Both the position numbers and the translations under genes were made by a program. Of a stretch of 64,000 nt of DNA, positions 1 to 64,000 are shown piece after piece. The notes under the pieces are model-generated. The model had not been told where the DNA came from and did not search any database. It saw only the letters and a list, made by a program, of their open reading frames with translations. Position 1 is the stretch's first letter. Each line of letters starts with the position of its first letter. The DNA comes from Deltaproteobacteria bacterium (GTDB taxonomy: Bacteria; Myxococcota; Myxococcia; Myxococcales; Anaeromyxobacteraceae), in NCBI GenBank assembly GCA_016214955.1, contig JACRMN010000020.1, positions 62,001 to 126,000 on the forward strand. The letters are read 5' to 3'.

Positions 1-4
1 CACG

Positions 5-3000
5 GTGGCGGTGCCGCCGCCCGAGCCGGCGCCTCCCCCGCCCGTCGCCGGCTGGGGGCCGCTCCCCGTGCGCCCGCCGCCGGAGGGAGGGCCCACCGAG
101 GGCGCGGCCTCCCCGCACGCCGCCTCCGAGCAGCCCCGCAGCCTCGAGGAGAGGGTGGCGCTCGTCTGGTTCGCCCGCATCGGCGCCCTCGTCTTCCTCC
201 TCGGCGCCGCCTACTTCTTCAAGTACGCGGTGGACAACGAGTGGATCGGCCCCACCGGCCGCGTGGCGCTGGGCGGCGTCGCCGGCGCGGCGGCGCTGGG
301 GCTGGCCGAGGCCATCCGGGCGCGGGCCCGGGCGCTCTACGTCCACGCCCTGGTCGGCACCGGCGTGGCCCTGCTCTTCGTCTCCACCTACGCCGCCTCC
401 GCCCTCTACCACCTCGTCCCGGTGCCGGCGGCCTTCGCGGCGGTGGCGGTGCTCGCGCTGCTGGGCGGCGCGCAGGCGCTGCGCCACCGCGCCGAGGTGG
501 TGCTCCTGCTCTCGCTGGCCGGTGGCCTGCTGGCCCCGGTGCTGCTCTCCACCGGCGAGGACCGGCCGCTGGCCCTCTTCGGCTACCTGCTGCTGCTCTC
601 CGGGCTGGCGCTGGCCGCCTCGGCGCGCGCGGGCTTCGCCGTCGCCCCCTGGCTGGCGCTCGCCGGGCCGGCCGCGCTCTTCTTCGGCTGGCACGAGCGC
701 TTCTTCGACGTGCACCCGCCGCTGCCGCCGCCGGCCTCGGGCCTGCCGCCGCTCCGGCCGGGCGGCCCCTACCATCCCCTCGCCGCGCGCGCGGTGCCGC
801 TCCTCTTCGTGGGGCTCTCCGCCGCCGCCTGGGCCTGGGCGGGCGTGGCGGCGCGCCGCCGCGCCCCGGCTCCCTGGACGCTGCCCTTCCTGGTGGTCTC
901 GCTGTCGCTGGCCCACGCGGCGGCGGCCGCGCTGCTCCCAGACCACCCGGCCGCCCTCTCCGCGGCCCTGGCGCTCCTGGGCCTGGGCTCCGCCGCGGCG
1001 CTGGAGCGGGCGGGCAAGGGGGAGTGGCTGGCGGTGCCGCTCCTGGTCTCCTTCCTGGCGCTCCTCCAGGTGGCGCGCCAGCCGCGCGGCTCGCCGCTGC
1101 CGGCGGTGGCGCTTCTCCTCCTCTGGGCCGCGCTCTACTCCGGCTCCTTCGTGCGCCAGGCGCGGCGCGCCGCCGAGGGAGCGGGCGCCCGCGGCCTGGC
1201 CCTGGCAGGGGCCGCCGGCGTCGCCTTCACGCTGGTGTCGGGCCTGCTGCTGGACCGTCACCTGCTCGGCTTCGCGCTGCTGGCAGTGGCCGCGGGGGCG
1301 GCCTACGCGCTGCTGGGGGCGCTGCACCGGTCGGCGCCGCTCGCCGCCGGTGCCGCCGCCGTCTCGCTGCTGGCGGTGCTCTACCCGGCGGGGCGCGCGC
1401 CGGCACCGCCCGGCCTGCTCTGGGCCGGCCTCGCCTGGGCGGCGGTGCACCTCGCGGCCGCGGCCCACGCGCTCCTCTGGCGCGAGGAGCCCCCCACGCC
1501 GCTGCGCCTGGTGGTCGCCTCGGCGCCCGGCCTCGGCTTGCTCGCACTGGCGCTGCTGCTCACCGGGCCGGAGGAGTCGCTGCTCCGCGCGGCGGTGGCC
1601 GGGGCGGGTGCCGCCGCCGACCTGGCGCTGGGTGCCGGTCTGCTGCGCCGCGCGCGCCGCCGGGCGGCGCCGCTGCTGGGCCAGGCGCTGGGCCTGGCGG
1701 CCACCGCCGCCGCCTTCCTGCTCTCCGGCGCCACCATCACGCTCGCCTGGGCGGCGCTGGCGGCCGTGGTGGCCGTGCTGGCCGCGGGCGAGGAGGACCG
1801 CGACTGGCTGGCGCTGGCCGGCCTGCTCTTCGTCGCCGCGCTCCTGCGGGTGGCGCTGGTGGATGGACCGGCCCCGGCGCGGGCCACGGCGCTCTTCGTC
1901 GCCTCGCTCGGCCAGGCCGGGCGATATGGTCACCCGGTGCTGTGGAACGCCCGGGCCCTCTCCTTCGCCGGCACCGCCGTGGCCCTGGCTGTCGCCGCCT
2001 GGCGCCTGCGCGCCGCGGAGGCGCCCCTCTTCCGCAGGGCGGCCGGGACGCTCGCGGCCGCGGCCCACCTGCTCCTGCTCGCGCTCCTGGTGCTGGAGGT
2101 GCGCGAGGCGCTCTTCGCCGGCCCGGTGCCGCCCGAGGCGGGTGACCCCCTCGCCTACCGGGCCTTCGCCTCCGGCCACCGCGCCGCGGTGACGGCGCAG
2201 GCCGGGCGGCTCGGCATGGTCACCACGCTGGTGCTCGGGGCCTACGCCTCGGCGCTGGTGGCCATCGGCTTCGCCGCCCGCGAGCGGCTCCACCGCTGGC
2301 TCGGGCTCGGCCTCTTCGCCGTCACCCTGGCGAAGCTCGCCCTCTGGGACGTGTGGAGGCTGGCGCGCGGCCAGCAGGTGGCGGTGCTGCTGGCGGTGGG
2401 GGCGCTGCTGCTGGCGGCCGCCTTCCTCTACGCCCGCTTCGGCGAGCGGCTGCTGGGCCTCCTGCGCGGCGGAGGGACGCTGCTCCTGCTGCTGCTGCCG
2501 GCCCTCGGCGCCGGGCTCGAGCCCGCGCGGTTCGAGCAGGCGGCACCCCTCGGCCGGGTGGCCGGGCCCGGGCTGTGGCGCTTCGAGGCGCCGCCGGCCC
2601 TCTTCCGCGCCAGCCGCTCCGGCCCGGAGCTCGCCGACCTGCGCATCGAGGGGCCCGACGGGGCCGAGGTGCCCTGGCTGCTCCGGGAGATCCCGCACGC
2701 CGGGCACGGCGAGCGGCGGCTGGCTGCGCTGCTCGACCCGGTGCGCCTGCCCGGCGGCGCCGTGCGCGCGGTGCTCGACCTGGGCCGCTCCGGGCTGCGC
2801 CACTCCGAGCTGCGGCTCGACCTCGAGGGCGAGGAGTTCCTGCGGCGGGTGCGCGTGGAGAGCTCCGACGACGGGCGCAGCTTCGGCCAGCTCTCGGAGC
2901 AGGGGCGGGTCTTCGCGGTGGCCGGGCGGCCGGTGCGCGCCGCCCAGGTGCACTACCCCACCTCCATGGCCCGCTACCTGCGGGTCACGCTCCTGCCCGG

Positions 3001-3712
3001 CGCGGGAGAGGTGGCCATCGCCGGCGCGGCGGTGCTCGACGCCGCGGCCGAGGCCGGCCACCCGGTGCGGCGCACGGCGGTGGGGCTGGCCGCCCAGGCC
3101 TTCGACGCCAGGGGGCGCCGCACCTTCGTGGACCTCGACCTCGGCGGTGGCGGCCTCCCCGCCGAGGCGGTGGTGCTCTCCACCGAGGCCCGCGCCTTCG
3201 AGCGGCGAGTGCGGGTCCACTGGAGCGCGCGGCGCGACTGGTTCGTGGCCGGGCCCGCCGGCCTGGTGTGGCGCGCGCCCGGCGGGCCGCCCGAGGACCG
3301 CGAGAACCTGCGCCTCGAGCTGGGGGCGGTGCCGGCCTCGGTGCGCTGGATCCGGCTGGAGATCGAGGAGGGCGACGACGCGCCGCTCGCCTGGACGGGC
3401 GCCTCGGTGGAGTGGCTGCCGCGCGAGATCGTGCTGGCGGCGGCGCGAGGCGGGCCGCACACGGTGCTGGTGGGGGCGGAGGGCCTGGCCTCGCCCGCCT
3501 ACGACCTGGCGGCCCAGCTCCGGCGGGCGCCGGCGCAGGCCGCCGAGGCCGAGCTCGGGCAGCTGGGCGCGAACCCGCGCCAGGCGGCGCCGCCGGCCGC
3601 CCCGCAGCCCTTCACCGAGCGGCACCGCACCGCGCTGGGCGCGGGGCTGGCGCTCCTGCTGGCGCTGCTGGCGGTGTGGGCGATGCGGCTCCTGCGCCAG
3701 GCGGCGAAGTGA
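5..3712 (+). CDS. DUF2339-type polytopic membrane protein with C-terminal periplasmic domain (5' end uncertain)
   Basis: About 1235 residues. After a Pro-rich N-terminus there is the sequence VWFARIGALVFLLGAAYFFKYA and then more than 20 hydrophobic segments up to about residue 830, the layout of DUF2339 membrane proteins of unknown function. The last 400 residues are soluble, beta-rich and end in one more membrane helix before a basic tail. This resembles the DUF3999-like partner often encoded next to DUF2339 proteins, so it looks like a natural fusion. The first usable codon is GTG at 5, but the frame is open to the window edge and the true start may lie upstream. No enzymatic motif was recognised. 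A cell-envelope role is only inferred. Confidence 0.75.
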   Translation: MAVPPPEPAPPPPVAGWGPLPVRPPPEGGPTEGAASPHAASEQPRSLEERVALVWFARIGALVFLLGAAYFFKYAVDNEWIGPTGRVALGGVAGAAALGLAEAIRARARALYVHALVGTGVALLFVSTYAASALYHLVPVPAAFAAVAVLALLGGAQALRHRAEVVLLLSLAGGLLAPVLLSTGEDRPLALFGYLLLLSGLALAASARAGFAVAPWLALAGPAALFFGWHERFFDVHPPLPPPASGLPPLRPGGPYHPLAARAVPLLFVGLSAAAWAWAGVAARRRAPAPWTLPFLVVSLSLAHAAAAALLPDHPAALSAALALLGLGSAAALERAGKGEWLAVPLLVSFLALLQVARQPRGSPLPAVALLLLWAALYSGSFVRQARRAAEGAGARGLALAGAAGVAFTLVSGLLLDRHLLGFALLAVAAGAAYALLGALHRSAPLAAGAAAVSLLAVLYPAGRAPAPPGLLWAGLAWAAVHLAAAAHALLWREEPPTPLRLVVASAPGLGLLALALLLTGPEESLLRAAVAGAGAAADLALGAGLLRRARRRAAPLLGQALGLAATAAAFLLSGATITLAWAALAAVVAVLAAGEEDRDWLALAGLLFVAALLRVALVDGPAPARATALFVASLGQAGRYGHPVLWNARALSFAGTAVALAVAAWRLRAAEAPLFRRAAGTLAAAAHLLLLALLVLEVREALFAGPVPPEAGDPLAYRAFASGHRAAVTAQAGRLGMVTTLVLGAYASALVAIGFAARERLHRWLGLGLFAVTLAKLALWDVWRLARGQQVAVLLAVGALLLAAAFLYARFGERLLGLLRGGGTLLLLLLPALGAGLEPARFEQAAPLGRVAGPGLWRFEAPPALFRASRSGPELADLRIEGPDGAEVPWLLREIPHAGHGERRLAALLDPVRLPGGAVRAVLDLGRSGLRHSELRLDLEGEEFLRRVRVESSDDGRSFGQLSEQGRVFAVAGRPVRAAQVHYPTSMARYLRVTLLPGAGEVAIAGAAVLDAAAEAGHPVRRTAVGLAAQAFDARGRRTFVDLDLGGGGLPAEAVVLSTEARAFERRVRVHWSARRDWFVAGPAGLVWRAPGGPPEDRENLRLELGAVPASVRWIRLEIEEGDDAPLAWTGASVEWLPREIVLAAARGGPHTVLVGAEGLASPAYDLAAQLRRAPAQAAEAELGQLGANPRQAAPPAAPQPFTERHRTALGAGLALLLALLAVWAMRLLRQAAK

Positions 3713-3738
3713 GCGGGACGCGGTGCTACCATCGCGGC

Positions 3739-4353
3739 GTGCTCTCCGCCGTGCGCCACCTCCTGCTCGCCGCCACCCTGCTCACGGGCATGGCCCGGGC
3801 TGCCGAGCCGGCCGCGGAGCCCTGGAAGCCGCCGCCGATGTTCGCGGCGATCTGGCTCCAGGGAGGGATCTTCCTCCCCGGCGACCTGCCGGGGGCGCAT
3901 TCGCAGGAGCAGGTGGCGCTGGGGATGGCGCTCCGCCCGCTTCCGTTCGCCAGCCTCTTCGTGGAGGGAGGCTGGGTGAACCGGGACCACCGCGGTGACT
4001 CCGGCCAGCGCGAGGCCGTGGTCTCGCGCGGGCTGCTCGTCGGCGGCAAGCTCCACCATCGCCTCGGTTCCCTGGAGCCGAGCCTGTCGGCGGGCGCCAC
4101 CCTCTGGCGCACCGAGTGGGAGCCCGCCGCGCCGCCCATCGGGTTCCGCCGAGCGGTGGCGGCTCACTCGGTGGGGCTGGAACTCGGCGCCGGCCTCGAC
4201 TGGCTGCCCTCCGACGTGTTCGCGGTGGGCCTGGAGTGGCGCTGGTACCGCGCGCGAACCGGCTTCGGTACCGGCGCCCCGGCCTCAGCCGTCCAGCGGC
4301 TCGACCTCGGCGGCCAGGCGCTCGGGCTGGCCGTCCGCCTCTACTGGCCCTGA
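3739..4353 (+). CDS. Exported hypothetical protein, probable small outer-membrane barrel
   Basis: 204 residues from a GTG start 26 bases after the preceding gene. A signal peptide (LLLAATLLTGMARA then AEPAAEP) is followed by alternating hydrophobic/polar strands rich in Gly, Trp and Tyr, ending in RLYWP. An aromatic residue near the C-terminus and amphipathic strands suit an outer-membrane beta-barrel. No named family was recognised. The upstream membrane gene is close enough for co-transcription. Confidence 0.6.
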   Translation: MLSAVRHLLLAATLLTGMARAAEPAAEPWKPPPMFAAIWLQGGIFLPGDLPGAHSQEQVALGMALRPLPFASLFVEGGWVNRDHRGDSGQREAVVSRGLLVGGKLHHRLGSLEPSLSAGATLWRTEWEPAAPPIGFRRAVAAHSVGLELGAGLDWLPSDVFAVGLEWRWYRARTGFGTGAPASAVQRLDLGGQALGLAVRLYWP

Positions 4354-4406
4354 CGGGCCTGGGCCGCGCCTTCCGGCCGCCCGACCTCTGGCACTAAGAT
4401 GGCGCC

Positions 4407-5540
4407 GTGCACCGCAGAGATCTCGCCCGCGTGGACCGGCTGGTGGTCAAGGTCGGCACCGGGACCCTCACCGACGAGCAGGGCCGCTTCGACAGGCTGA
4501 ACTGCGAGCGGCTCGCGGCCGAGCTGGCCGCGGTGCGCCGCTCGCGCGAGGTGGTGCTCGTCACCTCGGCCGCCATCGCCTTCGGCGCCGCCAAGGTGGG
4601 CCTGGCGCGCACGGCCGGGAAGCCCTGGGACATCGCCACCAAGCAGGCGCTGGCCGCCGCCGGCCAGCCGGAGCTCATGGCCGCCTGGGGCCGGGCCTTC
4701 GCCGCCCACGGCGTCCAGGTGGCCCAGGTGCTGCTCACCGCCGAGGACCTGGCCAGCCGCAAGCGCTTCCTCAACGCCCGCCGCACCTTCGCCCGGCTGC
4801 TGGAGCTGGGCGTGCTGCCGGTGGTGAACGAGAACGACACCGTGGCGGTGGAGGAGATCAAGGTCGGCGACAACGACAGCCTGGCGGGCCTGGTGGCCAC
4901 CTGCGTGGGGGCCGGGCTGGTGGCCATGCTCACCGACGTGGAGGGGCTGTACGACAGGAACCCGGCAGAGCCCGGGGCCCGGCTGCTGGACGAGGTGCCC
5001 CGCATCACCGCCGAGGTGGAGCGCATGGCCGGCGGCGCCGGCAGCGAGCGCTCCACCGGAGGCATGATCACCAAGATCCGGGCGGCGAGGAAGCTCATGG
5101 CCCAGGGGGCGGCCACGGCGCTGCTCTCGGGCCGCCGCCCGCAGGCGCTGGCCGCGCTGCTCACCGGCGAGCCGGTGGGCACCCTCTTCCCACCCGACGA
5201 GGAGCGGCTCAAGGGGCGCAAGGGATGGCTGGCCTCCGCCGCCAAGGGCAAGGGCACCATCCTGGTGGACGCGGGCGCCCGCCGGGCGCTCACCGAGCAG
5301 GGGCGGAGCCTGTTGCCCTCGGGCGTGAAGGGGGTGCAGGGCCACTTCGGCGTGGGCGACCCGGTGGACATCGCCGTCGAGGCGCGGCGCCCCTTCGCCC
5401 GGGGCCTGGCCGGCTACGGCGCCGACGACGTCCGGCGCATCGCCGGCCTGAAGACGAGCGAGATCGAGCGGGCTCTCGGGTATAAGGACCTGGACGAGGT
5501 GGTCCACCGCAACGACATGGTGCTCCTGGACGGCGAATGA
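4407..5540 (+). CDS. proB: Glutamate 5-kinase
   Basis: Catalyses ATP-dependent phosphorylation of L-glutamate, the first step of proline synthesis. 377 residues. The N-terminal amino-acid kinase fold begins [10 protein letters not shown] (P-loop-like KVGTGT), continues through [20 protein letters not shown] (substrate and nucleotide site) and ends in a C-terminal PUA domain from about residue 280. This is the usual E. coli-type domain order and length. The start is GTG at 4407. Its TGA stop overlaps the ATG of proA (ATGA), so the two are translationally coupled. Confidence 0.96.
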
Positions 5541-6850
5541 AGAAGCGGGCGACGGCGAAGGCGCAGAAGGCAGGGGCGGCGGGCGATCTCGCCGTAGAGA
5601 TGCGGGCGCTCGCCGGCGCGGCGCGCGACGCCGCCCGCGTGCTCTCCTTCGCGCCCAGCGCCCGGAAGGACCAGGCGCTGCGGGCCGCCGCCGCCGCGGT
5701 GCGCGCCGCCACCCGGACCATCCTGGCGGCCAACGCCCGCGACCTCCGGGCCGCCCGCGCCGCCGGCCAGAACGCCGCCTACCTCGACAGGCTGGCCCTG
5801 GATCCCAAGCGGGTGGAGGGCATCGCCGCGGCCCTCGAGGAGATCGCCCGGCTCCCCGACCCGGTGGGCAGGGTGACCGAGAGCTGGAGCAGGCCCAACG
5901 GCCTCTCGGTGAAGAAGGTGCGCATCCCGCTGGGCGTGGTGCTCATGGTCTACGAGGCCCGGCCCAACGTGGCGCCCGAGGCGGCGGCGCTGTGCCTGAA
6001 GAGCGGCAACGCCGCCATCCTCCGGCCCGGCTCCGACGCGCTGCAGAGCTCGCTGGCGCTGTGCCAGGCCTTCGCCGCGGGGCTCCGCGCCGCCGGCCTG
6101 CCGCCCGCCGCCGCCCAGGTGGTGCCCACCGCCGACCGCGAGGCCACCTACGCCTTGCTCCAGCTCGACGACCTCATCGACCTCGCCATCCCCCGCGGTG
6201 GGCCGGCGCTCATCCGCGCCGTGGCCGAGCGCAGCCGGGTGCCGGTGGTGAAGCACTACCAGGGCGTCTGCCACCTGTTCCTCGACGAGAGCGCCCCGGT
6301 GGAGCAGGCGGTGGCCATCGCCGTCAACGCCAAGGCCCAGCGGCCCGGCACCTGCAACGCGCTGGAGTGCCTGCTGGTGCACCGGGCGGCGGCGGGGCGC
6401 CTCCTCCCGGCGGTGGGCCGGGCACTCCACGAGCGGAAGGTGGAGCTGCGCTGCGACCCGACCGCGCTCACCATCCTGCGCCGCGCCGGCGTCCCGGCGG
6501 TGGCGGCGGTGCCCGGTGACTTCGGCAAGGAGTTCCTGGACCTCATCCTGGCGGTCCGGGTGGTGCCCGGCCTCGACGGGGCGCTGGACCACATCGCCCG
6601 CCACGGCTCGCTCCACACCGAGGCCATCGTCACCCGCGACCTCGAGGCGGCCCGCCGCTTCGAGCGCGAGGTCACCGCCAGCGCGGTGATCGTCAACGCC
6701 AGCACCCGTTTCAACGACGGCGGCGAGCTCGGGCTCGGCGCCGAGATCGGCATCAGCACCACCAAGCTGCACGCCTTCGGGCCCATGGGGCTCACCGAGC
6801 TCACCACCCAGAAGTTCGTGGTGGAGGGCGCGGGACACGTGAGGAGCTAG
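5537..6850 (+). CDS. proA: Gamma-glutamyl phosphate reductase
   Basis: NADPH-dependent reduction of gamma-glutamyl phosphate to the semialdehyde, the second step of proline synthesis. 437 residues with an aldehyde-dehydrogenase-like fold. [16 protein letters not shown] and the catalytic-Cys region [15 protein letters not shown] (Cys near residue 272) are diagnostic, as is [15 protein letters not shown] near the C-terminus. It overlaps proB by four bases and is followed at once by rsfS, giving a proB-proA-rsfS operon. Confidence 0.96.
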
Positions 6851-7387
6851 ATGAAGAAGCCCGGCAAGAAGCCGCAGCGCGCCGCCAAGGCGCCGACCAA
6901 GCGCAGCCAGCGGGCCAAGAAGACCGAGGCCTGGCGCAAGCAGATGAAGCAGAAGCCGGCGCGGCCGGGCACGGCGCGCCGCCCGCCCAGGCCCGCCAAG
7001 GTCCCGGCCCCGGTGGCCCGCGCCGCGCCCGCGGTGGAGCGGCCCGATCCCTCGCGCCCGCGCGCCCTGCTGGTGGCCCAGGCCGGCCTCGACAAGAAGG
7101 CCGAGGACGTGCTGGTCCTCGACGTGCGCGGCCTCACCAGCTACGCCGACTACTTCGTCCTCATGACCGCCGAGTCGGAGCGCCAGGCCGGTGCCATCGC
7201 CGACCACGTCGACGAGCGGCTCAAGGCCGAGGGGGCCCAGAAGGTGGGCGTCGAGGGGTACGAGTCGGGCCGCTGGATCCTGGTCGACTACGGCGACGTG
7301 GTGGCCCACGTGCTCAGCCGCGACGCCCGCGGCTTCTACGACCTCGAGGGGCTCTGGGCCGACGCGCCGCGGGTGAAGGTGGGCTAG
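6851..7387 (+). CDS. rsfS: Ribosomal silencing factor RsfS with long basic N-terminal extension
   Basis: RsfS (Iojap/YbeB family) binds ribosomal protein uL14 and blocks subunit joining when nutrients are scarce. The core begins near residue 57 (DPSRPRALLVAQAG) and carries the family signatures TSYADYFVLMTAESERQ, SGRWILVDYGDVVAHVL and FYDLEGLW. The 178-residue product is longer than the usual 105-130 because of about 55 Lys/Arg/Ala/Pro-rich N-terminal residues. The ATG directly abuts the proA stop codon. Its TAG stop overlaps the stop of the convergent downstream gene. Confidence 0.92.
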   Translation: MKKPGKKPQRAAKAPTKRSQRAKKTEAWRKQMKQKPARPGTARRPPRPAKVPAPVARAAPAVERPDPSRPRALLVAQAGLDKKAEDVLVLDVRGLTSYADYFVLMTAESERQAGAIADHVDERLKAEGAQKVGVEGYESGRWILVDYGDVVAHVLSRDARGFYDLEGLWADAPRVKVG

Positions 7388-9420
7388 GCTCCGCCGCCCG
7401 CCGCTTCGCCCTCGCCTCCTCCGCCCCGCGCCGCCCGGGAGATGCCGCAGCGAGCCAGGCGCCGGTAGAGCGTCATGCGCGAGATGCCGAGGCGCTTGGC
7501 GGTGCGGGCGAAGTTCCACTCGTCGACGACCAGGGCGGCGAGCAGCGCCTCGCGGTCGGGTCCGGTGGCCGCCGGGGCGCCCGTCTCGGCGGGCGATCCC
7601 TCCGCGGCCGGGCGCCGCTCCGTCTCCAGCTGCAGCTCCTCGAGCCCGATCTCCGTCCCGGGCGAGGTGGCCGCGGCCCGCAGGATGACGTTCTTCAGCT
7701 CCCGGACGTTGCCCGGCCAGGGGTGGGCGGCGAGCGCCGAGAGGGCCTCGGCGGACAGGGTCAGCCCGGTGCGACCCAGCTCCGTCTGGGCGAGCGAGAG
7801 GAAGGCGCGAGCGAGCAGGAGGATGTCGTCGCCGCGCTCCCGCAGGGGCGGGATCTCGATGGCGAGCACGTTGAGCCGGTAGTAGAGGTCGCGCCGGAAG
7901 CGCTGGGCCGCCACCTCCTGCAGGAGCGGCCTGTTGGTGGCGGCGACGATGCGGACGTCGATCATCCGCGGGGCGCACCCGCCCAGGCGCACCACCTCCC
8001 GCTCCTGGAGCACCCGCAGGAGCGCCGTCTGGGCCGCGGCAGAGAGCTCGCTCACCTCGTCGAGGAACAGCGTCCCGCCGGCGGCGTCCTCGAAGCGGCC
8101 GGCGCTCCCGTCCCGGCGCCCCCCGGTGAAGGTGCCGGCCTCGTAGCCGAAGAGCTCCGCCTCCACGAGGGCCGAGGGGATGGAGCCGCAGTTGACCGCC
8201 ACGAACGGGCCGTCGCGCCGCTCGCTGCCGCCGTGGATGGCGTGGGCGAACAGCTCCTTCCCGGTCCCCGACTCCCCGAAGATCACCACCGGGAGCGTGT
8301 TGCGCGCCGCCAGCCCACCGAGGTCGACGGCCCGGGCCAGGGCATCCGACTGGCCCTGGATCAGGCTGAAGTCGTACCGCGAGAGGGCCGCCGAGGCCGC
8401 GATGGCCCCGCCGCCGGGCGCGGGCTCGGGCGGCTCGCCCCTGCGGGAACGGGTCGTCCGGGGTGGGGAGGGCAGGCGCAGGAGGGCCCCGACCACGGCG
8501 CCCTCGTGGGCGATGGGCGAGACCACCAGGCCCGGGCCGTCGCCCACCGCCAGCCGAAGGTCGGCGTCGCGCCCCGCCTCCGGGGAGCCGAGCGCCCGCA
8601 GCACCGACCGGCGGATCGCGGGCGGGAGCGAGCCCGCCGCGGCCAGCTGTCGCCGCACGGCCGCGTCGTTGGCGGCGATCACCGCGCCGCCGGCATCGAC
8701 CGCCAGGAGCGCGTCGCCCGAGCCTCGCGCCGCGCGAAGGGCGTGGCGCGCCACCTCGGCGCGGACGCTGGCGACGGCCCGCAGCCGCTCCTCGAGGGAC
8801 CGGGCGATGGCGACGGCCGCGAGCAGCGCCCGCTGGCCCTGCACCTCCCACGGGCCGGTGATGTCGACGGCGCCGACGGGGGCGGCGCAGCCCGGCGCGA
8901 AGACCGGCGCCGCCGAGCAGCTCCAGGGCTGCCAGGCGGCCACGAAGTGCTCGGAGGCACACACCTTCACCGGCCGGTGCTCGGCGAGCGCCGTCCCTGG
9001 GCCGTTGGTGCCCACGTCCGCCTCCGACCAGCAGGTGCCGGGGCGGAAGTCGATGTCGGCCACCGCCTCGACCACGCCCGGCTGCCCGTCGATGGAGAGC
9101 ATCCAGCCCTCGCCGTCGAAGACGGTGAGGACGTCCTGGGAGAGCCGGAGCCGCTCGGAGAACTCGGCGAGGACGGGCCGGGCCAGCCGGAAGAGGGCGT
9201 CCCGCTCGCAGCGCTGGCGGAGCTCGTCGGCGGTGAGGCGCCGAGGCGGACGCCGCAGCCCGGCGTCGATCCGGTAGTCGCCCCGGGCCCGCTGCCAGGA
9301 GCGGGCGATCTCTTCGGGCACGCCCTCCGGCCCGGCGCCCTCCTCGACGAAGAGGCGCCAGGCGCGGTCGCTGGCGCGACGCCGCTCGACGCGGGAGGCT
9401 GGCCTGGACGAGCTCTTCAT
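7384..9420 (-). CDS. Sigma-54-dependent activator, AcoR-like (GAF-AAA+-Fis), last gene of tup operon
   Basis: 678 residues. An N-terminal GAF-type sensor (about 40-230) opens with [12 protein letters not shown], typical of AcoR-like activators of alcohol, acetoin or aldehyde metabolism. A linker is followed by the AAA+ domain (about 330-560) with Walker A GESGTGKE, a GAFTGA-loop variant GTFTGG and LFLDEV, then a Fis HTH ending [15 protein letters not shown] chose the ATG at 9420 because GAGGAGG lies six bases upstream of it. A second in-frame ATG at 9426 touches the Shine-Dalgarno sequence. It lies 22 bases after tupC on the same strand, so it is probably co-transcribed with tungstate uptake. 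It is a full-length paralogue of the activator at 34.9-36.9 kb and likely acts on the sigma-54 promoters between moeA and aor. Confidence 0.93.
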   Translation of the reverse strand: MKSSSRPASRVERRRASDRAWRLFVEEGAGPEGVPEEIARSWQRARGDYRIDAGLRRPPRRLTADELRQRCERDALFRLARPVLAEFSERLRLSQDVLTVFDGEGWMLSIDGQPGVVEAVADIDFRPGTCWSEADVGTNGPGTALAEHRPVKVCASEHFVAAWQPWSCSAAPVFAPGCAAPVGAVDITGPWEVQGQRALLAAVAIARSLEERLRAVASVRAEVARHALRAARGSGDALLAVDAGGAVIAANDAAVRRQLAAAGSLPPAIRRSVLRALGSPEAGRDADLRLAVGDGPGLVVSPIAHEGAVVGALLRLPSPPRTTRSRRGEPPEPAPGGGAIAASAALSRYDFSLIQGQSDALARAVDLGGLAARNTLPVVIFGESGTGKELFAHAIHGGSERRDGPFVAVNCGSIPSALVEAELFGYEAGTFTGGRRDGSAGRFEDAAGGTLFLDEVSELSAAAQTALLRVLQEREVVRLGGCAPRMIDVRIVAATNRPLLQEVAAQRFRRDLYYRLNVLAIEIPPLRERGDDILLLARAFLSLAQTELGRTGLTLSAEALSALAAHPWPGNVRELKNVILRAAATSPGTEIGLEELQLETERRPAAEGSPAETGAPAATGPDREALLAALVVDEWNFARTAKRLGISRMTLYRRLARCGISRAARGGGGEGEAAGGGA

Positions 9421-9442
9421 GGGCATCCTCCTCGCGCGATGC

Positions 9443-10564
9443 TCAGGCAACGCGCGGCCACTGCGCGCTCCCCTCGGCCCTGCGGATCACGTGGATGGCG
9501 GTCGCCTTGACGGAGGCGAAGACGCTCTTGCCGGCCGCCAGCGCCAGCGCGGCGAACGACTCCCCGGTGACGTGTGCCACCAGCGGGAAGCCGCAGTCGA
9601 GCCGGAGCTTCAGGTAGGGCCCCACCGAGGTGACGCTGGCGATCCGCGCCGGGAACACGTTGCGCGCGCTGCTGGTCTGCGTGGGATCGACCACCTCGAT
9701 GAGGACCTGCTCCGGGCGGATGCAGCAGTAGACCGACTCGCCGGGCAGCGGCTCGCCCAGGGCGTCGATCTCCCGGCCCGCCACCTCGACCACGATCTCG
9801 TAGCCACTGCGCCGCCGGACCACGCCGTCGAGGATGGTCTCCATGCCCATGCAGCTCGCCACGAAGCCGTCGACCGGGTGGTTCATCACCACCGCGGGCG
9901 CGTCCGACTGGACGATGGCGCCCCGGTTCATCACCACGATGCGGTCCGAGAGCCGCAGCGCCTCCGACTGGTCGTGGGTGACGAGCACCGCCGCCATGTT
10001 CGTCTCCCGGATGGTGCGCTCCAGGTCGTCGGCGATGGCCTGCCGGGTCGGCAGGTCGAGGCTGGAGAAGGGCTCGTCGAGGAGGACCACCTCGGGCTCG
10101 ACCGCCAGCGCCCGGGCCAGGTTCACCCGGCGCGCCTCCCCGCCGGAGAGCCGGCGCGCCGCGCGGTCCGCCATGTCGGCGAGCCGGAACCGCTCCAGGT
10201 AGGTGCTCACGCGACGCCGGGTCTCCCGCCGGTCGAGCCCGCGCAGGCGGAGGCCGGCAGCGACGTTGTCGTAGACGGTGGCGTCGAAGAGCAGCGGGTC
10301 CTGGAGGACCAGCGCCATCCGGCGGCGGAGCGCGACGGCGTCGCGCTCGGCGCGGATCTCCCGGCCCCGGTGGAGGATCCGGCCCGCCGCCCGCGGGAGC
10401 AGGGACATCATTGCCAGGAGGAGGGAGGACTTCCCCGCCCCGTTGGGCCCGATGACCGCGACGAACTCCCGCTCCTCCAGGCGGAACGAGGGGACGTCGA
10501 CCACCTGGACGCCACCGCGGGCGACCGCCAGGCCCTCGAGCGCCAGCAGCGAGGCGGGGCTCAC
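9443..10564 (-). CDS. tupC: Tungstate ABC transporter ATP-binding protein
   Basis: 373 residues. ABC ATPase with Walker A GPNGAGKS, signature LSGGEARR and Walker B VVLLDEPF, and a His-loop in VLVTHDQSEALRLSD. A C-terminal region of about 130 residues (from about 235) is TOBE-like, as in Mod/Tup/Wtp transporters. It powers anion import with TupB and TupA. Gene order tupA-tupB-tupC and the TupA motif favour tungstate over molybdate. It overlaps tupB by four bases. Confidence 0.88.
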   Translation of the reverse strand: MSPASLLALEGLAVARGGVQVVDVPSFRLEEREFVAVIGPNGAGKSSLLLAMMSLLPRAAGRILHRGREIRAERDAVALRRRMALVLQDPLLFDATVYDNVAAGLRLRGLDRRETRRRVSTYLERFRLADMADRAARRLSGGEARRVNLARALAVEPEVVLLDEPFSSLDLPTRQAIADDLERTIRETNMAAVLVTHDQSEALRLSDRIVVMNRGAIVQSDAPAVVMNHPVDGFVASCMGMETILDGVVRRRSGYEIVVEVAGREIDALGEPLPGESVYCCIRPEQVLIEVVDPTQTSSARNVFPARIASVTSVGPYLKLRLDCGFPLVAHVTGESFAALALAAGKSVFASVKATAIHVIRRAEGSAQWPRVA

Positions 10565-11259
10565 CGGGGACGCTCGCGCTGCTGGACGAGGGTGAGGAGG
10601 TAGTTGATGACCAGGCTGGCGAGCAGCAGGATGATCGACAGGGCGATGGCCACCTCGAAGTTGCCCTTGCCGGTCTCCATCACCGTGGCGGTGGTGAGCA
10701 CCCGCGTGTACCCCTTGATGTTCCCGCCCACCATGATCGAGGCCCCCACCTCGGAGATGACCCCGCCGAACCCGGCCATGACCGCGGCCATGAGCGGGAG
10801 GCGCGCCTCCTTCACCAGGATCCAGACCATCTGGACCCGGGTGGCCCCGAGCGCCAGCGCCTGGAGCCGGAGGCTGGGCGGCAGCGCCTGCATGGCGCTG
10901 ACGGTGATCCCCATGACGATGGGCGTGGCGATGACCGCCTGCGCCAGCACGATGGCCGCCGGCGTGTAGAGCAGCCCCGCCGAGCCCAGCGGACCGTTTC
11001 GCCAGAGGAAGATCGAGACGAAGAGCCCGACAACCACCGGGGGCAGGCCCATGCCGGTGTTGACGACCGCCACCACCAGCCGCTTGCCGGGGAAGGCGTT
11101 GAGTGCGATGGCCGTCCCCGCCGACATGCCGAGCAGCACGCTCCCCAGCGTCGCCGCGCCGGAGACCTGGAAGGAGAGGAGGGCGATGCGCAGCACCTCC
11201 GGGTCGCCAGCCGCGAGGAGCTGGAAGGCCTTCCAGATGCCTTCGGCGAACAGGTCCAT
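10561..11259 (-). CDS. tupB: Tungstate ABC transporter permease
   Basis: 232 residues with about five or six membrane segments. The EAA-type loop for ATPase docking is visible around QALALGATRVQMVWILVKEARLPL. TupB-like proteins form the membrane channel receiving tungstate from TupA. The ATG overlaps the TGA of tupA (ATGA), and its own 3' end overlaps tupC by four bases, so all three are translationally coupled. Confidence 0.9.
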   Translation of the reverse strand: MDLFAEGIWKAFQLLAAGDPEVLRIALLSFQVSGAATLGSVLLGMSAGTAIALNAFPGKRLVVAVVNTGMGLPPVVVGLFVSIFLWRNGPLGSAGLLYTPAAIVLAQAVIATPIVMGITVSAMQALPPSLRLQALALGATRVQMVWILVKEARLPLMAAVMAGFGGVISEVGASIMVGGNIKGYTRVLTTATVMETGKGNFEVAIALSIILLLASLVINYLLTLVQQRERPR

Positions 11260-12131
11260 CAGCGCCCCAGCGAGGAGAGGGCCTTGCCGGCGTCGGGGAC
11301 GAACAGGGGCGCGCCCATCTCCTTCACACCGAAGAGGCCGATGGCCTCCTGGGTGGCCGGCGAGCGCAGGAAGGCGGCGAGGGCCCTGGCCCCGGAGGCA
11401 TTCACCTTGGGCCAGCGGTCCGGGCTGACCTCGATGACGTGGTAGACGTTGAGCAGGAGCGGCTCGCCCTGCACCAGCACCTCCAGCGCCAGCGGGCGCC
11501 CCCTGTTGCGCGCCAGGTAGGTGCCGCGGTCGGCCAGGAGGTAGCCGCCCTTCTCCGAGGCCACGTTGAGGGTCTCACCCATCCCCAGGCCGGTCTGCTG
11601 GTACCAGGCGCCCCTGGGCTCCACCGCGGCGGCCTTCCACAGCGCCTTCTCCCGGGCGTGCGTTCCGGAGTCGTCCCCGCGCGAGAGGAACAGGCTGCCG
11701 GCCGCCGCGATGGCCTGGAAGGCCGCGGCCGCGACCTTCTTGCCGCGGATCCGGGCCGGATCGGCGGCCGGACCCAGGATCACGAAGTCGTTGTGCATGA
11801 CCAGCCGGCGGTTCGCGCCGAAGCCCTCGGCGACCAGCTTCTCCTCGTCGGCGGGGGAGTGGACGAGGAGGAGGTCGGCCTCGCCCTTGCGGCCGAGGGC
11901 CATGGCCTGGCCGGAGCCGACGGCGATGGTCTTCACCCGGCAGCCGCACTGCTTCTCGAAACCCGGGAGGAGGGCGTCGAGCAGCCCCGAGTCCTGGGTG
12001 CTGGTGGTGGTGGCCAGGATGACCGCCCTCGGCTCCTCGGCGGAGGCCGTGCTGCCCACACCGGCGGCCATCGCGGCGGCGGCGAGAAGCCGGATCCAGC
12101 CCTGGTGCCGTGTCGTCGCCATCCGTCTCAT
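11259..12131 (-). CDS. tupA: Tungstate-binding periplasmic protein
   Basis: 290 residues with a signal peptide (LLAAAAMAAGVGSTASA). The mature part begins with LATTTSTQDSGLLDALLPGF, the TTTS oxyanion-binding signature of TupA. SRGDDSGTHAREK and the C-terminal domain complete the PBP fold. Tungstate captured here feeds the AOR encoded 4.5 kb away. The start at 12131 is supported by a GAGGAGG ribosome-binding site seven bases upstream. First gene of the leftward tupABC-activator operon. Confidence 0.92.
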   Translation of the reverse strand: MRRMATTRHQGWIRLLAAAAMAAGVGSTASAEEPRAVILATTTSTQDSGLLDALLPGFEKQCGCRVKTIAVGSGQAMALGRKGEADLLLVHSPADEEKLVAEGFGANRRLVMHNDFVILGPAADPARIRGKKVAAAAFQAIAAAGSLFLSRGDDSGTHAREKALWKAAAVEPRGAWYQQTGLGMGETLNVASEKGGYLLADRGTYLARNRGRPLALEVLVQGEPLLLNVYHVIEVSPDRWPKVNASGARALAAFLRSPATQEAIGLFGVKEMGAPLFVPDAGKALSSLGR

Positions 12132-12193
12132 GGTCGTTCCTCCTCGGGTGGCACGGCTCCGGCTGCGACGGGTCCCGCCCAGGGACCCCGCGC

Positions 12194-12209
12194 TGGCCCG
12201 TGACGTGCA
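12194..12209 (+). promoter_or_regulatory. Candidate sigma-54 promoter for the radical SAM maturase
   Basis: TGGCCCGTGACGTGCA has the invariant GG and GC spaced by ten bases and matches the consensus TGGCACGNNNNTTGCA except at two positions. It would start transcription near 12220, about 60 bases before the maturase ATG. A second, weaker match (TGGCACGGCTCCGGCT, 12149-12164) lies upstream. The link to the locus activators is inference. Confidence 0.45.
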
Positions 12210-12281
12210 CTGTGCGCAAGGCGGTCGGGGGGCCCAGGAGCTCGCCCGCCGAACAGGCAGCGCCCCCCGGCCCGAGGGAAC

Positions 12282-13610
12282 ATGGAACGAGAGAGCCCAG
12301 AGATCCACGCCTCGCCCGAGCGCCCGGCGCATCGCGCGGTGCCGTCGAAGCTTCACGTCGAGGTGACGACCCGCTGCAACCTGCACTGCGCCATGTGCGC
12401 CAAGGAGGCGAGAGGTCAGCGCATCGACGAGGGGCACATGAGCCGCGAGACCTTCGAGCGGCTGCGGCCGGCCTTCGCGGGCCTGGAGGCGCTCGTCCTC
12501 AACGGCATTGGCGAGCCGCTGCTCCACCCCGACCTGGAGCGCTTCATCGAGGCCGCGAGGCGGGACCTGCCCTCGCACGCCTGGGTCGGCTTCCAGACAA
12601 ACGCCCAGCTCCTGGGCCCGGCCCGGGCCCGCTCGCTGGCCCGCGCCGGCGTCGATCGCGTCTGCATGTCGGCCGACGCGGTCACGCCGGAGCTCTTCGG
12701 CGCCATCCGCCGGGGCGGCCGCCAGGAGGCGGTGGAGGCCGCGGCCGCGGAGCTCCACCGGGCCGGTCGCGAGCGCGGGCGCCCCATCGCGCTCGGCGTC
12801 GAGTTCGTGGCCCAGGCCGACAACGTCGGGCAGCTCCCCGAGCTCGTCCGCTGGGCGGCGCGCCACCGGCTCGACTTCGCGATCGTCAGCCACCTGCTCC
12901 CCTACGGCCGGGAGACGAGCGCGGCCGCGGCCTTCGACACCAGCACCGACAGGGCGATGCGGCACTTCCGGGCGTGGCGGGAGCAGGCGGCCGCCGAAGG
13001 CATCGACCTCGGCCGCTACTTCCAGCTCTTCCTGAAGATCCACCCCACGCCCGAGGAGCGGCGCCTCGTCGAGCGGGTCCAGGAGATGGTGGCCGCGGCG
13101 GCGGCGCAGGGGCTGGCGCTCAACCTGGGGAGGCTGCTGCGGGCTGCCGACGATCCGCTCGCCGGGCGGGTCGCCGACGCCTTCGGCGAGGCGCAGGAGA
13201 TCGCGGCGCGCGAGGGGATCGACCTGCGCCTGCCCCGCCCCCGGCCCACGCAGGAGCGGAGCTGCGAGTTCGTGGAGCGCGGCTCGGCCTTCGTCTCCTG
13301 GGACGGCGGGGTGCACCCCTGCTACTTCCTCTGGCACCGCTGCACCAGCTGGGTCGGCGGCCTGGCCAAGCACGTCGAGCCGGCGCCGTTCGGCAGCCTC
13401 GCCGACCAGGAGCTGCTGGCGATCTGGAACGGCGGTCGGGCCCGGTCGTTCCGCGAGGGCGTGCTCCGCTACGACTTCCCCTTCTGCTACGACTGCAACC
13501 ACGCCCTGTGCGACAACGTCCAGGAGGGGGAGTTCGTCCAGGACTGCCACCTCAACAACGTGCCCTGCGCCGCCTGCCTCTGGTGCACCGGCGTCTTCCA
13601 GTGCCTCTAG
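12282..13610 (+). CDS. Radical SAM/SPASM protein, putative maturase of the tungsten oxidoreductase
   Basis: 442 residues. The radical SAM cluster is TRCNLHCAMC (Cys32, Cys36, Cys39), followed by a GIGEP loop for SAM binding. The C-terminal third is unusually Cys-rich (CEFVERG, HPCYFLWHRC, CYDCNHALC, CHLNNVPCAACLWC), like SPASM domains that bind auxiliary Fe-S clusters. Families with this architecture are known beside tungsten AOR-type enzymes and are annotated as putative metalloenzyme maturases. What it modifies here is unknown. It diverges from tupA across 150 bp. Confidence 0.8.
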   Translation: MERESPEIHASPERPAHRAVPSKLHVEVTTRCNLHCAMCAKEARGQRIDEGHMSRETFERLRPAFAGLEALVLNGIGEPLLHPDLERFIEAARRDLPSHAWVGFQTNAQLLGPARARSLARAGVDRVCMSADAVTPELFGAIRRGGRQEAVEAAAAELHRAGRERGRPIALGVEFVAQADNVGQLPELVRWAARHRLDFAIVSHLLPYGRETSAAAAFDTSTDRAMRHFRAWREQAAAEGIDLGRYFQLFLKIHPTPEERRLVERVQEMVAAAAAQGLALNLGRLLRAADDPLAGRVADAFGEAQEIAAREGIDLRLPRPRPTQERSCEFVERGSAFVSWDGGVHPCYFLWHRCTSWVGGLAKHVEPAPFGSLADQELLAIWNGGRARSFREGVLRYDFPFCYDCNHALCDNVQEGEFVQDCHLNNVPCAACLWCTGVFQCL

Positions 13611-13675
13611 GAGCCCTGCCCCGTCCCGCCTCGCAGCGAGGGGAGGTCCCGGGCGAAGGTGGCGGAGCGCGGCGC

Positions 13676-14674
13676 TCATCCGCCCGTCACCGCCAGGTTG
13701 GAGGCCGAGCCGCAGGCGCCCCAGGCGAGCTGGTGCGCCGCCGGCTTCCTCGCCACGGCCGAAGCGATGCGCTCCGCCAGCGCCTCCCGCTGCGAGTCGT
13801 CGGCGAGCAGCGGCCGCAGCGGCACCGTCTGGTCGCCGAACAGGCAGAGCCGGAGGTCGCCCGCGCTGCTCACCCGGAGCCGGTTGCAGGAGTCGCAGAA
13901 GCCCCTGGCGTAGGCGGAGATGAGCCCGACCCGGCCGACGTGGGCGGGGTGGCCGAAGGTCGCCGCCGGGCCGTCGCTCGGGTCGCGCGGCAGCTCCGAC
14001 CAGCCCAGGCGCAGGAGCCGCGCCTGGAGCTCGGCCGCCGGGAGCCGCCGCTCGCGGAACAGCTCCCGGTTGTCGGCCGTCTCCATGAGCTCGATGAAGC
14101 GCACCGCGACCGGTTCGTGGCGCGTCCAGGCCAGGAACCGCTCCAGCTCGCCATCCACCACGTCCCGCAGCAGGACGGCGTTGACCTTGACCGTCGGGAT
14201 GGGCGCCGCCAGCGCCGCCTCGATCCCCGAGAGCACCCGCTCGAAGCCGCTGCTCCCGGTGATCTCCCGGAAGCGGTCGGGGTCGAGGCTGTCGAGGCTG
14301 ACGTTGACGGAGGAGAGCCCGGCGCGGCGGAGCTCGGGAGCCAGCTCCGCGAGCCGCATGCCGTTGGTGGTGAGCCCCACCCGGCGGATCCCCGGGGTCG
14401 CGGCGACGCGCCGGACCAGGTCGCACAGGTCGGGGCGCAGGGTGGGCTCGCCGCCCGTGAGCCGCACCTTGGTGAAGCCCAGGCCGGCGAGGGCGTCGAC
14501 GAGGCGGCCGATCTCCGCCAGCGAGAGCGGACGCTCGGCCTGCTCCCTGTCGCACCCCTGGGGCAGGCAGTAGACGCAGCGGAAGTTGCAGCGTTCGGTG
14601 ACCGAGAGCCGCAGGTAGCGGAGCTCCCGCCCGAACGCGTCGCGAAGCGCCGTGGCGGCCGCGGGGTGGCTCAT
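13676..14674 (-). CDS. moaA: GTP 3',8-cyclase (molybdopterin/tungstopterin biosynthesis)
   Basis: Radical SAM enzyme that makes 3',8-cyclo-GTP, the first step of pyranopterin cofactor synthesis. 332 residues. The N-terminal cluster is ERCNFRCVYC (Cys29, Cys33, Cys36), and the C-terminal cluster is CDSCNRLRVSSAGDLRLC (CX2CX13C). The protein ends in GG, the functionally required C-terminal motif. ATG overlaps the stop of the upstream membrane gene, so moeA, the membrane gene and moaA form one leftward operon. moaC and moaE are not in the window. Confidence 0.95.
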   Translation of the reverse strand: MSHPAAATALRDAFGRELRYLRLSVTERCNFRCVYCLPQGCDREQAERPLSLAEIGRLVDALAGLGFTKVRLTGGEPTLRPDLCDLVRRVAATPGIRRVGLTTNGMRLAELAPELRRAGLSSVNVSLDSLDPDRFREITGSSGFERVLSGIEAALAAPIPTVKVNAVLLRDVVDGELERFLAWTRHEPVAVRFIELMETADNRELFRERRLPAAELQARLLRLGWSELPRDPSDGPAATFGHPAHVGRVGLISAYARGFCDSCNRLRVSSAGDLRLCLFGDQTVPLRPLLADDSQREALAERIASAVARKPAAHQLAWGACGSASNLAVTGG

Positions 14675-15051
14675 TCCACGACCCGGCGGTGGCGGAAGGA
14701 CCACTTGCGGAGGGAGCGGGGCAGGTGGCTGCCGACGGCGCCCACGATCAGCGCCGCGGCGGTGGCGGCGCGGCCCGCGCCCTCGACGGCCAGGAGGCCG
14801 AGGAGCGCCACGTGGAGGAGGGTCGCGAGGCCACGGCCCTGGTAGACCCAGTGGCGGCTGTGGCTCGCCTCGGTGAGGAGCAGGACCGCGCCGCTGCCGG
14901 CGGAGAGGAGCCACCAGGCGCGCAGCGCCGGGTCGCCGGCGGCGAGCCAGGTCCCGCCCAGGAAGACGGCCGTGGCCAGGAGGTGCGCGGTGCGCGCGGC
15001 GATGGACAGCGCGCGAGGGCCCGGCGACCCGGCGAGGCCTCCACCGCTCAC
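14671..15051 (-). CDS. Small integral membrane protein between moeA and moaA
   Basis: 126 residues with about four hydrophobic segments (for example AHLLATAVFLGGTWLA, AWWLLSAGSGAVLLL and LLHVALLGLLAVEGAG), ending in a basic tail. No family recognised. The GTG start overlaps the moeA stop (GTGA) and its stop overlaps the moaA ATG, so it is embedded in a cofactor operon. A role in metal or cofactor handling is only guilt by association. Confidence 0.75.
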   Translation of the reverse strand: MSGGGLAGSPGPRALSIAARTAHLLATAVFLGGTWLAAGDPALRAWWLLSAGSGAVLLLTEASHSRHWVYQGRGLATLLHVALLGLLAVEGAGRAATAAALIVGAVGSHLPRSLRKWSFRHRRVVE

Positions 15052-16259
15052 CGCGCCCCCCCGGCGCTGGAGCGGAGCACCTGCACCGGCACCCGGGTGC
15101 CCCGGCTCACGTCGCCCCAGTCGGCCGGGAGGATGGCGATGCCATCGGCCCGGAGCAGGGTCCGGAGGATGCCGGTGTCCTGATCCCCCGCGCTCCAGGC
15201 GAGGAGGTCGTCGCCCTGCCGCTCCAGCCGGACGCGCAGGAACGACACGCGCCCCGGCCTCCGCGAGACATCCTCCTGGAGCACGGCGCCGGCGAGCGGC
15301 CGCAGCACGCTGCCGTGGCCCATCATCCGGAGGAGGGCCGGGCGGACGAACTGCTCGAAGGTGAGCAGGGTCGACACCGGGTTGCCGGGGAGGGAGAAGA
15401 CCGGCGTCGTGCCCCGGAGGGCGAAGGCGGTGGGGCGGCCGGGCTTGATGTCCACCTTCCAGAAGACCTGGCGCACGCCCAGCTCGTCGAGCACCTGCCG
15501 GACCAGGTCCCGGTCGCCCATGGAGACGCCGGCCGTGGTCACCAGCGCGTCGGCCGCGAGCCCGCGGGCGAGCAGCTCGCGGAGCGAGCCCAGGTCGTCG
15601 CGGGCGATCCCGAGGAGCACCGGCTCGGCGCCCGCCAGCCTCACCGCCGCGGCCACCGCCAGCGAGTTGGCGTCGTGGATCTTCCCGGGAGCGAGCGGCT
15701 CGCCGGGCGCCACCAGCTCGTCGCCGGTGGAGAGGATGGCGACCCGGGCCCTGCGGACCACCGGCACCGAGAGCCGGGAGGAGGCCGCCAGGAAGGAGAT
15801 CTCGGCGGGCCCGAGCACCGTGCCGGCCGCGACCGCGACCGCGCCGGAGCGCAGGTCCTCGCCCCGGCGGCGGACGTGGGCCCCGGCCCTCACCGGCGAT
15901 CCCAGAAGGACGGCACCGTCCCGCTCCTCCGCCTCCTCGAAGGGGACGACGGCGTCGGCACCCGCCGGAATGGGCGCGCCGGTGAGGATCTTCGCCGCCG
16001 TGCCGCGCTCCAGGGGTTCCGAGGCGTCGCCGCCCGCCGGGATGTAGGCCGAGAGCCTGAGGCGCACGGGCGGGCGAACGTCCTCGGCCCGCATCGCGTA
16101 GCCGTCCATGGCGGAGTTGTCCCAGGCCGGGAAATCGCGTGGCGCCAGCAGGTCCTCGGCCAGGACGCGGCCCACCGCCTCCCAGGCCGGCACCTGCTCG
16201 GCGCCGAGCGGAGTCACGCTCTCGAGGATGATCCTTCTGGCCTCTTCGAAACCGGGCAC
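15048..16259 (-). CDS. moeA: Molybdopterin molybdenumtransferase-type metal insertase
   Basis: MoeA inserts molybdate or tungstate into adenylylated pyranopterin. 403 residues from GTG at 16259, supported by AGCGAGG six bases upstream. Typical motifs are WDNSAMDGYAMRAEDV, ILTGAPIPAGADAVVPFEE, ILSTGDELV, TTAGVSMGDRDLV and FSLPGNPVSTLLTFEQFV. Beside tupABC and aor the metal delivered is presumably tungsten. The sigma-54 promoter at 16309-16324 sits about 50 bases upstream of the start codon. Confidence 0.94.
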   Translation of the reverse strand: MPGFEEARRIILESVTPLGAEQVPAWEAVGRVLAEDLLAPRDFPAWDNSAMDGYAMRAEDVRPPVRLRLSAYIPAGGDASEPLERGTAAKILTGAPIPAGADAVVPFEEAEERDGAVLLGSPVRAGAHVRRRGEDLRSGAVAVAAGTVLGPAEISFLAASSRLSVPVVRRARVAILSTGDELVAPGEPLAPGKIHDANSLAVAAAVRLAGAEPVLLGIARDDLGSLRELLARGLAADALVTTAGVSMGDRDLVRQVLDELGVRQVFWKVDIKPGRPTAFALRGTTPVFSLPGNPVSTLLTFEQFVRPALLRMMGHGSVLRPLAGAVLQEDVSRRPGRVSFLRVRLERQGDDLLAWSAGDQDTGILRTLLRADGIAILPADWGDVSRGTRVPVQVLRSSAGGAR

Positions 16260-16308
16260 GTCGACCTCGCTGGTGGGCAGCCTCTCCCGCGCTGCGCCGT
16301 CACGACTC

Positions 16309-16324
16309 TGCAAGGAGGCTGCCC
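16309..16324 (-). promoter_or_regulatory. Sigma-54 (-24/-12) promoter of the moeA operon
   Basis: Read on the minus strand it is GGGCAGCCTCCTTGCA, which matches consensus TGGCACGNNNNTTGCA at both invariant doublets (GG and GC, ten bases apart) and has a perfect TTGCA -12 element. Predicted start near 16298, 40 bases before the moeA GTG. It faces away from the aor promoter, with the shared half-site cluster between them. Confidence 0.7.
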
Positions 16325-16343
16325 GCGGCCGGCCGGTCCGGAA

Positions 16344-16425
16344 TGTCGCGCGATTTCCGGGTAGGGCCGCACCGGTGTCACAGCGACTGTCACGTGTCCG
16401 GTGTGACATGTAACGGCCTGCGACA
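16344..16425. promoter_or_regulatory. Putative enhancer cluster (UAS) for the sigma-54 activators
   Basis: Six related half-sites occur in 82 bases: TGTCGC at 16344, TGTCAC at 16376 and 16388, GTGACA at 16403, TGTAAC at 16409 and GCGACA at 16420. The 16388 and 16403 copies form a perfect inverted repeat with a 9-base spacer. The cluster lies about 85 bases from the moeA promoter and about 150 from the aor promoter, normal enhancer distances. Related half-sites recur upstream of adh. Confidence 0.6.
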
Positions 16426-16530
16426 CCTTCCGTCCGCCGGGCGCGCCGCTCCTCGCCGTCGCCGCGCCCAGCGCCGCCGCGAACCCCGCCGTTGCTGGGC
16501 ATCGGGCCTGGGCGGCCGGCCGGGTGCCGC

Positions 16531-16546
16531 TGGCGCGCCGGTTGCT
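16531..16546 (+). promoter_or_regulatory. Sigma-54 (-24/-12) promoter of aor
   Basis: TGGCGCGCCGGTTGCT differs from the consensus TGGCACGNNNNTTGCT at one position only and keeps the GG/GC doublets ten bases apart. Predicted start near 16557, 30 bases before the aor ATG. GAGGAAA eight bases before the ATG is the ribosome-binding site. Confidence 0.78.
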
Positions 16547-16586
16547 ATGGCTCCGGCCAGCGCCAACCCCAGCGAGGAAAGACCAG

Positions 16587-18323
16587 ATGGACAAGATCCT
16601 GCGAGTCGACATGAGTGCCAAGGGCGGCCCGAAGGCGTCGGTGGAGCCGGTGGGCAAGTACGTCGGCCTCGGCGGGCGGGGCATGACCTCCCTCATCGTC
16701 GCCGACGAGGTGGACCCGGCCTGCCACCCGCTCTCCGCCGCCAACAAGCTGGTCTTCGCCCCCGGCCTGCTGGCCGGCACCAGCGCCTCGACCAGCGGCC
16801 GCATCTCGGTGGGCTGCAAGAGCCCCCTCACCGGCGGGATCAAGGAGGCCAACGCCGGCGGGCAGGCGGGCATGGCGCTCGGGCGCCTCGGCTACGCCGC
16901 CGTCATCTTCGAGGGCGCGCCGGCCGGCGACGACCTCTGGAAGGTGCTCATCGACAAGAACGGCGTCTCCTTCAGCGTCGACAACAGCTGCCGGGGGCTC
17001 GGGAACTACGACACCGTCGAGAAGCTGGTGAAGGTGCACGGCGAGAAGTGCGCCTACGTCACCATCGGCCAGGCAGGCGAGATGAAGCTCGGCGCCGCCT
17101 CGATCGCCTGCACCGACCGCGAGCTCCGGCCCACCCGCCACATGGGGCGCGGCGGCGTCGGCGCGGTGATGGGGTCGAAGAAGATCAAGGCCATCGTCGT
17201 CGACGAGTCGGGCACCACCCCGCCGCAGCCCAGGGACCCGGCCCGTTTCAAGGAGGCCGCAAAGGCCTGGGTGGAGGGGCTGAAGCGGCACGCCGTCTCG
17301 GGCCAGGGCCTGCCGGCCTTCGGCACCAACGTGCTCACCAACGTGCTCAACGAGGCCGGGGGCTACCCGACCTTCAACTTCAAGGAGGGCCGCTTCGCCG
17401 GCGCCTCGAAGATCAGCGGCGAGACCCAGGCGCAGCTGGAGATCGACCGCGGCGGGCTCGCGACCCACGGCTGCCAGCGCGGCTGCACCATCCAGTGCTC
17501 GGGCATCTTCCACGACAAGGAAGGGAAGTACGTCACCAAGCAGCCCGAGTACGAGACCGTCTGGTCCCACGGCGGCAACTGCGGGATCGACGACCTCGAC
17601 GTCATCGCCCAGCTCGACCGCATGGACGACGACTTCGGCCTCGACACCATCGAGATGGGCGTGACCATCGGCGTCGCCATGGAGGCCGGCGTCATCCCCT
17701 TCGGCGACGCGGCCGGGGCCCTCCGGCTCCTGGGTGAGGTGGGCAAGGGCACGCCGCTCGGCCGCATCCTCGGCTCGGGCGCGGGCGTCACCGGCAAGGT
17801 GTTCGGCGTCGAGCGCGTCCCGGTGGTGAAGAACCAGGCGCTGCCCGCGTACGATCCCCGCGCCGTGCAGGGGCAGGGCGTCACCTACGCCACCTCGCCC
17901 ATGGGCGGTGACCACACCGCCGGCTACGCGGTGGCCACCAACATCCTCAAGGTGGGCGGCTTCGTCGATCCGTTGAAGCCCGAGGGGCAGGTCGAGCTCT
18001 CGCGCAACCTGCAGATCGCCACCGCCGCGGTGGACTCCACCGGAATGTGCCTGTTCGTGGCCTTCCCGGTGCTCGACCAGCCCGACACCTTCCAGACGCT
18101 GATCGATCTCCTCAACGCGCAGTACGGCCTCTCGCTGGTGGGCGACGACGTCGCCGCCCTGGGCAAGAAGGTCCTCTCGGCGGAGCGCGGCTTCAACTCG
18201 CGGGCGGGGCTCGGCGTCGAGCAGGACCGGCTGCCGCGCTTCTTCGAGCAGCAGCCGCTCGCCCCCCACAACGTGGTCTTCGGCGTGAAGCCGGAGGAGC
18301 TGGATCGGGTCTTCAACTGGTGA
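16587..18323 (+). CDS. aor: Tungsten-containing aldehyde:ferredoxin oxidoreductase
   Basis: Oxidises aldehydes to carboxylic acids and passes electrons to ferredoxin, using a bis-pyranopterin tungsten centre and one [4Fe-4S] cluster. 578 residues. The start is the ATG preceded by GAGGAAA. Family landmarks are KYVGLGGRGMTS near the N-terminus and THMGRGG-like TRHMGRGGVGAVMGSKKIKA for pterin binding. Cluster ligands are Cys296, Cys300, Cys304 and, far downstream, Cys488. The first three are spaced CX3CX3C, whereas classical AOR has CX2CX3C. Beside tungstate transport, moaA/moeA and a maturase its metal is almost certainly tungsten. The substrate may be the aldehyde made by the nearby alcohol dehydrogenase. 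Confidence 0.9.
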   Translation: MDKILRVDMSAKGGPKASVEPVGKYVGLGGRGMTSLIVADEVDPACHPLSAANKLVFAPGLLAGTSASTSGRISVGCKSPLTGGIKEANAGGQAGMALGRLGYAAVIFEGAPAGDDLWKVLIDKNGVSFSVDNSCRGLGNYDTVEKLVKVHGEKCAYVTIGQAGEMKLGAASIACTDRELRPTRHMGRGGVGAVMGSKKIKAIVVDESGTTPPQPRDPARFKEAAKAWVEGLKRHAVSGQGLPAFGTNVLTNVLNEAGGYPTFNFKEGRFAGASKISGETQAQLEIDRGGLATHGCQRGCTIQCSGIFHDKEGKYVTKQPEYETVWSHGGNCGIDDLDVIAQLDRMDDDFGLDTIEMGVTIGVAMEAGVIPFGDAAGALRLLGEVGKGTPLGRILGSGAGVTGKVFGVERVPVVKNQALPAYDPRAVQGQGVTYATSPMGGDHTAGYAVATNILKVGGFVDPLKPEGQVELSRNLQIATAAVDSTGMCLFVAFPVLDQPDTFQTLIDLLNAQYGLSLVGDDVAALGKKVLSAERGFNSRAGLGVEQDRLPRFFEQQPLAPHNVVFGVKPEELDRVFNW

Positions 18324-18330
18324 GGGGTCG

Positions 18331-18370
18331 CCCCGGAGGGGAGGGTGCCTTCGAGCCCTCTCCTCCGGGG
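18331..18370 (+). other. Strong mRNA stem-loop between aor and moaD-like gene
   Basis: Bases 18331-18345 pair with 18356-18370 in a 15-bp stem (one G-U) with a 10-base loop. There is no following T-run, so it resembles an RNA-processing or stability hairpin, or an attenuator that would give more aor than moaD/thiF message, more than a simple terminator. Confidence 0.6.
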
Positions 18371-18400
18371 GCGAGCGCCTCGGCGACGCCGGGCACGGCC

Positions 18401-18625
18401 ATGAAGCTGACCGTCAAGCTCTTCGCGACCTTTCGCCAGGGGCGCTTCGCCGAGGCGGAGCTGGAGCTCGCCGAGGGAACGACGCTCGGGAGCCTCGCCG
18501 ATGGGCTGCGGATCCCGCGGGAGGAGATCGGGATCCTGATGGTCGGCGGGCGGCACGCCGAGCTCGCCCACCGCCCCGCCCCCGGCGACGTGGTCGCCAT
18601 CTTCCCGCTGCTGGGCGGAGGCTGA
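18401..18625 (+). CDS. MoaD/ThiS-family sulfur carrier protein
   Basis: 74 residues with a ubiquitin-like fold, starting MKLTVKLFATFRQGR and ending LLGGG. The C-terminal Gly-Gly is the site activated by adenylation and thiocarboxylation. It would supply dithiolene sulfur for tungstopterin or another thiolated product. Located two bases before its likely E1 partner and downstream of aor. Confidence 0.88.
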   Translation: MKLTVKLFATFRQGRFAEAELELAEGTTLGSLADGLRIPREEIGILMVGGRHAELAHRPAPGDVVAIFPLLGGG

Positions 18626-18627
18626 AG

Positions 18628-19452
18628 ATGCCGGAGGCCGCGCTCGCCGACTTCCTGCGGAGCCGCGCCGAGGGAGACCTGCTCCCCTGGGCGGCCCAGG
18701 TCGAGGGGGCCGCGCGGTCGGGCGCCGGCCTGGCGGAGGTCGAGCTCGCGGCCCTGCGGGCGGGCCTGCTCCCGGCGCGCTACCGGCGCAACCGGAGCAC
18801 CCTCACCGTCGAGGACCAGCTCCGGCTGCACCTGTCGCGGGTCGGGATCGTGGGCTGCGGCGGGCTGGGCGGCTATCTCGTCGAGGAGCTGGCCCGGCTG
18901 GGCGTGGGCACGCTGGTCCTGGTGGATCCCGACGTCTTCGAGGAGCACAACCTGAACCGGCAGCTCCTCTCCACGCCGGCCCGCCTCGGCGCCGCCAAGG
19001 TGGAGGTGGCGCGGGACCGGGTGGCCGAGGTCAACCCGGCCGCGACCGTCGTCGCCCACCGGGAGGCGCTCTCCGCCGCCAACGGAGCGCGGCTGCTGGC
19101 CGGCTGCTCCGCGGTCGCCGACGGCCTCGACAGCGTGCGGGTGCGCCGCGAGCTGGCGGCGGTCTGCCGCGGCCTCGGCGTGCCGCTGGTTCACGGCGCC
19201 ATCGCCGGCTGGTACGGACAGGTGGCCGTGCAGCTCCCCGGAGCGGACCTCTCCCCCCTGCTGCGGGAGACGCCCGGCGGCAAGGGGATCGAGACCGCGC
19301 TCGGGAACCCGGCCTTCACCCCCGCGGTGGTGGCCAGCCTGCAGGTGGCCGAGGTCGCGAAGCTGCTGCTCGGCCGCGGCAAGGCGCTGGCCGGGCGGGT
19401 CCTGCACCTCGACCTGCTGGAGATGCGGTTCGAGGAGCTGCCGCTCGGCTGA
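18628..19452 (+). CDS. ThiF/MoeB/HesA-family adenylyltransferase (E1-like)
   Basis: 274 residues. The Rossmann nucleotide-binding region is VGIVGCGGLGGYLVEELARLG, followed by LVDPDVFEEHNLNRQLL with the conserved Asp and Arg of the adenylation site. The zinc-binding CXXC pairs of classical MoeB are not visible and the N-terminal 60 residues are extra. It probably adenylates the C-terminus of the adjacent MoaD-like protein. Confidence 0.88.
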   Translation: MPEAALADFLRSRAEGDLLPWAAQVEGAARSGAGLAEVELAALRAGLLPARYRRNRSTLTVEDQLRLHLSRVGIVGCGGLGGYLVEELARLGVGTLVLVDPDVFEEHNLNRQLLSTPARLGAAKVEVARDRVAEVNPAATVVAHREALSAANGARLLAGCSAVADGLDSVRVRRELAAVCRGLGVPLVHGAIAGWYGQVAVQLPGADLSPLLRETPGGKGIETALGNPAFTPAVVASLQVAEVAKLLLGRGKALAGRVLHLDLLEMRFEELPLG

Positions 19453-19488
19453 CGCCGGCCGGCGGGCGGCGCCGTCGGCGAGGCACGG

Positions 19489-20019
19489 TCAGGCGAACCG
19501 CACCCGGAGAGCCACGGGCCCGGCTCCGGGCGGCTCGCCGGGAGCGTCACCCGCCAGGTCGCGCGCCTCCTCGCGCCCCACGAGCACGCCTCGCGCCAGG
19601 AGCGCGGGGCCGACCTCCGCGAGCAGGAGGTTGAAGACCGCCACCTGGATGGTCGCCGGCCGCTCCGGTGGGGCCGGAGCAGCGCTGGCCACGCGCGTGA
19701 TGGCGGCGCGCATTGCCGCGTAGTGGCCGCCGCGGCGCAAGGTGGCGCCGACGAGCCCCGGCATGGCCGCGGAGAGCGCCAGGCGGGAGCCCGCCCGGAG
19801 CCGGGCCTCCTCGATGTCGTCCACCACCTGGTCGTCCAGGAACACGGTGGCGATCCGCGTCCCGACGTAGTCGGGCGCCAGGCCGAGATCACCGGTGAGG
19901 AAGGCTGCGACCGAGCGGCCGGCGGAGGCGCGCACCCCGACCCCCCGCTGGAGGAGGGGAGTGAAGCGGTGGATCCGTGCGCGCGGCAGCTCCAGCGACC
20001 AGGCCGGCTCCAAGGTCAT
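19489..20019 (-). CDS. Protein of unknown function, convergent to the AOR operon
   Basis: About 176 residues from ATG at 20019 (MTLEPAWSLELP). A longer in-frame start at 20208 exists, but the extra 63 residues look non-coding. The predicted protein is soluble, alpha/beta, with the region YVGTRIATVFLDDQVVDDIEEARLRAG. No family recognised. It is transcribed towards the thiF-like gene, 36 bases away. No clear ribosome-binding site was found. Confidence 0.55.
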   Translation of the reverse strand: MTLEPAWSLELPRARIHRFTPLLQRGVGVRASAGRSVAAFLTGDLGLAPDYVGTRIATVFLDDQVVDDIEEARLRAGSRLALSAAMPGLVGATLRRGGHYAAMRAAITRVASAAPAPPERPATIQVAVFNLLLAEVGPALLARGVLVGREEARDLAGDAPGEPPGAGPVALRVRFA

Positions 20020-20271
20020 GTCCGGGGGGCCTAGCAACCCCGGGGCCAGGGCCGGGCCCTGGAGCTCGTTCAGGGGCGCCGTCTCCTCCAGGCGGCAGTC
20101 GCTTCCCGGTCCCGTGGCGTCGCGCTTCTTGCGCGAAAACCTCGCGGGCTGGCGGGCGCGATCTGCGGCCGCGGTGCCATTGCCGGATCCGCCCGGGCGC
20201 GGAAGCACGAAAGGTGAACGGTCCTCCTGGAGTCACGCCCGCTTCCGCCGCCGCTCGCCGGCGGCGGCCAC

Positions 20272-20330
20272 TGTAACGGTGCGGCGCGCGCTGTCGCGTT
20301 CCATGTCACGCGAACGAGACGGCTGCGACA
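20272..20330. promoter_or_regulatory. Putative enhancer half-sites upstream of the alcohol dehydrogenase
   Basis: TGTAAC (20272), TGTCGC (20292), TGTCAC (20304) and GCGACA (20325) repeat the half-site family seen between moeA and aor, about 130 bases upstream of the candidate adh promoter. The rest of the 510-base gap between the unknown gene and adh shows nothing else convincing apart from the promoter candidate at 20423-20438. Confidence 0.5.
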
Positions 20331-20422
20331 CACCGCCTCGGCACTGACTCGTTGGGCCGAGGGACAGGAAACCCTCCGCAAAACCCAACCCGTACGCAGC
20401 GCGAAGGCCGCCTCGCGCCGGT

Positions 20423-20438
20423 TGGCCCGCCGGTTGAA
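20423..20438 (+). promoter_or_regulatory. Weak candidate sigma-54 promoter for adh
   Basis: TGGCCCGCCGGTTGAA resembles the aor promoter (nine of the first eleven bases and TTG of the -12 element) but has GA where the invariant GC is expected. It would give a leader of about 80 bases. Proposed because of the enhancer-like half-sites upstream. Confidence 0.3.
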
Positions 20439-20529
20439 GAAGCAAAGTGCACCGTCGTTCTCGTCCGGATCGAGCTCACGCAGCGATGCGAGAGCACAGG
20501 AAAACCTCGCCCAACGAAAGGGGCCGCAC

Positions 20530-21735
20530 ATGAGCAGCTTCAACATCGCCTCGACAGAGTTCCCCCTGCGAAACTTCCACGCCACGCCGCGAGCCACCAT
20601 CGGCTGGGGCGCCTACCGCATGGCCGGCGAGGAGGCCAAGGCCATCGGCATCCGCAACGCCCTCATCGTCAGCTCGGGCCTGAAGGGCACCGGCATCCTC
20701 GACGAGGTCGCGGGGGTGCTGAAGGCCGCCGGCATCGGCGTCAGCATCTACGCCGGCGTGACCTCCAACCCCAAGGACCACGAGGTCCACGCCGCCCACA
20801 AGCTCTTCAAGCAGGCCAAGTGCGACGGCGTGGTCTCGGTGGGCGGCGGCAGCTCCCACGACTGCGCCAAGGCGGTGCGCATCGTCGACGCCCACGACGG
20901 CCAGAGCATCCGCGAGTTCAACGGGATGTGCACCACCAAGAAGCCCATCACCGTGCCGCAGCTGGCCATCACCACCACCGCCGGCACCGGCTCGGAGACC
21001 AGCTGGGCCGCGGTCATCACCGACACCCAGAAGATGTACAAGATGGTGATCTTCGACCCCAACATCATCTCGTCGCGCGCCATCGTCGACCCGGCGCTGA
21101 TGCGCACCATGCCGCCCTTCCTGACGGCCTGGACCGGGATGGACGCCATGACCCACGCCGTCGAGGCCTACGTCTCGCGCCTCGGCGTCCGCACCTCGCA
21201 GGGGCTCGGCATCCACGCCATCAAGATGATCGCCAAGGGGCTGCGCGACGCCTACGCCAACCCCACCAACGCCGAGGCCCGCGAGAACATGGCCTGGGCC
21301 CAGTACACCGCCGGCCACGCCTTCAACAGCGCCGGGCTGGGCATCGTCCACTCCATGGCCCACACCCTGGGCGCGCTCTTCGACTCGCCGCACGGCCAGT
21401 GCAACGCCATCGGCCTCATCCCGGTGGAGCGCTACAACATGGTGGCCTGCCCGGACAAGTTCCGGGACATCGCCGAGGCCATGGGCGTCGACACCCGCGG
21501 CATGACCACCTGGAAGGCGGCCGAGGCGGCGGTGGACGAGCTGGAGCAGCTCCGCAGCGACCTCGGCATCACCGAGACCTTCGCCACCCTCGGGCTCAAG
21601 GAGGAGCACCTGGAGAAGTTCACCCCCATCGTGCTCCAGGACGTGTGCACCGGCGGCAACCCCCGCCAGGTCACCTCCGACGTGGTGAAGATGATCTTCC
21701 GCCAGTGCATGAAGCCGGGCGCCAACGGGAAGTAG
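20530..21735 (+). CDS. Iron-containing alcohol dehydrogenase (mycofactocin-associated type)
   Basis: 401 residues of the group III Fe-dependent alcohol dehydrogenase family. VSVGGGSSHDCAKAVRI (GGGS nucleotide motif) and TTTAGTGSETSWAAV are present, and the metal-site His residues lie in GMDAMTHAVEAYVS, HSMAHTLGALFDSPHGQCNA and nearby. Such enzymes in mycofactocin-positive bacteria, like the actinobacterial Mno methanol dehydrogenases, hold NAD tightly and need an external redox partner. Here it lies 800 bases upstream of mftA. Start ATG chosen by AAAGGGG upstream. It probably supplies aldehyde to AOR. Confidence 0.9.
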   Translation: MSSFNIASTEFPLRNFHATPRATIGWGAYRMAGEEAKAIGIRNALIVSSGLKGTGILDEVAGVLKAAGIGVSIYAGVTSNPKDHEVHAAHKLFKQAKCDGVVSVGGGSSHDCAKAVRIVDAHDGQSIREFNGMCTTKKPITVPQLAITTTAGTGSETSWAAVITDTQKMYKMVIFDPNIISSRAIVDPALMRTMPPFLTAWTGMDAMTHAVEAYVSRLGVRTSQGLGIHAIKMIAKGLRDAYANPTNAEARENMAWAQYTAGHAFNSAGLGIVHSMAHTLGALFDSPHGQCNAIGLIPVERYNMVACPDKFRDIAEAMGVDTRGMTTWKAAEAAVDELEQLRSDLGITETFATLGLKEEHLEKFTPIVLQDVCTGGNPRQVTSDVVKMIFRQCMKPGANGK

Positions 21736-21772
21736 CGGCTGCGTGGGTACGGGCCCGGCAGGGCGGTACGGA

Positions 21773-21790
21773 GGCCGGCGCTCTCCGGCC
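21773..21790 (+). terminator. Possible weak terminator hairpin after adh
   Basis: GGCCGG and CCGGCC pair around a 6-base loop, 38 bases after the adh stop. No T-run follows. The rest of the 205-base gap to the next gene shows no other clear signal. Confidence 0.3.
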
Positions 21791-21940
21791 GGGCACGAGC
21801 CGAGGCGTGGGTGAAGTCGTCGTCGGCGTCCCCCGGTGGCGCGGAGCGCGTGGGCTCCGCCGCCTCCCGGGGGCGCCGACGGCGGCGACTCCCCGCAGCA
21901 CTTGCGACCTTCCACTCCAACCGATGGGGAGAAACCGTTC

Positions 21941-22471
21941 ATGACTCTGCCTTTGCTGGTGGCGATCAGCGTGATGTGGATTCCGGTGGCCATCCTCTTC
22001 CTGGGAAAGGGCGAGCCGCGAAGCACCGGGGCGGTGACGGGCTTCGTGGGCGCGGTGGTGGTGGTCGGCGCCTTCGTCCAGGCGGCCGTCTTCAAGGACC
22101 CGTTCACCGCCGGGCTCCTGCTGGTACACGGGCTGCTCTACTGCACCGTCGGCTACGCGCTGCTGGCCGGGCTCGAGGACCTGCGCTCGGTGGGCAACGT
22201 CGCCCTGACGGTGGCCGTGGTCTCGGCCATCTACATGGTCCTGTTCTTCACCGGTGGGCCGGTCCTTCCCGACGGCAAGCAGCTCGTCGCCAAGAGCGAC
22301 TACCTGGCGCTGGCCTGCGCCGGCTACGTGGTCCTGACGATCGAGGTCTGGCTCAACGCCTACGGGAAGTTCCCGGCCCGTGGGCTGGCGCTGTCGCTCA
22401 TCGCCTGGGCCTTCGTCGGCCTCTGGGCGCCGGCATTCTGGCTCCTGGCGGCCGGCCGGCTTCCCTTCTAG
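21941..22471 (+). CDS. AmiS/UreI-family small-amide/urea channel-like membrane protein
   Basis: 176 residues with six or seven membrane segments. The C-terminus (YGKFPARGLALSLIAWAFVGLWAPAFWLL) matches the pattern of UreI/AmiS proton-gated channels, and the N-terminal half has the same repeated hydrophobic layout. UreI and AmiS conduct urea or short amides. The natural solute here is unknown; a small alcohol, aldehyde or acid is conceivable given the neighbours. ATG at 21941, with GGGGAGA upstream. Confidence 0.7.
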   Translation: MTLPLLVAISVMWIPVAILFLGKGEPRSTGAVTGFVGAVVVVGAFVQAAVFKDPFTAGLLLVHGLLYCTVGYALLAGLEDLRSVGNVALTVAVVSAIYMVLFFTGGPVLPDGKQLVAKSDYLALACAGYVVLTIEVWLNAYGKFPARGLALSLIAWAFVGLWAPAFWLLAAGRLPF

Positions 22472-22552
22472 GCGGGCGGGAACGCGAGTGCCGGCGCGCG
22501 GTCCGGCACGCTTGGCGGGGACGAGGCAATCACTCTCGAAAAGGAGCAGCAG

Positions 22553-22705
22553 ATGGCAAGGCAGAAGAAGGCGAAGGCAACCAAGGAGCGGCGCGCGGGC
22601 TCGGCTCGGCCGCCCGCACCCCCGCAGGCCGATGGCGAGCCTCGGGTGCTCGAGGAGATCCGCATCGAGGAGCTGGCCATCGACGGGATCTGCGGCGTCT
22701 ACTGA
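22553..22705 (+). CDS. mftA: Mycofactocin precursor peptide MftA
   Basis: A 50-residue peptide with a Lys/Arg-rich N-terminus and the diagnostic C-terminus EELAIDGICGVY. In known systems MftC decarboxylates and crosslinks the terminal Val-Tyr to make the redox cofactor. The canonical ending is IDGMCGVY; Met to Ile is the only change. Start ATG has AAGGAG seven bases upstream. It is followed by mftB after 10 bases. Confidence 0.95.
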   Translation: MARQKKAKATKERRAGSARPPAPPQADGEPRVLEEIRIEELAIDGICGVY

Positions 22706-22715
22706 CGGAGGGTGA

Positions 22716-23027
22716 ATGGCCCCCGCTCCCGCCACCGCCCGCCGTTCCGCCTCCCCGCGCTCCGGGGAGGCGGAGGAGAGGTGCTACCGGCTCGCGCCCG
22801 GCTGCCAGGTGCGGGCCGAGCGCTTCGGCCTCCTCTTCTACGACCTCTCCGGCCCACGGCTGCTGTTCGCCGAGACCGGCGACCTCCTCCCGGCCTCGCT
22901 CCTGCGCGCGGGTGGCTCGCCCGGCCAGGCGCTGCGAGGCCGCACCGCGGCAGAGCGCCGGCGGACGGCGCAGCTCCTCGACCTCCTCGTCCGGAAGGGG
23001 TTCCTCCATGAGCAACCGGTTCGTTGA
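22716..23027 (+). CDS. mftB: Mycofactocin peptide chaperone MftB (RRE protein)
   Basis: 103 residues, PqqD-like RiPP recognition element that presents MftA to MftC. YRLAPGCQVRAERFGLLFYDLSGPRLLF is the typical beta-strand region, with a helical C-terminus ending LVRKGFLHEQ. The ATG follows GGAGGGTGA. It overlaps mftC by 20 bases. Confidence 0.9.
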   Translation: MAPAPATARRSASPRSGEAEERCYRLAPGCQVRAERFGLLFYDLSGPRLLFAETGDLLPASLLRAGGSPGQALRGRTAAERRRTAQLLDLLVRKGFLHEQPVR

Positions 23028-24063
23028 CGCAGGCCTCTCGGCCCCGGTGAACCTCACCTGGGAGGTGACGCTGGCCTGCAACCTGCGGTGCCGGCACTGC
23101 CTCTCCTCGTCGGGGCGGCCGGCGGTGGGGGAGCTCGACACCGCCGAGGCGCTCCAGGCGGTGGAGCAGCTGCACGGGGCCGGCGTGTTCCAGGTGAACT
23201 TCGGCGGGGGAGAGCCGTTCCTGCGCCCCGACTTCGAGGAGATCCTCTCCGCCTGCCACGATCGCGGGCTCGTCACCTGCATCTCCACCAACGGGACCCT
23301 GCTCGACCAGGCCCGGGTCCGCCGGCTCTCCAGGAGTCGCCTGGTGGCCATCCAGGTGAGCCTGGACGGCGCCCGGCGCGAGACCTGCGACGCCATCCGC
23401 GGCGAGGGCACCTTCGCCGAGGCGCTGCACGCGCTCCGGCTCCTCGCCAGCAGCCCCATTCCCACCAGCATCAACACCGTGCTCACCGGCCCCAACGCCG
23501 CCGAGATCCCCGACCTCCACCGGCTGGCCGGCTCGCTGGGGGTCTCCCTGCGGGTCTCGCGCTTCCGGCCCTCGGGGCGCGGCGCCGTCGACTGGGAGGC
23601 CCTGCGCCCGACGGCGAGCCAGCTCCTCGCCTTCTCGGCCTGGCTCTCCACCGAGGCGGGGGTGCGCACCGGGGACAGCTTCTTCTCGCTCACCTCGCAG
23701 GAGCGCCAGGGGCTGGGCCTCAACCTCTGCGGCGCCGCCAAGCTCACCTGCTGCCTGGGGCCGCGGGGCGACCTCTACCCCTGCGCCTTCCTGCAGCGCC
23801 GCGAGTTCCGCGCCGGCTCGCTCCGCCGCCGGTCGTTCGCCGAGATCTGGCGGGAGTCGCCGGTCTTCGAGAGCTTCCGCAGCCTGCGCATCCACTCCTG
23901 CGAGAGCTGCCAGCGGTTCGACCAGTGCCACGGCGGCTGCCCGGCGGTGGCCTACCACCTGGGCCGCGGCGTGGGCGGCGGGGATCCCGAGTGCCTGATG
24001 GAGTGCGTCACCACCCTGGGCGGGCCCGCCCCGCGTCCGGCCGTGCAGGAGCCCACGCCATGA
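23008..24063 (+). CDS. mftC: Mycofactocin maturase MftC (radical SAM/SPASM)
   Basis: 351 residues. Oxidatively decarboxylates and crosslinks the C-terminal Val-Tyr of MftA. The SAM cluster is LACNLRCRHC (Cys24, Cys28, Cys31), with GGGEPFLRPD as the SAM-binding loop. The SPASM region carries LCGAAKLTCC, LYPCAF and CESCQRFDQCHGGCP for two auxiliary clusters. The stop overlaps the next ATG (ATGA). Confidence 0.95.
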   Translation: MSNRFVDAGLSAPVNLTWEVTLACNLRCRHCLSSSGRPAVGELDTAEALQAVEQLHGAGVFQVNFGGGEPFLRPDFEEILSACHDRGLVTCISTNGTLLDQARVRRLSRSRLVAIQVSLDGARRETCDAIRGEGTFAEALHALRLLASSPIPTSINTVLTGPNAAEIPDLHRLAGSLGVSLRVSRFRPSGRGAVDWEALRPTASQLLAFSAWLSTEAGVRTGDSFFSLTSQERQGLGLNLCGAAKLTCCLGPRGDLYPCAFLQRREFRAGSLRRRSFAEIWRESPVFESFRSLRIHSCESCQRFDQCHGGCPAVAYHLGRGVGGGDPECLMECVTTLGGPAPRPAVQEPTP

Positions 24064-26027
24064 TGTTCCCGCAGCTCTTCTCCCCGGTCCGGCTCGGCCG
24101 CGTCGAGCTCAAGAACCGCATCTCCTTCCAGCCTCACCTCACCAACTTCGCCGTCGACACCCTGCCCTCGGAGAAGCACGTCCACTACTGGGGCGAGCGG
24201 GCCAAGGGCGGGGCCGGCCTCATCGTCACCGAGGAGATGAGCGTCCACCCCACCGACAGGGCCTACGAGAAGCTCATCGAGGTCTTCCGGCCCGAGGTGA
24301 TCCCCGGCTTCCGCAGGATCACCGACCGGGTGCACGAGTTCGGCGCCCGCACCTTCGCCCAGATCAACCACAACGGGCAGCAGTGCGACGGCACCCTCTC
24401 CCGCCTCCCGGTCTTCGCGCCCAGCCCGGTCGCCGACCCGCTCTTCCGGGAGATCCCGAAGGAGATGGAGCCGGAGGACATCGAGGAGGTGGCCCGCTAC
24501 TTCGCCCGCAGCGCCGTCCACGTCCGCGAGGGAGGGTTCGACGGGATCGAGCTGCAGTTCGGCCACTCCAGCCTGGCGCGGCAGTTCCTCTCGCCCCTCT
24601 CCAACCAGCGCACCGACGAGTTCGGCGGCAGCGTCGAGAACCGGATGAGGGCGCCGCTCCTCTTCATCGCCGCGGTGCGCAAGGCGGTGGGGCCGGACTT
24701 CACCGTCGGCATCCGCCTCTGCGCCGACGAGATGATCCCCTGGGGCGGGCTCAACCTCGCCGACGTGCAGGAGCTGGCGGTGCGCTTCGAGGCCGCCGGG
24801 CTCATCGACTTCATGGATCTGTCGATCGGCACCTTCTACAACCTCTTCCTGGTCGAGGGCTCGATGCACACGCCCCTCGGCTACACCGTGCCGCTGGCCG
24901 CCGGGATCCGCTCCCGCATCCGGCTCCCGGTCTTCTGCACCGGCCGCATCAACGACCCGACCATGGCGGAGAAGGTGCTGGTCAACGGCCAGGCCGACGT
25001 CATCGGCATGTGCCGGGCGCTCATCTGCGACCCCTTCCTGCCGCAGAAGGCCCAGGAAGGCCGGCTGGGCGACATCCGCTCCTGCGTGGCCGACAACCAG
25101 AACTGCATCGGCCGCATCGGGATGAACAAGACGCTGGGCTGCATCCAGAACCCTGCGGTGGGCCTGGAGAAGGAGTGGGGCGAGGGCACGCTGCGGCCGG
25201 CGCCGGTGAAGAAGCGGGTGGTGGTGGTGGGCGGCGGGCCCGCCGGCATGTGGGCCGCCAAGATGGCCGGGCGGCGCGGCCACGCCGTCGACCTCTACGA
25301 CAAGGGCGAGCAGCTCGGCGGGCAGGTGCTGCTCGCCATGAAGGGGGCCGGGCGCGAGGAGTTCGGCGTCCTGGTGCGCAACGAGAAGGCGCAGGTGGAG
25401 AAGGCGGGCGTGCGCGTCCACCTCGGCGTGGAGGTGACCCCGGAGCTGGTGGCGGCCACCCGGCCCGACGTCGTCATCTGCGCCACCGGCAGCGTCCCGG
25501 CCCGCAACCCGCGCATCGGGGGCGCCAGGGGGCCGGCGGTGTGGAACGTCTGGGAGGTGCTGCAGGGCAAGGCGGAGCTGGGGCAGAAGGTGTGCCTGGT
25601 CGACACCGACGGCCACCACCGCGCCACCGCCACCGCGGAGCTGATCGCTTCTCAGGGCCGGAGCGTGCACGTCCTCTGCTCCAGCCTGTTCGTGGGCGCC
25701 GAGCTCGGCCCCACCCAGGACCTGTACCTCACCCGCCAGCGGCTCCTGCAGAAGGGCTGCACCTTCACGCCCGACATCGCCGTCCTGGAGGTCGCCGGCG
25801 CCGCCGGAGAGAAGCGGCTCAAGGGGGTCAACGTCTACTCCAACGCCACCCAGGAGTTCGGCCCCTACGACTCGGTGGTGCTGGCCATCGAGCAGGAGGT
25901 GGAGGACCAGCTCTACCGCGCGCTCAAGCACCAGGTGAAGGAGCTCTACCGCATCGGCGACTGCGTGGCGCCGCGCAAGGTGGACATGGCCATCTGGGAA
26001 GGGCACCGCGTGGGGAGGGAGATATGA
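24060..26027 (+). CDS. FadH/Old Yellow Enzyme-type flavoprotein of the mycofactocin system
   Basis: 655 residues with 2,4-dienoyl-CoA reductase architecture: an FMN TIM barrel (1-330), an Fe-S segment (about 340-365), then FAD and NAD(P) domains starting KKRVVVVGGGPAGMWAAKMAG. Fe-S ligands expected as CX2CX3CX11C are here Cys342, Asp345, Cys349 and Cys361, so the second Cys is Asp. Proteins of this family are annotated as mycofactocin-system oxidoreductases in other genomes. It probably moves electrons between reduced mycofactocin and the ETF encoded next. Coupled on both sides by ATGA overlaps. Confidence 0.88.
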   Translation: MMFPQLFSPVRLGRVELKNRISFQPHLTNFAVDTLPSEKHVHYWGERAKGGAGLIVTEEMSVHPTDRAYEKLIEVFRPEVIPGFRRITDRVHEFGARTFAQINHNGQQCDGTLSRLPVFAPSPVADPLFREIPKEMEPEDIEEVARYFARSAVHVREGGFDGIELQFGHSSLARQFLSPLSNQRTDEFGGSVENRMRAPLLFIAAVRKAVGPDFTVGIRLCADEMIPWGGLNLADVQELAVRFEAAGLIDFMDLSIGTFYNLFLVEGSMHTPLGYTVPLAAGIRSRIRLPVFCTGRINDPTMAEKVLVNGQADVIGMCRALICDPFLPQKAQEGRLGDIRSCVADNQNCIGRIGMNKTLGCIQNPAVGLEKEWGEGTLRPAPVKKRVVVVGGGPAGMWAAKMAGRRGHAVDLYDKGEQLGGQVLLAMKGAGREEFGVLVRNEKAQVEKAGVRVHLGVEVTPELVAATRPDVVICATGSVPARNPRIGGARGPAVWNVWEVLQGKAELGQKVCLVDTDGHHRATATAELIASQGRSVHVLCSSLFVGAELGPTQDLYLTRQRLLQKGCTFTPDIAVLEVAGAAGEKRLKGVNVYSNATQEFGPYDSVVLAIEQEVEDQLYRALKHQVKELYRIGDCVAPRKVDMAIWEGHRVGREI

Positions 26028-27085
26028 GCCTGGCGGGAGTCCTGGTCTTCGCCGACCTCTCCTCGGGTTCGCTCGACGACGCCGGCAAGGGCATCCTGGC
26101 CGAGGGGCGGCGGCTGGCCGAGACCCTGGGCGCTCCCTGGGCGGCCGCCTGCTTCGCCGGCGCGCCCGACGGCGCCTACGAGGCCATGCGCCCCTACGGC
26201 GTCCCCGAGGTGCTCGACATCCGCGGACCCGAGGAGCTGGCCGACCTGCCCTGCGCCCAGGCCGAGGCCCTGGCCGACGCCGCGCGCGCCTGCGGGGCCC
26301 GGGTGGTGCTGCTGGCCCACGACGACCCGGGCGCGACGCTGGCGCCGCGGATCGCCGCGCGGCTGGGTGCGGCGCTGTTCACGGAGGCGGTCTCGTTCTC
26401 CCGAGACTGGGACGGGCTCACGGTGCGCAGGCGGGCCGTGGGGGTGCAGGTGGTGGAGCAGCGGCTCTGGAACGAGGCCGCGCCCGGGGGCGGATCGCCC
26501 TACGGCCGGCGCGACGAGCCCACCCCGCTGGTGCTCACCATGCTGCCGCGGGTGCTCTCGGCGGCGGTGGTCCCCGGCATGCGGCCGGGGCCGGCCCGTC
26601 GCACCGCGCGGCTGGCTGCGGTGAGCGAGGCCGGCGCCGCCACCCGGGTGCGGGCGCGCATCCCGCCCGACCCGCGCACCGTCGACGTGGCCGAGGCCCA
26701 GGTGATCTTCGCGGCCGGCCTGGGCTGCGATCGCGAGAGCTTCGCCCAGCTCTGCGAGCTCGCCGATCGGGTCGGGGCCTCGGTGGGCGTGAGCCGCCCG
26801 GTCTACGACCTCGGCTGGAAGGAGCTCCCGCGCATGATCGGCCAGACGGGAAAGACGGTGGGGCCGAGGCTGTACTTCGCCTGGGGCATCTCCGGCTCCA
26901 TGCACCACCTGGGCGGCATCGGCGGCTCGCGCCGCATCGTCTGCCTCAACGCCGACCCCAAGGCGCCCATCTTCCCGGCCGCCGACGAGGGCTTCGTGGC
27001 CGATCTGCGCGAGGTGCTGCCGCGCCTGCTGGCGGCGGTCGGCGCCCGCGCGCAGCGGGACGGAGAGCGGGAGGTGGCGGGATGA
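26024..27085 (+). CDS. etfA: Electron transfer flavoprotein alpha subunit (mycofactocin-associated)
   Basis: 353 residues. The C-terminal FAD domain has YFAWGISGSMHHLGGIGGS and LNADPKAPIFPAADEGFVADL, hallmarks of EtfA/FixB. The N-terminal domain resembles the EtfB fold. It should pair with the EtfB encoded 2.6 kb downstream. Overlaps both neighbours by four bases. Confidence 0.92.
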   Translation: MSLAGVLVFADLSSGSLDDAGKGILAEGRRLAETLGAPWAAACFAGAPDGAYEAMRPYGVPEVLDIRGPEELADLPCAQAEALADAARACGARVVLLAHDDPGATLAPRIAARLGAALFTEAVSFSRDWDGLTVRRRAVGVQVVEQRLWNEAAPGGGSPYGRRDEPTPLVLTMLPRVLSAAVVPGMRPGPARRTARLAAVSEAGAATRVRARIPPDPRTVDVAEAQVIFAAGLGCDRESFAQLCELADRVGASVGVSRPVYDLGWKELPRMIGQTGKTVGPRLYFAWGISGSMHHLGGIGGSRRIVCLNADPKAPIFPAADEGFVADLREVLPRLLAAVGARAQRDGEREVAG

Positions 27086-28380
27086 AGCGCAGCTTCGAGG
27101 CCATCGTGGTGGGCGCCGGACCGGCCGGAGCGACCGCCGCGCTCACGCTGGCGCGCGCCGGCGTGGACGTGGCGCTGGTGGAGCGCGGCGCCCACCCGGG
27201 CGAGAAGAACATGTTCGGCGGCGTGCTCCACCGCATGCCGGCGCTGGAGCGAGTCTTCCCCGACTTCTGGGACCGCGCCCCGCTGCAGCGCCACCTGGTC
27301 AAGAAGGTGCTCACCTTCATGACCCCGGGCCGCAGCCTCAACCTCGAGTACGAGACCGAGAGCTTCGACCGGGCCCCCTACAACGGCTACACGGTGTTCC
27401 GTCCCCACTTCGACCGCTGGCTCGCCGGCGAGGCCGCCCGGGCCGGGGCCACGCTCCTCACCCGCTGCACGGTGGAGGGCGTGGTGCGCGAGGGCGGCAA
27501 GGTGGCGGGCATCACCGTGCTGCGCGGCGCCGGCGAGCTGCGGGCGCCGGTGGTGATCGCCGCCGACGGCGTCCTCTCCTTCACGGCGGCCAGCGCCGGC
27601 CTGCGCCGCCCCCGCTTCGATCCCGGCCAGCTGGGCCTGGGGGTGAAGGCGCTCCTCGAGCTGCCCAAGGAGGTCATCGACGACCGCTTCGGCCTGGTGC
27701 GCGACCAGGGCGCCTCGCGCGAGTTCGTGGGATCGTCCTCCGGCGTCCGCGGCGGCGGCTTCCTCTACACCAACTACGACTCGCTCTCGGCCGGCATGGT
27801 GCTGCACCTCGACAGCCTGCGCCGGAGCGGCCGGACGCCGTACGACCTGTTCAACGCCTTCCTGGCCCAGCCGCAGGTGGCCAAGCTGGTGCGCGGCGCC
27901 CGGCTCCTCGAGTACTCGGCCCACCTCATCCCCGAGGGCGGCTACCGGATGATGCCGGAGCTGTGCGGCGACGGGATCCTGGTGGCGGGCGACGCCGCCG
28001 CCTTCTGCTACGCCAAGGGGCCCAACCTGGAGGGCATCAACCTGGCGGCCCAGTCGGGCGCCTGCGCCGCCGAGGCGGTGCTGGAGGCGCGCCAGGCCGG
28101 GGACTGGTCGGCCCGCCGGCTCGCCGGCTACCGGCGCCGGCTCGAGGCCACCTTCGTGCTGCAGGACCTGCGCACCTTCCACCGGGCCGGGGAGCTGCTG
28201 GAGATCGACCGGCTCTACGGCGACTACCCCGAGCTCATCTGCGACTTCATGGACCGGATGTACCGCATCGACGGCGCGCCCAAGCAGAGCCTCCTCAAGA
28301 TGGGGCTCGCCATGGCTCGCAAGAAGGTGGGCACCGCCAACCTGGTGCGCGACGGCTGGACCACCTGGAGCACCATCTAG
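27082..28380 (+). CDS. fixC: FixC-like ETF:quinone oxidoreductase
   Basis: 432 residues. FAD-binding GXGXXG is IVVGAGPAGATAALTLARAG and the second FAD motif is GILVAGDAAAFCYAKGPNLEGIN. ETF-QO/FixC proteins accept electrons from ETF and, with a FixX ferredoxin, reduce quinone at the membrane. It sits between etfA and fixX and is presumably the exit to the respiratory chain for mycofactocin electrons. Confidence 0.92.
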   Translation: MKRSFEAIVVGAGPAGATAALTLARAGVDVALVERGAHPGEKNMFGGVLHRMPALERVFPDFWDRAPLQRHLVKKVLTFMTPGRSLNLEYETESFDRAPYNGYTVFRPHFDRWLAGEAARAGATLLTRCTVEGVVREGGKVAGITVLRGAGELRAPVVIAADGVLSFTAASAGLRRPRFDPGQLGLGVKALLELPKEVIDDRFGLVRDQGASREFVGSSSGVRGGGFLYTNYDSLSAGMVLHLDSLRRSGRTPYDLFNAFLAQPQVAKLVRGARLLEYSAHLIPEGGYRMMPELCGDGILVAGDAAAFCYAKGPNLEGINLAAQSGACAAEAVLEARQAGDWSARRLAGYRRRLEATFVLQDLRTFHRAGELLEIDRLYGDYPELICDFMDRMYRIDGAPKQSLLKMGLAMARKKVGTANLVRDGWTTWSTI

Positions 28381-28389
28381 GGAGCGCGC

Positions 28390-28671
28390 ATGATCAACGT
28401 CGACGACCTCCTCGACTACACCAGCTTCACCGTCGACCGCGAGGCCCACATCGTGCTCGACCCGGCGCACTGCGCCGCCTGCTCCCACCGCTACTGCACC
28501 ACCACCTGCCCGGCCCGCTGCTACGCCTGGTCCGAGAAGGACCGGAAGATGAGCTTCGTGCACGACGGCTGCCTGGAGTGCGGCACCTGCTACGCCGTCT
28601 GCGACAGCCACGCCTTCGCGCGCTGGCGCTACCCGCGGGGCGGCTTCGGCGTCTCCTACCGCATGACCTGA
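28390..28671 (+). CDS. fixX: FixX-like ferredoxin
   Basis: 93 residues with nine cysteines. HCAACSHRYCTTTCPARCY precedes GCLECGTCYAVC (Cys61, Cys64, Cys67, Cys71), giving the [4Fe-4S] arrangement of FixX, the iron-sulfur partner of FixC. The first Cys block has an additional CXXC compared with most FixX. Ten bases after fixC. Confidence 0.9.
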   Translation: MINVDDLLDYTSFTVDREAHIVLDPAHCAACSHRYCTTTCPARCYAWSEKDRKMSFVHDGCLECGTCYAVCDSHAFARWRYPRGGFGVSYRMT

Positions 28672-28680
28672 GGTGCGCCA

Positions 28681-29571
28681 ATGGGCAACGGGCATGGCCT
28701 CGAGGTGCTGGTGCTGTTGCGGGAGACGCGCGACCCGCGGCCGCCGGTGCGGCTGCTGGCGAGCGGCGCGGCCCTGCGCAGCACCGGGCTGCGGCGGGTG
28801 GTCAATCCCGCCGACCTGGCGGCGCTGGAGGTGGCGGTCGCCCGGCCGGGCGCGGTGGTGACCGCGCTGGCGGTGGGCGGGGAGGAGCTCGACGACGCCC
28901 TGCGGCTGGGGCTCTCCATGGGGGCGGCGCGGGCCATCCGCATCTGGGACGAGGCGCTGCGCGACGGCGACGCCGTGGCCGAGGCCCGGGTGCTGCGCCG
29001 GACCCTGGAGATCCTGCGGCCCACGCTCTTCCTCACCGGGAGCAGTCTGCTCGACCGCGGGGACGACGCCTCGGCGGCCCTGGCGGGAGCGGGGCTGGGC
29101 ATGGCCTGCGCCCGCCAGGTGGTCTCGCTGGCGCTGGAGCGCGGTCGCGCCCTGGCGATTCGCCGGGCCGAGAAGGGCTGGCGCGAGGAGGTCGAGCTCC
29201 GCCTGCCGTGCACCGTGCTCGTCGACGCCGGCGCCGCCGAGCCGCGCTACCCCGATCTGCCGTCGGTGCTCGGGGCCCTGGCGGCGCCGGTGGCCGTCTG
29301 GGGGCTCGCCGAGCTCGGGCTCCCGGCCTGGGAGCTCGGCTTCGACGGCGCGGCGCTCCGGCCGGTGGGCCTGGCGGCGCCCCGCTCCGACCCGCTGCGG
29401 GTGGAGACGCCCGACCCGTCGCAGCCCGCCCACGAGCGGGTGAGGTCCCTGTTCTCCGGCGGCATCCGGCCGCGCCAGGGGCGCGTCCACCTCGGCAGCG
29501 CAGGCCAGGCGGTCGAGCGCATCCTCGCCATCTTCGCCGAGGAGGGGCTGCTCCCTGGAGGCGGCCCGTGA
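28681..29571 (+). CDS. etfB: Electron transfer flavoprotein beta subunit (mycofactocin-associated)
   Basis: 296 residues. Recognised by the EtfB fold order (LEVLVLLRETRDP at the start, NPADLAALEVAVA, ALAVGGEELDDALRLGLSMGAARAIRIWD, PTLFLTGSSLLDRGDD) and by its place in an etfA-fixC-fixX-etfB set. It diverges from common FixA and has a C-terminal extension of about 50 residues of unknown role. GTGA overlap with mftF. Confidence 0.85.
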   Translation: MGNGHGLEVLVLLRETRDPRPPVRLLASGAALRSTGLRRVVNPADLAALEVAVARPGAVVTALAVGGEELDDALRLGLSMGAARAIRIWDEALRDGDAVAEARVLRRTLEILRPTLFLTGSSLLDRGDDASAALAGAGLGMACARQVVSLALERGRALAIRRAEKGWREEVELRLPCTVLVDAGAAEPRYPDLPSVLGALAAPVAVWGLAELGLPAWELGFDGAALRPVGLAAPRSDPLRVETPDPSQPAHERVRSLFSGGIRPRQGRVHLGSAGQAVERILAIFAEEGLLPGGGP

Positions 29572-30989
29572 GCTACCGGCTGGCGCCAGGGGTGAGCCGG
29601 GTACAGCTGGCCGACGGGCCGGCGCTGCTGGCTCGCGTCCCGCTGCGGCTCGTCCGGGTGAACGAGGCCCTGGCGCGCCTGCTGGGCGACGGCGCCGAGG
29701 TGGCGGCGCGCTCCCTCGCCGAGCGGCGCGCCCTGGAAGCGCTCGCCGAGCGCGGGTGGCTGCGGGTCCGGCGCGGCCCGCCGGCAGCCGAGGAGGCCTG
29801 GCCCGCGGTGAGCGTCGTCATCCCGGTGCGCGACAGGGAGGCGGAGCTCGGGCGCTGCCTGGCGTCGCTCTCGCTCCTCCGCCATCCGCCCGGCAAGCTC
29901 GAGATCCTGGTGGTCGACGACGGAAGCCGCGACCGCTCCGCGGAGGTGGCCCGGCGCGCCGGAGCGCGGGTGCTCTCCTCGGGCGGCGAGGGGCGGGGCC
30001 CGGCGGCGGCCCGCAACCGGGCGGCGGCCGTGGCCCGGGGCGAGATCCTGGCCTTCCTCGACTCGGACTGCACCGCCTCGGCGGAGTGGCTCGCCGAGCT
30101 CCTCGAGCCCTTCTCCGACCCCGAGGTCGCGGCGGTCGGCGGGATGGTGGAGGGCATGCATCGCGGCACGGCGCTCGACCGCTACGAGGCCGAGATGTCG
30201 AGCCTGAGCCTGGGGCGGCAGGGCCGCTCGGCCGGCGCCGGAGCCGACACCTTCTACCTGCCGAGCTGCAACCTGCTGGTGCGGCGCAGCGCCTTCGCCG
30301 CCGCCGGCGGCTTCCGCGAGGAGCTGCGGGTGGGCGAGGACGTCGACCTCACCTGGCGGCTGCGCGACGCCGGGAGCCGCATCGTCTACCTGCCGGAGGG
30401 CAGCGTCCTCCACGAGCACCGCAACCGCCTGCCGGCCTTCCTGCGCCGCCGCTTCGAGTACGGGACCTCGGAGGCCCTGCTGCACCGGCTCCACCCGGAA
30501 CGTCGCAAGCGCCTGGTGCTACCCCCGGGCGCGACGCTGGCGGTGGTCCTGGCGACGGCGGCGGCCCTGGCCCTCTCCTGGCAAGTGGCGGCAGGCTGCG
30601 CCGCGGTGCTCCTGCTCGACGGCGCGCTCTGCGAGGTGCGGGCTCGCCGCCTGGGCCTCGCCCTGCCGCCGGGGAGCGTGGCCCTGGCCCGGATCCGCGG
30701 GGCCACCAGCCTCGCCTACCACCTCGCCCTGCACCTCGTCCGCTACTACGCGCTGGTGCTGCTGGCGGGGGCCGTGCTCTGGCCCCGCCTCGGCCTGCTC
30801 GCCGCCGGCATGGCCCTCGGGGCCGCGGCCGTCGACCACCGGGTCCGCCGGCCGGCGCTGTCGTTCCCGGCCTTCCTCCTGCTCTGGCTGGCGGAGCACC
30901 TCGCCTACGGCAGCGGCGTGCTGGCCGGCTGCCTGCGGACGCGCGACTTCGGCAGCTACCGCCCCATCGTCGGCGCGAGCGATCCATGA
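29568..30989 (+). CDS. mftF: Mycofactocin glycosyltransferase MftF
   Basis: 473 residues. A family 2 glycosyltransferase domain begins VSVVIPVRDREAELGRCLASL and continues through VVDDGSRDRS, LDSDCTAS (DXD-like) and GEDVDLTWRL. About four C-terminal membrane helices follow. In mycobacteria MftF adds an oligoglucose chain to the cofactor. The N-terminal 75 residues are an MftF-type leader domain. Start GTG overlaps the etfB stop. Confidence 0.9.
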   Translation: MSYRLAPGVSRVQLADGPALLARVPLRLVRVNEALARLLGDGAEVAARSLAERRALEALAERGWLRVRRGPPAAEEAWPAVSVVIPVRDREAELGRCLASLSLLRHPPGKLEILVVDDGSRDRSAEVARRAGARVLSSGGEGRGPAAARNRAAAVARGEILAFLDSDCTASAEWLAELLEPFSDPEVAAVGGMVEGMHRGTALDRYEAEMSSLSLGRQGRSAGAGADTFYLPSCNLLVRRSAFAAAGGFREELRVGEDVDLTWRLRDAGSRIVYLPEGSVLHEHRNRLPAFLRRRFEYGTSEALLHRLHPERRKRLVLPPGATLAVVLATAAALALSWQVAAGCAAVLLLDGALCEVRARRLGLALPPGSVALARIRGATSLAYHLALHLVRYYALVLLAGAVLWPRLGLLAAGMALGAAAVDHRVRRPALSFPAFLLLWLAEHLAYGSGVLAGCLRTRDFGSYRPIVGASDP

Positions 30990-32125
30990 CGCCCTCCGGA
31001 TCGACAGCCGCGCCGTCGCCCAGGGCGCTGACGCTCGCCATCACCTCCCGCTGCGCTCTGCGCTGCCGCCACTGCCTCGTGGAGAGCGGCCCCGGCGCCG
31101 GGCCCGGAGACGTCCCGCTGGCGCGGTGCCTGGCGGTGGTGCGGGAGCTGGCGGCCCTGGGCGGCGAGGAGATCTGGCTCACCGGCGGCGAGCCCATGCT
31201 GCACGCCGCCTGGGGCGAGATCCTGGCCCACTGCGGGCCGCAGCGCTTCCGCACCGTCGGGCTCCAGACCAGCGGCCACCTCCTCGGGGAGGACCAGGTG
31301 GCCACCCTGCGAGATCTCTCGCTCGAGGGGCTGCGCGTCGAGGTGAGCCTGGACGGCGCCAGCCAGCGCTCGCACGACCTGGTTCGCGGACCCGGCACCT
31401 TCCGGCGTGCGCTCGACGGCATCCACCGGATGGCGCGGGCCGGGATGGCGGGCCGCGTCGTCGTCGCCTTCACCGAGATGCGGCACAACCTCGCGGAGCT
31501 GCCCCAGCTCCTGGACCTGGCGGACGGGCTCGGCCTCCAGGGAGTGCGGAGCTCGACCCTGCTGCGCGGGGGGCGCGCCGCGGGCGGAGGCCAGGTCGAG
31601 CCGCCGGCGCCCGAGCAGGTGCAGGCGCTCCTGGCGCGCTACCACGGCGACGGTGCGTTCCGCGCCCTCTACGACGAGCTCGGGCGGGCCCCGGCCATCG
31701 AGTGGTGGAAGGGCCGGGGCCATCGCGGGGGCGAGGGCTGCCTGCCCGGAGAGCGCCCCTACCTGGCTGCCGACGGCACGCTGTACCCCTGCGCCCTCTC
31801 CCGGGCCGCCGAGACCGCGGTGGAGGGCGCGCTCGAAGGGCCGCTCTCGGCCTCGCTCGCCGTGGCGCGAGGGCGCTGGGGTGCGCTCCGCGCCCGCTGC
31901 GCCGGCCTGGCCAGCCCCCCGGCGGCCTGCCGGGCGTGTCCGGCCCGATCGAGCTGTGCCGGCGGCTGCCCGGCGAGGAGCGGCGCCGACGGCGGCAGCC
32001 CGCTCGGCCCCGAGGACCGCTGTGACCTGCGGCGCGCCGTCCACGGCTGGGAGGGACCGGACGGAGTCGCCGCGGCCCCCTCCCGCTCCCCCTTCGCCGA
32101 TCCCCCCGGAGGCTTCCCATGCTGA
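30986..32125 (+). CDS. Second radical SAM/SPASM protein in the mycofactocin operon
   Basis: 379 residues. Cluster TSRCALRCRHC (Cys23, Cys27, Cys30), SAM loop LTGGEPMLHA and a Cys-rich SPASM-like C-terminus (YPCAL, CRACPARSSCAGGCP). Related to, but clearly distinct from, MftC. No second precursor peptide is visible beside it, so it may modify mycofactocin further or act on a protein such as AOR or ADH. ATGA overlap with mftF; its 3' end overlaps the MoxR gene by seven bases. Confidence 0.88.
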   Translation: MTPSGSTAAPSPRALTLAITSRCALRCRHCLVESGPGAGPGDVPLARCLAVVRELAALGGEEIWLTGGEPMLHAAWGEILAHCGPQRFRTVGLQTSGHLLGEDQVATLRDLSLEGLRVEVSLDGASQRSHDLVRGPGTFRRALDGIHRMARAGMAGRVVVAFTEMRHNLAELPQLLDLADGLGLQGVRSSTLLRGGRAAGGGQVEPPAPEQVQALLARYHGDGAFRALYDELGRAPAIEWWKGRGHRGGEGCLPGERPYLAADGTLYPCALSRAAETAVEGALEGPLSASLAVARGRWGALRARCAGLASPPAACRACPARSSCAGGCPARSGADGGSPLGPEDRCDLRRAVHGWEGPDGVAAAPSRSPFADPPGGFPC

Positions 32126-33021
32126 ACGACGTGGACGAAGTGAAGCGGACGCTCGAGCTGGCCGGCTACATCGCCGACGAGGGCATCTCCACCGCGGTGT
32201 ACCTGGCCGCCTCCATGGGAAAGCCCATCCTCATCGAGGGGCCGCCGGGCGTGGGCAAGACGGCGCTCGCCAAGGCCCTCGCCGGCGCGCTCGACCACCC
32301 GCTCATCCGCCTCCAGTGCTACGAGGGCATCGACGAGGGCAAGGCCCTCTACGACTGGGAGTACGGCAAGCAGCTCCTCTACACCCAGCTGCTGCGCACC
32401 CAGCTCGACGGCCAGCTGCGGGGTGCCGCCTCGCTCTCGGAGGCGGTGGGGAGGCTGGCCGGCGAGGAGAGCCTCTTCTTCTCCGAGCACTTCCTGGTGC
32501 AGCGGCCGGTGCTGCGCGCCTTTCGCGCCGAGAAGCGGGCGGTGCTGCTCATCGACGAGATCGACCGCTCCGACGACGAGTTCGAGGCGCTGCTCCTGGA
32601 GGCGCTCTCCGACTTCCAGATCTCCATCCCCGAGCTGGGGGTGGTGGAGGCGCGCCACAGGCCGCTGGTGGTGCTCACCAGCAACGCCACCCGGCTCATC
32701 TCCGACGCCCTGCGCCGCCGCTGCCTCTACCTCCACATCGGCTACCCGGAGCAGGAGCGGGAGGTGGCCATCGTCCGCCACCGCGTGCCCGAGACCTGCG
32801 AGCTGCTCGCCGAGCAGCTGGTGGCCTTCCTGCGGAAGGCGCGCACCATCGGGCTGCGCAAGCCCCCCAGCGTCTCCGAGGGCATCGACTGGGCGCGGGT
32901 GCTCTCGCTCCTGCGGGCCAAGGAGCTGACGAGGAAGGTGGTGCTGCACACCGCCGGCGCCATCGCCAAGCACCAGGCCGACGTGCTCCGCATCCACGAG
33001 CTGGCGGCGGAGCTGGGCTGA
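32119..33021 (+). CDS. MoxR-family AAA+ ATPase
   Basis: 300 residues. Walker A GPPGVGKTALAK, Walker B VLLIDEIDRSDDEFEA and sensor LTSNATRLISDALRRRC match the CoxD/MoxR group. These ATPases work with VWA-domain partners to mature or activate metalloenzymes, such as CO dehydrogenase and methanol dehydrogenase. Operon position suggests a chaperone for ADH, AOR or an Fe-S enzyme of this locus. Confidence 0.92.
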   Translation: MLNDVDEVKRTLELAGYIADEGISTAVYLAASMGKPILIEGPPGVGKTALAKALAGALDHPLIRLQCYEGIDEGKALYDWEYGKQLLYTQLLRTQLDGQLRGAASLSEAVGRLAGEESLFFSEHFLVQRPVLRAFRAEKRAVLLIDEIDRSDDEFEALLLEALSDFQISIPELGVVEARHRPLVVLTSNATRLISDALRRRCLYLHIGYPEQEREVAIVRHRVPETCELLAEQLVAFLRKARTIGLRKPPSVSEGIDWARVLSLLRAKELTRKVVLHTAGAIAKHQADVLRIHELAAELG

Positions 33022-33022
33022 C

Positions 33023-34387
33023 GTGGAGCGCCTGGTCGTCGGCTTCGTGCGCCTCCTGCGCCGCGCCGGGCTTCGGGTCTCCCCCGGCGAGACCCTGGAC
33101 GCCGTCCAGGCGCTGGCGGCCACCGGCCTGGCGGACCGGGCTCGGGCCCGGGCGGCCCTGCGGCTCACCCTGGTGAAGAGCGAGGCCGAGCTCGGCCGCT
33201 TCGATGCGCTCTTCGACGGCTACTTCGGAGAGGCTACGCCGGCGCGTGGCCCGGGCGCCCTGCCGGCCGACGCCGCCGCCGTCGCGGCCGAGGGCCGGTG
33301 GCGCCCGGCGGCGCAAGGCGACGAGGGAGAGCGCTCGGGCGCGAAGCTGCTCGTGGAGACCGGGGAGGAGGACGGGCTGGAGCTCGACCTCGACACCCTC
33401 ACGCCGGTGGAGGGCGACTCCGAGGGGGGAGCGCGGATGGCGGTGCAGTCGCGCCGGTTCCGCGGCGGGAGGGCCGACAAGCCGCGCCCCATTCATCACA
33501 CCCGGGGGCCCATCTACCTGCGCACCGACGACGACTTCCTCTCCCGCTGGCGCAACGAGGGGGTGAAGCCCTTCCCGCCGGAGGAGGAGGCCGCCATGGA
33601 GGAGGTGGTCGCCCGGATGGTGAAGCGGCTGCGGAAGGACGCCCGCGACCTGCGCAGCGACGAGAAGCGCGGCCGGCTGGCGGTGGTCAAGACCCTGCAG
33701 CGCAACTACCGCCACGGCCTGGTGCCCTTCGTCCGGGTGCTGCGCCGCCAGCGCAAGGAGCGGCCGCGCCTGGTGGTGCTCTGCGACGTCAGCTACTCGG
33801 TGAGCCACGCCTCCCGCTTCCTCCTGCTGCTCGTCCACACGCTGCAGCAGGGGCTCCTCGACGTGCGCAGCTTCGTCTTCAACCGGCAGATCGCGGAGGT
33901 CACCGACCTCCTGCGCAGCCTGCCCATCAACGCGACCCTGGAGCGCATCGAGGGGGGCGGTGCCGTCAGCCTGGAGGACGACAGCGACTTCGGGAGCGCC
34001 TTCCTCGCCTTCCAGGCGAGCCACCTCCCCAGCCTGCGGGGGCGGCCGGCGGTGGTGATCCTGGGCGACGCCCGCAACAACTACAACCCGGCCCACGAGG
34101 AGGTGCTGGCCGCGATCCGGGAGCGGGCCAGCACCGTGCTCTGGCTCACGCCCGAGGACCGGGGCTCCTGGGAGCTGGGGGACTGCCTGATGAACACCTA
34201 CGGACCGCTCTGCGACCGGGTGGAGGTGGTGCGGAACGTCGAGGAGCTGTCGCGGGTGGTGGAGGAGCTGGTCCGGGGAGGCGGTGTCGGCGGCGGCGCG
34301 GAGCGGGAGCGGGAGCGGCCGCGGGCACCGGCGGCCGCGGCCCGGAGACCGGGGTGGACCCACGGCGGCCAGCGGGTCGAGACCTGA
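33023..34387 (+). CDS. CoxE-type VWA-domain protein
   Basis: 454 residues. The C-terminal half holds a von Willebrand A domain with a MIDAS-like LVVLCDVSYSVSH (DXSXS), preceded by a charged linker. CoxE proteins partner with MoxR/CoxD ATPases. One base separates it from the ATPase gene. The product ends in an Arg/Ala/Pro-rich tail of low complexity. Confidence 0.88.
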   Translation: MERLVVGFVRLLRRAGLRVSPGETLDAVQALAATGLADRARARAALRLTLVKSEAELGRFDALFDGYFGEATPARGPGALPADAAAVAAEGRWRPAAQGDEGERSGAKLLVETGEEDGLELDLDTLTPVEGDSEGGARMAVQSRRFRGGRADKPRPIHHTRGPIYLRTDDDFLSRWRNEGVKPFPPEEEAAMEEVVARMVKRLRKDARDLRSDEKRGRLAVVKTLQRNYRHGLVPFVRVLRRQRKERPRLVVLCDVSYSVSHASRFLLLLVHTLQQGLLDVRSFVFNRQIAEVTDLLRSLPINATLERIEGGGAVSLEDDSDFGSAFLAFQASHLPSLRGRPAVVILGDARNNYNPAHEEVLAAIRERASTVLWLTPEDRGSWELGDCLMNTYGPLCDRVEVVRNVEELSRVVEELVRGGGVGGGAERERERPRAPAAAARRPGWTHGGQRVET

Positions 34388-34416
34388 GGCGGGATCGGCC
34401 TCGGAAGGGGACGGAG

Positions 34417-34734
34417 ATGAAGGCACTGGTGGTGAAGGTGACGGTGAAGCGCGAGCACCGGACGGCGTTCCTGGCCGAGATGAGGCTCGACGCGCTCTCC
34501 TCTGTGCGCGACGAGGCGGGCTGCCTCCTCTTTCACGTGCTCGCCGACGACGAGCGCCCCGAGGTCATCCACCTCTACGAGCTCTACCGGGACGAGGCGG
34601 CCATCGAGGCGCACAAGGCGACGCCCCACTTCCTGCGCTGGGTGGCGCTCACCGCTGCCTGGCTGGCCGGGCCGGTCGAGGTCCGGGTCTGCACGCCACT
34701 CGACGCGCCGGCCAAGACCCCTCCGTCGCCCTGA
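34417..34734 (+). CDS. Antibiotic biosynthesis monooxygenase (ABM)-fold protein, YgiN-like
   Basis: 105 residues, ferredoxin-like dimeric alpha/beta barrel. KREHRTAFLAEMRLDALSSV and DEAGCLLFHVLADDE ... HLYELYRDEAAIEAHKATPHF are typical of quinol monooxygenase-like proteins. Known members act on quinols or scavenge reactive products. It ends the mft transcription unit. GAAGGGGACGGAG precedes the ATG. Confidence 0.85.
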   Translation: MKALVVKVTVKREHRTAFLAEMRLDALSSVRDEAGCLLFHVLADDERPEVIHLYELYRDEAAIEAHKATPHFLRWVALTAAWLAGPVEVRVCTPLDAPAKTPPSP

Positions 34735-34782
34735 GACACGCGGGCGCGCAGGGGGCGCGGGCCGGGTGTCAGGCTCTCCCCC

Positions 34783-34815
34783 GATCGGGGGTCGCACCAC
34801 GAGGGGACCCCGATC
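34783..34815. other. GC-rich inverted repeat between the mft operon and the second activator
   Basis: GATCGGGGGTC (34783) and GACCCCGATC (34806) can pair around a 12-base loop with one bulged G. An overlapping perfect palindrome CCCCCGATCGGGGG lies at 34778-34791. It could be an operator for the activator gene or a terminator of the upstream operon. No T-run follows. Confidence 0.4.
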
Positions 34816-34878
34816 CGCCGAAAGCGCTGCGGCGGGTGGTGCCAGCCTGCACCTCTTGCTACCGTTTGCGCATTGACC

Positions 34879-36876
34879 ATGAGGCCGTTCCCCAAGCCCA
34901 CGAGTCGGCTCGAGCGCAGGCGCCAGATCGATCGCGCCTGGCACGCCTACGTCCTGGACGGCGTGGCGCCCGACGGGATCGGGGAGGAGATCGCCCGTTC
35001 CTGGCAGCGCGCCCGCGGCTACCGGATCGACCCTGCGCAGAAGCGGATCGCGCGCCGCCTCTCGGCCGAGGAGCTCCGGCAGCGGCGGGAGCGGGACGAC
35101 GTCCTGCGGCTGGCGCGGCCCATCCTGGCCGACTTCGCCGCCCGCCTCGGCCTCGGCGACCACGTCCTCACCTACTTCGACGGCGACGGCTGGCTGCTCG
35201 ACATCGCGGGACTGCCGGCGGTGGTCGAGGCGGTCTCGGAGATCGACTTCACCCCGGGTTCCTGCTGGGCCGAGGACGCCGCCGGCACCAACGGGCCGGG
35301 CACGGCGCTGGCCGAGGGGCGGCCCGTGGAGGTCTTCGCCTCCGAGCACTTCGTGGAAGCCTGGCAGCCCTGGAGCTGTGCCGCCGCTCCGGTCCTCCCG
35401 CCGGGCGGCGGGGCGCCCCTCGGGCTCGTCGACATCACTGGCCCCTGGGAGGTGCAGCGCCGCCAGGCGCTGGTGGCTGCCAAGGCCATCGCCCGGGCGG
35501 TGGAGGAGCGTCTGCGCGCCGCGGTGAGCGTGCGCGACGAGGTGGTGCGCTACGCCTTCCGCGCCGCTCACGCCTCGGGGGACGCGCTGGTGGCCGTCGA
35601 CGCCCGCGGGGTGGTGGTGGCGGTCAACGACGCCGCCGCCCGGCGCCGGGTGGTCGAGGCGGGCTCGCTTCCCCTGGCCGTGAGGCAGGCGCTGCTCACC
35701 GGCTTCGCCGGGCGAGCCGCCGCCGGCGGGAGCGAGATGCACATCCAGGTGCCGGAGGCGCCGCTGCTGGTGGCCTCTCCGGTCACGCATGAGGGGGCGG
35801 TGATCGGGGCCATCGTGCGGGCGCCAGACGCGCGGCCGGCGACGCGCCCATCGCGCAGGAGGGGACGGGAGGATACCGCCGTGACCTCCGAGCCAGGCCT
35901 GGCCCGCTATGACTTCGGCCGCATCCTCGGCGCCTCCGACGCGCTCGCCCGGGCCACCGAGCTGGCGCGGGTGGCGACCCGCAACGCCCTCCCGGTGGCC
36001 CTCTACGGGGAGTCCGGGACGGGCAAGGAGCTCTTCGCCCACGCCATCCACTCCGCCGGCGACAGGGCCGGAGGCCCGTTCGTGGCCGTGAACTGCGGCT
36101 CCATCCCGGCGCAGCTGGTGGAGGCCGAGCTGTTCGGCTACGAGGCCGGCACCTTCACCGGCGGCCGTCGCGACGGGAACCAGGGACGCTTCGAGGACGC
36201 CGACGGCGGCACCCTCTTCCTCGACGAGGTGAGCGAGCTCTCCGGTCTCGCGCAGACGGCGCTCCTGCGGGTGCTGCAGGAGAAGGAGGTGGTGCGGCTC
36301 GGGGGCAGCAGCCCGCGGCGCCTCGACGTCCGCATCGTGACCGCCTCCAACAAGCCGCTGCTGGCCGAGTGCCAGGAGCGCCGCTTTCGGCGCGACCTCT
36401 ACTACCGCCTCAACGTCCTGGCGATCGACATCCCGCCGCTGCGGGAGCGGGGCGACGACGTCACCCTGCTGGCCCGGATCTTCCTGGCCGAGGCCGAGGT
36501 CGAGGTGGGGAGGGCGGGCCTGGCCCTGACCGACGAGGCGGTGGCGGCGCTGCGGGCCTACTCCTGGCCCGGCAACGTCCGCGAGCTGAAGAACGTCATC
36601 CTGCGCGCGGCGGCGACCTCCCGCACCGCGGAGATCGATCGCGCCGACCTCCTGCTCCCCGAGGACGAGGCGCGGCTGGCGCCGGCCAGCCCGGGGCCCC
36701 CCGAGCCCTCGCTGCGCGGCGCCATGCGGGAGAGCGAGCGCCAGGTCCTGCTTGCCACGCTCACGGCCTGCGCCTGGAACTTCTCTCGCGCCGCCGACCA
36801 GCTCGGCATCTCGCGGATGACGCTCTACCGGCGGCTCGAGCGCTGCGGCATCTCCCGGGCAGGCACGCGGAGCTGA
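34879..36876 (+). CDS. Sigma-54-dependent activator, AcoR-like paralogue (GAF-AAA+-Fis)
   Basis: 665 residues from ATG at 34879; an in-frame TTG six bases earlier is possible, and neither has a strong ribosome-binding site. N-terminal GAF-type sensor starting [17 protein letters not shown]+ domain with Walker A GESGTGKE near residue 377, the loop GTFTGG instead of GAFTGA, and a Fis HTH ending [14 protein letters not shown]. It is collinear with the activator at 7384-9420. Together they bracket the tungsten/mycofactocin region and probably read the same enhancer half-sites, perhaps with different effectors. Confidence 0.92.
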
Positions 36877-36883
36877 CCCCGCC

Positions 36884-37219
36884 CTAGCGGTCGAACCCGT
36901 ACTCCCGCTCCACCCGGCAGACCCGCACCCGGTAGGCGCGGTACCAGCGCTCGCGCCCGGCCCGCTGCGCCGCCTGGTGGTCGGCCTGCGCCTTCCAGGC
37001 CGCGATCGAGGCCTCGTCCTTCCAGTAGGCGACGGTGATGCCCAGTCCGTCGTCGCCGCGCGCGCTCTCCATGCCCAGGAAGCCGGGCATGGTCGCCGCC
37101 AGCCGCACCATCTCGTCCGCTGTCTGGGCGTAACCGTCGTCGCCCGGCGTGCGCTGCGAGGTGAAGACCACCGCCAGGTGGCCGGTGCCCACCCTGTCCA
37201 CCAGGCCCGAGCCGCTCAT
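36884..37219 (-). CDS. ABM-fold protein (antibiotic biosynthesis monooxygenase domain)
   Basis: 111 residues. HLAVVFTSQRTPGDDGYAQTADEMVRLA and FLGMESARGDDGLGITVAYWKDEASIAAWKAQADH are the two halves of a YciI/ABM-like single-domain fold, often a dimeric haem-degrading or quinol-related enzyme or a stand-alone scavenger. It is 9 bases downstream of the aminotransferase on the same strand. Confidence 0.85.
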   Translation of the reverse strand: MSGSGLVDRVGTGHLAVVFTSQRTPGDDGYAQTADEMVRLAATMPGFLGMESARGDDGLGITVAYWKDEASIAAWKAQADHQAAQRAGRERWYRAYRVRVCRVEREYGFDR

Positions 37220-37228
37220 GCCGCCTCC

Positions 37229-38386
37229 TCACACCCCGGCGAGCCGCTCGCAGGCCCGCTTCAGGGTGTCGTCGTTCTTGGCGAAGCAGAAGCGCAGCAC
37301 CCGGTCCTGGCGGGGCGTCTCGTAGAAGACCGAGACCGGGATGGAGGCCACGCCGATCTCGCGCGTCCAGCGCTCGGCGAGCGCGGTGTCGGGCTCGTCG
37401 GTGATGCGGGCGTAGGAGGCGAGCTGGAAGTAGGTGCCCTGGCAGGGGAGCAGCTCCAGGCGCGAGGCCCGGAGCCCCTCGCGGAAGAGATCCCGCTTCG
37501 CCTGGTAGAAGGCCGAGAGGCCCAGGTACCGCTCCGGCTCGGCCAGCCACTCGGCGAGCCCGAGCTGCACCGGGGTGTTCACCGTGAAGACGATGAACTG
37601 GTGGGCCTTGCGGAACTCGAGGGAGAGCTCCCGGGGCGCCAGCACGTAGCCCACCTTCCAGCCGGTGACGTGGAAGGTCTTGCCGAAGGAGGAGAGCACG
37701 AAGGAGCGGTCCCGCAGCTCGGCGTGGCCGGCGCAGCTCTGGTGGCGTCGGCCGTCGAAGAGGATGTGCTCGTACACCTCGTCGGCCACCACCAGCACGC
37801 CCGTGCCGCGGGTGAGCGCCGCGAGCGCCTCGAGGTCGGAGGGCTCCCAGGCCGTGCCGGTGGGGTTGTGCGGGGTGTTCACGATGATCATGCGGGTGCG
37901 CGGGGTGACGAGCCGCTTCACCTCGGCCCAGTCGGGCCGGTAGCCGGGGAAGGCGAGGCGGGCCCGCACCGGCGTGCCGCCGCAGAGCTCCACCGCCGGC
38001 GCGTAGGAGTCGTAGGCCGGCTCCAGCAGCACCACCTCGTCGCCGGGGCGCACCGCGCAGGCCACCGCGGTGAAGATGGCCTGGGTGCCGCCGGCGGTGA
38101 CGGTGATCTCGTGCTCCGGGTCGTAGCGGGCGCCGTAGAGCGCCTCGACCTTGCGGGCGATGGCCTCGCGCAGCGGGATGGCGCCGGCCATGGGGGCGTA
38201 CTGGTTCTGGCCGGCGTGCATGTGCTTCGACACGAGATCGAAGAGGCCGGGCGGCGAGGTGAAGTCGGGGAAGCCCTGGGAGAGGTTGAGCGCGCCGGTC
38301 TCCGTGGCCAGGCGCGACATCACCGTGAAGATGGTGGTGCCGACCCGGGGCAGGCGCGAGGGGAGGCTGCCGGTGTAGTGGGGCAT
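37229..38386 (-). CDS. PLP-dependent class I/II aminotransferase (methionine aminotransferase type)
   Basis: 385 residues. LNLSQGFPDFTSP near the N-terminus, INPNPHNPTG-like VNTPHNPTGTAW and the PLP lysine in SSFGKTFHVTGWKVGY identify the fold-type I aminotransferases related to E. coli YbdL and kynurenine aminotransferase. It probably transaminates methionine or aromatic amino acids with 2-oxo acids. Exact substrate not determinable from sequence. Confidence 0.9.
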   Translation of the reverse strand: MPHYTGSLPSRLPRVGTTIFTVMSRLATETGALNLSQGFPDFTSPPGLFDLVSKHMHAGQNQYAPMAGAIPLREAIARKVEALYGARYDPEHEITVTAGGTQAIFTAVACAVRPGDEVVLLEPAYDSYAPAVELCGGTPVRARLAFPGYRPDWAEVKRLVTPRTRMIIVNTPHNPTGTAWEPSDLEALAALTRGTGVLVVADEVYEHILFDGRRHQSCAGHAELRDRSFVLSSFGKTFHVTGWKVGYVLAPRELSLEFRKAHQFIVFTVNTPVQLGLAEWLAEPERYLGLSAFYQAKRDLFREGLRASRLELLPCQGTYFQLASYARITDEPDTALAERWTREIGVASIPVSVFYETPRQDRVLRFCFAKNDDTLKRACERLAGV

Positions 38387-38440
38387 GCCCGGGAAGTCTC
38401 GGACGCGGGGAGGCGAGGGGCAAGGGGGAGGGGGGACGGG

Positions 38441-40087
38441 CTACACCGGCGCCTCCGCTCCCTGACCGGCGCGCTGCTCCGCCGGAGCGTCGAGCACCTC
38501 CCGCACCCGCACCAGGAGCTCCGTCGAGGAGAACGGCTTCGGCAGCACGTAGGCGGCCCGATCGACGCTCACGGCGTGGGCCGCGTAGCCCGAGACCAGC
38601 AGCGCCCGGACGCGCCCGGCGAGCCGCCGGAGCAGCTCGTCGCCACCCATCCTCGGCATGGCCAGGTCGGTGATCACCAGGCGGATGTCCGGGTGCTGCG
38701 CCAGCCGCTGGAGGGCGACCACGCCGTCCTCGGCCAGCGTGACGCGGTAGCCGGCGGTGGTCAGCACCCGCTCCAGCAGCACGCGCACGCGGGTGTCGTC
38801 GTCCACCACCAGGAGGTGCTCGGCCCGGCCGGACTCCGGGGTGGCCCGGAGCGCCGGGCGCGGCCGCGGCCCGGTGCCGTCCGACTCCGGCAGCGACACG
38901 GTGAAGCAGGTGCCCTCGCCGGGCCGGCTCGCCACCTCGATGGTGCCGCCGTGGCTCTTCACCACCGCGTCCACCACCGCCAGCCCCAGGCCCGTCCCCT
39001 GGCCGGCCTCCTTGGTGGTGAAGAAGGGCTCGAAGACGCGCGCCAGGACCTCCGGTGGCATCCCGGCGCCGGAGTCCCGGACCTCGACGACGGACCACCT
39101 GCGCCCGGCGCGGTAGGACGAGTCGAGCGTCAGGGTGATGCGCCCCGGTCCGTCGATGGCGTCGCGGGCGTTGAGCACCAGGTTCATCACCAGCTGCTCG
39201 AGCTGGCCCGCGTTGGCGAGCACCTCGCGCGGGAGCCCCTTCTCCACGACCTCGAGCTGGATCGAGCTCGGCAGCAGCGCGCGCAGCATGGGCGTGAGCG
39301 CGTTCATGGTCTGCCGCAGATCGACCTCCCGCCGCTCGACCGGCTGGCCGCGCGAGAAGGCCAGGAGCTGGCGGGCCAGGGTGGCGGCGCGGCTGCCCGC
39401 CGAGAGCACCTCGGAGAGCAGCTCGCGGAGGAGCGGCTCGTCGCCGAGTCTTCCGAGCGCCAGCTCGGCGTTGCCGATGACGGTCACCAGCACGTTGTTG
39501 AAGTCGTGCGCCACCTCGCCCGCCATCCGGCCGAGCGCCTCGAGCCGCTGCTCCCGCTGCACCGAGGCCTCGAGCGCCCGGTGGGCTGCCTCGGCGCGGA
39601 TGCGGCCGGCCACCACCGAGACCAGCGCGGCCACCTCCTCGGCGAAACCGATCTCCTCCGCCGTGGGGGGCATCACGCCCTCGGCCGCGAAGGTGCCGAT
39701 GTTGAGGCAGCCGAGCCGCTCGCCCAGCCGCAACATGGGCACGGCGATGACGGTGCGGTTGCCGAAGAACTCGACCTGCGCCGGGTCGGCCTCGGGGCAG
39801 AGCCGCATGTCGGGGATGACCAGCGTCCCCTCGGAGTTCATGGTCAAGGAAAGCAGCCGGTCCTTGCGCCAGTCGAGCGAGGCCATCCGCTGGTTCACGC
39901 GCTGCCGGTCGGCGAGCACGTAGCCGACGATGTCCATGCCGGTGCCATGCTCCATCGGCATGGTGAGCCAGGCCCGCCGGTAGCGGGTGGCCTCGTCGAC
40001 GGCGTCGGCCACGCGGTCCATCACCTCGGCCAGCGTGGTGGCCTCGTGGAGACGCCGGGCGAGCTGGAGCAGCGTCCCGGAGGACAT
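38441..40087 (-). CDS. Hybrid histidine kinase (GAF-HisKA-HATPase-REC)
   Basis: 548 residues. An N-terminal GAF domain (about 10-160) is followed by a dimerisation/phosphoacceptor helix with the H-box EVAHDFNNVLVTVIGNAELAL, the ATP-binding N, G1 and G2 boxes (NLVLNARDAID, EVRDSGAGMPPEVL, GQGTGLGLAVVD) and a C-terminal receiver (LLVVDDDTRVR, with TDLAMPRMGGDEL carrying the phospho-Asp). No transmembrane segment, so cytosolic sensing. The partner is not in the window. Confidence 0.92.
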   Translation of the reverse strand: MSSGTLLQLARRLHEATTLAEVMDRVADAVDEATRYRRAWLTMPMEHGTGMDIVGYVLADRQRVNQRMASLDWRKDRLLSLTMNSEGTLVIPDMRLCPEADPAQVEFFGNRTVIAVPMLRLGERLGCLNIGTFAAEGVMPPTAEEIGFAEEVAALVSVVAGRIRAEAAHRALEASVQREQRLEALGRMAGEVAHDFNNVLVTVIGNAELALGRLGDEPLLRELLSEVLSAGSRAATLARQLLAFSRGQPVERREVDLRQTMNALTPMLRALLPSSIQLEVVEKGLPREVLANAGQLEQLVMNLVLNARDAIDGPGRITLTLDSSYRAGRRWSVVEVRDSGAGMPPEVLARVFEPFFTTKEAGQGTGLGLAVVDAVVKSHGGTIEVASRPGEGTCFTVSLPESDGTGPRPRPALRATPESGRAEHLLVVDDDTRVRVLLERVLTTAGYRVTLAEDGVVALQRLAQHPDIRLVITDLAMPRMGGDELLRRLAGRVRALLVSGYAAHAVSVDRAAYVLPKPFSSTELLVRVREVLDAPAEQRAGQGAEAPV

Positions 40088-40217
40088 CGCACCGAGTGTC
40101 GCGGTTTACCGGCGCAGCGCACAAGGTTCTGCGCGTGAATGCGCCCCTGCGTCACCCCGCCAGGTGCCCTCCCGGGCGAGGAGGATTCTGCGTCCACGCC
40201 GGCGCGGCGGATCTACC

Positions 40218-40610
40218 ATGCGCCCCATGGACCCCATCCCGACCGCACCGGTGCCGCCTCCGCCTCCCCCCCTGCCGCAGCCGACCGCCAGCGACGTGCC
40301 CGCCAAGGTGGTCTACGGCCTCTACCTGGCCTCGCTGGTGCTGGGCGTCACCGCGCTCGTGGGCGTGGTGGTGGCCTACGTCTACCAGGGGGAGGCGCCC
40401 GAGGCGCTGCGCACCCACTACCGGTTCCAGATCCGCACCTTCTGGATCGGCCTCCTCTACGCGGCGGTGAGCGGCCTCCTGGTGGTCGCCTTCGTCGGCT
40501 TCCTGGGCCTCATCTTCGTGGCGGTCTGGCTCGTCGTCCGCTGCGTGAAGGGCTTCCAGCGGCTCTCCGAGCACCAGCCCATCCCCGATCCCGCGACCTG
40601 GCTCTGGTGA
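40218..40610 (+). CDS. DUF4870-like small membrane protein
   Basis: 130 residues. A Pro-rich N-terminus is followed by three hydrophobic segments (VYGLYLASLVLGVTALVGVVVAYVY, FWIGLLYAAVSGLLVVAFVGFLGLIFVAVWLVV). ALRTHYRFQIRTFWIG matches the conserved HF(Q/H)xxxF region of this group. Function unknown. An in-frame ATG at 40227 is an alternative start. Confidence 0.75.
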   Translation: MRPMDPIPTAPVPPPPPPLPQPTASDVPAKVVYGLYLASLVLGVTALVGVVVAYVYQGEAPEALRTHYRFQIRTFWIGLLYAAVSGLLVVAFVGFLGLIFVAVWLVVRCVKGFQRLSEHQPIPDPATWLW

Positions 40611-40685
40611 CGGGCGGTCCGGAAACGACCGCTTGTCATGCACTTCCGACCGCTGGCGCCGTGCGTCGTCCGCTGGGCCAATCCC

Positions 40686-40716
40686 TTGCGGGGCGGCCCC
40701 CCCTATCTGGTACACT
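40686..40716 (+). promoter_or_regulatory. Possible sigma-70-type promoter for nifJ
   Basis: TTGCGG and TACACT are 19 bases apart, and the -10 is preceded by TGG (extended -10). It is one of the few AT-containing spots in the 258-base gap before nifJ. The remaining leader of about 150 bases has no other obvious element. Confidence 0.35.
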
Positions 40717-40868
40717 CCAGCCCCCTTTGAACCAACGGCAGCCCTCCGCGAGGGGGCCTGCCACTTGCAAAGCCCCGTAGAAACGGCCCGAACGCTCGTG
40801 TACACGCGCAGGCCTTGCGCTCTCCGCGACCCACTCGACCGCCACCCGCAGCCCGAACCGGAGGCAGC

Positions 40869-43800
40869 ATGTCGAAGCGTCAGATGATCACGATGGACGG
40901 CAACGAGGCCGTGGCCTCGGTCGCCCACCGCATCAACGAGGTCATCGCCATCTATCCCATCACGCCCTCCTCCAACATGGGCGAGTGGGCGGACGAGTGG
41001 TCGGCCAAGGGCAAGAAGAACATTTGGGGCACGGTGCCCTCGGTCAGCGAGATGCAGTCGGAGGGCGGCGCCTCGGGCGCGGTCCACGGCGCGCTGCAGG
41101 CCGGCGCCCTGACGACGACCTTCACGGCGTCGCAGGGCCTGCTGCTGATGATCCCCAACATGTACAAGATCGCGGGCGAGCTCACCTCGTTCTGCATGCA
41201 CGTGTCGGCCCGCACCGTGGCCACCCACGCGCTCTCGATCTTCGGCGACCACTCCGACGTCATGGCGGTGCGCCAGACGGGCTTCGGCCTCCTCTGCTCG
41301 GGGTCGGTGCAGGAGGCCCACGACTTCGCGGTCATCGCCCAGCGCGCCTCGATGAAGTGCCGCGTGCCCTTCCTCCACTTCTTCGACGGCTTCCGCACCT
41401 CGCACGAGGTGTCGAAGATGGAGTTGCTCAACGACGACGACCTCCGCCGGATGATCACCGACGACCTGGTGGCCGCCCACCGGGCCCGCGCCCTCACCCC
41501 CGAGGCGCCGGTGGTCCGCGGCACGGCGCAGAACCCCGACGCCTTCTTCCAGGCCCGCGAGGCCTGCAACGGCTTCTACACCGCCGTCCCGGCCGCGGTG
41601 CAGGAGTCGATGGACGAGTTCGCCAAGATCGCCGGCCGCAAGTACAAGCTGGTCGAGTACGTCGGCCACCCCGAGGCCGATCGCATCCTGGTGATCATGG
41701 GCTCGGGCGCCGAGGTGGCCCACGAGACCGTCGAGCACCTGGTGAACAAGGGCGAGAAGATCGGCCTGGTCAAGGTCCGGCTCTACCGGCCCTTCCCCCT
41801 CGGCGAGCTGATGGCCGCCCTGCCCCGCACCACCACCTCCATCGCCGTCCTGGATCGCACCAAGGAGCCGGGGGCGCTGGGCGAGCCGCTCTACCAGGAC
41901 GTGGTCACGGCGCTGCGCGAGGCGCAGCAGGCCCACATCGACCGCTTCCACCACGAGATCACCGTGCTCGGCGGCCGCTACGGCCTCTCCTCCAAGGAGT
42001 TCACGCCGGCGATGGTGAAGGCCGTCTACGACGAGCTCTCGAAGCAGCGCCCCAAGCGCCACTTCACCGTGGGCATCAACGACGACGTCACCCACCTCTC
42101 GCTCGACTGGGACAAGGACTTCGACACCGAGCCGGCCGACGTGGTCCGGGCCCAGTTCTACGGCCTGGGCGCCGACGGCACCGTGGGGGCCAACAAGAAC
42201 TCCATCAAGATCATCGGCGAGGAGACGCCGATGTGGGCCCAGGGCTACTTCGTCTACGACTCCAAGAAGTCCGGGTCGGTGACCATCAGCCACCTGCGCT
42301 TCGGCCCGCGGCCCATCCGCTCCGCCTACCTGGTGACCCGCGCCAACTTCATCGCCTGCCACCAGTTCGGCTTCGTCGACAAGTACGACATGCTCGACGC
42401 CGCCGTCCCCGGCGCCACCTTCCTGCTCAACTCCGAGTTCGCGCCGGATCAGGTCTGGGACAAGCTCCCGGCCGAGATGCAGAAGCAGATCGTCGAGAAG
42501 AAGCTCAGGTTCTACGTCATCGACGCCTACAAGGTGGCCAAGGACACCGGCATGGGGGTGCGCATCAACACCATCATGCAGACCTGCTTCTTCGCCATCT
42601 CCGGCGTGCTGCCCCGCGACGAGGCCATCTCCAAGATCAAGCAGACCATCGAGAAGACCTACTCCCGCAAGGGCCAGGAGGTGGTGAAGAAGAACTTCGA
42701 GGCGGTGGACCACACCCTCTCGCACCTCTACGAGGTCAAGGTCCCGGACCGCATCACCGGCAAGCCCATGCCGCCCATCGTCAGCGACCAGGCGCCCGAC
42801 TTCGTCAAGCGCGTCACCGCGCTGATGCTGGCGGGCAAGGGCGACCTGCTCCCGGTCTCCGCCTTCCCCGTCGACGGCACCTGGCCCACCGGCACCGCCC
42901 AGTGGGAGAAGCGGGCCATCGCCCTCGAGATCCCGATCTGGGACAAGTCGATCTGCATCCAGTGCAACAAGTGCGCGCTCATCTGCCCGCACGCCGCCAT
43001 CCGGGCCAAGTTCTACCCGGCCGACCAGCTCGGCAAGGCGCCGGCCGGCTTCGAGTCGATGGACTTCAAGTCGCCCGAGGTGAAGGGGGCCAAGTACACC
43101 ATCCAGGTGGCGCCCGAGGACTGCACCGGCTGCACCCTCTGCTTCGAGATCTGCCCCGCCGAGTCGAAGACCCAGCCCGGCAAGAAGGCGCTCAACATGG
43201 AGCCCATGGCTCCGCACCGCGAGAAGGAGAAGCAGAGCTTCGAGTTCTTCCTCTCGCTGCCCGACGCCGACCGCACCAAGGTGCGGCTCGACGTCAAGGG
43301 CTCGCAGTTCCTGGCCCCGCTCTTCGAGTACTCGGGAGCCTGCACCGGCTGCGGTGAGACGCCCTACGTGAAGCTGCTCACCCAGCTCTTCGGCGACCGC
43401 GCCGTCATCGCCAACGCCACCGGCTGCTCCTCGATCTACGGCGGCAACCTCCCGACCACGCCCTACACCTGCAACAAGGAGGGGCGCGGGCCGGCCTGGG
43501 CCAACTCCCTGTTCGAGGACAACGCCGAGTTCGGGTACGGCATGCGGCTGGCCATCGACAAGATGAACGAGCAGGCCCGCGAGATCCTCTCGCGCCTGGG
43601 CGGCAAGCTCGGCGACGGCGTGGTGAAGGAGATCCTCGAGGCCGACCAGAGCAGCGAGGTCGGGCTCGAGCTGCAGCGGGCCAGGGTGCTGGCGCTCCGC
43701 AAGAAGCTGGCGGGCGTGGACTCGGCCGAGGCCCGGTTCCTCGACAAGATCGCCGACTACCTGGTGAAGAAGAGCGTCTGGATCGTCGGCGGCGACGGCT

Positions 43801-44462
43801 GGGCCTACGACATCGGCTACGGCGGCCTGGACCACGTCATCGCCGCCGGGCGCGACGTGAACATCCTGGTGCTCGACACCGAGGTGTACTCCAACACCGG
43901 CGGCCAGGCCTCCAAGGCCACGCCGATGGGCGCGGCCGCCAAGTTCGCGGTGGCCGGCAAGACCACCCACAAGAAGGACCTGGCCATGCTGGCCATGACC
44001 TACGGGAACGCCTACGTGGCCAGGGTGGCGATGGGGGCCAAGGACGCCCAGACCGTCAACGCCATGAAGGAGGCCGAGAGCTTCCCCGGCACCTCGGTCA
44101 TCGTGGCCTACAGCCACTGCATCGCCCACGGCTACGAGATGGCCGACGCCCTCAAGCAGCAGGAGCGCGCGGTGGACTCGGCCTACTGGTCGCTGTTCCG
44201 CTACGACCCGCGCCGGGCGGTGGCCGGCGAGAGCCCGCTGAAGCTCGACTCCGGCGCCCCCAAGATCTCGCTGGCCGAGTTCCTGGCCCACGAGAACCGC
44301 TTCAAGCAGGTGCAGCAGTCCAACCCCGAGGAGTTCAAGCGCCTGGTCGACCTCTCCCAGGCCTCGGTGAAGGAGCGCTTCGCCCTGCTGGAGCAGCTCG
44401 CCAAGGCGATGAGCCCGGCCAACCTGGTCCCGGGCGCCGCCGGCCCCAAGGCCCGCGCCTAG
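40869..44462 (+). CDS. nifJ: Pyruvate:ferredoxin (flavodoxin) oxidoreductase
   Basis: 1197 residues, the full-length single-chain form. Converts pyruvate plus CoA to acetyl-CoA and CO2 while reducing ferredoxin. Domain order: pyrimidine-binding (IYPITPSSNMGEWAD), transketolase C-like, gamma (GLGADGTVGANKNSIK), two [4Fe-4S] motifs (CIQCNKCALICPHAA and CTGCTLCFEICP), then the TPP-binding domain (ACTGCGETPYVKLL, GDGWAYDIGYGGLDHV and SNTGGQ). It could share ferredoxin with the AOR. Monocistronic, with its own leader. Confidence 0.96.
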   Translation: MSKRQMITMDGNEAVASVAHRINEVIAIYPITPSSNMGEWADEWSAKGKKNIWGTVPSVSEMQSEGGASGAVHGALQAGALTTTFTASQGLLLMIPNMYKIAGELTSFCMHVSARTVATHALSIFGDHSDVMAVRQTGFGLLCSGSVQEAHDFAVIAQRASMKCRVPFLHFFDGFRTSHEVSKMELLNDDDLRRMITDDLVAAHRARALTPEAPVVRGTAQNPDAFFQAREACNGFYTAVPAAVQESMDEFAKIAGRKYKLVEYVGHPEADRILVIMGSGAEVAHETVEHLVNKGEKIGLVKVRLYRPFPLGELMAALPRTTTSIAVLDRTKEPGALGEPLYQDVVTALREAQQAHIDRFHHEITVLGGRYGLSSKEFTPAMVKAVYDELSKQRPKRHFTVGINDDVTHLSLDWDKDFDTEPADVVRAQFYGLGADGTVGANKNSIKIIGEETPMWAQGYFVYDSKKSGSVTISHLRFGPRPIRSAYLVTRANFIACHQFGFVDKYDMLDAAVPGATFLLNSEFAPDQVWDKLPAEMQKQIVEKKLRFYVIDAYKVAKDTGMGVRINTIMQTCFFAISGVLPRDEAISKIKQTIEKTYSRKGQEVVKKNFEAVDHTLSHLYEVKVPDRITGKPMPPIVSDQAPDFVKRVTALMLAGKGDLLPVSAFPVDGTWPTGTAQWEKRAIALEIPIWDKSICIQCNKCALICPHAAIRAKFYPADQLGKAPAGFESMDFKSPEVKGAKYTIQVAPEDCTGCTLCFEICPAESKTQPGKKALNMEPMAPHREKEKQSFEFFLSLPDADRTKVRLDVKGSQFLAPLFEYSGACTGCGETPYVKLLTQLFGDRAVIANATGCSSIYGGNLPTTPYTCNKEGRGPAWANSLFEDNAEFGYGMRLAIDKMNEQAREILSRLGGKLGDGVVKEILEADQSSEVGLELQRARVLALRKKLAGVDSAEARFLDKIADYLVKKSVWIVGGDGWAYDIGYGGLDHVIAAGRDVNILVLDTEVYSNTGGQASKATPMGAAAKFAVAGKTTHKKDLAMLAMTYGNAYVARVAMGAKDAQTVNAMKEAESFPGTSVIVAYSHCIAHGYEMADALKQQERAVDSAYWSLFRYDPRRAVAGESPLKLDSGAPKISLAEFLAHENRFKQVQQSNPEEFKRLVDLSQASVKERFALLEQLAKAMSPANLVPGAAGPKARA

Positions 44463-44485
44463 GCAGTCACGGCGGATGAACACCG

Positions 44486-44513
44486 GGGCCCGGTCGCGCC
44501 AGCGGCCGGGCCC
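44486..44513 (+). terminator. Hairpin between convergent nifJ and marR-like genes
   Basis: GGGCCCGG (44486-44493) pairs with CCGGGCCC (44506-44513) over a 12-base loop, 24 bases after the nifJ stop. There is no T-run, but it is placed as a bidirectional terminator. Confidence 0.5.
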
Positions 44514-44548
44514 TGCTGCGTCCGGGGGCGGCGCCCAGGCGCGGCCGG

Positions 44549-45037
44549 CTACCTCGCCGCCTTCCGGAGCTTGCCGCGCCGGTCACCGCCGCGCGCCTGC
44601 CGCGCCTGGCGCATCGCCTCGGCGAGCTCCTCGGCGGCGGCGACGAGCCGCTGGCGGTGGCCCGGAGCCACGCCGTCGAGCAGGGCCCGGTAGTCGCCGT
44701 CGCAGGCGAGGTCGATGCGCTCGACCGCCTCGCGGCCGGCGGCGGTGAGCGTGACCCGCTGGGCGCGACCGTCCTCGGGGTGGGGCTCCCGCGCGACCAG
44801 CCGGGCCTCGGCGAGGCCGTCGAGCGTGCGGGAGAGGGTGCTCTTGTCGAGCGAGAGGGCCAGGGCGAGCTCGCCGCCGGTGGCGGGGCCGCGCCGGTCG
44901 ATCTCCAGCAGCAGGTGGCACTGGGCGGTGGTGACGCCGCAGCAGCTGGTCTGCGAGCGCAGGTCGAGCGCCAGCTCCCGCTCCAGCACCCGGATGGCGG
45001 CGCGGAGCCGGCGGACGTCGCGCAGGGGCGTGCTCAT
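44549..45037 (-). CDS. MarR-family regulator with conserved cysteines
   Basis: 162 residues with a winged-helix core (LSLDKSTLSRTLDGLAEARLVAREPHPEDGRAQRVTLTAAGREAV). Near the N-terminus lies SCCGVTTAQCHLLLEI (Cys32, Cys33, Cys40), a motif seen in a MarR subgroup and likely to sense thiol oxidation or a metal. It is the second gene of a leftward operon with the transporter, 9 bases downstream, and probably represses it through the two palindromes at 46215-46250. Confidence 0.88.
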   Translation of the reverse strand: MSTPLRDVRRLRAAIRVLERELALDLRSQTSCCGVTTAQCHLLLEIDRRGPATGGELALALSLDKSTLSRTLDGLAEARLVAREPHPEDGRAQRVTLTAAGREAVERIDLACDGDYRALLDGVAPGHRQRLVAAAEELAEAMRQARQARGGDRRGKLRKAAR

Positions 45038-45046
45038 CGCCGGACC

Positions 45047-46213
45047 CTACCGCAGCCGCCCGCCGAGGAGGAGGGCGCCGGAGAGGAGCGCGATGCCCAG
45101 CAGCCCTTGCAGCAGCGAGGCGCCGGCGAAGGTGAAGTCCGCACCTCGCCGCGGCCCCTCGGCCTCGGACGGCTGGGTGAGCCAGAAGAAGCTGTCGTTG
45201 GGCAGGATGGCCACGAAGGAGCCCAGGCAGATGGCGTAGGTGGCGAAGGTGCGGTCGAGGGACGAGGCGGCCAGCACCGGGGCCAGCACCGGGGGCACCG
45301 CCGCGAAGGTGGCCATCGAGGAGCCGTTCACCACCTTGAAGGTGGCGGCCACCGCGAAGAGGAGAAGCAGCAGCAGGAGCGACGTCTGGCCGGAGGCGAG
45401 GCGGCTCGCCCAGGCGCGCAGCGGCAGCGCCTCGGCCAGCATGGCCCCCAGGGCGGAGGCGGCGCCCAGCGTGAGCAGCAGCGGCGCGGTGCGGCGCAGC
45501 GAGGAATCGAGGCACTCGCGCCGGTGCTCGGGGGGGAGGAGCGCCCCGGTGGCGAGCGAGGTGGCGAGAAGCGCGCCCACCGGCGAGGTGAGCAGGGCGA
45601 GCGCAGGGTGGGAGGGGCGGCCCGCCAGGCCGGCGAGCAGGAGCGTTCCCAGGAAGGCGAGCGGCAGGAGGCGGCGCAGTCCGGCGCCGGGCGCGACGCG
45701 CGCCGGCGGGGCGGCGGGCGCGGGCGGCTCGGCGGCGCCGGCGAGCCGGAGCCAGAGGAGCCCGGCGGCGCCGACCGGCAGGAGCAGCGCCAGGCCCAGC
45801 AGCGCGAAGCCGGGCGAGGCCACGTCGGCCGAGAGGGCGACGCCGATGAGGAGCGGCCCGGCCGGGAGCAGGAGCTTGAAGCCGGCGTAGCTGCCGACGG
45901 CCACCGCCCGCCGGTGGCCGGCCGTCACCGGGGCCAGCGCGGCGTAGGCGGTGTCGGGGCAGACCATGCCGGCGCCGGCGAAGGGCGAGAGCGCCACGCC
46001 CAGCCGCCCCAGCCCCAGGGCCTCGCCGCGGGTCAAGGCCGCGGCCAGGAAGAAGGAGGGGAGGAGCACCAGCGCGAAGTAGCCCTGCTGCCGGCCGAAG
46101 CCGGCGCCGAAGGCGGCGAGGAGCGCCGGCCCGTCGAGCCCCGCGGCAAGCCCCACCGCCAGGGAGAGGAGGACCAGCGCCAGGGGGAAGGGGAGGTGGG
46201 GCCAGCGGGGCAT
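45047..46213 (-). CDS. GntP/CitM-like ion-substrate permease
   Basis: 388 residues with about 11 hydrophobic segments. AATFKVVNGSSMATFAAVPPVLAPV resembles the conserved substrate-binding segment of GntP-type gluconate/organic acid transporters, and GMVCPDTAYAALAPVTAGHRRAVAVGSY resembles the first repeat. Substrate unknown; a carboxylate is likely. The ATG has no ribosome-binding site and lies 6 bases after a predicted -10 element, suggesting a leaderless mRNA. Confidence 0.7.
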   Translation of the reverse strand: MPRWPHLPFPLALVLLSLAVGLAAGLDGPALLAAFGAGFGRQQGYFALVLLPSFFLAAALTRGEALGLGRLGVALSPFAGAGMVCPDTAYAALAPVTAGHRRAVAVGSYAGFKLLLPAGPLLIGVALSADVASPGFALLGLALLLPVGAAGLLWLRLAGAAEPPAPAAPPARVAPGAGLRRLLPLAFLGTLLLAGLAGRPSHPALALLTSPVGALLATSLATGALLPPEHRRECLDSSLRRTAPLLLTLGAASALGAMLAEALPLRAWASRLASGQTSLLLLLLLFAVAATFKVVNGSSMATFAAVPPVLAPVLAASSLDRTFATYAICLGSFVAILPNDSFFWLTQPSEAEGPRRGADFTFAGASLLQGLLGIALLSGALLLGGRLR

Positions 46214-46214
46214 A

Positions 46215-46250
46215 GTTGTAGATTACAACCAAATAGTTGCGGTGTGCAAC
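46215..46250. promoter_or_regulatory. Tandem MarR-type operators over a leaderless promoter
   Basis: GTTGTAGATTACAAC (46215-46229) and GTTGCGGTGTGCAAC (46236-46250) are two 15-base palindromes whose starts are 21 bases apart, two helical turns. On the minus strand TTGCAC (46244-46249) and TAATCT (46220-46225) form a -35/-10 pair with an 18-base spacer, and the ATG begins 6 bases after the -10. Each palindrome covers one promoter element. The regulator is presumably the MarR protein of the same operon. Confidence 0.75.
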
Positions 46251-46255
46251 CAACG

Positions 46256-46350
46256 AGGATCGCGACCCCGACCCCGACCCCGGATCGCGACCCCGACCCC
46301 GACCGCGCGACCCCCGCGACCCCTACCCCCGCGACCCCTACCCAGAGTTC
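46256..46350. repeat. C-rich degenerate short tandem repeats
   Basis: Roughly fifteen copies of a CGACCC / CGACCCC / CGACCCCTAC unit in about 95 bases, directly after the MarR operator region. No coding signal. The remaining 140 bases to the ACT gene show nothing distinctive. Confidence 0.6.
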
Positions 46351-46491
46351 CGCCGCCCGTCCGCCCCGTCCGCCCCGGAGACCCCTCCCGCGGCCAACCG
46401 CGCGCCGTTCCAGGAGCCACCCCGCGACGCGCTTTCGCAGGCCGCGACGCCCCAGTTGGGTTACATTCCCGCCCGAAGGGGGAGACTTCCC

Positions 46492-46932
46492 ATGAAGCTC
46501 ATGCAGCTCTCGCTGTTCGTCGAGAACCGGCCAGGCCAGCTCAAGGGCCCGTGCGAGGCGCTCGCCAGGGCGGGCATCGACATCCTCACCCTCTCGCTCG
46601 CCGACACGGCCCAGTTCGGCATCCTCCGCGTCATCGTCCGCGACTGGGAGCGGGCCCGCGACGTCCTCAAGAAGGAGGGGATGGTCGTCAACGTCGCCGA
46701 GGTGATCCCGGTGGAGGTGGACGATCGGCCGGGCGGGCTGGCGGAGCTGCTCGGCACCATGGAGCACGAGGGGCTCGACGTCGAGTACATGTACGCCTTC
46801 GCGGTCAGCCCCCGCGGCAAGGCCTCGCTCATCTTCCGCTTCGAGAAGCCGGACGAGGCGCTGCGGGTGCTGAAGCAGAAGGGCGTGCGCGTGCTCCAGG
46901 CCGAGGAGCTGATGGCGGTGAAGGGGGCCTGA
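46492..46932 (+). CDS. Tandem ACT-domain protein
   Basis: 146 residues made of two ACT domains: MQLSLFVENRPGQLKGPCEALARAGIDI and VIPVEVDDRPGGLAELLGTMEHEGLDVEYMYAF. Stand-alone ACT proteins bind amino acids and act as regulators; this pattern is typical of proteins next to phenylacetate-CoA ligase or amino acid metabolism. GGGGGAGA is eight bases upstream of the ATG. Confidence 0.88.
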   Translation: MKLMQLSLFVENRPGQLKGPCEALARAGIDILTLSLADTAQFGILRVIVRDWERARDVLKKEGMVVNVAEVIPVEVDDRPGGLAELLGTMEHEGLDVEYMYAFAVSPRGKASLIFRFEKPDEALRVLKQKGVRVLQAEELMAVKGA

Positions 46933-46992
46933 GCCCCCGCCCGCAGCGCACTCCGTCCTCGCCCGCGCCTGCCGCGGTGGTACCGTCCCGCG

Positions 46993-47907
46993 ATGCAGGG
47001 CTCGGGACGGGGACGGGGCTACGCCATCGCCATCGCCAGCGCGGCCGTCCTCTCCAGCACCGCGCCCTTCATCCGCCACCTGACGCTCGCCTACCGCGTG
47101 CCGGCGCTGGTGCTGGCGCTGTGGCGCGACGTGCTGGTGGCCGCCGTGCTGGGGGCGGTGCTGGCAGCCTTCCGCCCGGCGCTCCTGCGGCTCCGGCGCG
47201 CCGACGTGCCGCTGCTCCTCGGCTACGGCGCCGTGCTCGCCGTCTTCAACTGCTGCTGGACCCTCTCGGTGGCCCTCACCGGCGCCGCCCTGGCGACGGT
47301 GCTGGCCTACAGCTCGGCGGTCTTCTCGGCGCTGCTCGGCTGGTGGCTGTTCCGCGAGCCGCTGGGCGTCGCCAAGGCGCTGGCGGTGCTGCTCTGCGTG
47401 GGCGGCTGCGCGCTGGTGGCCGGGCTCCCCAGCCAGGCGGCGCCGGCGAGCCTCGCCGGCGTGCTCCTGGGCGTGGCCTCGGGCCTCTGCTACGCCGCCT
47501 ACGGGCTGCTCGGGCGCGCCGCCTCGCGCCGCGGGCTCTCCGCCTGGACCACGGTGCTCTACGCCTTCGGCATCGCCGGCGCGATCCTGCTGGCGCTCGA
47601 CCTCCTGGCCGCCGGCTGGCTCCCGGGCGCGCCGGCCACCGCCGCCCAGGTCGCCGACGTGGGCGGCCCGGCGGCCTGGGCCATTCTCTTCGCGCTGGCG
47701 GCCGGCCCCACCGTGCTGGGCTTCGGCCTCTACAACGTCGCCCTCACCTGGCTGCCGGCCAGCACCGCCAACCTGGTGCTGACCCTGGAACCGCTCTTCA
47801 CCGCCGCCATCGCCTACCTGGCGCTGGGCGAGCGGCTCACCCCGATGGCGCTCGCCGGGAGCGGCCTCATCCTCGCCGGCGTGCTGCTGGTGCAGGCCTC
47901 CGAGTAG
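46993..47907 (+). CDS. EamA/DMT-family transporter
   Basis: 304 residues with ten membrane helices arranged as two EamA repeats: ATVLAYSSAVFSALLGWWLFREPLG in the first and PASTANLVLTLEPLFTAAIAYLALGERLTPM in the second. It probably exports small metabolites such as amino acids. Substrate not determinable. Confidence 0.9.
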   Translation: MQGSGRGRGYAIAIASAAVLSSTAPFIRHLTLAYRVPALVLALWRDVLVAAVLGAVLAAFRPALLRLRRADVPLLLGYGAVLAVFNCCWTLSVALTGAALATVLAYSSAVFSALLGWWLFREPLGVAKALAVLLCVGGCALVAGLPSQAAPASLAGVLLGVASGLCYAAYGLLGRAASRRGLSAWTTVLYAFGIAGAILLALDLLAAGWLPGAPATAAQVADVGGPAAWAILFALAAGPTVLGFGLYNVALTWLPASTANLVLTLEPLFTAAIAYLALGERLTPMALAGSGLILAGVLLVQASE

Positions 47908-48026
47908 CTGGAGATGGCTGCGGCCCCGTCCGGGTAGGGCGCCGAGTTCCTCGGGACCAGCCAGCCGGAAAAGGGGTAGATCCCGGGCGCCGTGGCCCCC
48001 GCGGGCACGGCGAGGGGAGAGACACC

Positions 48027-49145
48027 ATGACCAGCGCACCCACGACCCTGCGGATCGGAGTCCCGCTGCTCGCCCTCCTGGCCGCGGCCGGCTGCCACCG
48101 CGGCGACGCCGCCGCGGCGAAGGACGCGCCGCCGGCCATCGTCCTCGGCGCCGAGAACGTCGCCCGGGTGGAAGCGAAGCTCCTGCAGAGCGGGCCGGCC
48201 ATCTCCGGCGCGCTGCGGGCCCGGCGCGAGGCCACCCTGCGGGCCGAGGTGGGCGGCGCGCTCCTCGACAACTCCGCCGACCCGGGGACCGCGGTGAAGA
48301 AGGGGCAGCTCCTGGCCCGCATCGAGGACGGGGCGCTCTCCGACCAGCTGCGGGCCGCCGAGCAGGCGGTGCGCGCCGCCGACAACGCGCTCGCCTTCGC
48401 CCGGCGCGACCTCCTGCGCTCCAGGCAGCTCAGCGAGGGCGGAGCGCTGCCGGCCCAGGGCCTGGAGCGGGCCGAGACGGTGGTGGCCCAGCAGGAGGCG
48501 CTCCTGGCCGACGCCCAGGCGCGGCTGGCGGCCGCCCAGCTGCTCCACGGCCGCACCCGGCTGCGGGCCCCCTTCGACGGCGTGGTCTCCGACCGGCAGG
48601 CGCGGGCCGGCGACGTGGTCCAGCCGGGGACACCGCTCTTCACGGTGGTGGACCCCACCAGCATGCGCCTCGAGGCGGCCGTTCCCGCCGAGGGGCTGGC
48701 GCTCATCCGCCCCGGGACCCCGGTCCACTTCACGGTCACCGGCTACGGCGCCCGCGCCTTCAGCGGGGCCATCGAGCAGGTGAACCCGGTGGTCGACCCG
48801 GCCACGGGCCAGGTGCGCATCGCCGTGACCGTCCCCAACGCCGGCGGCGAGCTCCTGGCCGGGCTCTTCGCCCGCGGCCGGGTGGCCACCGAGTCGCGCA
48901 CCGCCCCGGCGGTGGTGGCCGACGCCATCGATCCCAGCACCACGCCGCCCTCGGTGCTGCGGGTGAAGGACGGCAAGGTGGAGCGCGTGCCGGTGGTGCT
49001 GGGGGCCCGCGACGAGGTGGCCGACCGCATCGAGGTGAAGAGCGGCCTCCTGCCCGGCGACGCGGTGCTTCGCGGATCGGCCCGGGCCGGCATCGCCGAG
49101 GGCACGGCGGTGCAGCTCACCACCACCACCGCCGACGTCCGCTAG
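48027..49145 (+). CDS. RND efflux membrane-fusion (periplasmic adaptor) lipoprotein
   Basis: 372 residues. A lipobox-like end LLAAAGC suggests lipidation at Cys24. A beta-barrel/lipoyl/alpha-hairpin order is visible: LRAEVGGALLDNSADPGTAVKKGQLLARI (lipoyl), a coiled-coil rich in Ala/Arg/Gln (about 95-170) and LRAPFDGVVSDRQARAGDVVQPGTPL. It links the RND pump encoded 9 bases downstream to an outer-membrane channel, which is not in this operon. Confidence 0.92.
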   Translation: MTSAPTTLRIGVPLLALLAAAGCHRGDAAAAKDAPPAIVLGAENVARVEAKLLQSGPAISGALRARREATLRAEVGGALLDNSADPGTAVKKGQLLARIEDGALSDQLRAAEQAVRAADNALAFARRDLLRSRQLSEGGALPAQGLERAETVVAQQEALLADAQARLAAAQLLHGRTRLRAPFDGVVSDRQARAGDVVQPGTPLFTVVDPTSMRLEAAVPAEGLALIRPGTPVHFTVTGYGARAFSGAIEQVNPVVDPATGQVRIAVTVPNAGGELLAGLFARGRVATESRTAPAVVADAIDPSTTPPSVLRVKDGKVERVPVVLGARDEVADRIEVKSGLLPGDAVLRGSARAGIAEGTAVQLTTTTADVR

Positions 49146-49154
49146 GGAGGCGCC

Positions 49155-52100
49155 GTGCTCATCTCCGACTTCGCCATCCGGAAGCCGGTGGTCACCGTCA
49201 CCGCCATGGTGGCCCTGGTGGTCTTCGGCCTCCTGGCCCTGGTCAACCTGCAGACCGACGAGTACCCCGACGTCCAGGCCCCCATCATCGGCATCACCAT
49301 CGTCTACCCGGGCGCCTCGCCGGCGGTGGTGGAGCGGGAGATCATCAACCCCATCGAGGAGCGGCTCTTCACCATCAGCGGCATCGACGGGCCCAAGACC
49401 ACCGCCAACGCCGTCGACTCGCTGGCCCAGTTCACCGTCTTCTTCCACCACGACAAGAACGTGCAGCAGGCCTCGCAGGACATCCGCGACGCCATCAGCG
49501 CGGTGCGGGCCGACCTGCCGGCGGAGATGAAGGAGCCCATCCTCACCCGCTTCGACCCCTCCGACGAGCCCATCGTCTCCCTCACGCTCACCTCGGCGAG
49601 CCTCTCCAGCGCGGCGCTGACCCGCATCGCCGACCCCACCGTCATCCGCGAGATCCGCTCCGTCCCCGGCGTGGCCCAGGCCACGGTGGTGGGCGGGGTC
49701 AAGCCGGAGATGACGGTGCAGATCCGCCCCCAGGCGCTGCAGGCGGCCGGGATCTCGGTGCCGGAGCTGGTGGGGGCGCTGCAGGCGCAGAACCTGGCGG
49801 CGCCGGTGGGCCGGATCAACGCGGCCTTCGACGAGCGCACCATCCGCCTGAAGGGCCGGCTGGAGACGCCCGAGGACTTCGCCGCCGTGCCGGTGGCCCA
49901 GCGCGGCGGCCGGGCCATCCGGCTGGGCGAGGTGGCCGACGTCTTCGTGGGGGCCGAGGAGGCCCGGACGCTGGCGCTCTACGACTCCCGCGAGGCGGTG
50001 GGCATCGAGATCCTCAAGGCCAAGGGGGCCTCGACCACCCGCGTGGCCGGCCAGATCCGCGAGAAGGTGAAGGAGCTGCAGGCGCGGCTCCCGGCCGGCG
50101 CCAAGCTGGAGGTGGTCCGCGACGCCGGGGTGCGGGTGGCCAGCGCCGTGCGCAACACCCAGTGGGCGCTGGTGGAAGGGGCGGCCCTGACGGTGCTGGT
50201 GGTGTTCCTGTTCCTCAACTCCTGGCGCTCCACGGTGATCACCGGCCTGGCCCTGCCCATCTCGGTGCTGGCCGGGTTCGTCTCGGTGTGGCTCTTCGGG
50301 TTCACCCTCAACACCATGTCGCTGCTGGGCCTGACGCTGGCCATCGGCATCCTCATCGACGACGCCATCGTGGTGCGCGAGAACATCGTGCGCCACATCG
50401 AGATGGGGAAGGACCACTTCACCGCCTCGCGCGAGGGCACGGCCCAGATCGGCCTGGCGGTCACCGCCACCACCCTCTCCATCGTCGCGGTCTTCGTCCC
50501 GGTGGCCTTCATGCCCGGCGTGGCCGGCCAGTGGTTCAAGCCCTTCGGGCTCACCATGGCCTGCGCCGTGCTGGTCTCGCTCTTCGTCTCCTTCTCGCTC
50601 GACCCCATGCTCTCGGCCTACTGGGCCGATCCCCAGACCGAGGCCCACGAGCGCCGCAACCCCATCGCCCGCGCGGTGGACCGCTTCAACCGCTGGTTCG
50701 ACCGGCAGGCCGACAACTACACCCGGGTGGTGGGCTGGGCGCTCGATCACCGCTGGCTCATGACCCTGGTGATCGCGCCGGGCACCATGGTCCTGGCGCT
50801 CTGGCTCCAGGCCACGTTCGGCGGCAGCCAGTTCGTGCCCAACTCCGATCGCGGCGAGATCAGCATCAGCGTCGAGACGCCGCCGGGCTCCAACCTGGCC
50901 TACACGCGCCGCAAGGTGGAGGAGACGGTGCGCCGGGTGAAGGCCCGCCCCGAGGTGGCCTACACCTACGCCACCCTGGGGACGCCGCTGCCGCTGCGCA
51001 CCCCGGGCGTCGACCAGGCGGTGATCTACGTGCGCCTGGTGCCGCGCGAGCAGCGCAAGCTCTCCCAGGTGCAGCTCGGGGCCGAGCTGCGCCGCGAGCT
51101 GGCCAGCCTGGGCGGGGCCTCGGTGGCGGTCTTCACCAGCGGTTTCGGCGGCGCCTTCAAGCAGATCGCGCTCGAGCTGCGGGCCCCCTCCGGCTCCGAT
51201 CCGCTGCGGCTGGTGGAGCACGCGGAGAAGATCTCGGCCGCGGTGAAGAAGGTGCCGGGGGCGGCCGACGTCGGGCTCTCCACCCGCGGCCAGGCGCCGG
51301 AGCTGGTGGTGGAGCTGGATCGGCCGCTGGCCGGCTCGCTGGGCATCACCGCCGGCCAGGTGGCCTCCTCGCTGCGGCCGGCCTTCGCCGGGGTCGACGC
51401 CGGCGACTGGGTGGACCCCACCGGCGAGACCCGCGACGTCACCCTGCGGCTCTCGCCCGAGGCCCGGGAGCGGGCCAGCGACCTGGCGGCGCTGCCGCTC
51501 GTGGTCCAGGGAGCCGACGGGCGGCCCGCGATGCTGCCGCTCGGCCAGGTGGCCCGGGTGCAGCAGGGGGTGGGGCCGGCGCAGATCGACCACCTGAACC
51601 GCGACCTGGTGGTCAACGTCCAGGCCAACACCGACGGGCGGCCACTCTCGGAGGTGATGAGCGGGATCTGGAAGGCGCTGGCGCCCATTCCCATGCCCCC
51701 CGGCTACAAGCTCACCGAGGGCGGCGAGGCCCGCGACCAGGACGAGGTCTTCACGCAGATGTTCACCGCGCTGGCCGTGGCGGTGCTGCTCATGTACCTG
51801 ATCCTCGTCGTCCAGTTCGGCTCGTTCCTCGACCCCATCGCCATCCTCGTCTCGCTGCCGCTCTCGCTCATCGGGGTGGTGGTGGCGCTCATCCTCACCG
51901 GCGACACGCTCAACATCATGAGCATGATCGGCCTCATGCTGCTGGCGGGCATCGTGGCCAAGAACGCCATCCTGCTCGTCGACTTCGCCAAGTGGGCGCG
52001 GGAGCGGGGCACGCCGCTGCGCGAGGCGCTCATCGAGGCGGGGCGGGTGCGGCTGCGCCCCATCCTCATGACCACCTTCGCGCTCATCGCCGGCATGGTG

Positions 52101-52367
52101 CCGGTGGCGCTGGGGCTCGACGAGGGCGGCGACTTCAACGCGCCCATGGGCCGGGCCGTCATCGGCGGCACCATCACCTCCACCATCCTCACGCTGGTGA
52201 TGATCCCCACCGTCTACGAGATCCTCGACGGCGGGAAGCAGTGGATCCTGGGACTCCTGCGGCGGGTGTTCGGAGGAAGCCCCGGTGCCGGACACGGGAG
52301 CCCCGGTGCCGGACACGGCGCCCCGGGGGCCCCGTCCCCGGTGCCTCAGCAGCGCAAGGAGCCCTGA
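49155..52367 (+). CDS. RND-family inner-membrane efflux transporter (AcrB/MexB-like HAE-1 type)
   Basis: 1070 residues from GTG. Twelve transmembrane helices and two large periplasmic loops: ISDFAIRKPVVTVTAMVALVVFG at the start, TLAIGILIDDAIVVRENIVRHIE (proton-relay Asp pair in TM4) and GLMLLAGIVAKNAILLVDFAKWARERG in TM10. Drives proton-coupled drug or metabolite export. The C-terminus ends in short GSPGAGH-type repeats encoded by an 18-base direct duplication near 52275-52320. Confidence 0.94.
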   Translation: MLISDFAIRKPVVTVTAMVALVVFGLLALVNLQTDEYPDVQAPIIGITIVYPGASPAVVEREIINPIEERLFTISGIDGPKTTANAVDSLAQFTVFFHHDKNVQQASQDIRDAISAVRADLPAEMKEPILTRFDPSDEPIVSLTLTSASLSSAALTRIADPTVIREIRSVPGVAQATVVGGVKPEMTVQIRPQALQAAGISVPELVGALQAQNLAAPVGRINAAFDERTIRLKGRLETPEDFAAVPVAQRGGRAIRLGEVADVFVGAEEARTLALYDSREAVGIEILKAKGASTTRVAGQIREKVKELQARLPAGAKLEVVRDAGVRVASAVRNTQWALVEGAALTVLVVFLFLNSWRSTVITGLALPISVLAGFVSVWLFGFTLNTMSLLGLTLAIGILIDDAIVVRENIVRHIEMGKDHFTASREGTAQIGLAVTATTLSIVAVFVPVAFMPGVAGQWFKPFGLTMACAVLVSLFVSFSLDPMLSAYWADPQTEAHERRNPIARAVDRFNRWFDRQADNYTRVVGWALDHRWLMTLVIAPGTMVLALWLQATFGGSQFVPNSDRGEISISVETPPGSNLAYTRRKVEETVRRVKARPEVAYTYATLGTPLPLRTPGVDQAVIYVRLVPREQRKLSQVQLGAELRRELASLGGASVAVFTSGFGGAFKQIALELRAPSGSDPLRLVEHAEKISAAVKKVPGAADVGLSTRGQAPELVVELDRPLAGSLGITAGQVASSLRPAFAGVDAGDWVDPTGETRDVTLRLSPEARERASDLAALPLVVQGADGRPAMLPLGQVARVQQGVGPAQIDHLNRDLVVNVQANTDGRPLSEVMSGIWKALAPIPMPPGYKLTEGGEARDQDEVFTQMFTALAVAVLLMYLILVVQFGSFLDPIAILVSLPLSLIGVVVALILTGDTLNIMSMIGLMLLAGIVAKNAILLVDFAKWARERGTPLREALIEAGRVRLRPILMTTFALIAGMVPVALGLDEGGDFNAPMGRAVIGGTITSTILTLVMIPTVYEILDGGKQWILGLLRRVFGGSPGAGHGSPGAGHGAPGAPSPVPQQRKEP

Positions 52368-52470
52368 GCGCGGGGGAGACCAGGGGCTCCCCGAGGGATC
52401 CACCCACCCGAGCCTGACCCTCGGCCGCGGCACACGCCGGAGGCAGGCCCGCGGCCGAACCTCCTCAAGG

Positions 52471-52560
52471 CCCCGGAAATACGGTGACAATCCGTAGGTG
52501 CGGCGCGGGCTTCAGCTTCGCGGCGTCAAATCGCCACAGTGCGGGCCGAGAGTGCAAATC
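52471..52560 (+). promoter_or_regulatory. Structured leader upstream of the Cys-rich gene, cobalamin-riboswitch-like core
   Basis: TACGG-TGACAAT-CCGTA forms a hairpin (52480-52496) preceded by GGAAA, close to the GGUGxxAAUCC core of cobalamin riboswitches. Flanking GCCC (52470-52473) could pair with GGGC at 52507-52510. The conserved CCCGCxACUGU and B12-box elements are not evident, so a true riboswitch is doubtful. The remaining part of the 222-base gap holds no gene. Confidence 0.22.
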
Positions 52561-52589
52561 CATACCCTCCGACTGGTTCGTTGCCCCCG

Positions 52590-53096
52590 ATGACCCGTCT
52601 CGCCCACACATCGCAGGTCGCCCGCCTGGCGGCGGTGCTGGTGGCGCTCGCCCTCTCGGGCCTGCCGCGAGCCGCGGCCCTGGCCGCTCCCGAGGAGGCG
52701 CACCGCTGCTCCTGCCGCGCCCACGGCGACCACGACTGCACCTGCGCCAAGTGCGCCGCCATCGCCGCCAGGCGCCGCGCCGCCGAGGCCGGCGCCGCCA
52801 CGCCGCCTTGCCACGCCGCGCCTGCCGGCGTGGCCACGCCCGAGCGCCACACGCCGCCCGGCCCGTGCATCACCGGCTCCTGCGGAGCGCCCGAGGAGCC
52901 GCGCCCGGCGGTGAACGGCGTCGACCCCTTCACGCTGCCCGCCGGGGCGCCTCGCCCCGCGCCGCCGCCGGTCGCGGCGCTCCCGGGAGCGCTGCCGGGG
53001 CCACAGCACCAGCCGCAGCCTCCCGAGCCGCCCCCTCCGCGCGCCGCCGGTGCGTGCGCCCGGGCGGCACTCGCCGCGGGTTCGCAGGCTCGCTGA
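52590..53096 (+). CDS. Cys/His-rich exported protein
   Basis: 168 residues from ATG at 52590. Signal peptide VALALSGLPRAAALAAPEE, then HRCSCRAHGDHDCTCAKCAA, a CXC...HGDHDCXCXXC block that could bind Cu, Zn or another metal, followed by two more Cys and a long Pro/Ala-rich tail. No named family. Downstream of the RND pump, suggesting envelope metal handling as a hypothesis. Confidence 0.55.
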   Translation: MTRLAHTSQVARLAAVLVALALSGLPRAAALAAPEEAHRCSCRAHGDHDCTCAKCAAIAARRRAAEAGAATPPCHAAPAGVATPERHTPPGPCITGSCGAPEEPRPAVNGVDPFTLPAGAPRPAPPPVAALPGALPGPQHQPQPPEPPPPRAAGACARAALAAGSQAR

Positions 53097-53364
53097 ACGC
53101 ACACCCGGCACCTGCAGGCGGTGGGCGCATGCCCTCTGCCCGCCGCCGCGCTCCGGGGGGTACCCACCCTCCACCCGGAGCGGCGCAGATGCCGCGAGCC
53201 CACCGGTCGTCGACCGGGAGGGCGCGCCGACTGGTCCTCGGCGCCGTGCGCCGGTTTGCCTGCGGCTCCGGGGCGGGGGACGCCCGTCGGCGCGCGCAGG
53301 TCGCTCGAGGCCGTCTCACGTCATCCGAAACCCCATCCACCGCAGAGGCGGTGGGAGGCACGTC

Positions 53365-53532
53365 GTGTCACGCAAGCGATTCGATTCCACGGAGGTCGAG
53401 AAGATCCTGCGGGAGTACCAGTCCGGCGAGAAGGTGCCCGTCCTCTGCCGCCGCCATGGCGTCAGCGAGCAGACCTTCTACCTGTGGCTGGCGCGCTGGC
53501 GCCGCCTGGAGGCGGTGCCGACCGCGGGGTAG
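53365..53532 (+). CDS. Solitary IS3 OrfA-like helix-turn-helix protein
   Basis: 55 residues from GTG at 53365, with GGGAGG seven bases upstream. SRKRFDSTEVEKILREYQSGEKVPVLCRRHGVSEQTFYLWLARWRRLEA is the transposase_8/HTH_21 pattern of IS3-family OrfA. No OrfB, no inverted repeats and no target duplication are nearby, so it is either a relic or a domesticated DNA-binding protein. The 268 bases before it show nothing convincing. Confidence 0.65.
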   Translation: MSRKRFDSTEVEKILREYQSGEKVPVLCRRHGVSEQTFYLWLARWRRLEAVPTAG

Positions 53533-53555
53533 CCGGGGCCCGGCCCGGAGCCCGG

Positions 53556-53592
53556 GGAGAGGCGGCGCGCCAGCCGGCGCGCCGTCTCCTTT
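53556..53592 (+). terminator. Terminator hairpin between convergent genes
   Basis: CGGCGCGCC pairs with GGCGCGCCG across a 4-base loop (53563-53584), extended by GGAGA/TCTCC with a 2-base bulge, then TTT. Serves the HTH gene and, as a hairpin, the convergent binding-protein gene ending at 53601. Confidence 0.6.
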
Positions 53593-53600
53593 CCGGGCGG

Positions 53601-54779
53601 CTACTCCATCTCCAGCGACTTGTAGACGCCCTTGCCGTCCATGACGGTGCCCCAGACCTTGTGCGAGCCCTGGTGCTCGGAGGGGCCGAAGTTGACGATG
53701 GCGCCGATGCCCAGGTCGAGCCCGCGGATGGTCTCGAGGGTGTCGACCAGCCGCTCGGTGTCGAGCTGCCTGCCCGTGCGGCGCAGGGCCTCGACGAGCA
53801 CGGTGCCGGCCACGTAGCCCTCCAGCGAGACGAAGTCGGGCGCCTCGCCGGTGGAGTAGCGCTTCAGGAGGTCGCGGTAGCGGAGGATGGCGGTGGCGTG
53901 CGAGGTCGGCAGCGGCACCACCTGGGTGACGATGACGCCCTCGGCATAGCGCGGCCCGAGGTTGGCGAGCTCCTCGGCGAAGGCGGTCGAGCCCACGAAG
54001 GAGACGCTGGTGAAGGTGGGCTTGAACCCGCCGTTGACCACCCGCTCGATGAACTTGGCCGCCGCCTTGTAGGTCGGGACCATGATGATGGCCTCGGCCC
54101 GGGCGCGGTTCCTGAGGACGGCGGCCGCGGCCTCGGCCACGTCGGTGGTGTTCCGCTTGTAGCCCACCCGGAGGATCTTGCCGCTGTCGAAGCCGTAGCG
54201 GCGCACCTGGTGGGCCACGCCCGCGAAGCCGGCGTCGCCGTAGGCGTCCTCCTGGGCGAAGACCGCGATCTGCGAGGGCTTGAGGCGCCGCACCTCCACC
54301 AGGTACTTCACCGTGGCGGCCGTCTCCTCCGAGTAGCTCGCCCGGAAGTTGAAGACGTAGCGGGCCGGCGGATCCTCGCGGAGCAGCGCGGCGCCGGTGA
54401 ACGCGCCGTAGAACAGCACCCGCTTGTCGAGGGCGTAGGGGACGGCCACCACCGCGGTGGGCGTGCCGACGTTGCCGGCGATGCCGAAGACCTTCTTGTT
54501 CTCCACCAGGTCCTTCATGCACACCTTGGTGCGCTCCGGCTCGTAGCCGTCGTCCTGGGCCACGAGCCGCAGCTTGCGGCCCGCGACCCCGCCGGCCTCG
54601 TTGGCCGCGGCGAAGGCGATCTCCATTCCGGTCTTCATGCCCTTGCCCAGCTCGCGGGCCCCGCCGGAGAAGGGGGCGCACATCCCGAACACCACCTCGC
54701 CGTCGGTCACGCCGTTCACCTGGGCGCGAGCCGGGACGGCCGCGGCGAGGAGGAGGAGCGCGAGGGCGGGTCGGCGCAT
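53601..54779 (-). CDS. Branched-chain-amino-acid-type ABC substrate-binding protein
   Basis: 392 residues. Signal peptide LALLLLAAAVPARA, then VTDGEVVFGMCAPFSG, a LivJ-type (Peripla_BP_6) start. The two-lobe fold runs to GVYKSLEME. It binds an amino acid or related organic solute in the periplasm. A GTG at 54788 overlapping the upstream TGA is an alternative start. It shares about half its residues with the neighbour and no permease or ATPase is nearby. Confidence 0.88.
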   Translation of the reverse strand: MRRPALALLLLAAAVPARAQVNGVTDGEVVFGMCAPFSGGARELGKGMKTGMEIAFAAANEAGGVAGRKLRLVAQDDGYEPERTKVCMKDLVENKKVFGIAGNVGTPTAVVAVPYALDKRVLFYGAFTGAALLREDPPARYVFNFRASYSEETAATVKYLVEVRRLKPSQIAVFAQEDAYGDAGFAGVAHQVRRYGFDSGKILRVGYKRNTTDVAEAAAAVLRNRARAEAIIMVPTYKAAAKFIERVVNGGFKPTFTSVSFVGSTAFAEELANLGPRYAEGVIVTQVVPLPTSHATAILRYRDLLKRYSTGEAPDFVSLEGYVAGTVLVEALRRTGRQLDTERLVDTLETIRGLDLGIGAIVNFGPSEHQGSHKVWGTVMDGKGVYKSLEME

Positions 54780-54784
54780 GGCGT

Positions 54785-56095
54785 TCACTCGAGCTCGATC
54801 GACTTGAACTTGCCCGAGGCCTCCAGCACCGTCCCCCAGAGCTTGTGGGAGGCCTGGTGGTCGGTCTTGCTGAAGCCCAGCGGGGTGCCGATGCCGAGGT
54901 CGAGCCCCTGGATGCCCTCCATCGCCTCGACCAGCTTCTCGGTGGTGAGGTCGGGGCCAGCGCGGCGCAGCCCCTCGATGAGCACGTTGGCGCCCACGAA
55001 GGCCTCGAGCGACGCGAAGGTGGCCGACTCCTCGGGCACGTACTGGGAGAGGGCCTCGCGGAACTTCATCACCGCCGTGGCGTGGCTGGTGGGCAGCGGC
55101 ACCACCTGGGTGATGACGATGTCGGTGACCACCTTGGGCCCCAGCGGCACGATCTCCTCGGCCAGCGAGGCGGAGTTGACCACCGAGGGGTTGGTGAGGA
55201 TGAGGTCGAGCCCGGCGCTGCGCACCTTCTCGACGAAGTTGGCGGCCGCCTTGTAGGTGGCCATCATCACCACCGCCTTGAGCTTGCCCGACTCCTTCTT
55301 GATGCGGGTCACGGCCTCGTCCACGTCGGCCGAGTTGCGCTTGTAGCCCACGCGCAGGATCTGGGCCTCGGTGCGCTTGAAGGGCGCCAGCGCCGAGACC
55401 ACGCCCTGGAAGCCGGCGTCGCCGAACCCGTCCTCCTGGGCGAAGACGGCGATCTCCTCGGGCGCCACCCGCCGCACCTGGAGCAGGTAGCGGACGGCGG
55501 CGGCGGTCTCCTCCTGGTAGCTGGGCCGGAAGTTGAAGACGTAGCGGTCGGGCGGCTGCTTCCGCGAGACCGGCGCGCCGGTGTAAGGCGCGTAGAAGAG
55601 CACCTTCTTCTCCATGACCATCGGGATGGAGACGGCGGCGGTCACGGTCCCGTAGTTGCCGACGATGCCGAAGACCTTGCGCTCCTCGAGGAGCTCCTTC
55701 ATCACCGCCTTGGTGCGCTCCGGCTCGTAGCCGTCGTCGAGCGCCACCAGCCGCAGCCGCCGGCCGTGGACGCCGCCGGCGGCGTTGGTGGCGGCGAAGG
55801 CGGCGTCGATGCCGGCCTTGAGCGCCCGGCCGGTCTCCTTGTTGGCGCCGGAGAAGGGCGACGCCATGCCGAACACCACCTCGGTGTCGGAGAGGCCCAC
55901 CGCCGGAAGGGGCGCGCGCGCCGGGGCGGCCAGCGGCTCGGCGGCCCGGGCCGGCGCCTCGGCGGTGGAGCCGGAGCTGCGGGCGTAGCGCCAGGCGGCG
56001 ATGCCGACGCCGGCCACCAGGGCCGACACCAGGCCGATGAGCACGAGCTCGATGCGGCGCGATCCGATTCCCGATCGCTGCTTCAGGCTGTCCAT
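54785..56095 (-). CDS. Membrane-anchored paralogous ABC substrate-binding protein
   Basis: 436 residues. Same Peripla_BP_6 fold as the downstream gene (SDTEVVFGMASPFSGANKETG; VVPLPTSHATAVMKFREAL), but the N-terminus has one uncleaved-looking helix (IELVLIGLVSALVAGVGIAAW) followed by an Ala/Pro linker, suggesting a tethered protein. Tandem duplication with the downstream gene; the stop sits in its neighbour's possible GTGA start. Confidence 0.86.
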   Translation of the reverse strand: MDSLKQRSGIGSRRIELVLIGLVSALVAGVGIAAWRYARSSGSTAEAPARAAEPLAAPARAPLPAVGLSDTEVVFGMASPFSGANKETGRALKAGIDAAFAATNAAGGVHGRRLRLVALDDGYEPERTKAVMKELLEERKVFGIVGNYGTVTAAVSIPMVMEKKVLFYAPYTGAPVSRKQPPDRYVFNFRPSYQEETAAAVRYLLQVRRVAPEEIAVFAQEDGFGDAGFQGVVSALAPFKRTEAQILRVGYKRNSADVDEAVTRIKKESGKLKAVVMMATYKAAANFVEKVRSAGLDLILTNPSVVNSASLAEEIVPLGPKVVTDIVITQVVPLPTSHATAVMKFREALSQYVPEESATFASLEAFVGANVLIEGLRRAGPDLTTEKLVEAMEGIQGLDLGIGTPLGFSKTDHQASHKLWGTVLEASGKFKSIELE

Positions 56096-56316
56096 GCGTT
56101 CCTCGAGGGCTCCGGCGGGCGGATGCGGGGGAGGGCCGGGAGCGCGGCGTTCGAGTGTATCGCAAGGCCCGTGGTGCGAAAGGTGACCACCCGTGGCAAC
56201 CCTCCGGGGACCAGCGTGATATCGGCAGGTTACGCGCCAGGGGGCGAGGCGGTAGGATGCCGCCCAGATCCAGGGACCGGCCCGCGCGTTTCACCACCAG
56301 GGCCCGGCGGGGCGAC

Positions 56317-56925
56317 GTGACGAGCGACTCCACCGACGAAGAGCTGCTCCTGCGCTTTCGCGACGGGGACGCCGGGGCCTTCGAGCTCCTCATGCGCCGA
56401 CACCGCGCCACGGTCTTCACCTTCCTCGCCCGGCTCACCGGCGACCGTCCGCGCGCCGAGGACCTGCTCCAGGAGACCTGGCTGCGGGTGGTGGCGGCAG
56501 CGCCGCGCTGGGAGCCGCGGGCCCGCTTCCGCACCTGGCTCTTCTCCGTGGCCCGCAACCTGGCCACCGACGAGGCGCGCCGCGCCGTCCACCGGCGCGC
56601 CGAGCCGCTCGACGACCCGCCCGGCGACGGCCTCCCCCTCGCCGAGCGGCTCCCCGCCGGCGACCCCGGCCCGGAGCGGGCTGCCGCCAGCGGAGAGCTG
56701 CGCCCGAAGCTCCTCGAGGCGCTGGGCTCTCTGCCGCTCCCGCAGCGCGAGGTCTTCCTGCTGCGGGAGCAGGCCGGCGTGCCCTTCGCCGAGATCGCCG
56801 AGATCACCGGCACGCCCCTGCCCACGGTGAAGAGCCGCATGCGCTACGCCCTCGAGGCGCTGCAGCGGCGGCTCCTCGAGCTGGGGGTGGAGCCGCCAGC
56901 GGCCTCCGGGAGCACCGGCACATGA
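56317..56925 (+). CDS. ECF-type sigma-70 factor
   Basis: 202 residues from GTG at 56317 (ATG at 56257 also in frame). Region 2 is AFELLMRRHRATVFTFLARLTGDRPRAEDLLQETWLRV, with RFRTWLFSVARNLATDEARR. Region 4 is LPLPQREVFLLREQAGVPFAEIAEITGTPLPTVKSRMRYALEALQRRL. Controls a stress or envelope regulon together with the next gene. ATGA overlap with the anti-sigma gene. Confidence 0.92.
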   Translation: MTSDSTDEELLLRFRDGDAGAFELLMRRHRATVFTFLARLTGDRPRAEDLLQETWLRVVAAAPRWEPRARFRTWLFSVARNLATDEARRAVHRRAEPLDDPPGDGLPLAERLPAGDPGPERAAASGELRPKLLEALGSLPLPQREVFLLREQAGVPFAEIAEITGTPLPTVKSRMRYALEALQRRLLELGVEPPAASGSTGT

Positions 56926-58211
56926 CCCACGAGAACGCCCGCGAGCTGCTGCTCGACCTCGCCTACGGCGAGCTCTCCCCGGCAGAGGCCCGGGCCGTCG
57001 AGGCCCACCTGGCCGGCTGCGAGGACTGCCGCGCCGAGCGCGACCGCATCGCCGCCACCCGCCAGCTCATGCAGGGGCTGGGGGAGGAGGAGCCGCCGGG
57101 CGGGGAGCGCATCCTCCTGGCGGCGGCGCGCCAGGCGGTGGAGCGGCCGCGCCGGGCGCCGCTCTTCTCCTGGGTCCGCTTCGCCACCGGCCTCGCCATC
57201 CTGATGATCGTGGGCGGGGTGACGATGGAGCTGCTCTCCGCGCGCCGCCCGGCGGTGGACGACGCCGAGGAGCGCTACGCCGAGCGGAGCGCCGCGGCGC
57301 CGGCCCCGGGCCTCACCCTCGAGGCCCCGCCGGTGCAGCGCGCCCCGGCCGCCCCGCCCCTCGCCGCGGCCCCGCCGGTGCAGCGCGCCCCGGCCGCCCC
57401 GGCCTACGCGGCGGCCCCTCCGCGCGCCAAGGAAGAGAGGCAGGCGCGACCCGCGGACGAGAGCGCGTCCGCTCCCGGCGACGAGGCGCGCGCGGCGGAG
57501 CCGGGGGGCATTCCGATGCCCTCGCCGGGCGCGGCCGGCTCGGCCTCCGAGGTCGCCGTGGCCCGGCCCCGCGCCGCCGGCGTCGCCCCGGAGTCGAAGG
57601 GCGCCTCCGCAGGGCCGCAGGCTGCCGCCTCCCTCCGCGAGGGGGCGCCGGGCGTCGGGTTCTCCAGGCAGGCCGCTCCGGCACCGGCCGCCGCACCGGC
57701 CGCCTCCCGGGCGGAGGCGGCCGACGCCGAGCGAGCGCTCCCGGCCCGCGAGCCGGCGCGCAAGGTGGCGAGCCGCGACGAGCCGGCAGCCGCCGCCGGG
57801 GCCGAGGGCGCCGCGCTGGTCGCCGAGGTCACGCGGCTGCGCGACGGCGGCCTGCTCAACGAGGCCCGGCGCCGCCCCGAGCCCTGCCCCGGCGGCGACA
57901 CCGCGCGCCTGGCCTGGCTCGACGGCCTGGGGGTGGCGCGCCGCTTCGCCCGCACCGGCCCGCTGCCGGCGGCGATGGGCGCCGGCGAGGCCACCCGCGA
58001 CCAGTGGTACGACACCCAGGGCCGCCTCCGGTACGCGGTGATCGAGGGCGAGGGGCCGGAGGGCCGCTTCCGCCGGCGCATCCTCCTCGACCCCGCCGGT
58101 GCGGTGCGCTCCGAGGACCCGCCCGGTGGCGCCCCCTGGCCTCGCGCCGACCTCACGCTGCGCGATCCCGCGGCCGCCTTCTGGGCGCCGCAGCGCTGCA
58201 CGGGGCGGTGA
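56922..58211 (+). CDS. Anti-sigma factor with zinc-finger-type N-terminus
   Basis: 429 residues. An anti-sigma (ZAS-like) domain has AHLAGCEDCRAERD, a single membrane helix (FATGLAILMIVGGVTM) near residue 95, then a Pro/Ala/Arg-rich region and a folded C-terminal domain of about 150 residues. The HXXXCXXC motif supports zinc binding. Translationally coupled to the ECF sigma gene. DNA at 57324-57356 is repeated at 57369-57401, producing a duplicated APPVQRAPAAP segment. Confidence 0.88.
   Translation: MTHENARELLLDLAYGELSPAEARAVEAHLAGCEDCRAERDRIAATRQLMQGLGEEEPPGGERILLAAARQAVERPRRAPLFSWVRFATGLAILMIVGGVTMELLSARRPAVDDAEERYAERSAAAPAPGLTLEAPPVQRAPAAPPLAAAPPVQRAPAAPAYAAAPPRAKEERQARPADESASAPGDEARAAEPGGIPMPSPGAAGSASEVAVARPRAAGVAPESKGASAGPQAAASLREGAPGVGFSRQAAPAPAAAPAASRAEAADAERALPAREPARKVASRDEPAAAAGAEGAALVAEVTRLRDGGLLNEARRRPEPCPGGDTARLAWLDGLGVARRFARTGPLPAAMGAGEATRDQWYDTQGRLRYAVIEGEGPEGRFRRRILLDPAGAVRSEDPPGGAPWPRADLTLRDPAAAFWAPQRCTGR
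57324..57401 (+). repeat. In-frame 33-base direct repeat inside the anti-sigma gene
   Basis: Two identical 33-base copies start 45 bases apart (57324 and 57369), encoding a repeated APPVQRAPAAP linker unit. Such repeats can expand or contract by slippage without breaking the frame. Confidence 0.7.
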
Positions 58212-58215
58212 GCCG

Positions 58216-58677
58216 GTGCGCCTGCGCATCCTGGCCATCGGGCGCGATCGCTCCGGGCTCTACCAGCCGGCGCTGGAGGAGTACGCGAAGCGCATCGCCC
58301 GCTACGCCCGCGTCGAGGTGGTGGAGGTCCCGGAGGCGCGCAAGCACGCCGGCACCCCGCGGGCCCGCGAGGAGGAGGCCGAGGCGCTGCTCGCGCGGCT
58401 CGGCGCGCGGGAGCGGCTCGTGGCCCTCGACGAGCGCGGCAGGGAGCACACCAGCGTCGAGCTGGCGCGGCGGCTGGCGGCCTGGCTCGAGGGGGGGCGG
58501 GACGTGGCGCTGGTGATCGGCGGCTCCGACGGGCTCGCCGAGGCGGTGCTGCAGCGGGCCGAGGAGAGGCTCAGCCTCTCGCGCCTGACGCTGGCCCACC
58601 GGCTGGCGCGGCTGGTGCTGCTGGAGCAGCTCTACCGGGGCTTCACCATCCTGCGCGGGGAGCCGTATCACAAGTGA
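58216..58677 (+). CDS. rlmH: 23S rRNA pseudouridine-1915 N3-methyltransferase
   Basis: 153 residues, the usual length. A SPOUT-class methyltransferase; ALVIGGSDGLAEAVL forms part of the SAM site and RLVLLEQLYRGFTILRGEPYHK is the typical C-terminus. Methylates Psi1915 in helix 69 of 23S rRNA. Start GTG at 58216, 4 bases after the anti-sigma stop. Normally beside rsfS, which is 51 kb away here. Confidence 0.95.
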   Translation: MRLRILAIGRDRSGLYQPALEEYAKRIARYARVEVVEVPEARKHAGTPRAREEEAEALLARLGARERLVALDERGREHTSVELARRLAAWLEGGRDVALVIGGSDGLAEAVLQRAEERLSLSRLTLAHRLARLVLLEQLYRGFTILRGEPYHK

Positions 58678-58763
58678 AGGGGACCCGAAGGGGACCCTGC
58701 GCGCCCGCCGGCGGGCGCTAAGACCTGTGGCGAGGGTAGCCGACGACCGCGCAGGTGAACCGC

Positions 58764-59897
58764 ATGGCCGACTCCCCTGGCGCCCGGTGGGCGCTGCTCC
58801 TTTGCCTCCCCCTCGCCGCCTGCTCCGCGGAGACCGCCGACCTGGCGCCGCTCGACTGGCAGCGCGTGGACGGGCCCGGCCCGGGCGGCTCCGTGCTCGG
58901 GCTGGGCAGCGCCGGCGCCTTCGACGAGCGGGGCAACTTCACGGTGCGGGCCTTCCTCGACGGCTCGGTCTACCGGCTCTACTACGGCGGAAGCGACGCC
59001 AGCGACCCCACCGGCAACGGCTCCTGCCCGGGCATCAACGGCACCCACTGGCGCATCGGCACCGCCGAGTCCGCAGACGGCCTCACCTGGACCCGCGTGG
59101 CCGGGAGCGCCACCGGCGGCGCCGTCCTCGACAACGGCAGCGCCACCGACTTCGACAGCCAGATCACCTACCGCCCCTTCGTGCTCAAGGACGGCTCGCT
59201 CTACCGGATGTGGTTCAACGGCAGCACCAAGTTCTTCAACTGCCCCACCGGCACCCGGGCCGACAACCGCCGCATCGGCTACGCCGAGTCGAGCGACGGC
59301 GTGGCCTGGACCAAGCTGTACGACGGGGGCGGGCCGGGCGGGAGCGTGCTGCCGCTGGGCGGCGCCGGCGCCATCGACGAGCAGCAGGTGGGGTACGTCT
59401 GGGTGCTGCAGGACGGGCCCGAGTACAAGATGTACTACTCGGCCAACGACGCCTCCAACAACTGGCGGGTGGGGCTGGCGGTCTCGCGCGACGCCCGCAG
59501 CTGGACCAAGGTCCCCGGGAAGCTCGCCGGCGGCGCGGTCCTCGGGCTCGGCGCGCCGGGGAGCCTCGACGGCGCCTGCGCCTACCAGCCGGCGGTGGTG
59601 AAGGAGCGGGACCAGCTCTACCGCATGTGGTACCGCGGCTGCTCCGGCGCCTCCAACGCCGGGCCCAGCGGCGGCTCCATCGGCTACGCCGAGTCCAACG
59701 ACGGGATCACCTGGGTGAAGATCCCGCAGCCCGGGCCGGCCGGTGCCGCCCTGGGCGCCGGGCCCGCGGGCCGCTTCGACGCCGCCGGCCTCACCACCCC
59801 CTCGGTCTTCCGCGACGCGCAGGGCTGGGTCATGTACTACGCCGGCTTCGACCCCACCGGCCGCTTCCTCACCGGCGTGGCGAGGGCCCGGCCGTGA
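58764..59897 (+). CDS. Secreted lipoprotein with five-bladed propeller (GH43/GH32-like)
   Basis: 377 residues. Lipobox LPLAAC gives a lipidated N-terminus. Repeated blade motifs such as RIGYAESSDGVAWTK, RVGLAVSRDARSWTK and SIGYAESNDGITWVK recur about every 75-80 residues, as in arabinanase/levanase-like proteins. Catalytic acids cannot be placed with confidence, so it may be an inactive sugar-binding member. ATG chosen by AGGTGA six bases upstream; a GTG at 58755 is the alternative. Confidence 0.78.
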   Translation: MADSPGARWALLLCLPLAACSAETADLAPLDWQRVDGPGPGGSVLGLGSAGAFDERGNFTVRAFLDGSVYRLYYGGSDASDPTGNGSCPGINGTHWRIGTAESADGLTWTRVAGSATGGAVLDNGSATDFDSQITYRPFVLKDGSLYRMWFNGSTKFFNCPTGTRADNRRIGYAESSDGVAWTKLYDGGGPGGSVLPLGGAGAIDEQQVGYVWVLQDGPEYKMYYSANDASNNWRVGLAVSRDARSWTKVPGKLAGGAVLGLGAPGSLDGACAYQPAVVKERDQLYRMWYRGCSGASNAGPSGGSIGYAESNDGITWVKIPQPGPAGAALGAGPAGRFDAAGLTTPSVFRDAQGWVMYYAGFDPTGRFLTGVARARP

Positions 59898-60667
59898 TCC
59901 ACCGCCTCCTCGCCCTGGCCGCGCTCCTCTGCGCCGGCGCCGCCCGCGGCCAGACCATGCTCGATCAGGAGGAGCGGCTCATCGAGCTGCACTCGCTGCT
60001 GCTGGCCCTGCCGGCGCTCCAGGCGCCGGGGGGCCTGGCCAGCGGGGAGGCGACGGTGGGGCTGGAGCTGGTGGCCATCCCCACCATCGACGGCACCACC
60101 GGCGGCAAGCGCCAGATCACCGCCTCGGACCGCACCCGCGCCTTCCCCCGGCCGCGCCTGGCGCTGGGGCTCGCCGGTCCGGCCGGCACCCGCGCGATCC
60201 TCGGGCTCGCCTACGTCCCGCCGGTGGCGGTGAACGACGTCACCTCGCACCAGGGGGCGCTGGAGGTGGGGCTGGCCCGCGCCCTCGGCCCGGTGTGGCT
60301 GGGGCTGCGCGGCCAGGTGGTCTACGGCCGCTCGCGGAGCCCGGTCACCGACCCGGCGACCCGCGACACCCTCACCACCTGGATCGCCGGCGCCGACCTC
60401 TCGGCCGGCTGGCCCTTCCAGGCCTTCGGCCTCCGCGCCACGCCCTACGCCTCGGTGGGCGTGGCCCGCGTGGCCGGCGACTTCCGGGTGACGAGCGACG
60501 GCTACCTGCTCCGGAGCCGCACCACCGACCTGTCGCTGGGCGCCGGCCTGCGGGTCGCGCTCCCGGGCCGGCTCGACGCCGCGGCGGAGCTGGTCGGATA
60601 CCCGGGCCGCCTGGTTCACCCGTCCTTCCGGCTCGCCTGGGCACCCGACCTGGGCTGGTCCCGGTGA
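59894..60667 (+). CDS. Outer-membrane beta-barrel-like protein
   Basis: 257 residues from GTG overlapping the upstream stop (GTGA). Signal peptide LLALAALLCAGAARG, then 10-12 amphipathic strands alternating with turns (for example PRLALGLAGPAGTRAILGLAYVPP). The C-terminal residues LAWAPDLGWSR suit a barrel-like outer-membrane protein. No named family. Co-transcribed with the propeller lipoprotein. Confidence 0.65.
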   Translation: MIHRLLALAALLCAGAARGQTMLDQEERLIELHSLLLALPALQAPGGLASGEATVGLELVAIPTIDGTTGGKRQITASDRTRAFPRPRLALGLAGPAGTRAILGLAYVPPVAVNDVTSHQGALEVGLARALGPVWLGLRGQVVYGRSRSPVTDPATRDTLTTWIAGADLSAGWPFQAFGLRATPYASVGVARVAGDFRVTSDGYLLRSRTTDLSLGAGLRVALPGRLDAAAELVGYPGRLVHPSFRLAWAPDLGWSR

Positions 60668-60692
60668 CCTCGGAAAGAGAGGAGAGAGGCAC

Positions 60693-61133
60693 ATGAAGAC
60701 GAGGATCGCGTCCCTGGGCTTCCTGCTGCTGGCGGCCTGCGGCGGAGGCGGGGACAGCCCGGCCGGCGGCGGCGGCCAGACGACCAACATCTACACGGGC
60801 ACCATCACGGTGACGAGCGCCATGGCGGCGGGCACCACCAGCTGCCAGGGCACCACCGCCGTAGTCCGCTTCAAGGCGGCCGGCGGCGGCGCCGACATCC
60901 ACAGCGTCACCGTTGCCGGCGGGGGCTGCGTGCAGTTCGTGAACGACGACGGCGCCGACCACAGGGTGGCGGGCCGCAGCGCCACCACCGGCTGCGGCGG
61001 CCTCAACGCCCCGGCGGCCACCCCGGCCGGCCAGAGCTACACCGCCGGCCCGCTGGGCGCAGCCGCAGGCCCCATCACCTGCGACTGGCAGGACAGCCTC
61101 AACCCCCCCGGCGCCGGTGGTGGCGGGTACTGA
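60693..61133 (+). CDS. Cupredoxin-like lipoprotein
   Basis: 146 residues. Lipobox LLLAAC followed by a glycine-rich linker. The remaining region (VQFVNDDGADHRVAG ... CDWQDSLNPP) has the His and Cys spacing of a small blue-copper-type fold, as in proteins with plastocyanin-like domains. A methionine ligand is not obvious, so copper binding is uncertain. Downstream of the barrel protein in a likely three-gene operon. Confidence 0.6.
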   Translation: MKTRIASLGFLLLAACGGGGDSPAGGGGQTTNIYTGTITVTSAMAAGTTSCQGTTAVVRFKAAGGGADIHSVTVAGGGCVQFVNDDGADHRVAGRSATTGCGGLNAPAATPAGQSYTAGPLGAAAGPITCDWQDSLNPPGAGGGGY

Positions 61134-61213
61134 GCGCCCTTCGCGCACTGCGTCGTGAGGCGCCCTTCGCCGCGCGGAGGAACCGCGGGTAGGATGGCAG
61201 GCGGAGGTCACGC

Positions 61214-62218
61214 ATGCGTTCTGCCATACTCGGCGCAGGTTCCTGGGGCACCGCCCTCGCCTCGGTCCTGGCGGGCAAGGGCTATCCAACCGTCCTCTGG
61301 GGCCGCGATCCCGCGGTGGTGGAGGCGGTGGCGCTCCGCCACGAGAACCCGCGCTACCTCCCCGGCATCCCGCTGCCGCCGTCCCTGGGCGCCACCACCG
61401 ACATGGGCCGCGCGCTCGAGGGGGCGGAGCTGGTGGTGCTGGCGGTGCCCTCGCACGCCCTGCGCCAGGTGGCCATCGAGTCGAAGCGGCTGGTGCACGC
61501 CGGCGTACCCATCGTCTCCTGCGCCAAGGGCATCGAGGTCGACAGCCTCATGACCATGAACGAGGTGCTGGAGGACGTGTTGCCTGTGCCGCTGCACCCG
61601 TACCTCTGCTTCCTGGGCGGTCCGTCCTTCGCCAAGGAGGTGGCCCGCGGCCTCCCCACCGCGGTGACCATCGCCGGCCGCTGGGAGCGGGTGGCCAGGC
61701 AGGTGCAGGAGGCCTTCCACACCAAGACCTTCCGCCCCTACACCTCGAGCGACATCGTGGGCTGCGAGATCGGCGGCTGCGTGAAGAACGTGGTGGCCAT
61801 CAGCGCCGGCCTCTCCGACGGCATGGGCTTCGGCGCCAACGCCCGGGCGGCGCTCATCACCCGCGGCCTGGCCGAGATCAGCCGGCTGGCGGTGAAGAAG
61901 GGGGCCAACCCGCTCACGCTCTCGGGCCTGGCCGGGCTCGGCGACCTGGTGCTCACCTGCTCCTCCGAGCTGTCCCGCAACCGGACCGTGGGCTTCGGCA
62001 TCGGCCAGGGCAAGACGGCCGAGCAGGTGCAGAAGGAGCTGGGGCAGGTGGCCGAGGGCGTCCGCAACGCCAGGAGCGTCCACGCCCTGGCGAACCGCCT
62101 CTCGGTGTACATGCCCATCTCCACCGCCGTGTACGGGATGCTCTACGAGGGCGTGCCGGCCAAGACCGCCGTCGGCGACCTCCTCGGCAAGGAGACCAAG
62201 TCCGAGCTGGCGGGGTAA
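61214..62218 (+). CDS. gpsA: Glycerol-3-phosphate dehydrogenase [NAD(P)+]
   Basis: 334 residues. Supplies sn-glycerol-3-phosphate for phospholipid synthesis. [17 protein letters not shown] is the Rossmann motif, with [23 protein letters not shown] and the catalytic-Lys region [34 protein letters not shown]. Complete and of standard length. Confidence 0.96.
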
Positions 62219-62283
62219 ACGTCCGTCCCGTGTCCCGCGTGCCTGGAATCGCCTCCCGACGCCCCCCGCGGTAGCATCCCTCC

Positions 62284-63750
62284 ATGGATCTGGCGGCAGC
62301 GCTCGTCCGGGAAGGCGTGCTCGCTCCCGAGGCGGTCTCCCGCGCCCTGGCGGCGGCACGCGACGGCGACGTGGCCTCGGCCGCGCTGCGCCTGGGGATC
62401 TGCGACGAGGGGGCGCTGGTGCGAGGCCTGGCCCGCGCCTTCGAGTGCCCGGGCGTGGACCTCTCCCGCAGCGTGCTGCCCGGCGCCAACCTCGAGGTCA
62501 TCGCCCCCGACTTCTGCCGCGAGCGCAAGGTGATCCCGGTGACGGTGGGCCGATCCGAGATCGTGCTCGCCATGTCGGACCCCGACGACCTGACGCTGGC
62601 CGACGAGGTCCGCTTCGTCACCGGCCGCAAGGTGCTGCGCCACGCCGCCGTGGCCCTCTCCATCGAGCGGGCGCTTGCCGGCCTGGCCAAGGCCCGCGAC
62701 ACCGGCCAGCCCGCCTGGCGCGGGGCCGCGGCCCCGGCGCTCCCCGACCCGACCACCGGCTGGGCGGCCATCGTCAAGCCGGGGGAGCGAACCCCGCCGG
62801 CGGTGGACCTGCCCGACGCCCCCGAGAAGATGGAGCTGATCTCGGCCTCGGAGCTGGTGACGCCCTTCCAGCCGCCGCCGCAGCCGCCGGGCCCCGCGCC
62901 GCGGCGCAAGCTGCCCGAGGCGCCGCCTCCCGACCCGCGGGCCGCCGAGGTGCCCACCGTCCGGCTCTCGGGCAACGCCGCCGGCAAGGTGGCGCTGGTG
63001 GCCGACGACGACCGCGAGGTGCTGAAGCTGCTCTCGGCGGTGCTGACGCGCCTGGGCTGCGTGGTGCTGGAGGCCCAGAACGGCAGGCAGGCGCTGGAGA
63101 TGGCGCGCAGCGCCCGGCCCGACCTGGTGGTCCTCGACGCCATGATGCCGGGCATGCACGGCTTCGAGGTGTGCCGGGCCATCAAGGGCGACCGCGACCT
63201 CCGCGCGGTGCCGGTGATCCTCTGCTCCGCCATCTACCGGGGCACGGTGGGCGAGGACGCCCAGATCGCCTTCGGCGCCGACGCCTTCGTGGAGAAGCCC
63301 TTCCGCGTCGACGACCTGACCCGGGTGGTGAAGGTGGCGCTGCTCGGCGCCGGGGCCGCCGAGACGCCGGAGGAGCGGCTGATGAAGGCCGACGCCGAGC
63401 GCTCCTGGCGCGCCGCGGCCGAGGCCCTGGCCGCGGGCAAGGAGGTGGACGCCATCTCCTGGGCCCGGGCCGCCTGCCAGAAGGACCCGCGCTCGGCCGA
63501 GGCCCACTACTACCTGGGACACGCCCTCTCCCGGCAGGGGCAGCTCTACGAGGCGGTGGCCGCCTACGAGCGGGCCGCCGAGCTGCGGCCCGACGTGGAC
63601 GCGGCCCACCAGTGCCTGGCCCAGACCTACGAGCGGCTCGGCTTCCAGAAGTCGGCGCGCGAGTCCTGGGCCCGCGCCATCGAGAGCTGCAAGGATCCGG
63701 CCCGCAAGAAGGCCATGCAGGCCCGCCTCATGAGCCTGCTCGGCGCCTGA
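62284..63750 (+). CDS. MshEN-REC-TPR fusion protein
   Basis: 488 residues. N-terminal MshEN/T2SSE_N-like domain (about 1-140; for example ALRLGICDEGALVRGLARAFECPGVDL), as in c-di-GMP-binding ATPases of type II secretion and pili. A receiver domain (about 235-355; ALVADDDREVLKLLSAVLTRLG, VVLDAMMPGMHGFE with the phospho-Asp, EKPFRVDD) and TPR-like repeats (about 385-488; EAHYYLGHALSRQGQLYEAVAAYERAAEL) follow. It resembles myxobacterial signalling adaptors that could link c-di-GMP to pilus or secretion control. Confidence 0.85.
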   Translation: MDLAAALVREGVLAPEAVSRALAAARDGDVASAALRLGICDEGALVRGLARAFECPGVDLSRSVLPGANLEVIAPDFCRERKVIPVTVGRSEIVLAMSDPDDLTLADEVRFVTGRKVLRHAAVALSIERALAGLAKARDTGQPAWRGAAAPALPDPTTGWAAIVKPGERTPPAVDLPDAPEKMELISASELVTPFQPPPQPPGPAPRRKLPEAPPPDPRAAEVPTVRLSGNAAGKVALVADDDREVLKLLSAVLTRLGCVVLEAQNGRQALEMARSARPDLVVLDAMMPGMHGFEVCRAIKGDRDLRAVPVILCSAIYRGTVGEDAQIAFGADAFVEKPFRVDDLTRVVKVALLGAGAAETPEERLMKADAERSWRAAAEALAAGKEVDAISWARAACQKDPRSAEAHYYLGHALSRQGQLYEAVAAYERAAELRPDVDAAHQCLAQTYERLGFQKSARESWARAIESCKDPARKKAMQARLMSLLGA

Positions 63751-63830
63751 GGTTGCGCGGCACGCCCGCGCCTCCTACTTCCTGCCGGGAGCCGGCCCGC
63801 GCCGCCCCGGAGCCCCGAGGACACCCGCCC

Positions 63831-64000
63831 ATGAACAGCCCCGCCCCCCAGGCCGCCCGCGCCCTGGCCGGAACCGCCGAGGAGCTCACCCGCACCGCCC
63901 AGGCCGAGCTGGCCCGGGCCCGCGAGGCGGCCGAGCGGCTCGCCGCCCTGCCGCGCCCGGCGGGGAGGGAGGAGGCGCTGGGGGCCTACGAGGAGGCCAT
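63831..64000 (+). CDS. N-terminal fragment of a gene cut by the window edge
   Basis: The ATG at 63831 opens a frame that runs to the right edge, starting MNSPAPQAARALAGTAEELTR and continuing as an Ala/Arg-rich helical segment. It could be the N-terminus of an M3-type oligoendopeptidase, but 56 residues are too few to decide. Confidence 0.5.
   Translation, partial: MNSPAPQAARALAGTAEELTRTAQAELARAREAAERLAALPRPAGREEALGAYEEA

Follow-up and report, generated by a model that had tools for sequence, protein, structure and literature searches.

The window, i.e., the whole stretch of 64,000 nucleotides analyzed here, originates from an Anaeromyxobacter-like host genome and contains a mycofactocin (mft) operon. 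The first gene of this operon encodes an iron-containing alcohol dehydrogenase (Fe-ADH) resembling the NDMA-methanol dehydrogenase (20530–21735; PF00465; TIGR04266, 367 bits, below the cut-off of 625), and is followed by a gene for an AmiS/UreI-like membrane protein. Next come the genes for the variant-type mycofactocin precursor MftA with the core ELAIDGICGVY (22553–22705; NF040489 and TIGR03969 over cut-off), the MftB chaperone (RRE; 22716–23027; TIGR03967 over cut-off), the radical SAM maturase MftC (23008–24063; TIGR03962, 342 bits, cut-off 265) and OYE_2, the mycofactocin system FadH/OYE family oxidoreductase 2 (24063–26027; TIGR03997, 940 bits, cut-off 793). The electron transfer flavoprotein subunits EtfA (26024–27085) and EtfB (28681–29571), whose best NCBIfam matches, mft_etfA and mft_etfB, were both below cut-off, flank a FixC-type ETF:quinone oxidoreductase (27082–28380) and a FixX-type ferredoxin (28390–28671). 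The operon continues with the glycosyltransferase MftF (29571–30989; TIGR03965, 389 bits, cut-off 280), the gene under study here, a MoxR/MadB-like AAA ATPase (32119–33021; NF047784, 309 bits, below the cut-off of 475) and a MadC/CoxE-like VWA protein (33023–34387; PF05762; NF047783 below cut-off). The Fe-ADH gene and those from MftA onwards lie on the plus strand. As MftA, MftB, MftC and MftF, like OYE_2, each scored above their curated cut-offs, the locus qualifies as an mft operon. Further upstream, also on the plus strand, are genes for an aldehyde ferredoxin oxidoreductase (AOR; 16524–18323; PF01314 and PF02730) and for a TIGR04311 radical SAM/SPASM putative metalloenzyme maturase, a candidate AOR maturase (12282–13610; 542 bits, cut-off 400).

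Two side features of the operon were recorded. The AmiS/UreI-like membrane protein between Fe-ADH and MftA (21941–22471) was 71% identical to the product of L147:1655–2179, near the mft cluster of genome G584. Besides, the OYE_2-EtfA-FixC-FixX-EtfB segment (24063–29571) resembles an electron route from mycofactocin to quinone and may be a counterpart of MftG in these lineages; according to passages of the MftG study (PMC11778925), about a quarter of the genomes with MftC lack MftG, and the replacement was left open there.

The gene under study, hereafter rSAM2, occupies positions 30986–32125 of the plus strand, where the reading frame is open over 379 amino acids. Its ATG at 30986 shares four bases (ATGA) with the MftF stop, and its own stop is overlapped by seven bases by the MoxR gene, which starts with the ATG at 32119, so that rSAM2 is tightly packed in the operon; the earlier note had described both overlaps. 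The product matched the Pfam Radical_SAM domain (PF04055, E 1.9e-20), and the CxxxCxxC motif formed by C23, C27 and C30 was invariant in the alignment of orthologs. Seven further cysteines (C252, C269, C315, C318, C324, C328 and C346) were conserved across orthologs, with a single ortholog carrying serine at position 269, and their spacing fits the seven-cysteine SPASM pattern CX9-15GX4C-gap-CX2CX5CX3C-gap-C. The cysteine pattern is thus that of a complete 3+7 radical SAM/SPASM protein, although the Pfam SPASM model gave no score on rSAM2. Since orthologs share 34–52% identity, a chance open reading frame can be excluded. By sequence and fold, rSAM2 is a genuine radical SAM/SPASM enzyme without an earlier name. 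The claim that such an enzyme lies within the mft operon is therefore borne out by the domain match, the ten cysteines, the overlaps and the mft genes scoring over their cut-offs.

An AlphaFold2 model of rSAM2 (mean pLDDT 86, pTM 0.86) was closest to the solved folds of SkfB, anSME, SuiB, CteB, ChlB, PqqE and BlsE, in agreement with the profile search; with the exception of BlsE, most of these fold and profile neighbors modify peptides or proteins. Positions W76, Q94, E164, W240, R331 and D344-R345 were invariant and specific to the family, which also keeps an EDRCxLR motif. E164 closes the strand formed by residues 158–164 in the model, and would line the active site. The barrel begins almost at the N terminus, so that rSAM2 itself shows no leader-binding (RRE) domain; leader binding could be supplied by MftB.

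Among the curated NCBIfam models, rSAM2 did not exceed any equivalog cut-off. The best scores were 96 bits for the Rv1681-type model (cut-off 380) and 81 bits for MftC (TIGR03962, cut-off 265), and rSAM2 is neither a member of PqqE (TIGR02109; 53 bits, cut-off 381) nor of W_rSAM_matur, the tungsten cofactor oxidoreductase maturase (TIGR04317; 51 bits, cut-off 380). A tree of 68 radical SAM proteins grouped the 19 rSAM2 sequences in one clade and the 22 MftC sequences in a separate one, each with an SH-aLRT of 100. Together with the low TIGR03962 score, this rules out that rSAM2 is a paralog of MftC or a misannotated MftC. Both enzymes belong to the same superfamily, combine a radical SAM domain with a seven-cysteine SPASM layout and are encoded in the same operon, and Q211 and R197 of rSAM2 are shared with MftC to a greater extent than with the remaining SPASM sequences. 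However, MftC carries other residues at the positions of E164, W76, Q94, W240 and D344-R345, and it is core to the mft system, whereas rSAM2 is optional. The peptide maturases SkfB, SuiB, CteB and ChlB match rSAM2 in fold and profile, but rSAM2 differs from them by the lack of an adjoining precursor and of a visible N-terminal RRE-like extension, at an identity of approximately 14–25%. The best full-length fold match was the anaerobic sulfatase-maturating enzyme anSME (TM 0.70–0.73), with which rSAM2 shares only about 14% identity, and no sulfatase gene is present in the rSAM2 operon. PqqE is likewise a SPASM enzyme, serves a RiPP redox cofactor and was matched by profile (6c8v), yet no pqq genes were seen in the operon. 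Finally, the TIGR04317 and TIGR04311 maturases associated with tungsten oxidoreductases are also radical SAM/SPASM proteins found near AOR; the TIGR04311 member of the window is nevertheless a different gene.

The distribution of rSAM2 was analyzed by comparison with that of the mft genes. A scan of 84,980 species with P0001 returned 11 clear orthologs at E 3e-67 or better, the next match being at only E 9e-19; this falls short of a full census, as the scan relied on exact-peptide seeds and missed orthologs with FFTEMRHN and similar sequences. MftC was over its cut-off in nine of these 11 species. Further members were found with a profile built from ten orthologs. With this profile, orthologs were detected in 3 of 195 Myxococcota genomes, identical to the three in which MftC was over cut-off, and in 11 of 395 Desulfobacterota genomes, each with at least 390 bits. 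In the latter phylum MftC exceeded its cut-off in 18 genomes, which included ten of the 11 with rSAM2. The hypergeometric p values for the overlap (8e-7 in Myxococcota, 2e-14 in Desulfobacterota) are descriptive, since shared ancestry is ignored. One further Desulfobacterota genome (G536) contained only a distant relative (222 bits) and no MftF over cut-off.

Across the 20 rSAM2 genomes examined, MftF was over cut-off in all and MftC in 17, so that rSAM2, as expected for an accessory protein, was confined to genomes with mft genes. The three genomes without an MftC match (G202, G205 and G373) all had MftF over cut-off. In G373, the Desulfobacterota exception, rSAM2 adjoins MftF near the edge of a short contig that starts within the upstream Fe-S membrane protein gene, and the region that harbors mftC in related loci is off the contig. 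Conversely, 8 of the 18 Desulfobacterota genomes with MftC lacked rSAM2, including G226, whose mft operon is on a 4.2-Mb contig, which indicates that rSAM2 is optional. When rSAM2 and MftC were compared over the same genomes, their distances were correlated (Spearman 0.51, permutation p 4e-4), to which vertical descent may contribute.

Linkage of rSAM2 to MftF, EtfB or mftC was observed in about half of the genomes, with MftF as the direct neighbor in G000, G033, G477, G373, G413 and G204. In a first type of context, mftABC is followed by one or two OYE genes, EtfA, FixCX or a cytochrome plus Fe-S membrane protein, and EtfB, with MftF and rSAM2 adjacent in either order and then another radical SAM gene, rSAMx. 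A second type consists of a sigma-54 regulator, rSAM2, Fe-ADH, MadB and MadC (G528, G546 and G584); its variant rSAM2-MadB-MadC occurs in the window and in Anaeromyxobacter oryzae, where an ADH gene comes after MadC. rSAM2 and MftC were on different contigs in G041, G197, G198, G200, G203, G230 and G508, and no mft gene was found in the available sequence flanking rSAM2 in these genomes. Overall, rSAM2 was unlinked to mft genes in roughly 8 of 20 genomes, a split that is approximate because drafts can hide linkage. As co-occurrence persists in the unlinked genomes, the tie between rSAM2 and mft is functional rather than a by-product of operon structure. Accordingly, rSAM2, which the earlier note had assigned to the mft operon, almost certainly belongs to the mft system in functional terms, with mft genes in every ortholog genome examined.

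Besides mycofactocin, the earlier note had named AOR, ADH and the OYE protein as possible targets of rSAM2. The distribution of OYE_2 disfavors the last of these: it was missing over cut-off in 6 of 20 rSAM2 genomes and present in six of the eight MftC genomes without rSAM2, which rules it out as an obligatory target. MadB-like genes were detected in 10 of 20 rSAM2 genomes vs. three of eight without rSAM2, and the MoxR/VWA pair is hence discarded as an obligatory partner. AOR homologs do not discriminate either, as they were present in 19 of 20 rSAM2 genomes and in seven of the eight MftC genomes without rSAM2. None of OYE_2, AOR or MoxR/VWA thus tracks with rSAM2, and, by elimination, an MftA-derived molecule or mft-dependent dehydrogenases remain as candidates. 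The MftA core EE[LM]x[IV]DGICG[VI]Y was identical in genomes with and without rSAM2, and the peptide therefore bears no mark of a second modification; no rSAM2-linked change in the core was found.

The phyletic and gene-neighborhood evidence shows rSAM2 to be a radical SAM/SPASM enzyme with an accessory place in the mft systems of delta-proteobacterial-type lineages, to which it is dedicated; many of these lineages are anaerobic. Tailoring of mycofactocin or of its precursor is the role that we favor by elimination, with a likelihood slightly short of even. Points that suggest it are the phyletic profile, the linkage to MftF, the correlated distances, the weakening of other targets, the mostly peptide- or protein-modifying neighbors, and the retention of the SPASM cysteines and family residues, while the unchanged MftA core, the lack of a visible RRE domain in rSAM2 and the small number of genomes examined, mostly metagenome assemblies, count against it. 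In such a role, rSAM2 would follow MftC or work alongside it, and its substrate would derive from MftA: the peptide bound to MftB, an intermediate after its release, or the mycofactocin on which MftF acts as glycosyltransferase. By analogy with the family, SAM would be cleaved at a [4Fe-4S] cluster on C23, C27 and C30, and two auxiliary clusters, bound by the SPASM cysteines, would handle electrons or contact the substrate. The outcome may be a second radical-dependent modification, e.g., an oxidation or a C–C or C–heteroatom bond. This modification would be optional, since rSAM2 was missing from roughly one third of the examined genomes with MftC.

The main rival, which appears distinctly less probable, is that rSAM2 is a protein maturase that modifies a residue or forms a cross-link in an mft-dependent oxidoreductase, most likely an iron-containing ADH, with help from the MoxR/VWA (MadB/MadC-like) chaperone pair in some genomes. 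A protein target fits better in G528, G546 and G584, where rSAM2 is directly followed by Fe-ADH and MoxR/VWA, and the rSAM2-MadB-MadC order of the window, to which A. oryzae adds ADH, points in the same direction, as does the fact that the closest full-length fold match, anSME (TM about 0.7), is a protein-modifying SPASM enzyme. However, MadB-like genes occur in only half of the rSAM2 genomes, and in G413, G477, G204 and G373 the neighbors of rSAM2 are EtfB, MftF and another radical SAM gene, without an ADH match.

Another explanation concerns the maturation steps downstream of MftC. In a set of 29 genomes that includes the window genome, MftD was over cut-off in only one and MftE in none; hence, the mft systems of G000 and 28 others lack MftE over cut-off in all cases and MftD in all but G584. 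The founding mycofactocin study (PMC3023750) states, in passages that cite Geobacter members, that MftD- and MftE-type families occur in the majority of species, though not in every one. In their absence, AHDP release and deamination must fall to other enzymes, and rSAM2 could take part in a different, MftD/MftE-free path by which the product of MftC becomes active mycofactocin; steps of the canonical path are without their known enzymes here. We consider this improbable, because the eight MftC genomes without rSAM2, among them G226 with its mft operon on a 4.2-Mb contig, also lacked MftD and MftE over cut-off, which rules out rSAM2 as a general replacement of both.

It is similarly doubtful that rSAM2 is an independent RiPP maturase with a precursor encoded elsewhere and an indirect tie to mft. 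SkfB, SuiB, CteB and ChlB among its fold and profile neighbors and the unlinked rSAM2 genes would agree with this role, but rSAM2 co-occurred exclusively with MftC/MftF in the genomes searched. In line with the claim of the earlier note, the surroundings of rSAM2 in the window yielded no second precursor peptide. Moreover, a short conserved ORF, the mark of a maturase with its own precursor, and an unrelated precursor alike were absent at 18 rSAM2 loci, where only coding-shadow matches or matches limited to two close relatives appeared.

Maturation of the tungsten/molybdenum AOR or its cofactor is very unlikely, and is ruled out as a general role: rSAM2 lies in an AOR operon in G197 and AOR is a frequent mft neighbor, but AOR is as common in MftC genomes without rSAM2, the window encodes a separate TIGR04311 maturase near AOR, and rSAM2 falls far below the TIGR04317 cut-off.

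Equally remote is a loss of function of the window copy, without a current role in its host genome. Window rSAM2 was 52% identical to its A. oryzae ortholog, vs. 81% for MftC of the same pair. Codon differences were mostly amino-acid-changing in rSAM2 (169 vs. 82 silent), the reverse of MftC (64 vs. 98), and near-invariant family residues are replaced in the window copy (N24, N96, R308 and G330). Against such a loss, the open frame, all ten cysteines, the tight neighbor overlaps, E164 and the EDRC motif are kept. Judged from its sequence, the window copy is intact but fast-evolving, and the constraint on it may have been relaxed or changed, so that a different ortholog would be better suited to biochemistry.

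Mycofactocin has been characterized mainly in mycobacteria. rSAM2, a family confined to mft genomes yet missing from many of them, points to a chemical or functional branch of the cofactor outside Actinobacteria. It is possible, on the tentative side, that mycofactocin differs chemically in some delta-proteobacterial-type lineages. Their variant pathway, free of MftD and MftE, would use a second SPASM radical enzyme to introduce a further cross-link or oxidation into the MftC product, and the resulting redox cofactor would have an altered potential for ETF/quinone-linked alcohol oxidation. rSAM2 and a small, tractable set of organisms (e.g., A. oryzae) offer a handle on the question of whether mycofactocin is one molecule throughout. 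As an annotation rule, the profile defines a distinct clade, recognizable by an FTEM-type motif in which E164 is invariant and by EDRCxLR at the C-terminus. We found no description of mft loci with two radical SAM enzymes in the literature searched, which included passages of PMC3023750 and PMC11778925 and mostly excluded subscription journals.

Several recurrent neighbors were observed in other mft loci. AOR adjoins or neighbors MftF/MftC in G584, G230, G546, G528, G252, G318 and G199; a ThiF-like gene lies beside AOR in G230 and G528, and the window pair 16524–18323 and 18628–19452 thus represents recurrent mft neighbors. rSAMx, a radical SAM protein of approximately 380 amino acids below all NCBIfam cut-offs (L009:8288–9430, L014:3646–4578, L115:7776–8906 and L136:3303–4448), recurs beside MftF/rSAM2, also in loci without rSAM2, and was not seen in the window mft operon. 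A conserved Cys/His-rich protein of 103 amino acids is encoded between MadC and rSAMx (L115:7468–7779 and L118:8589–8900).
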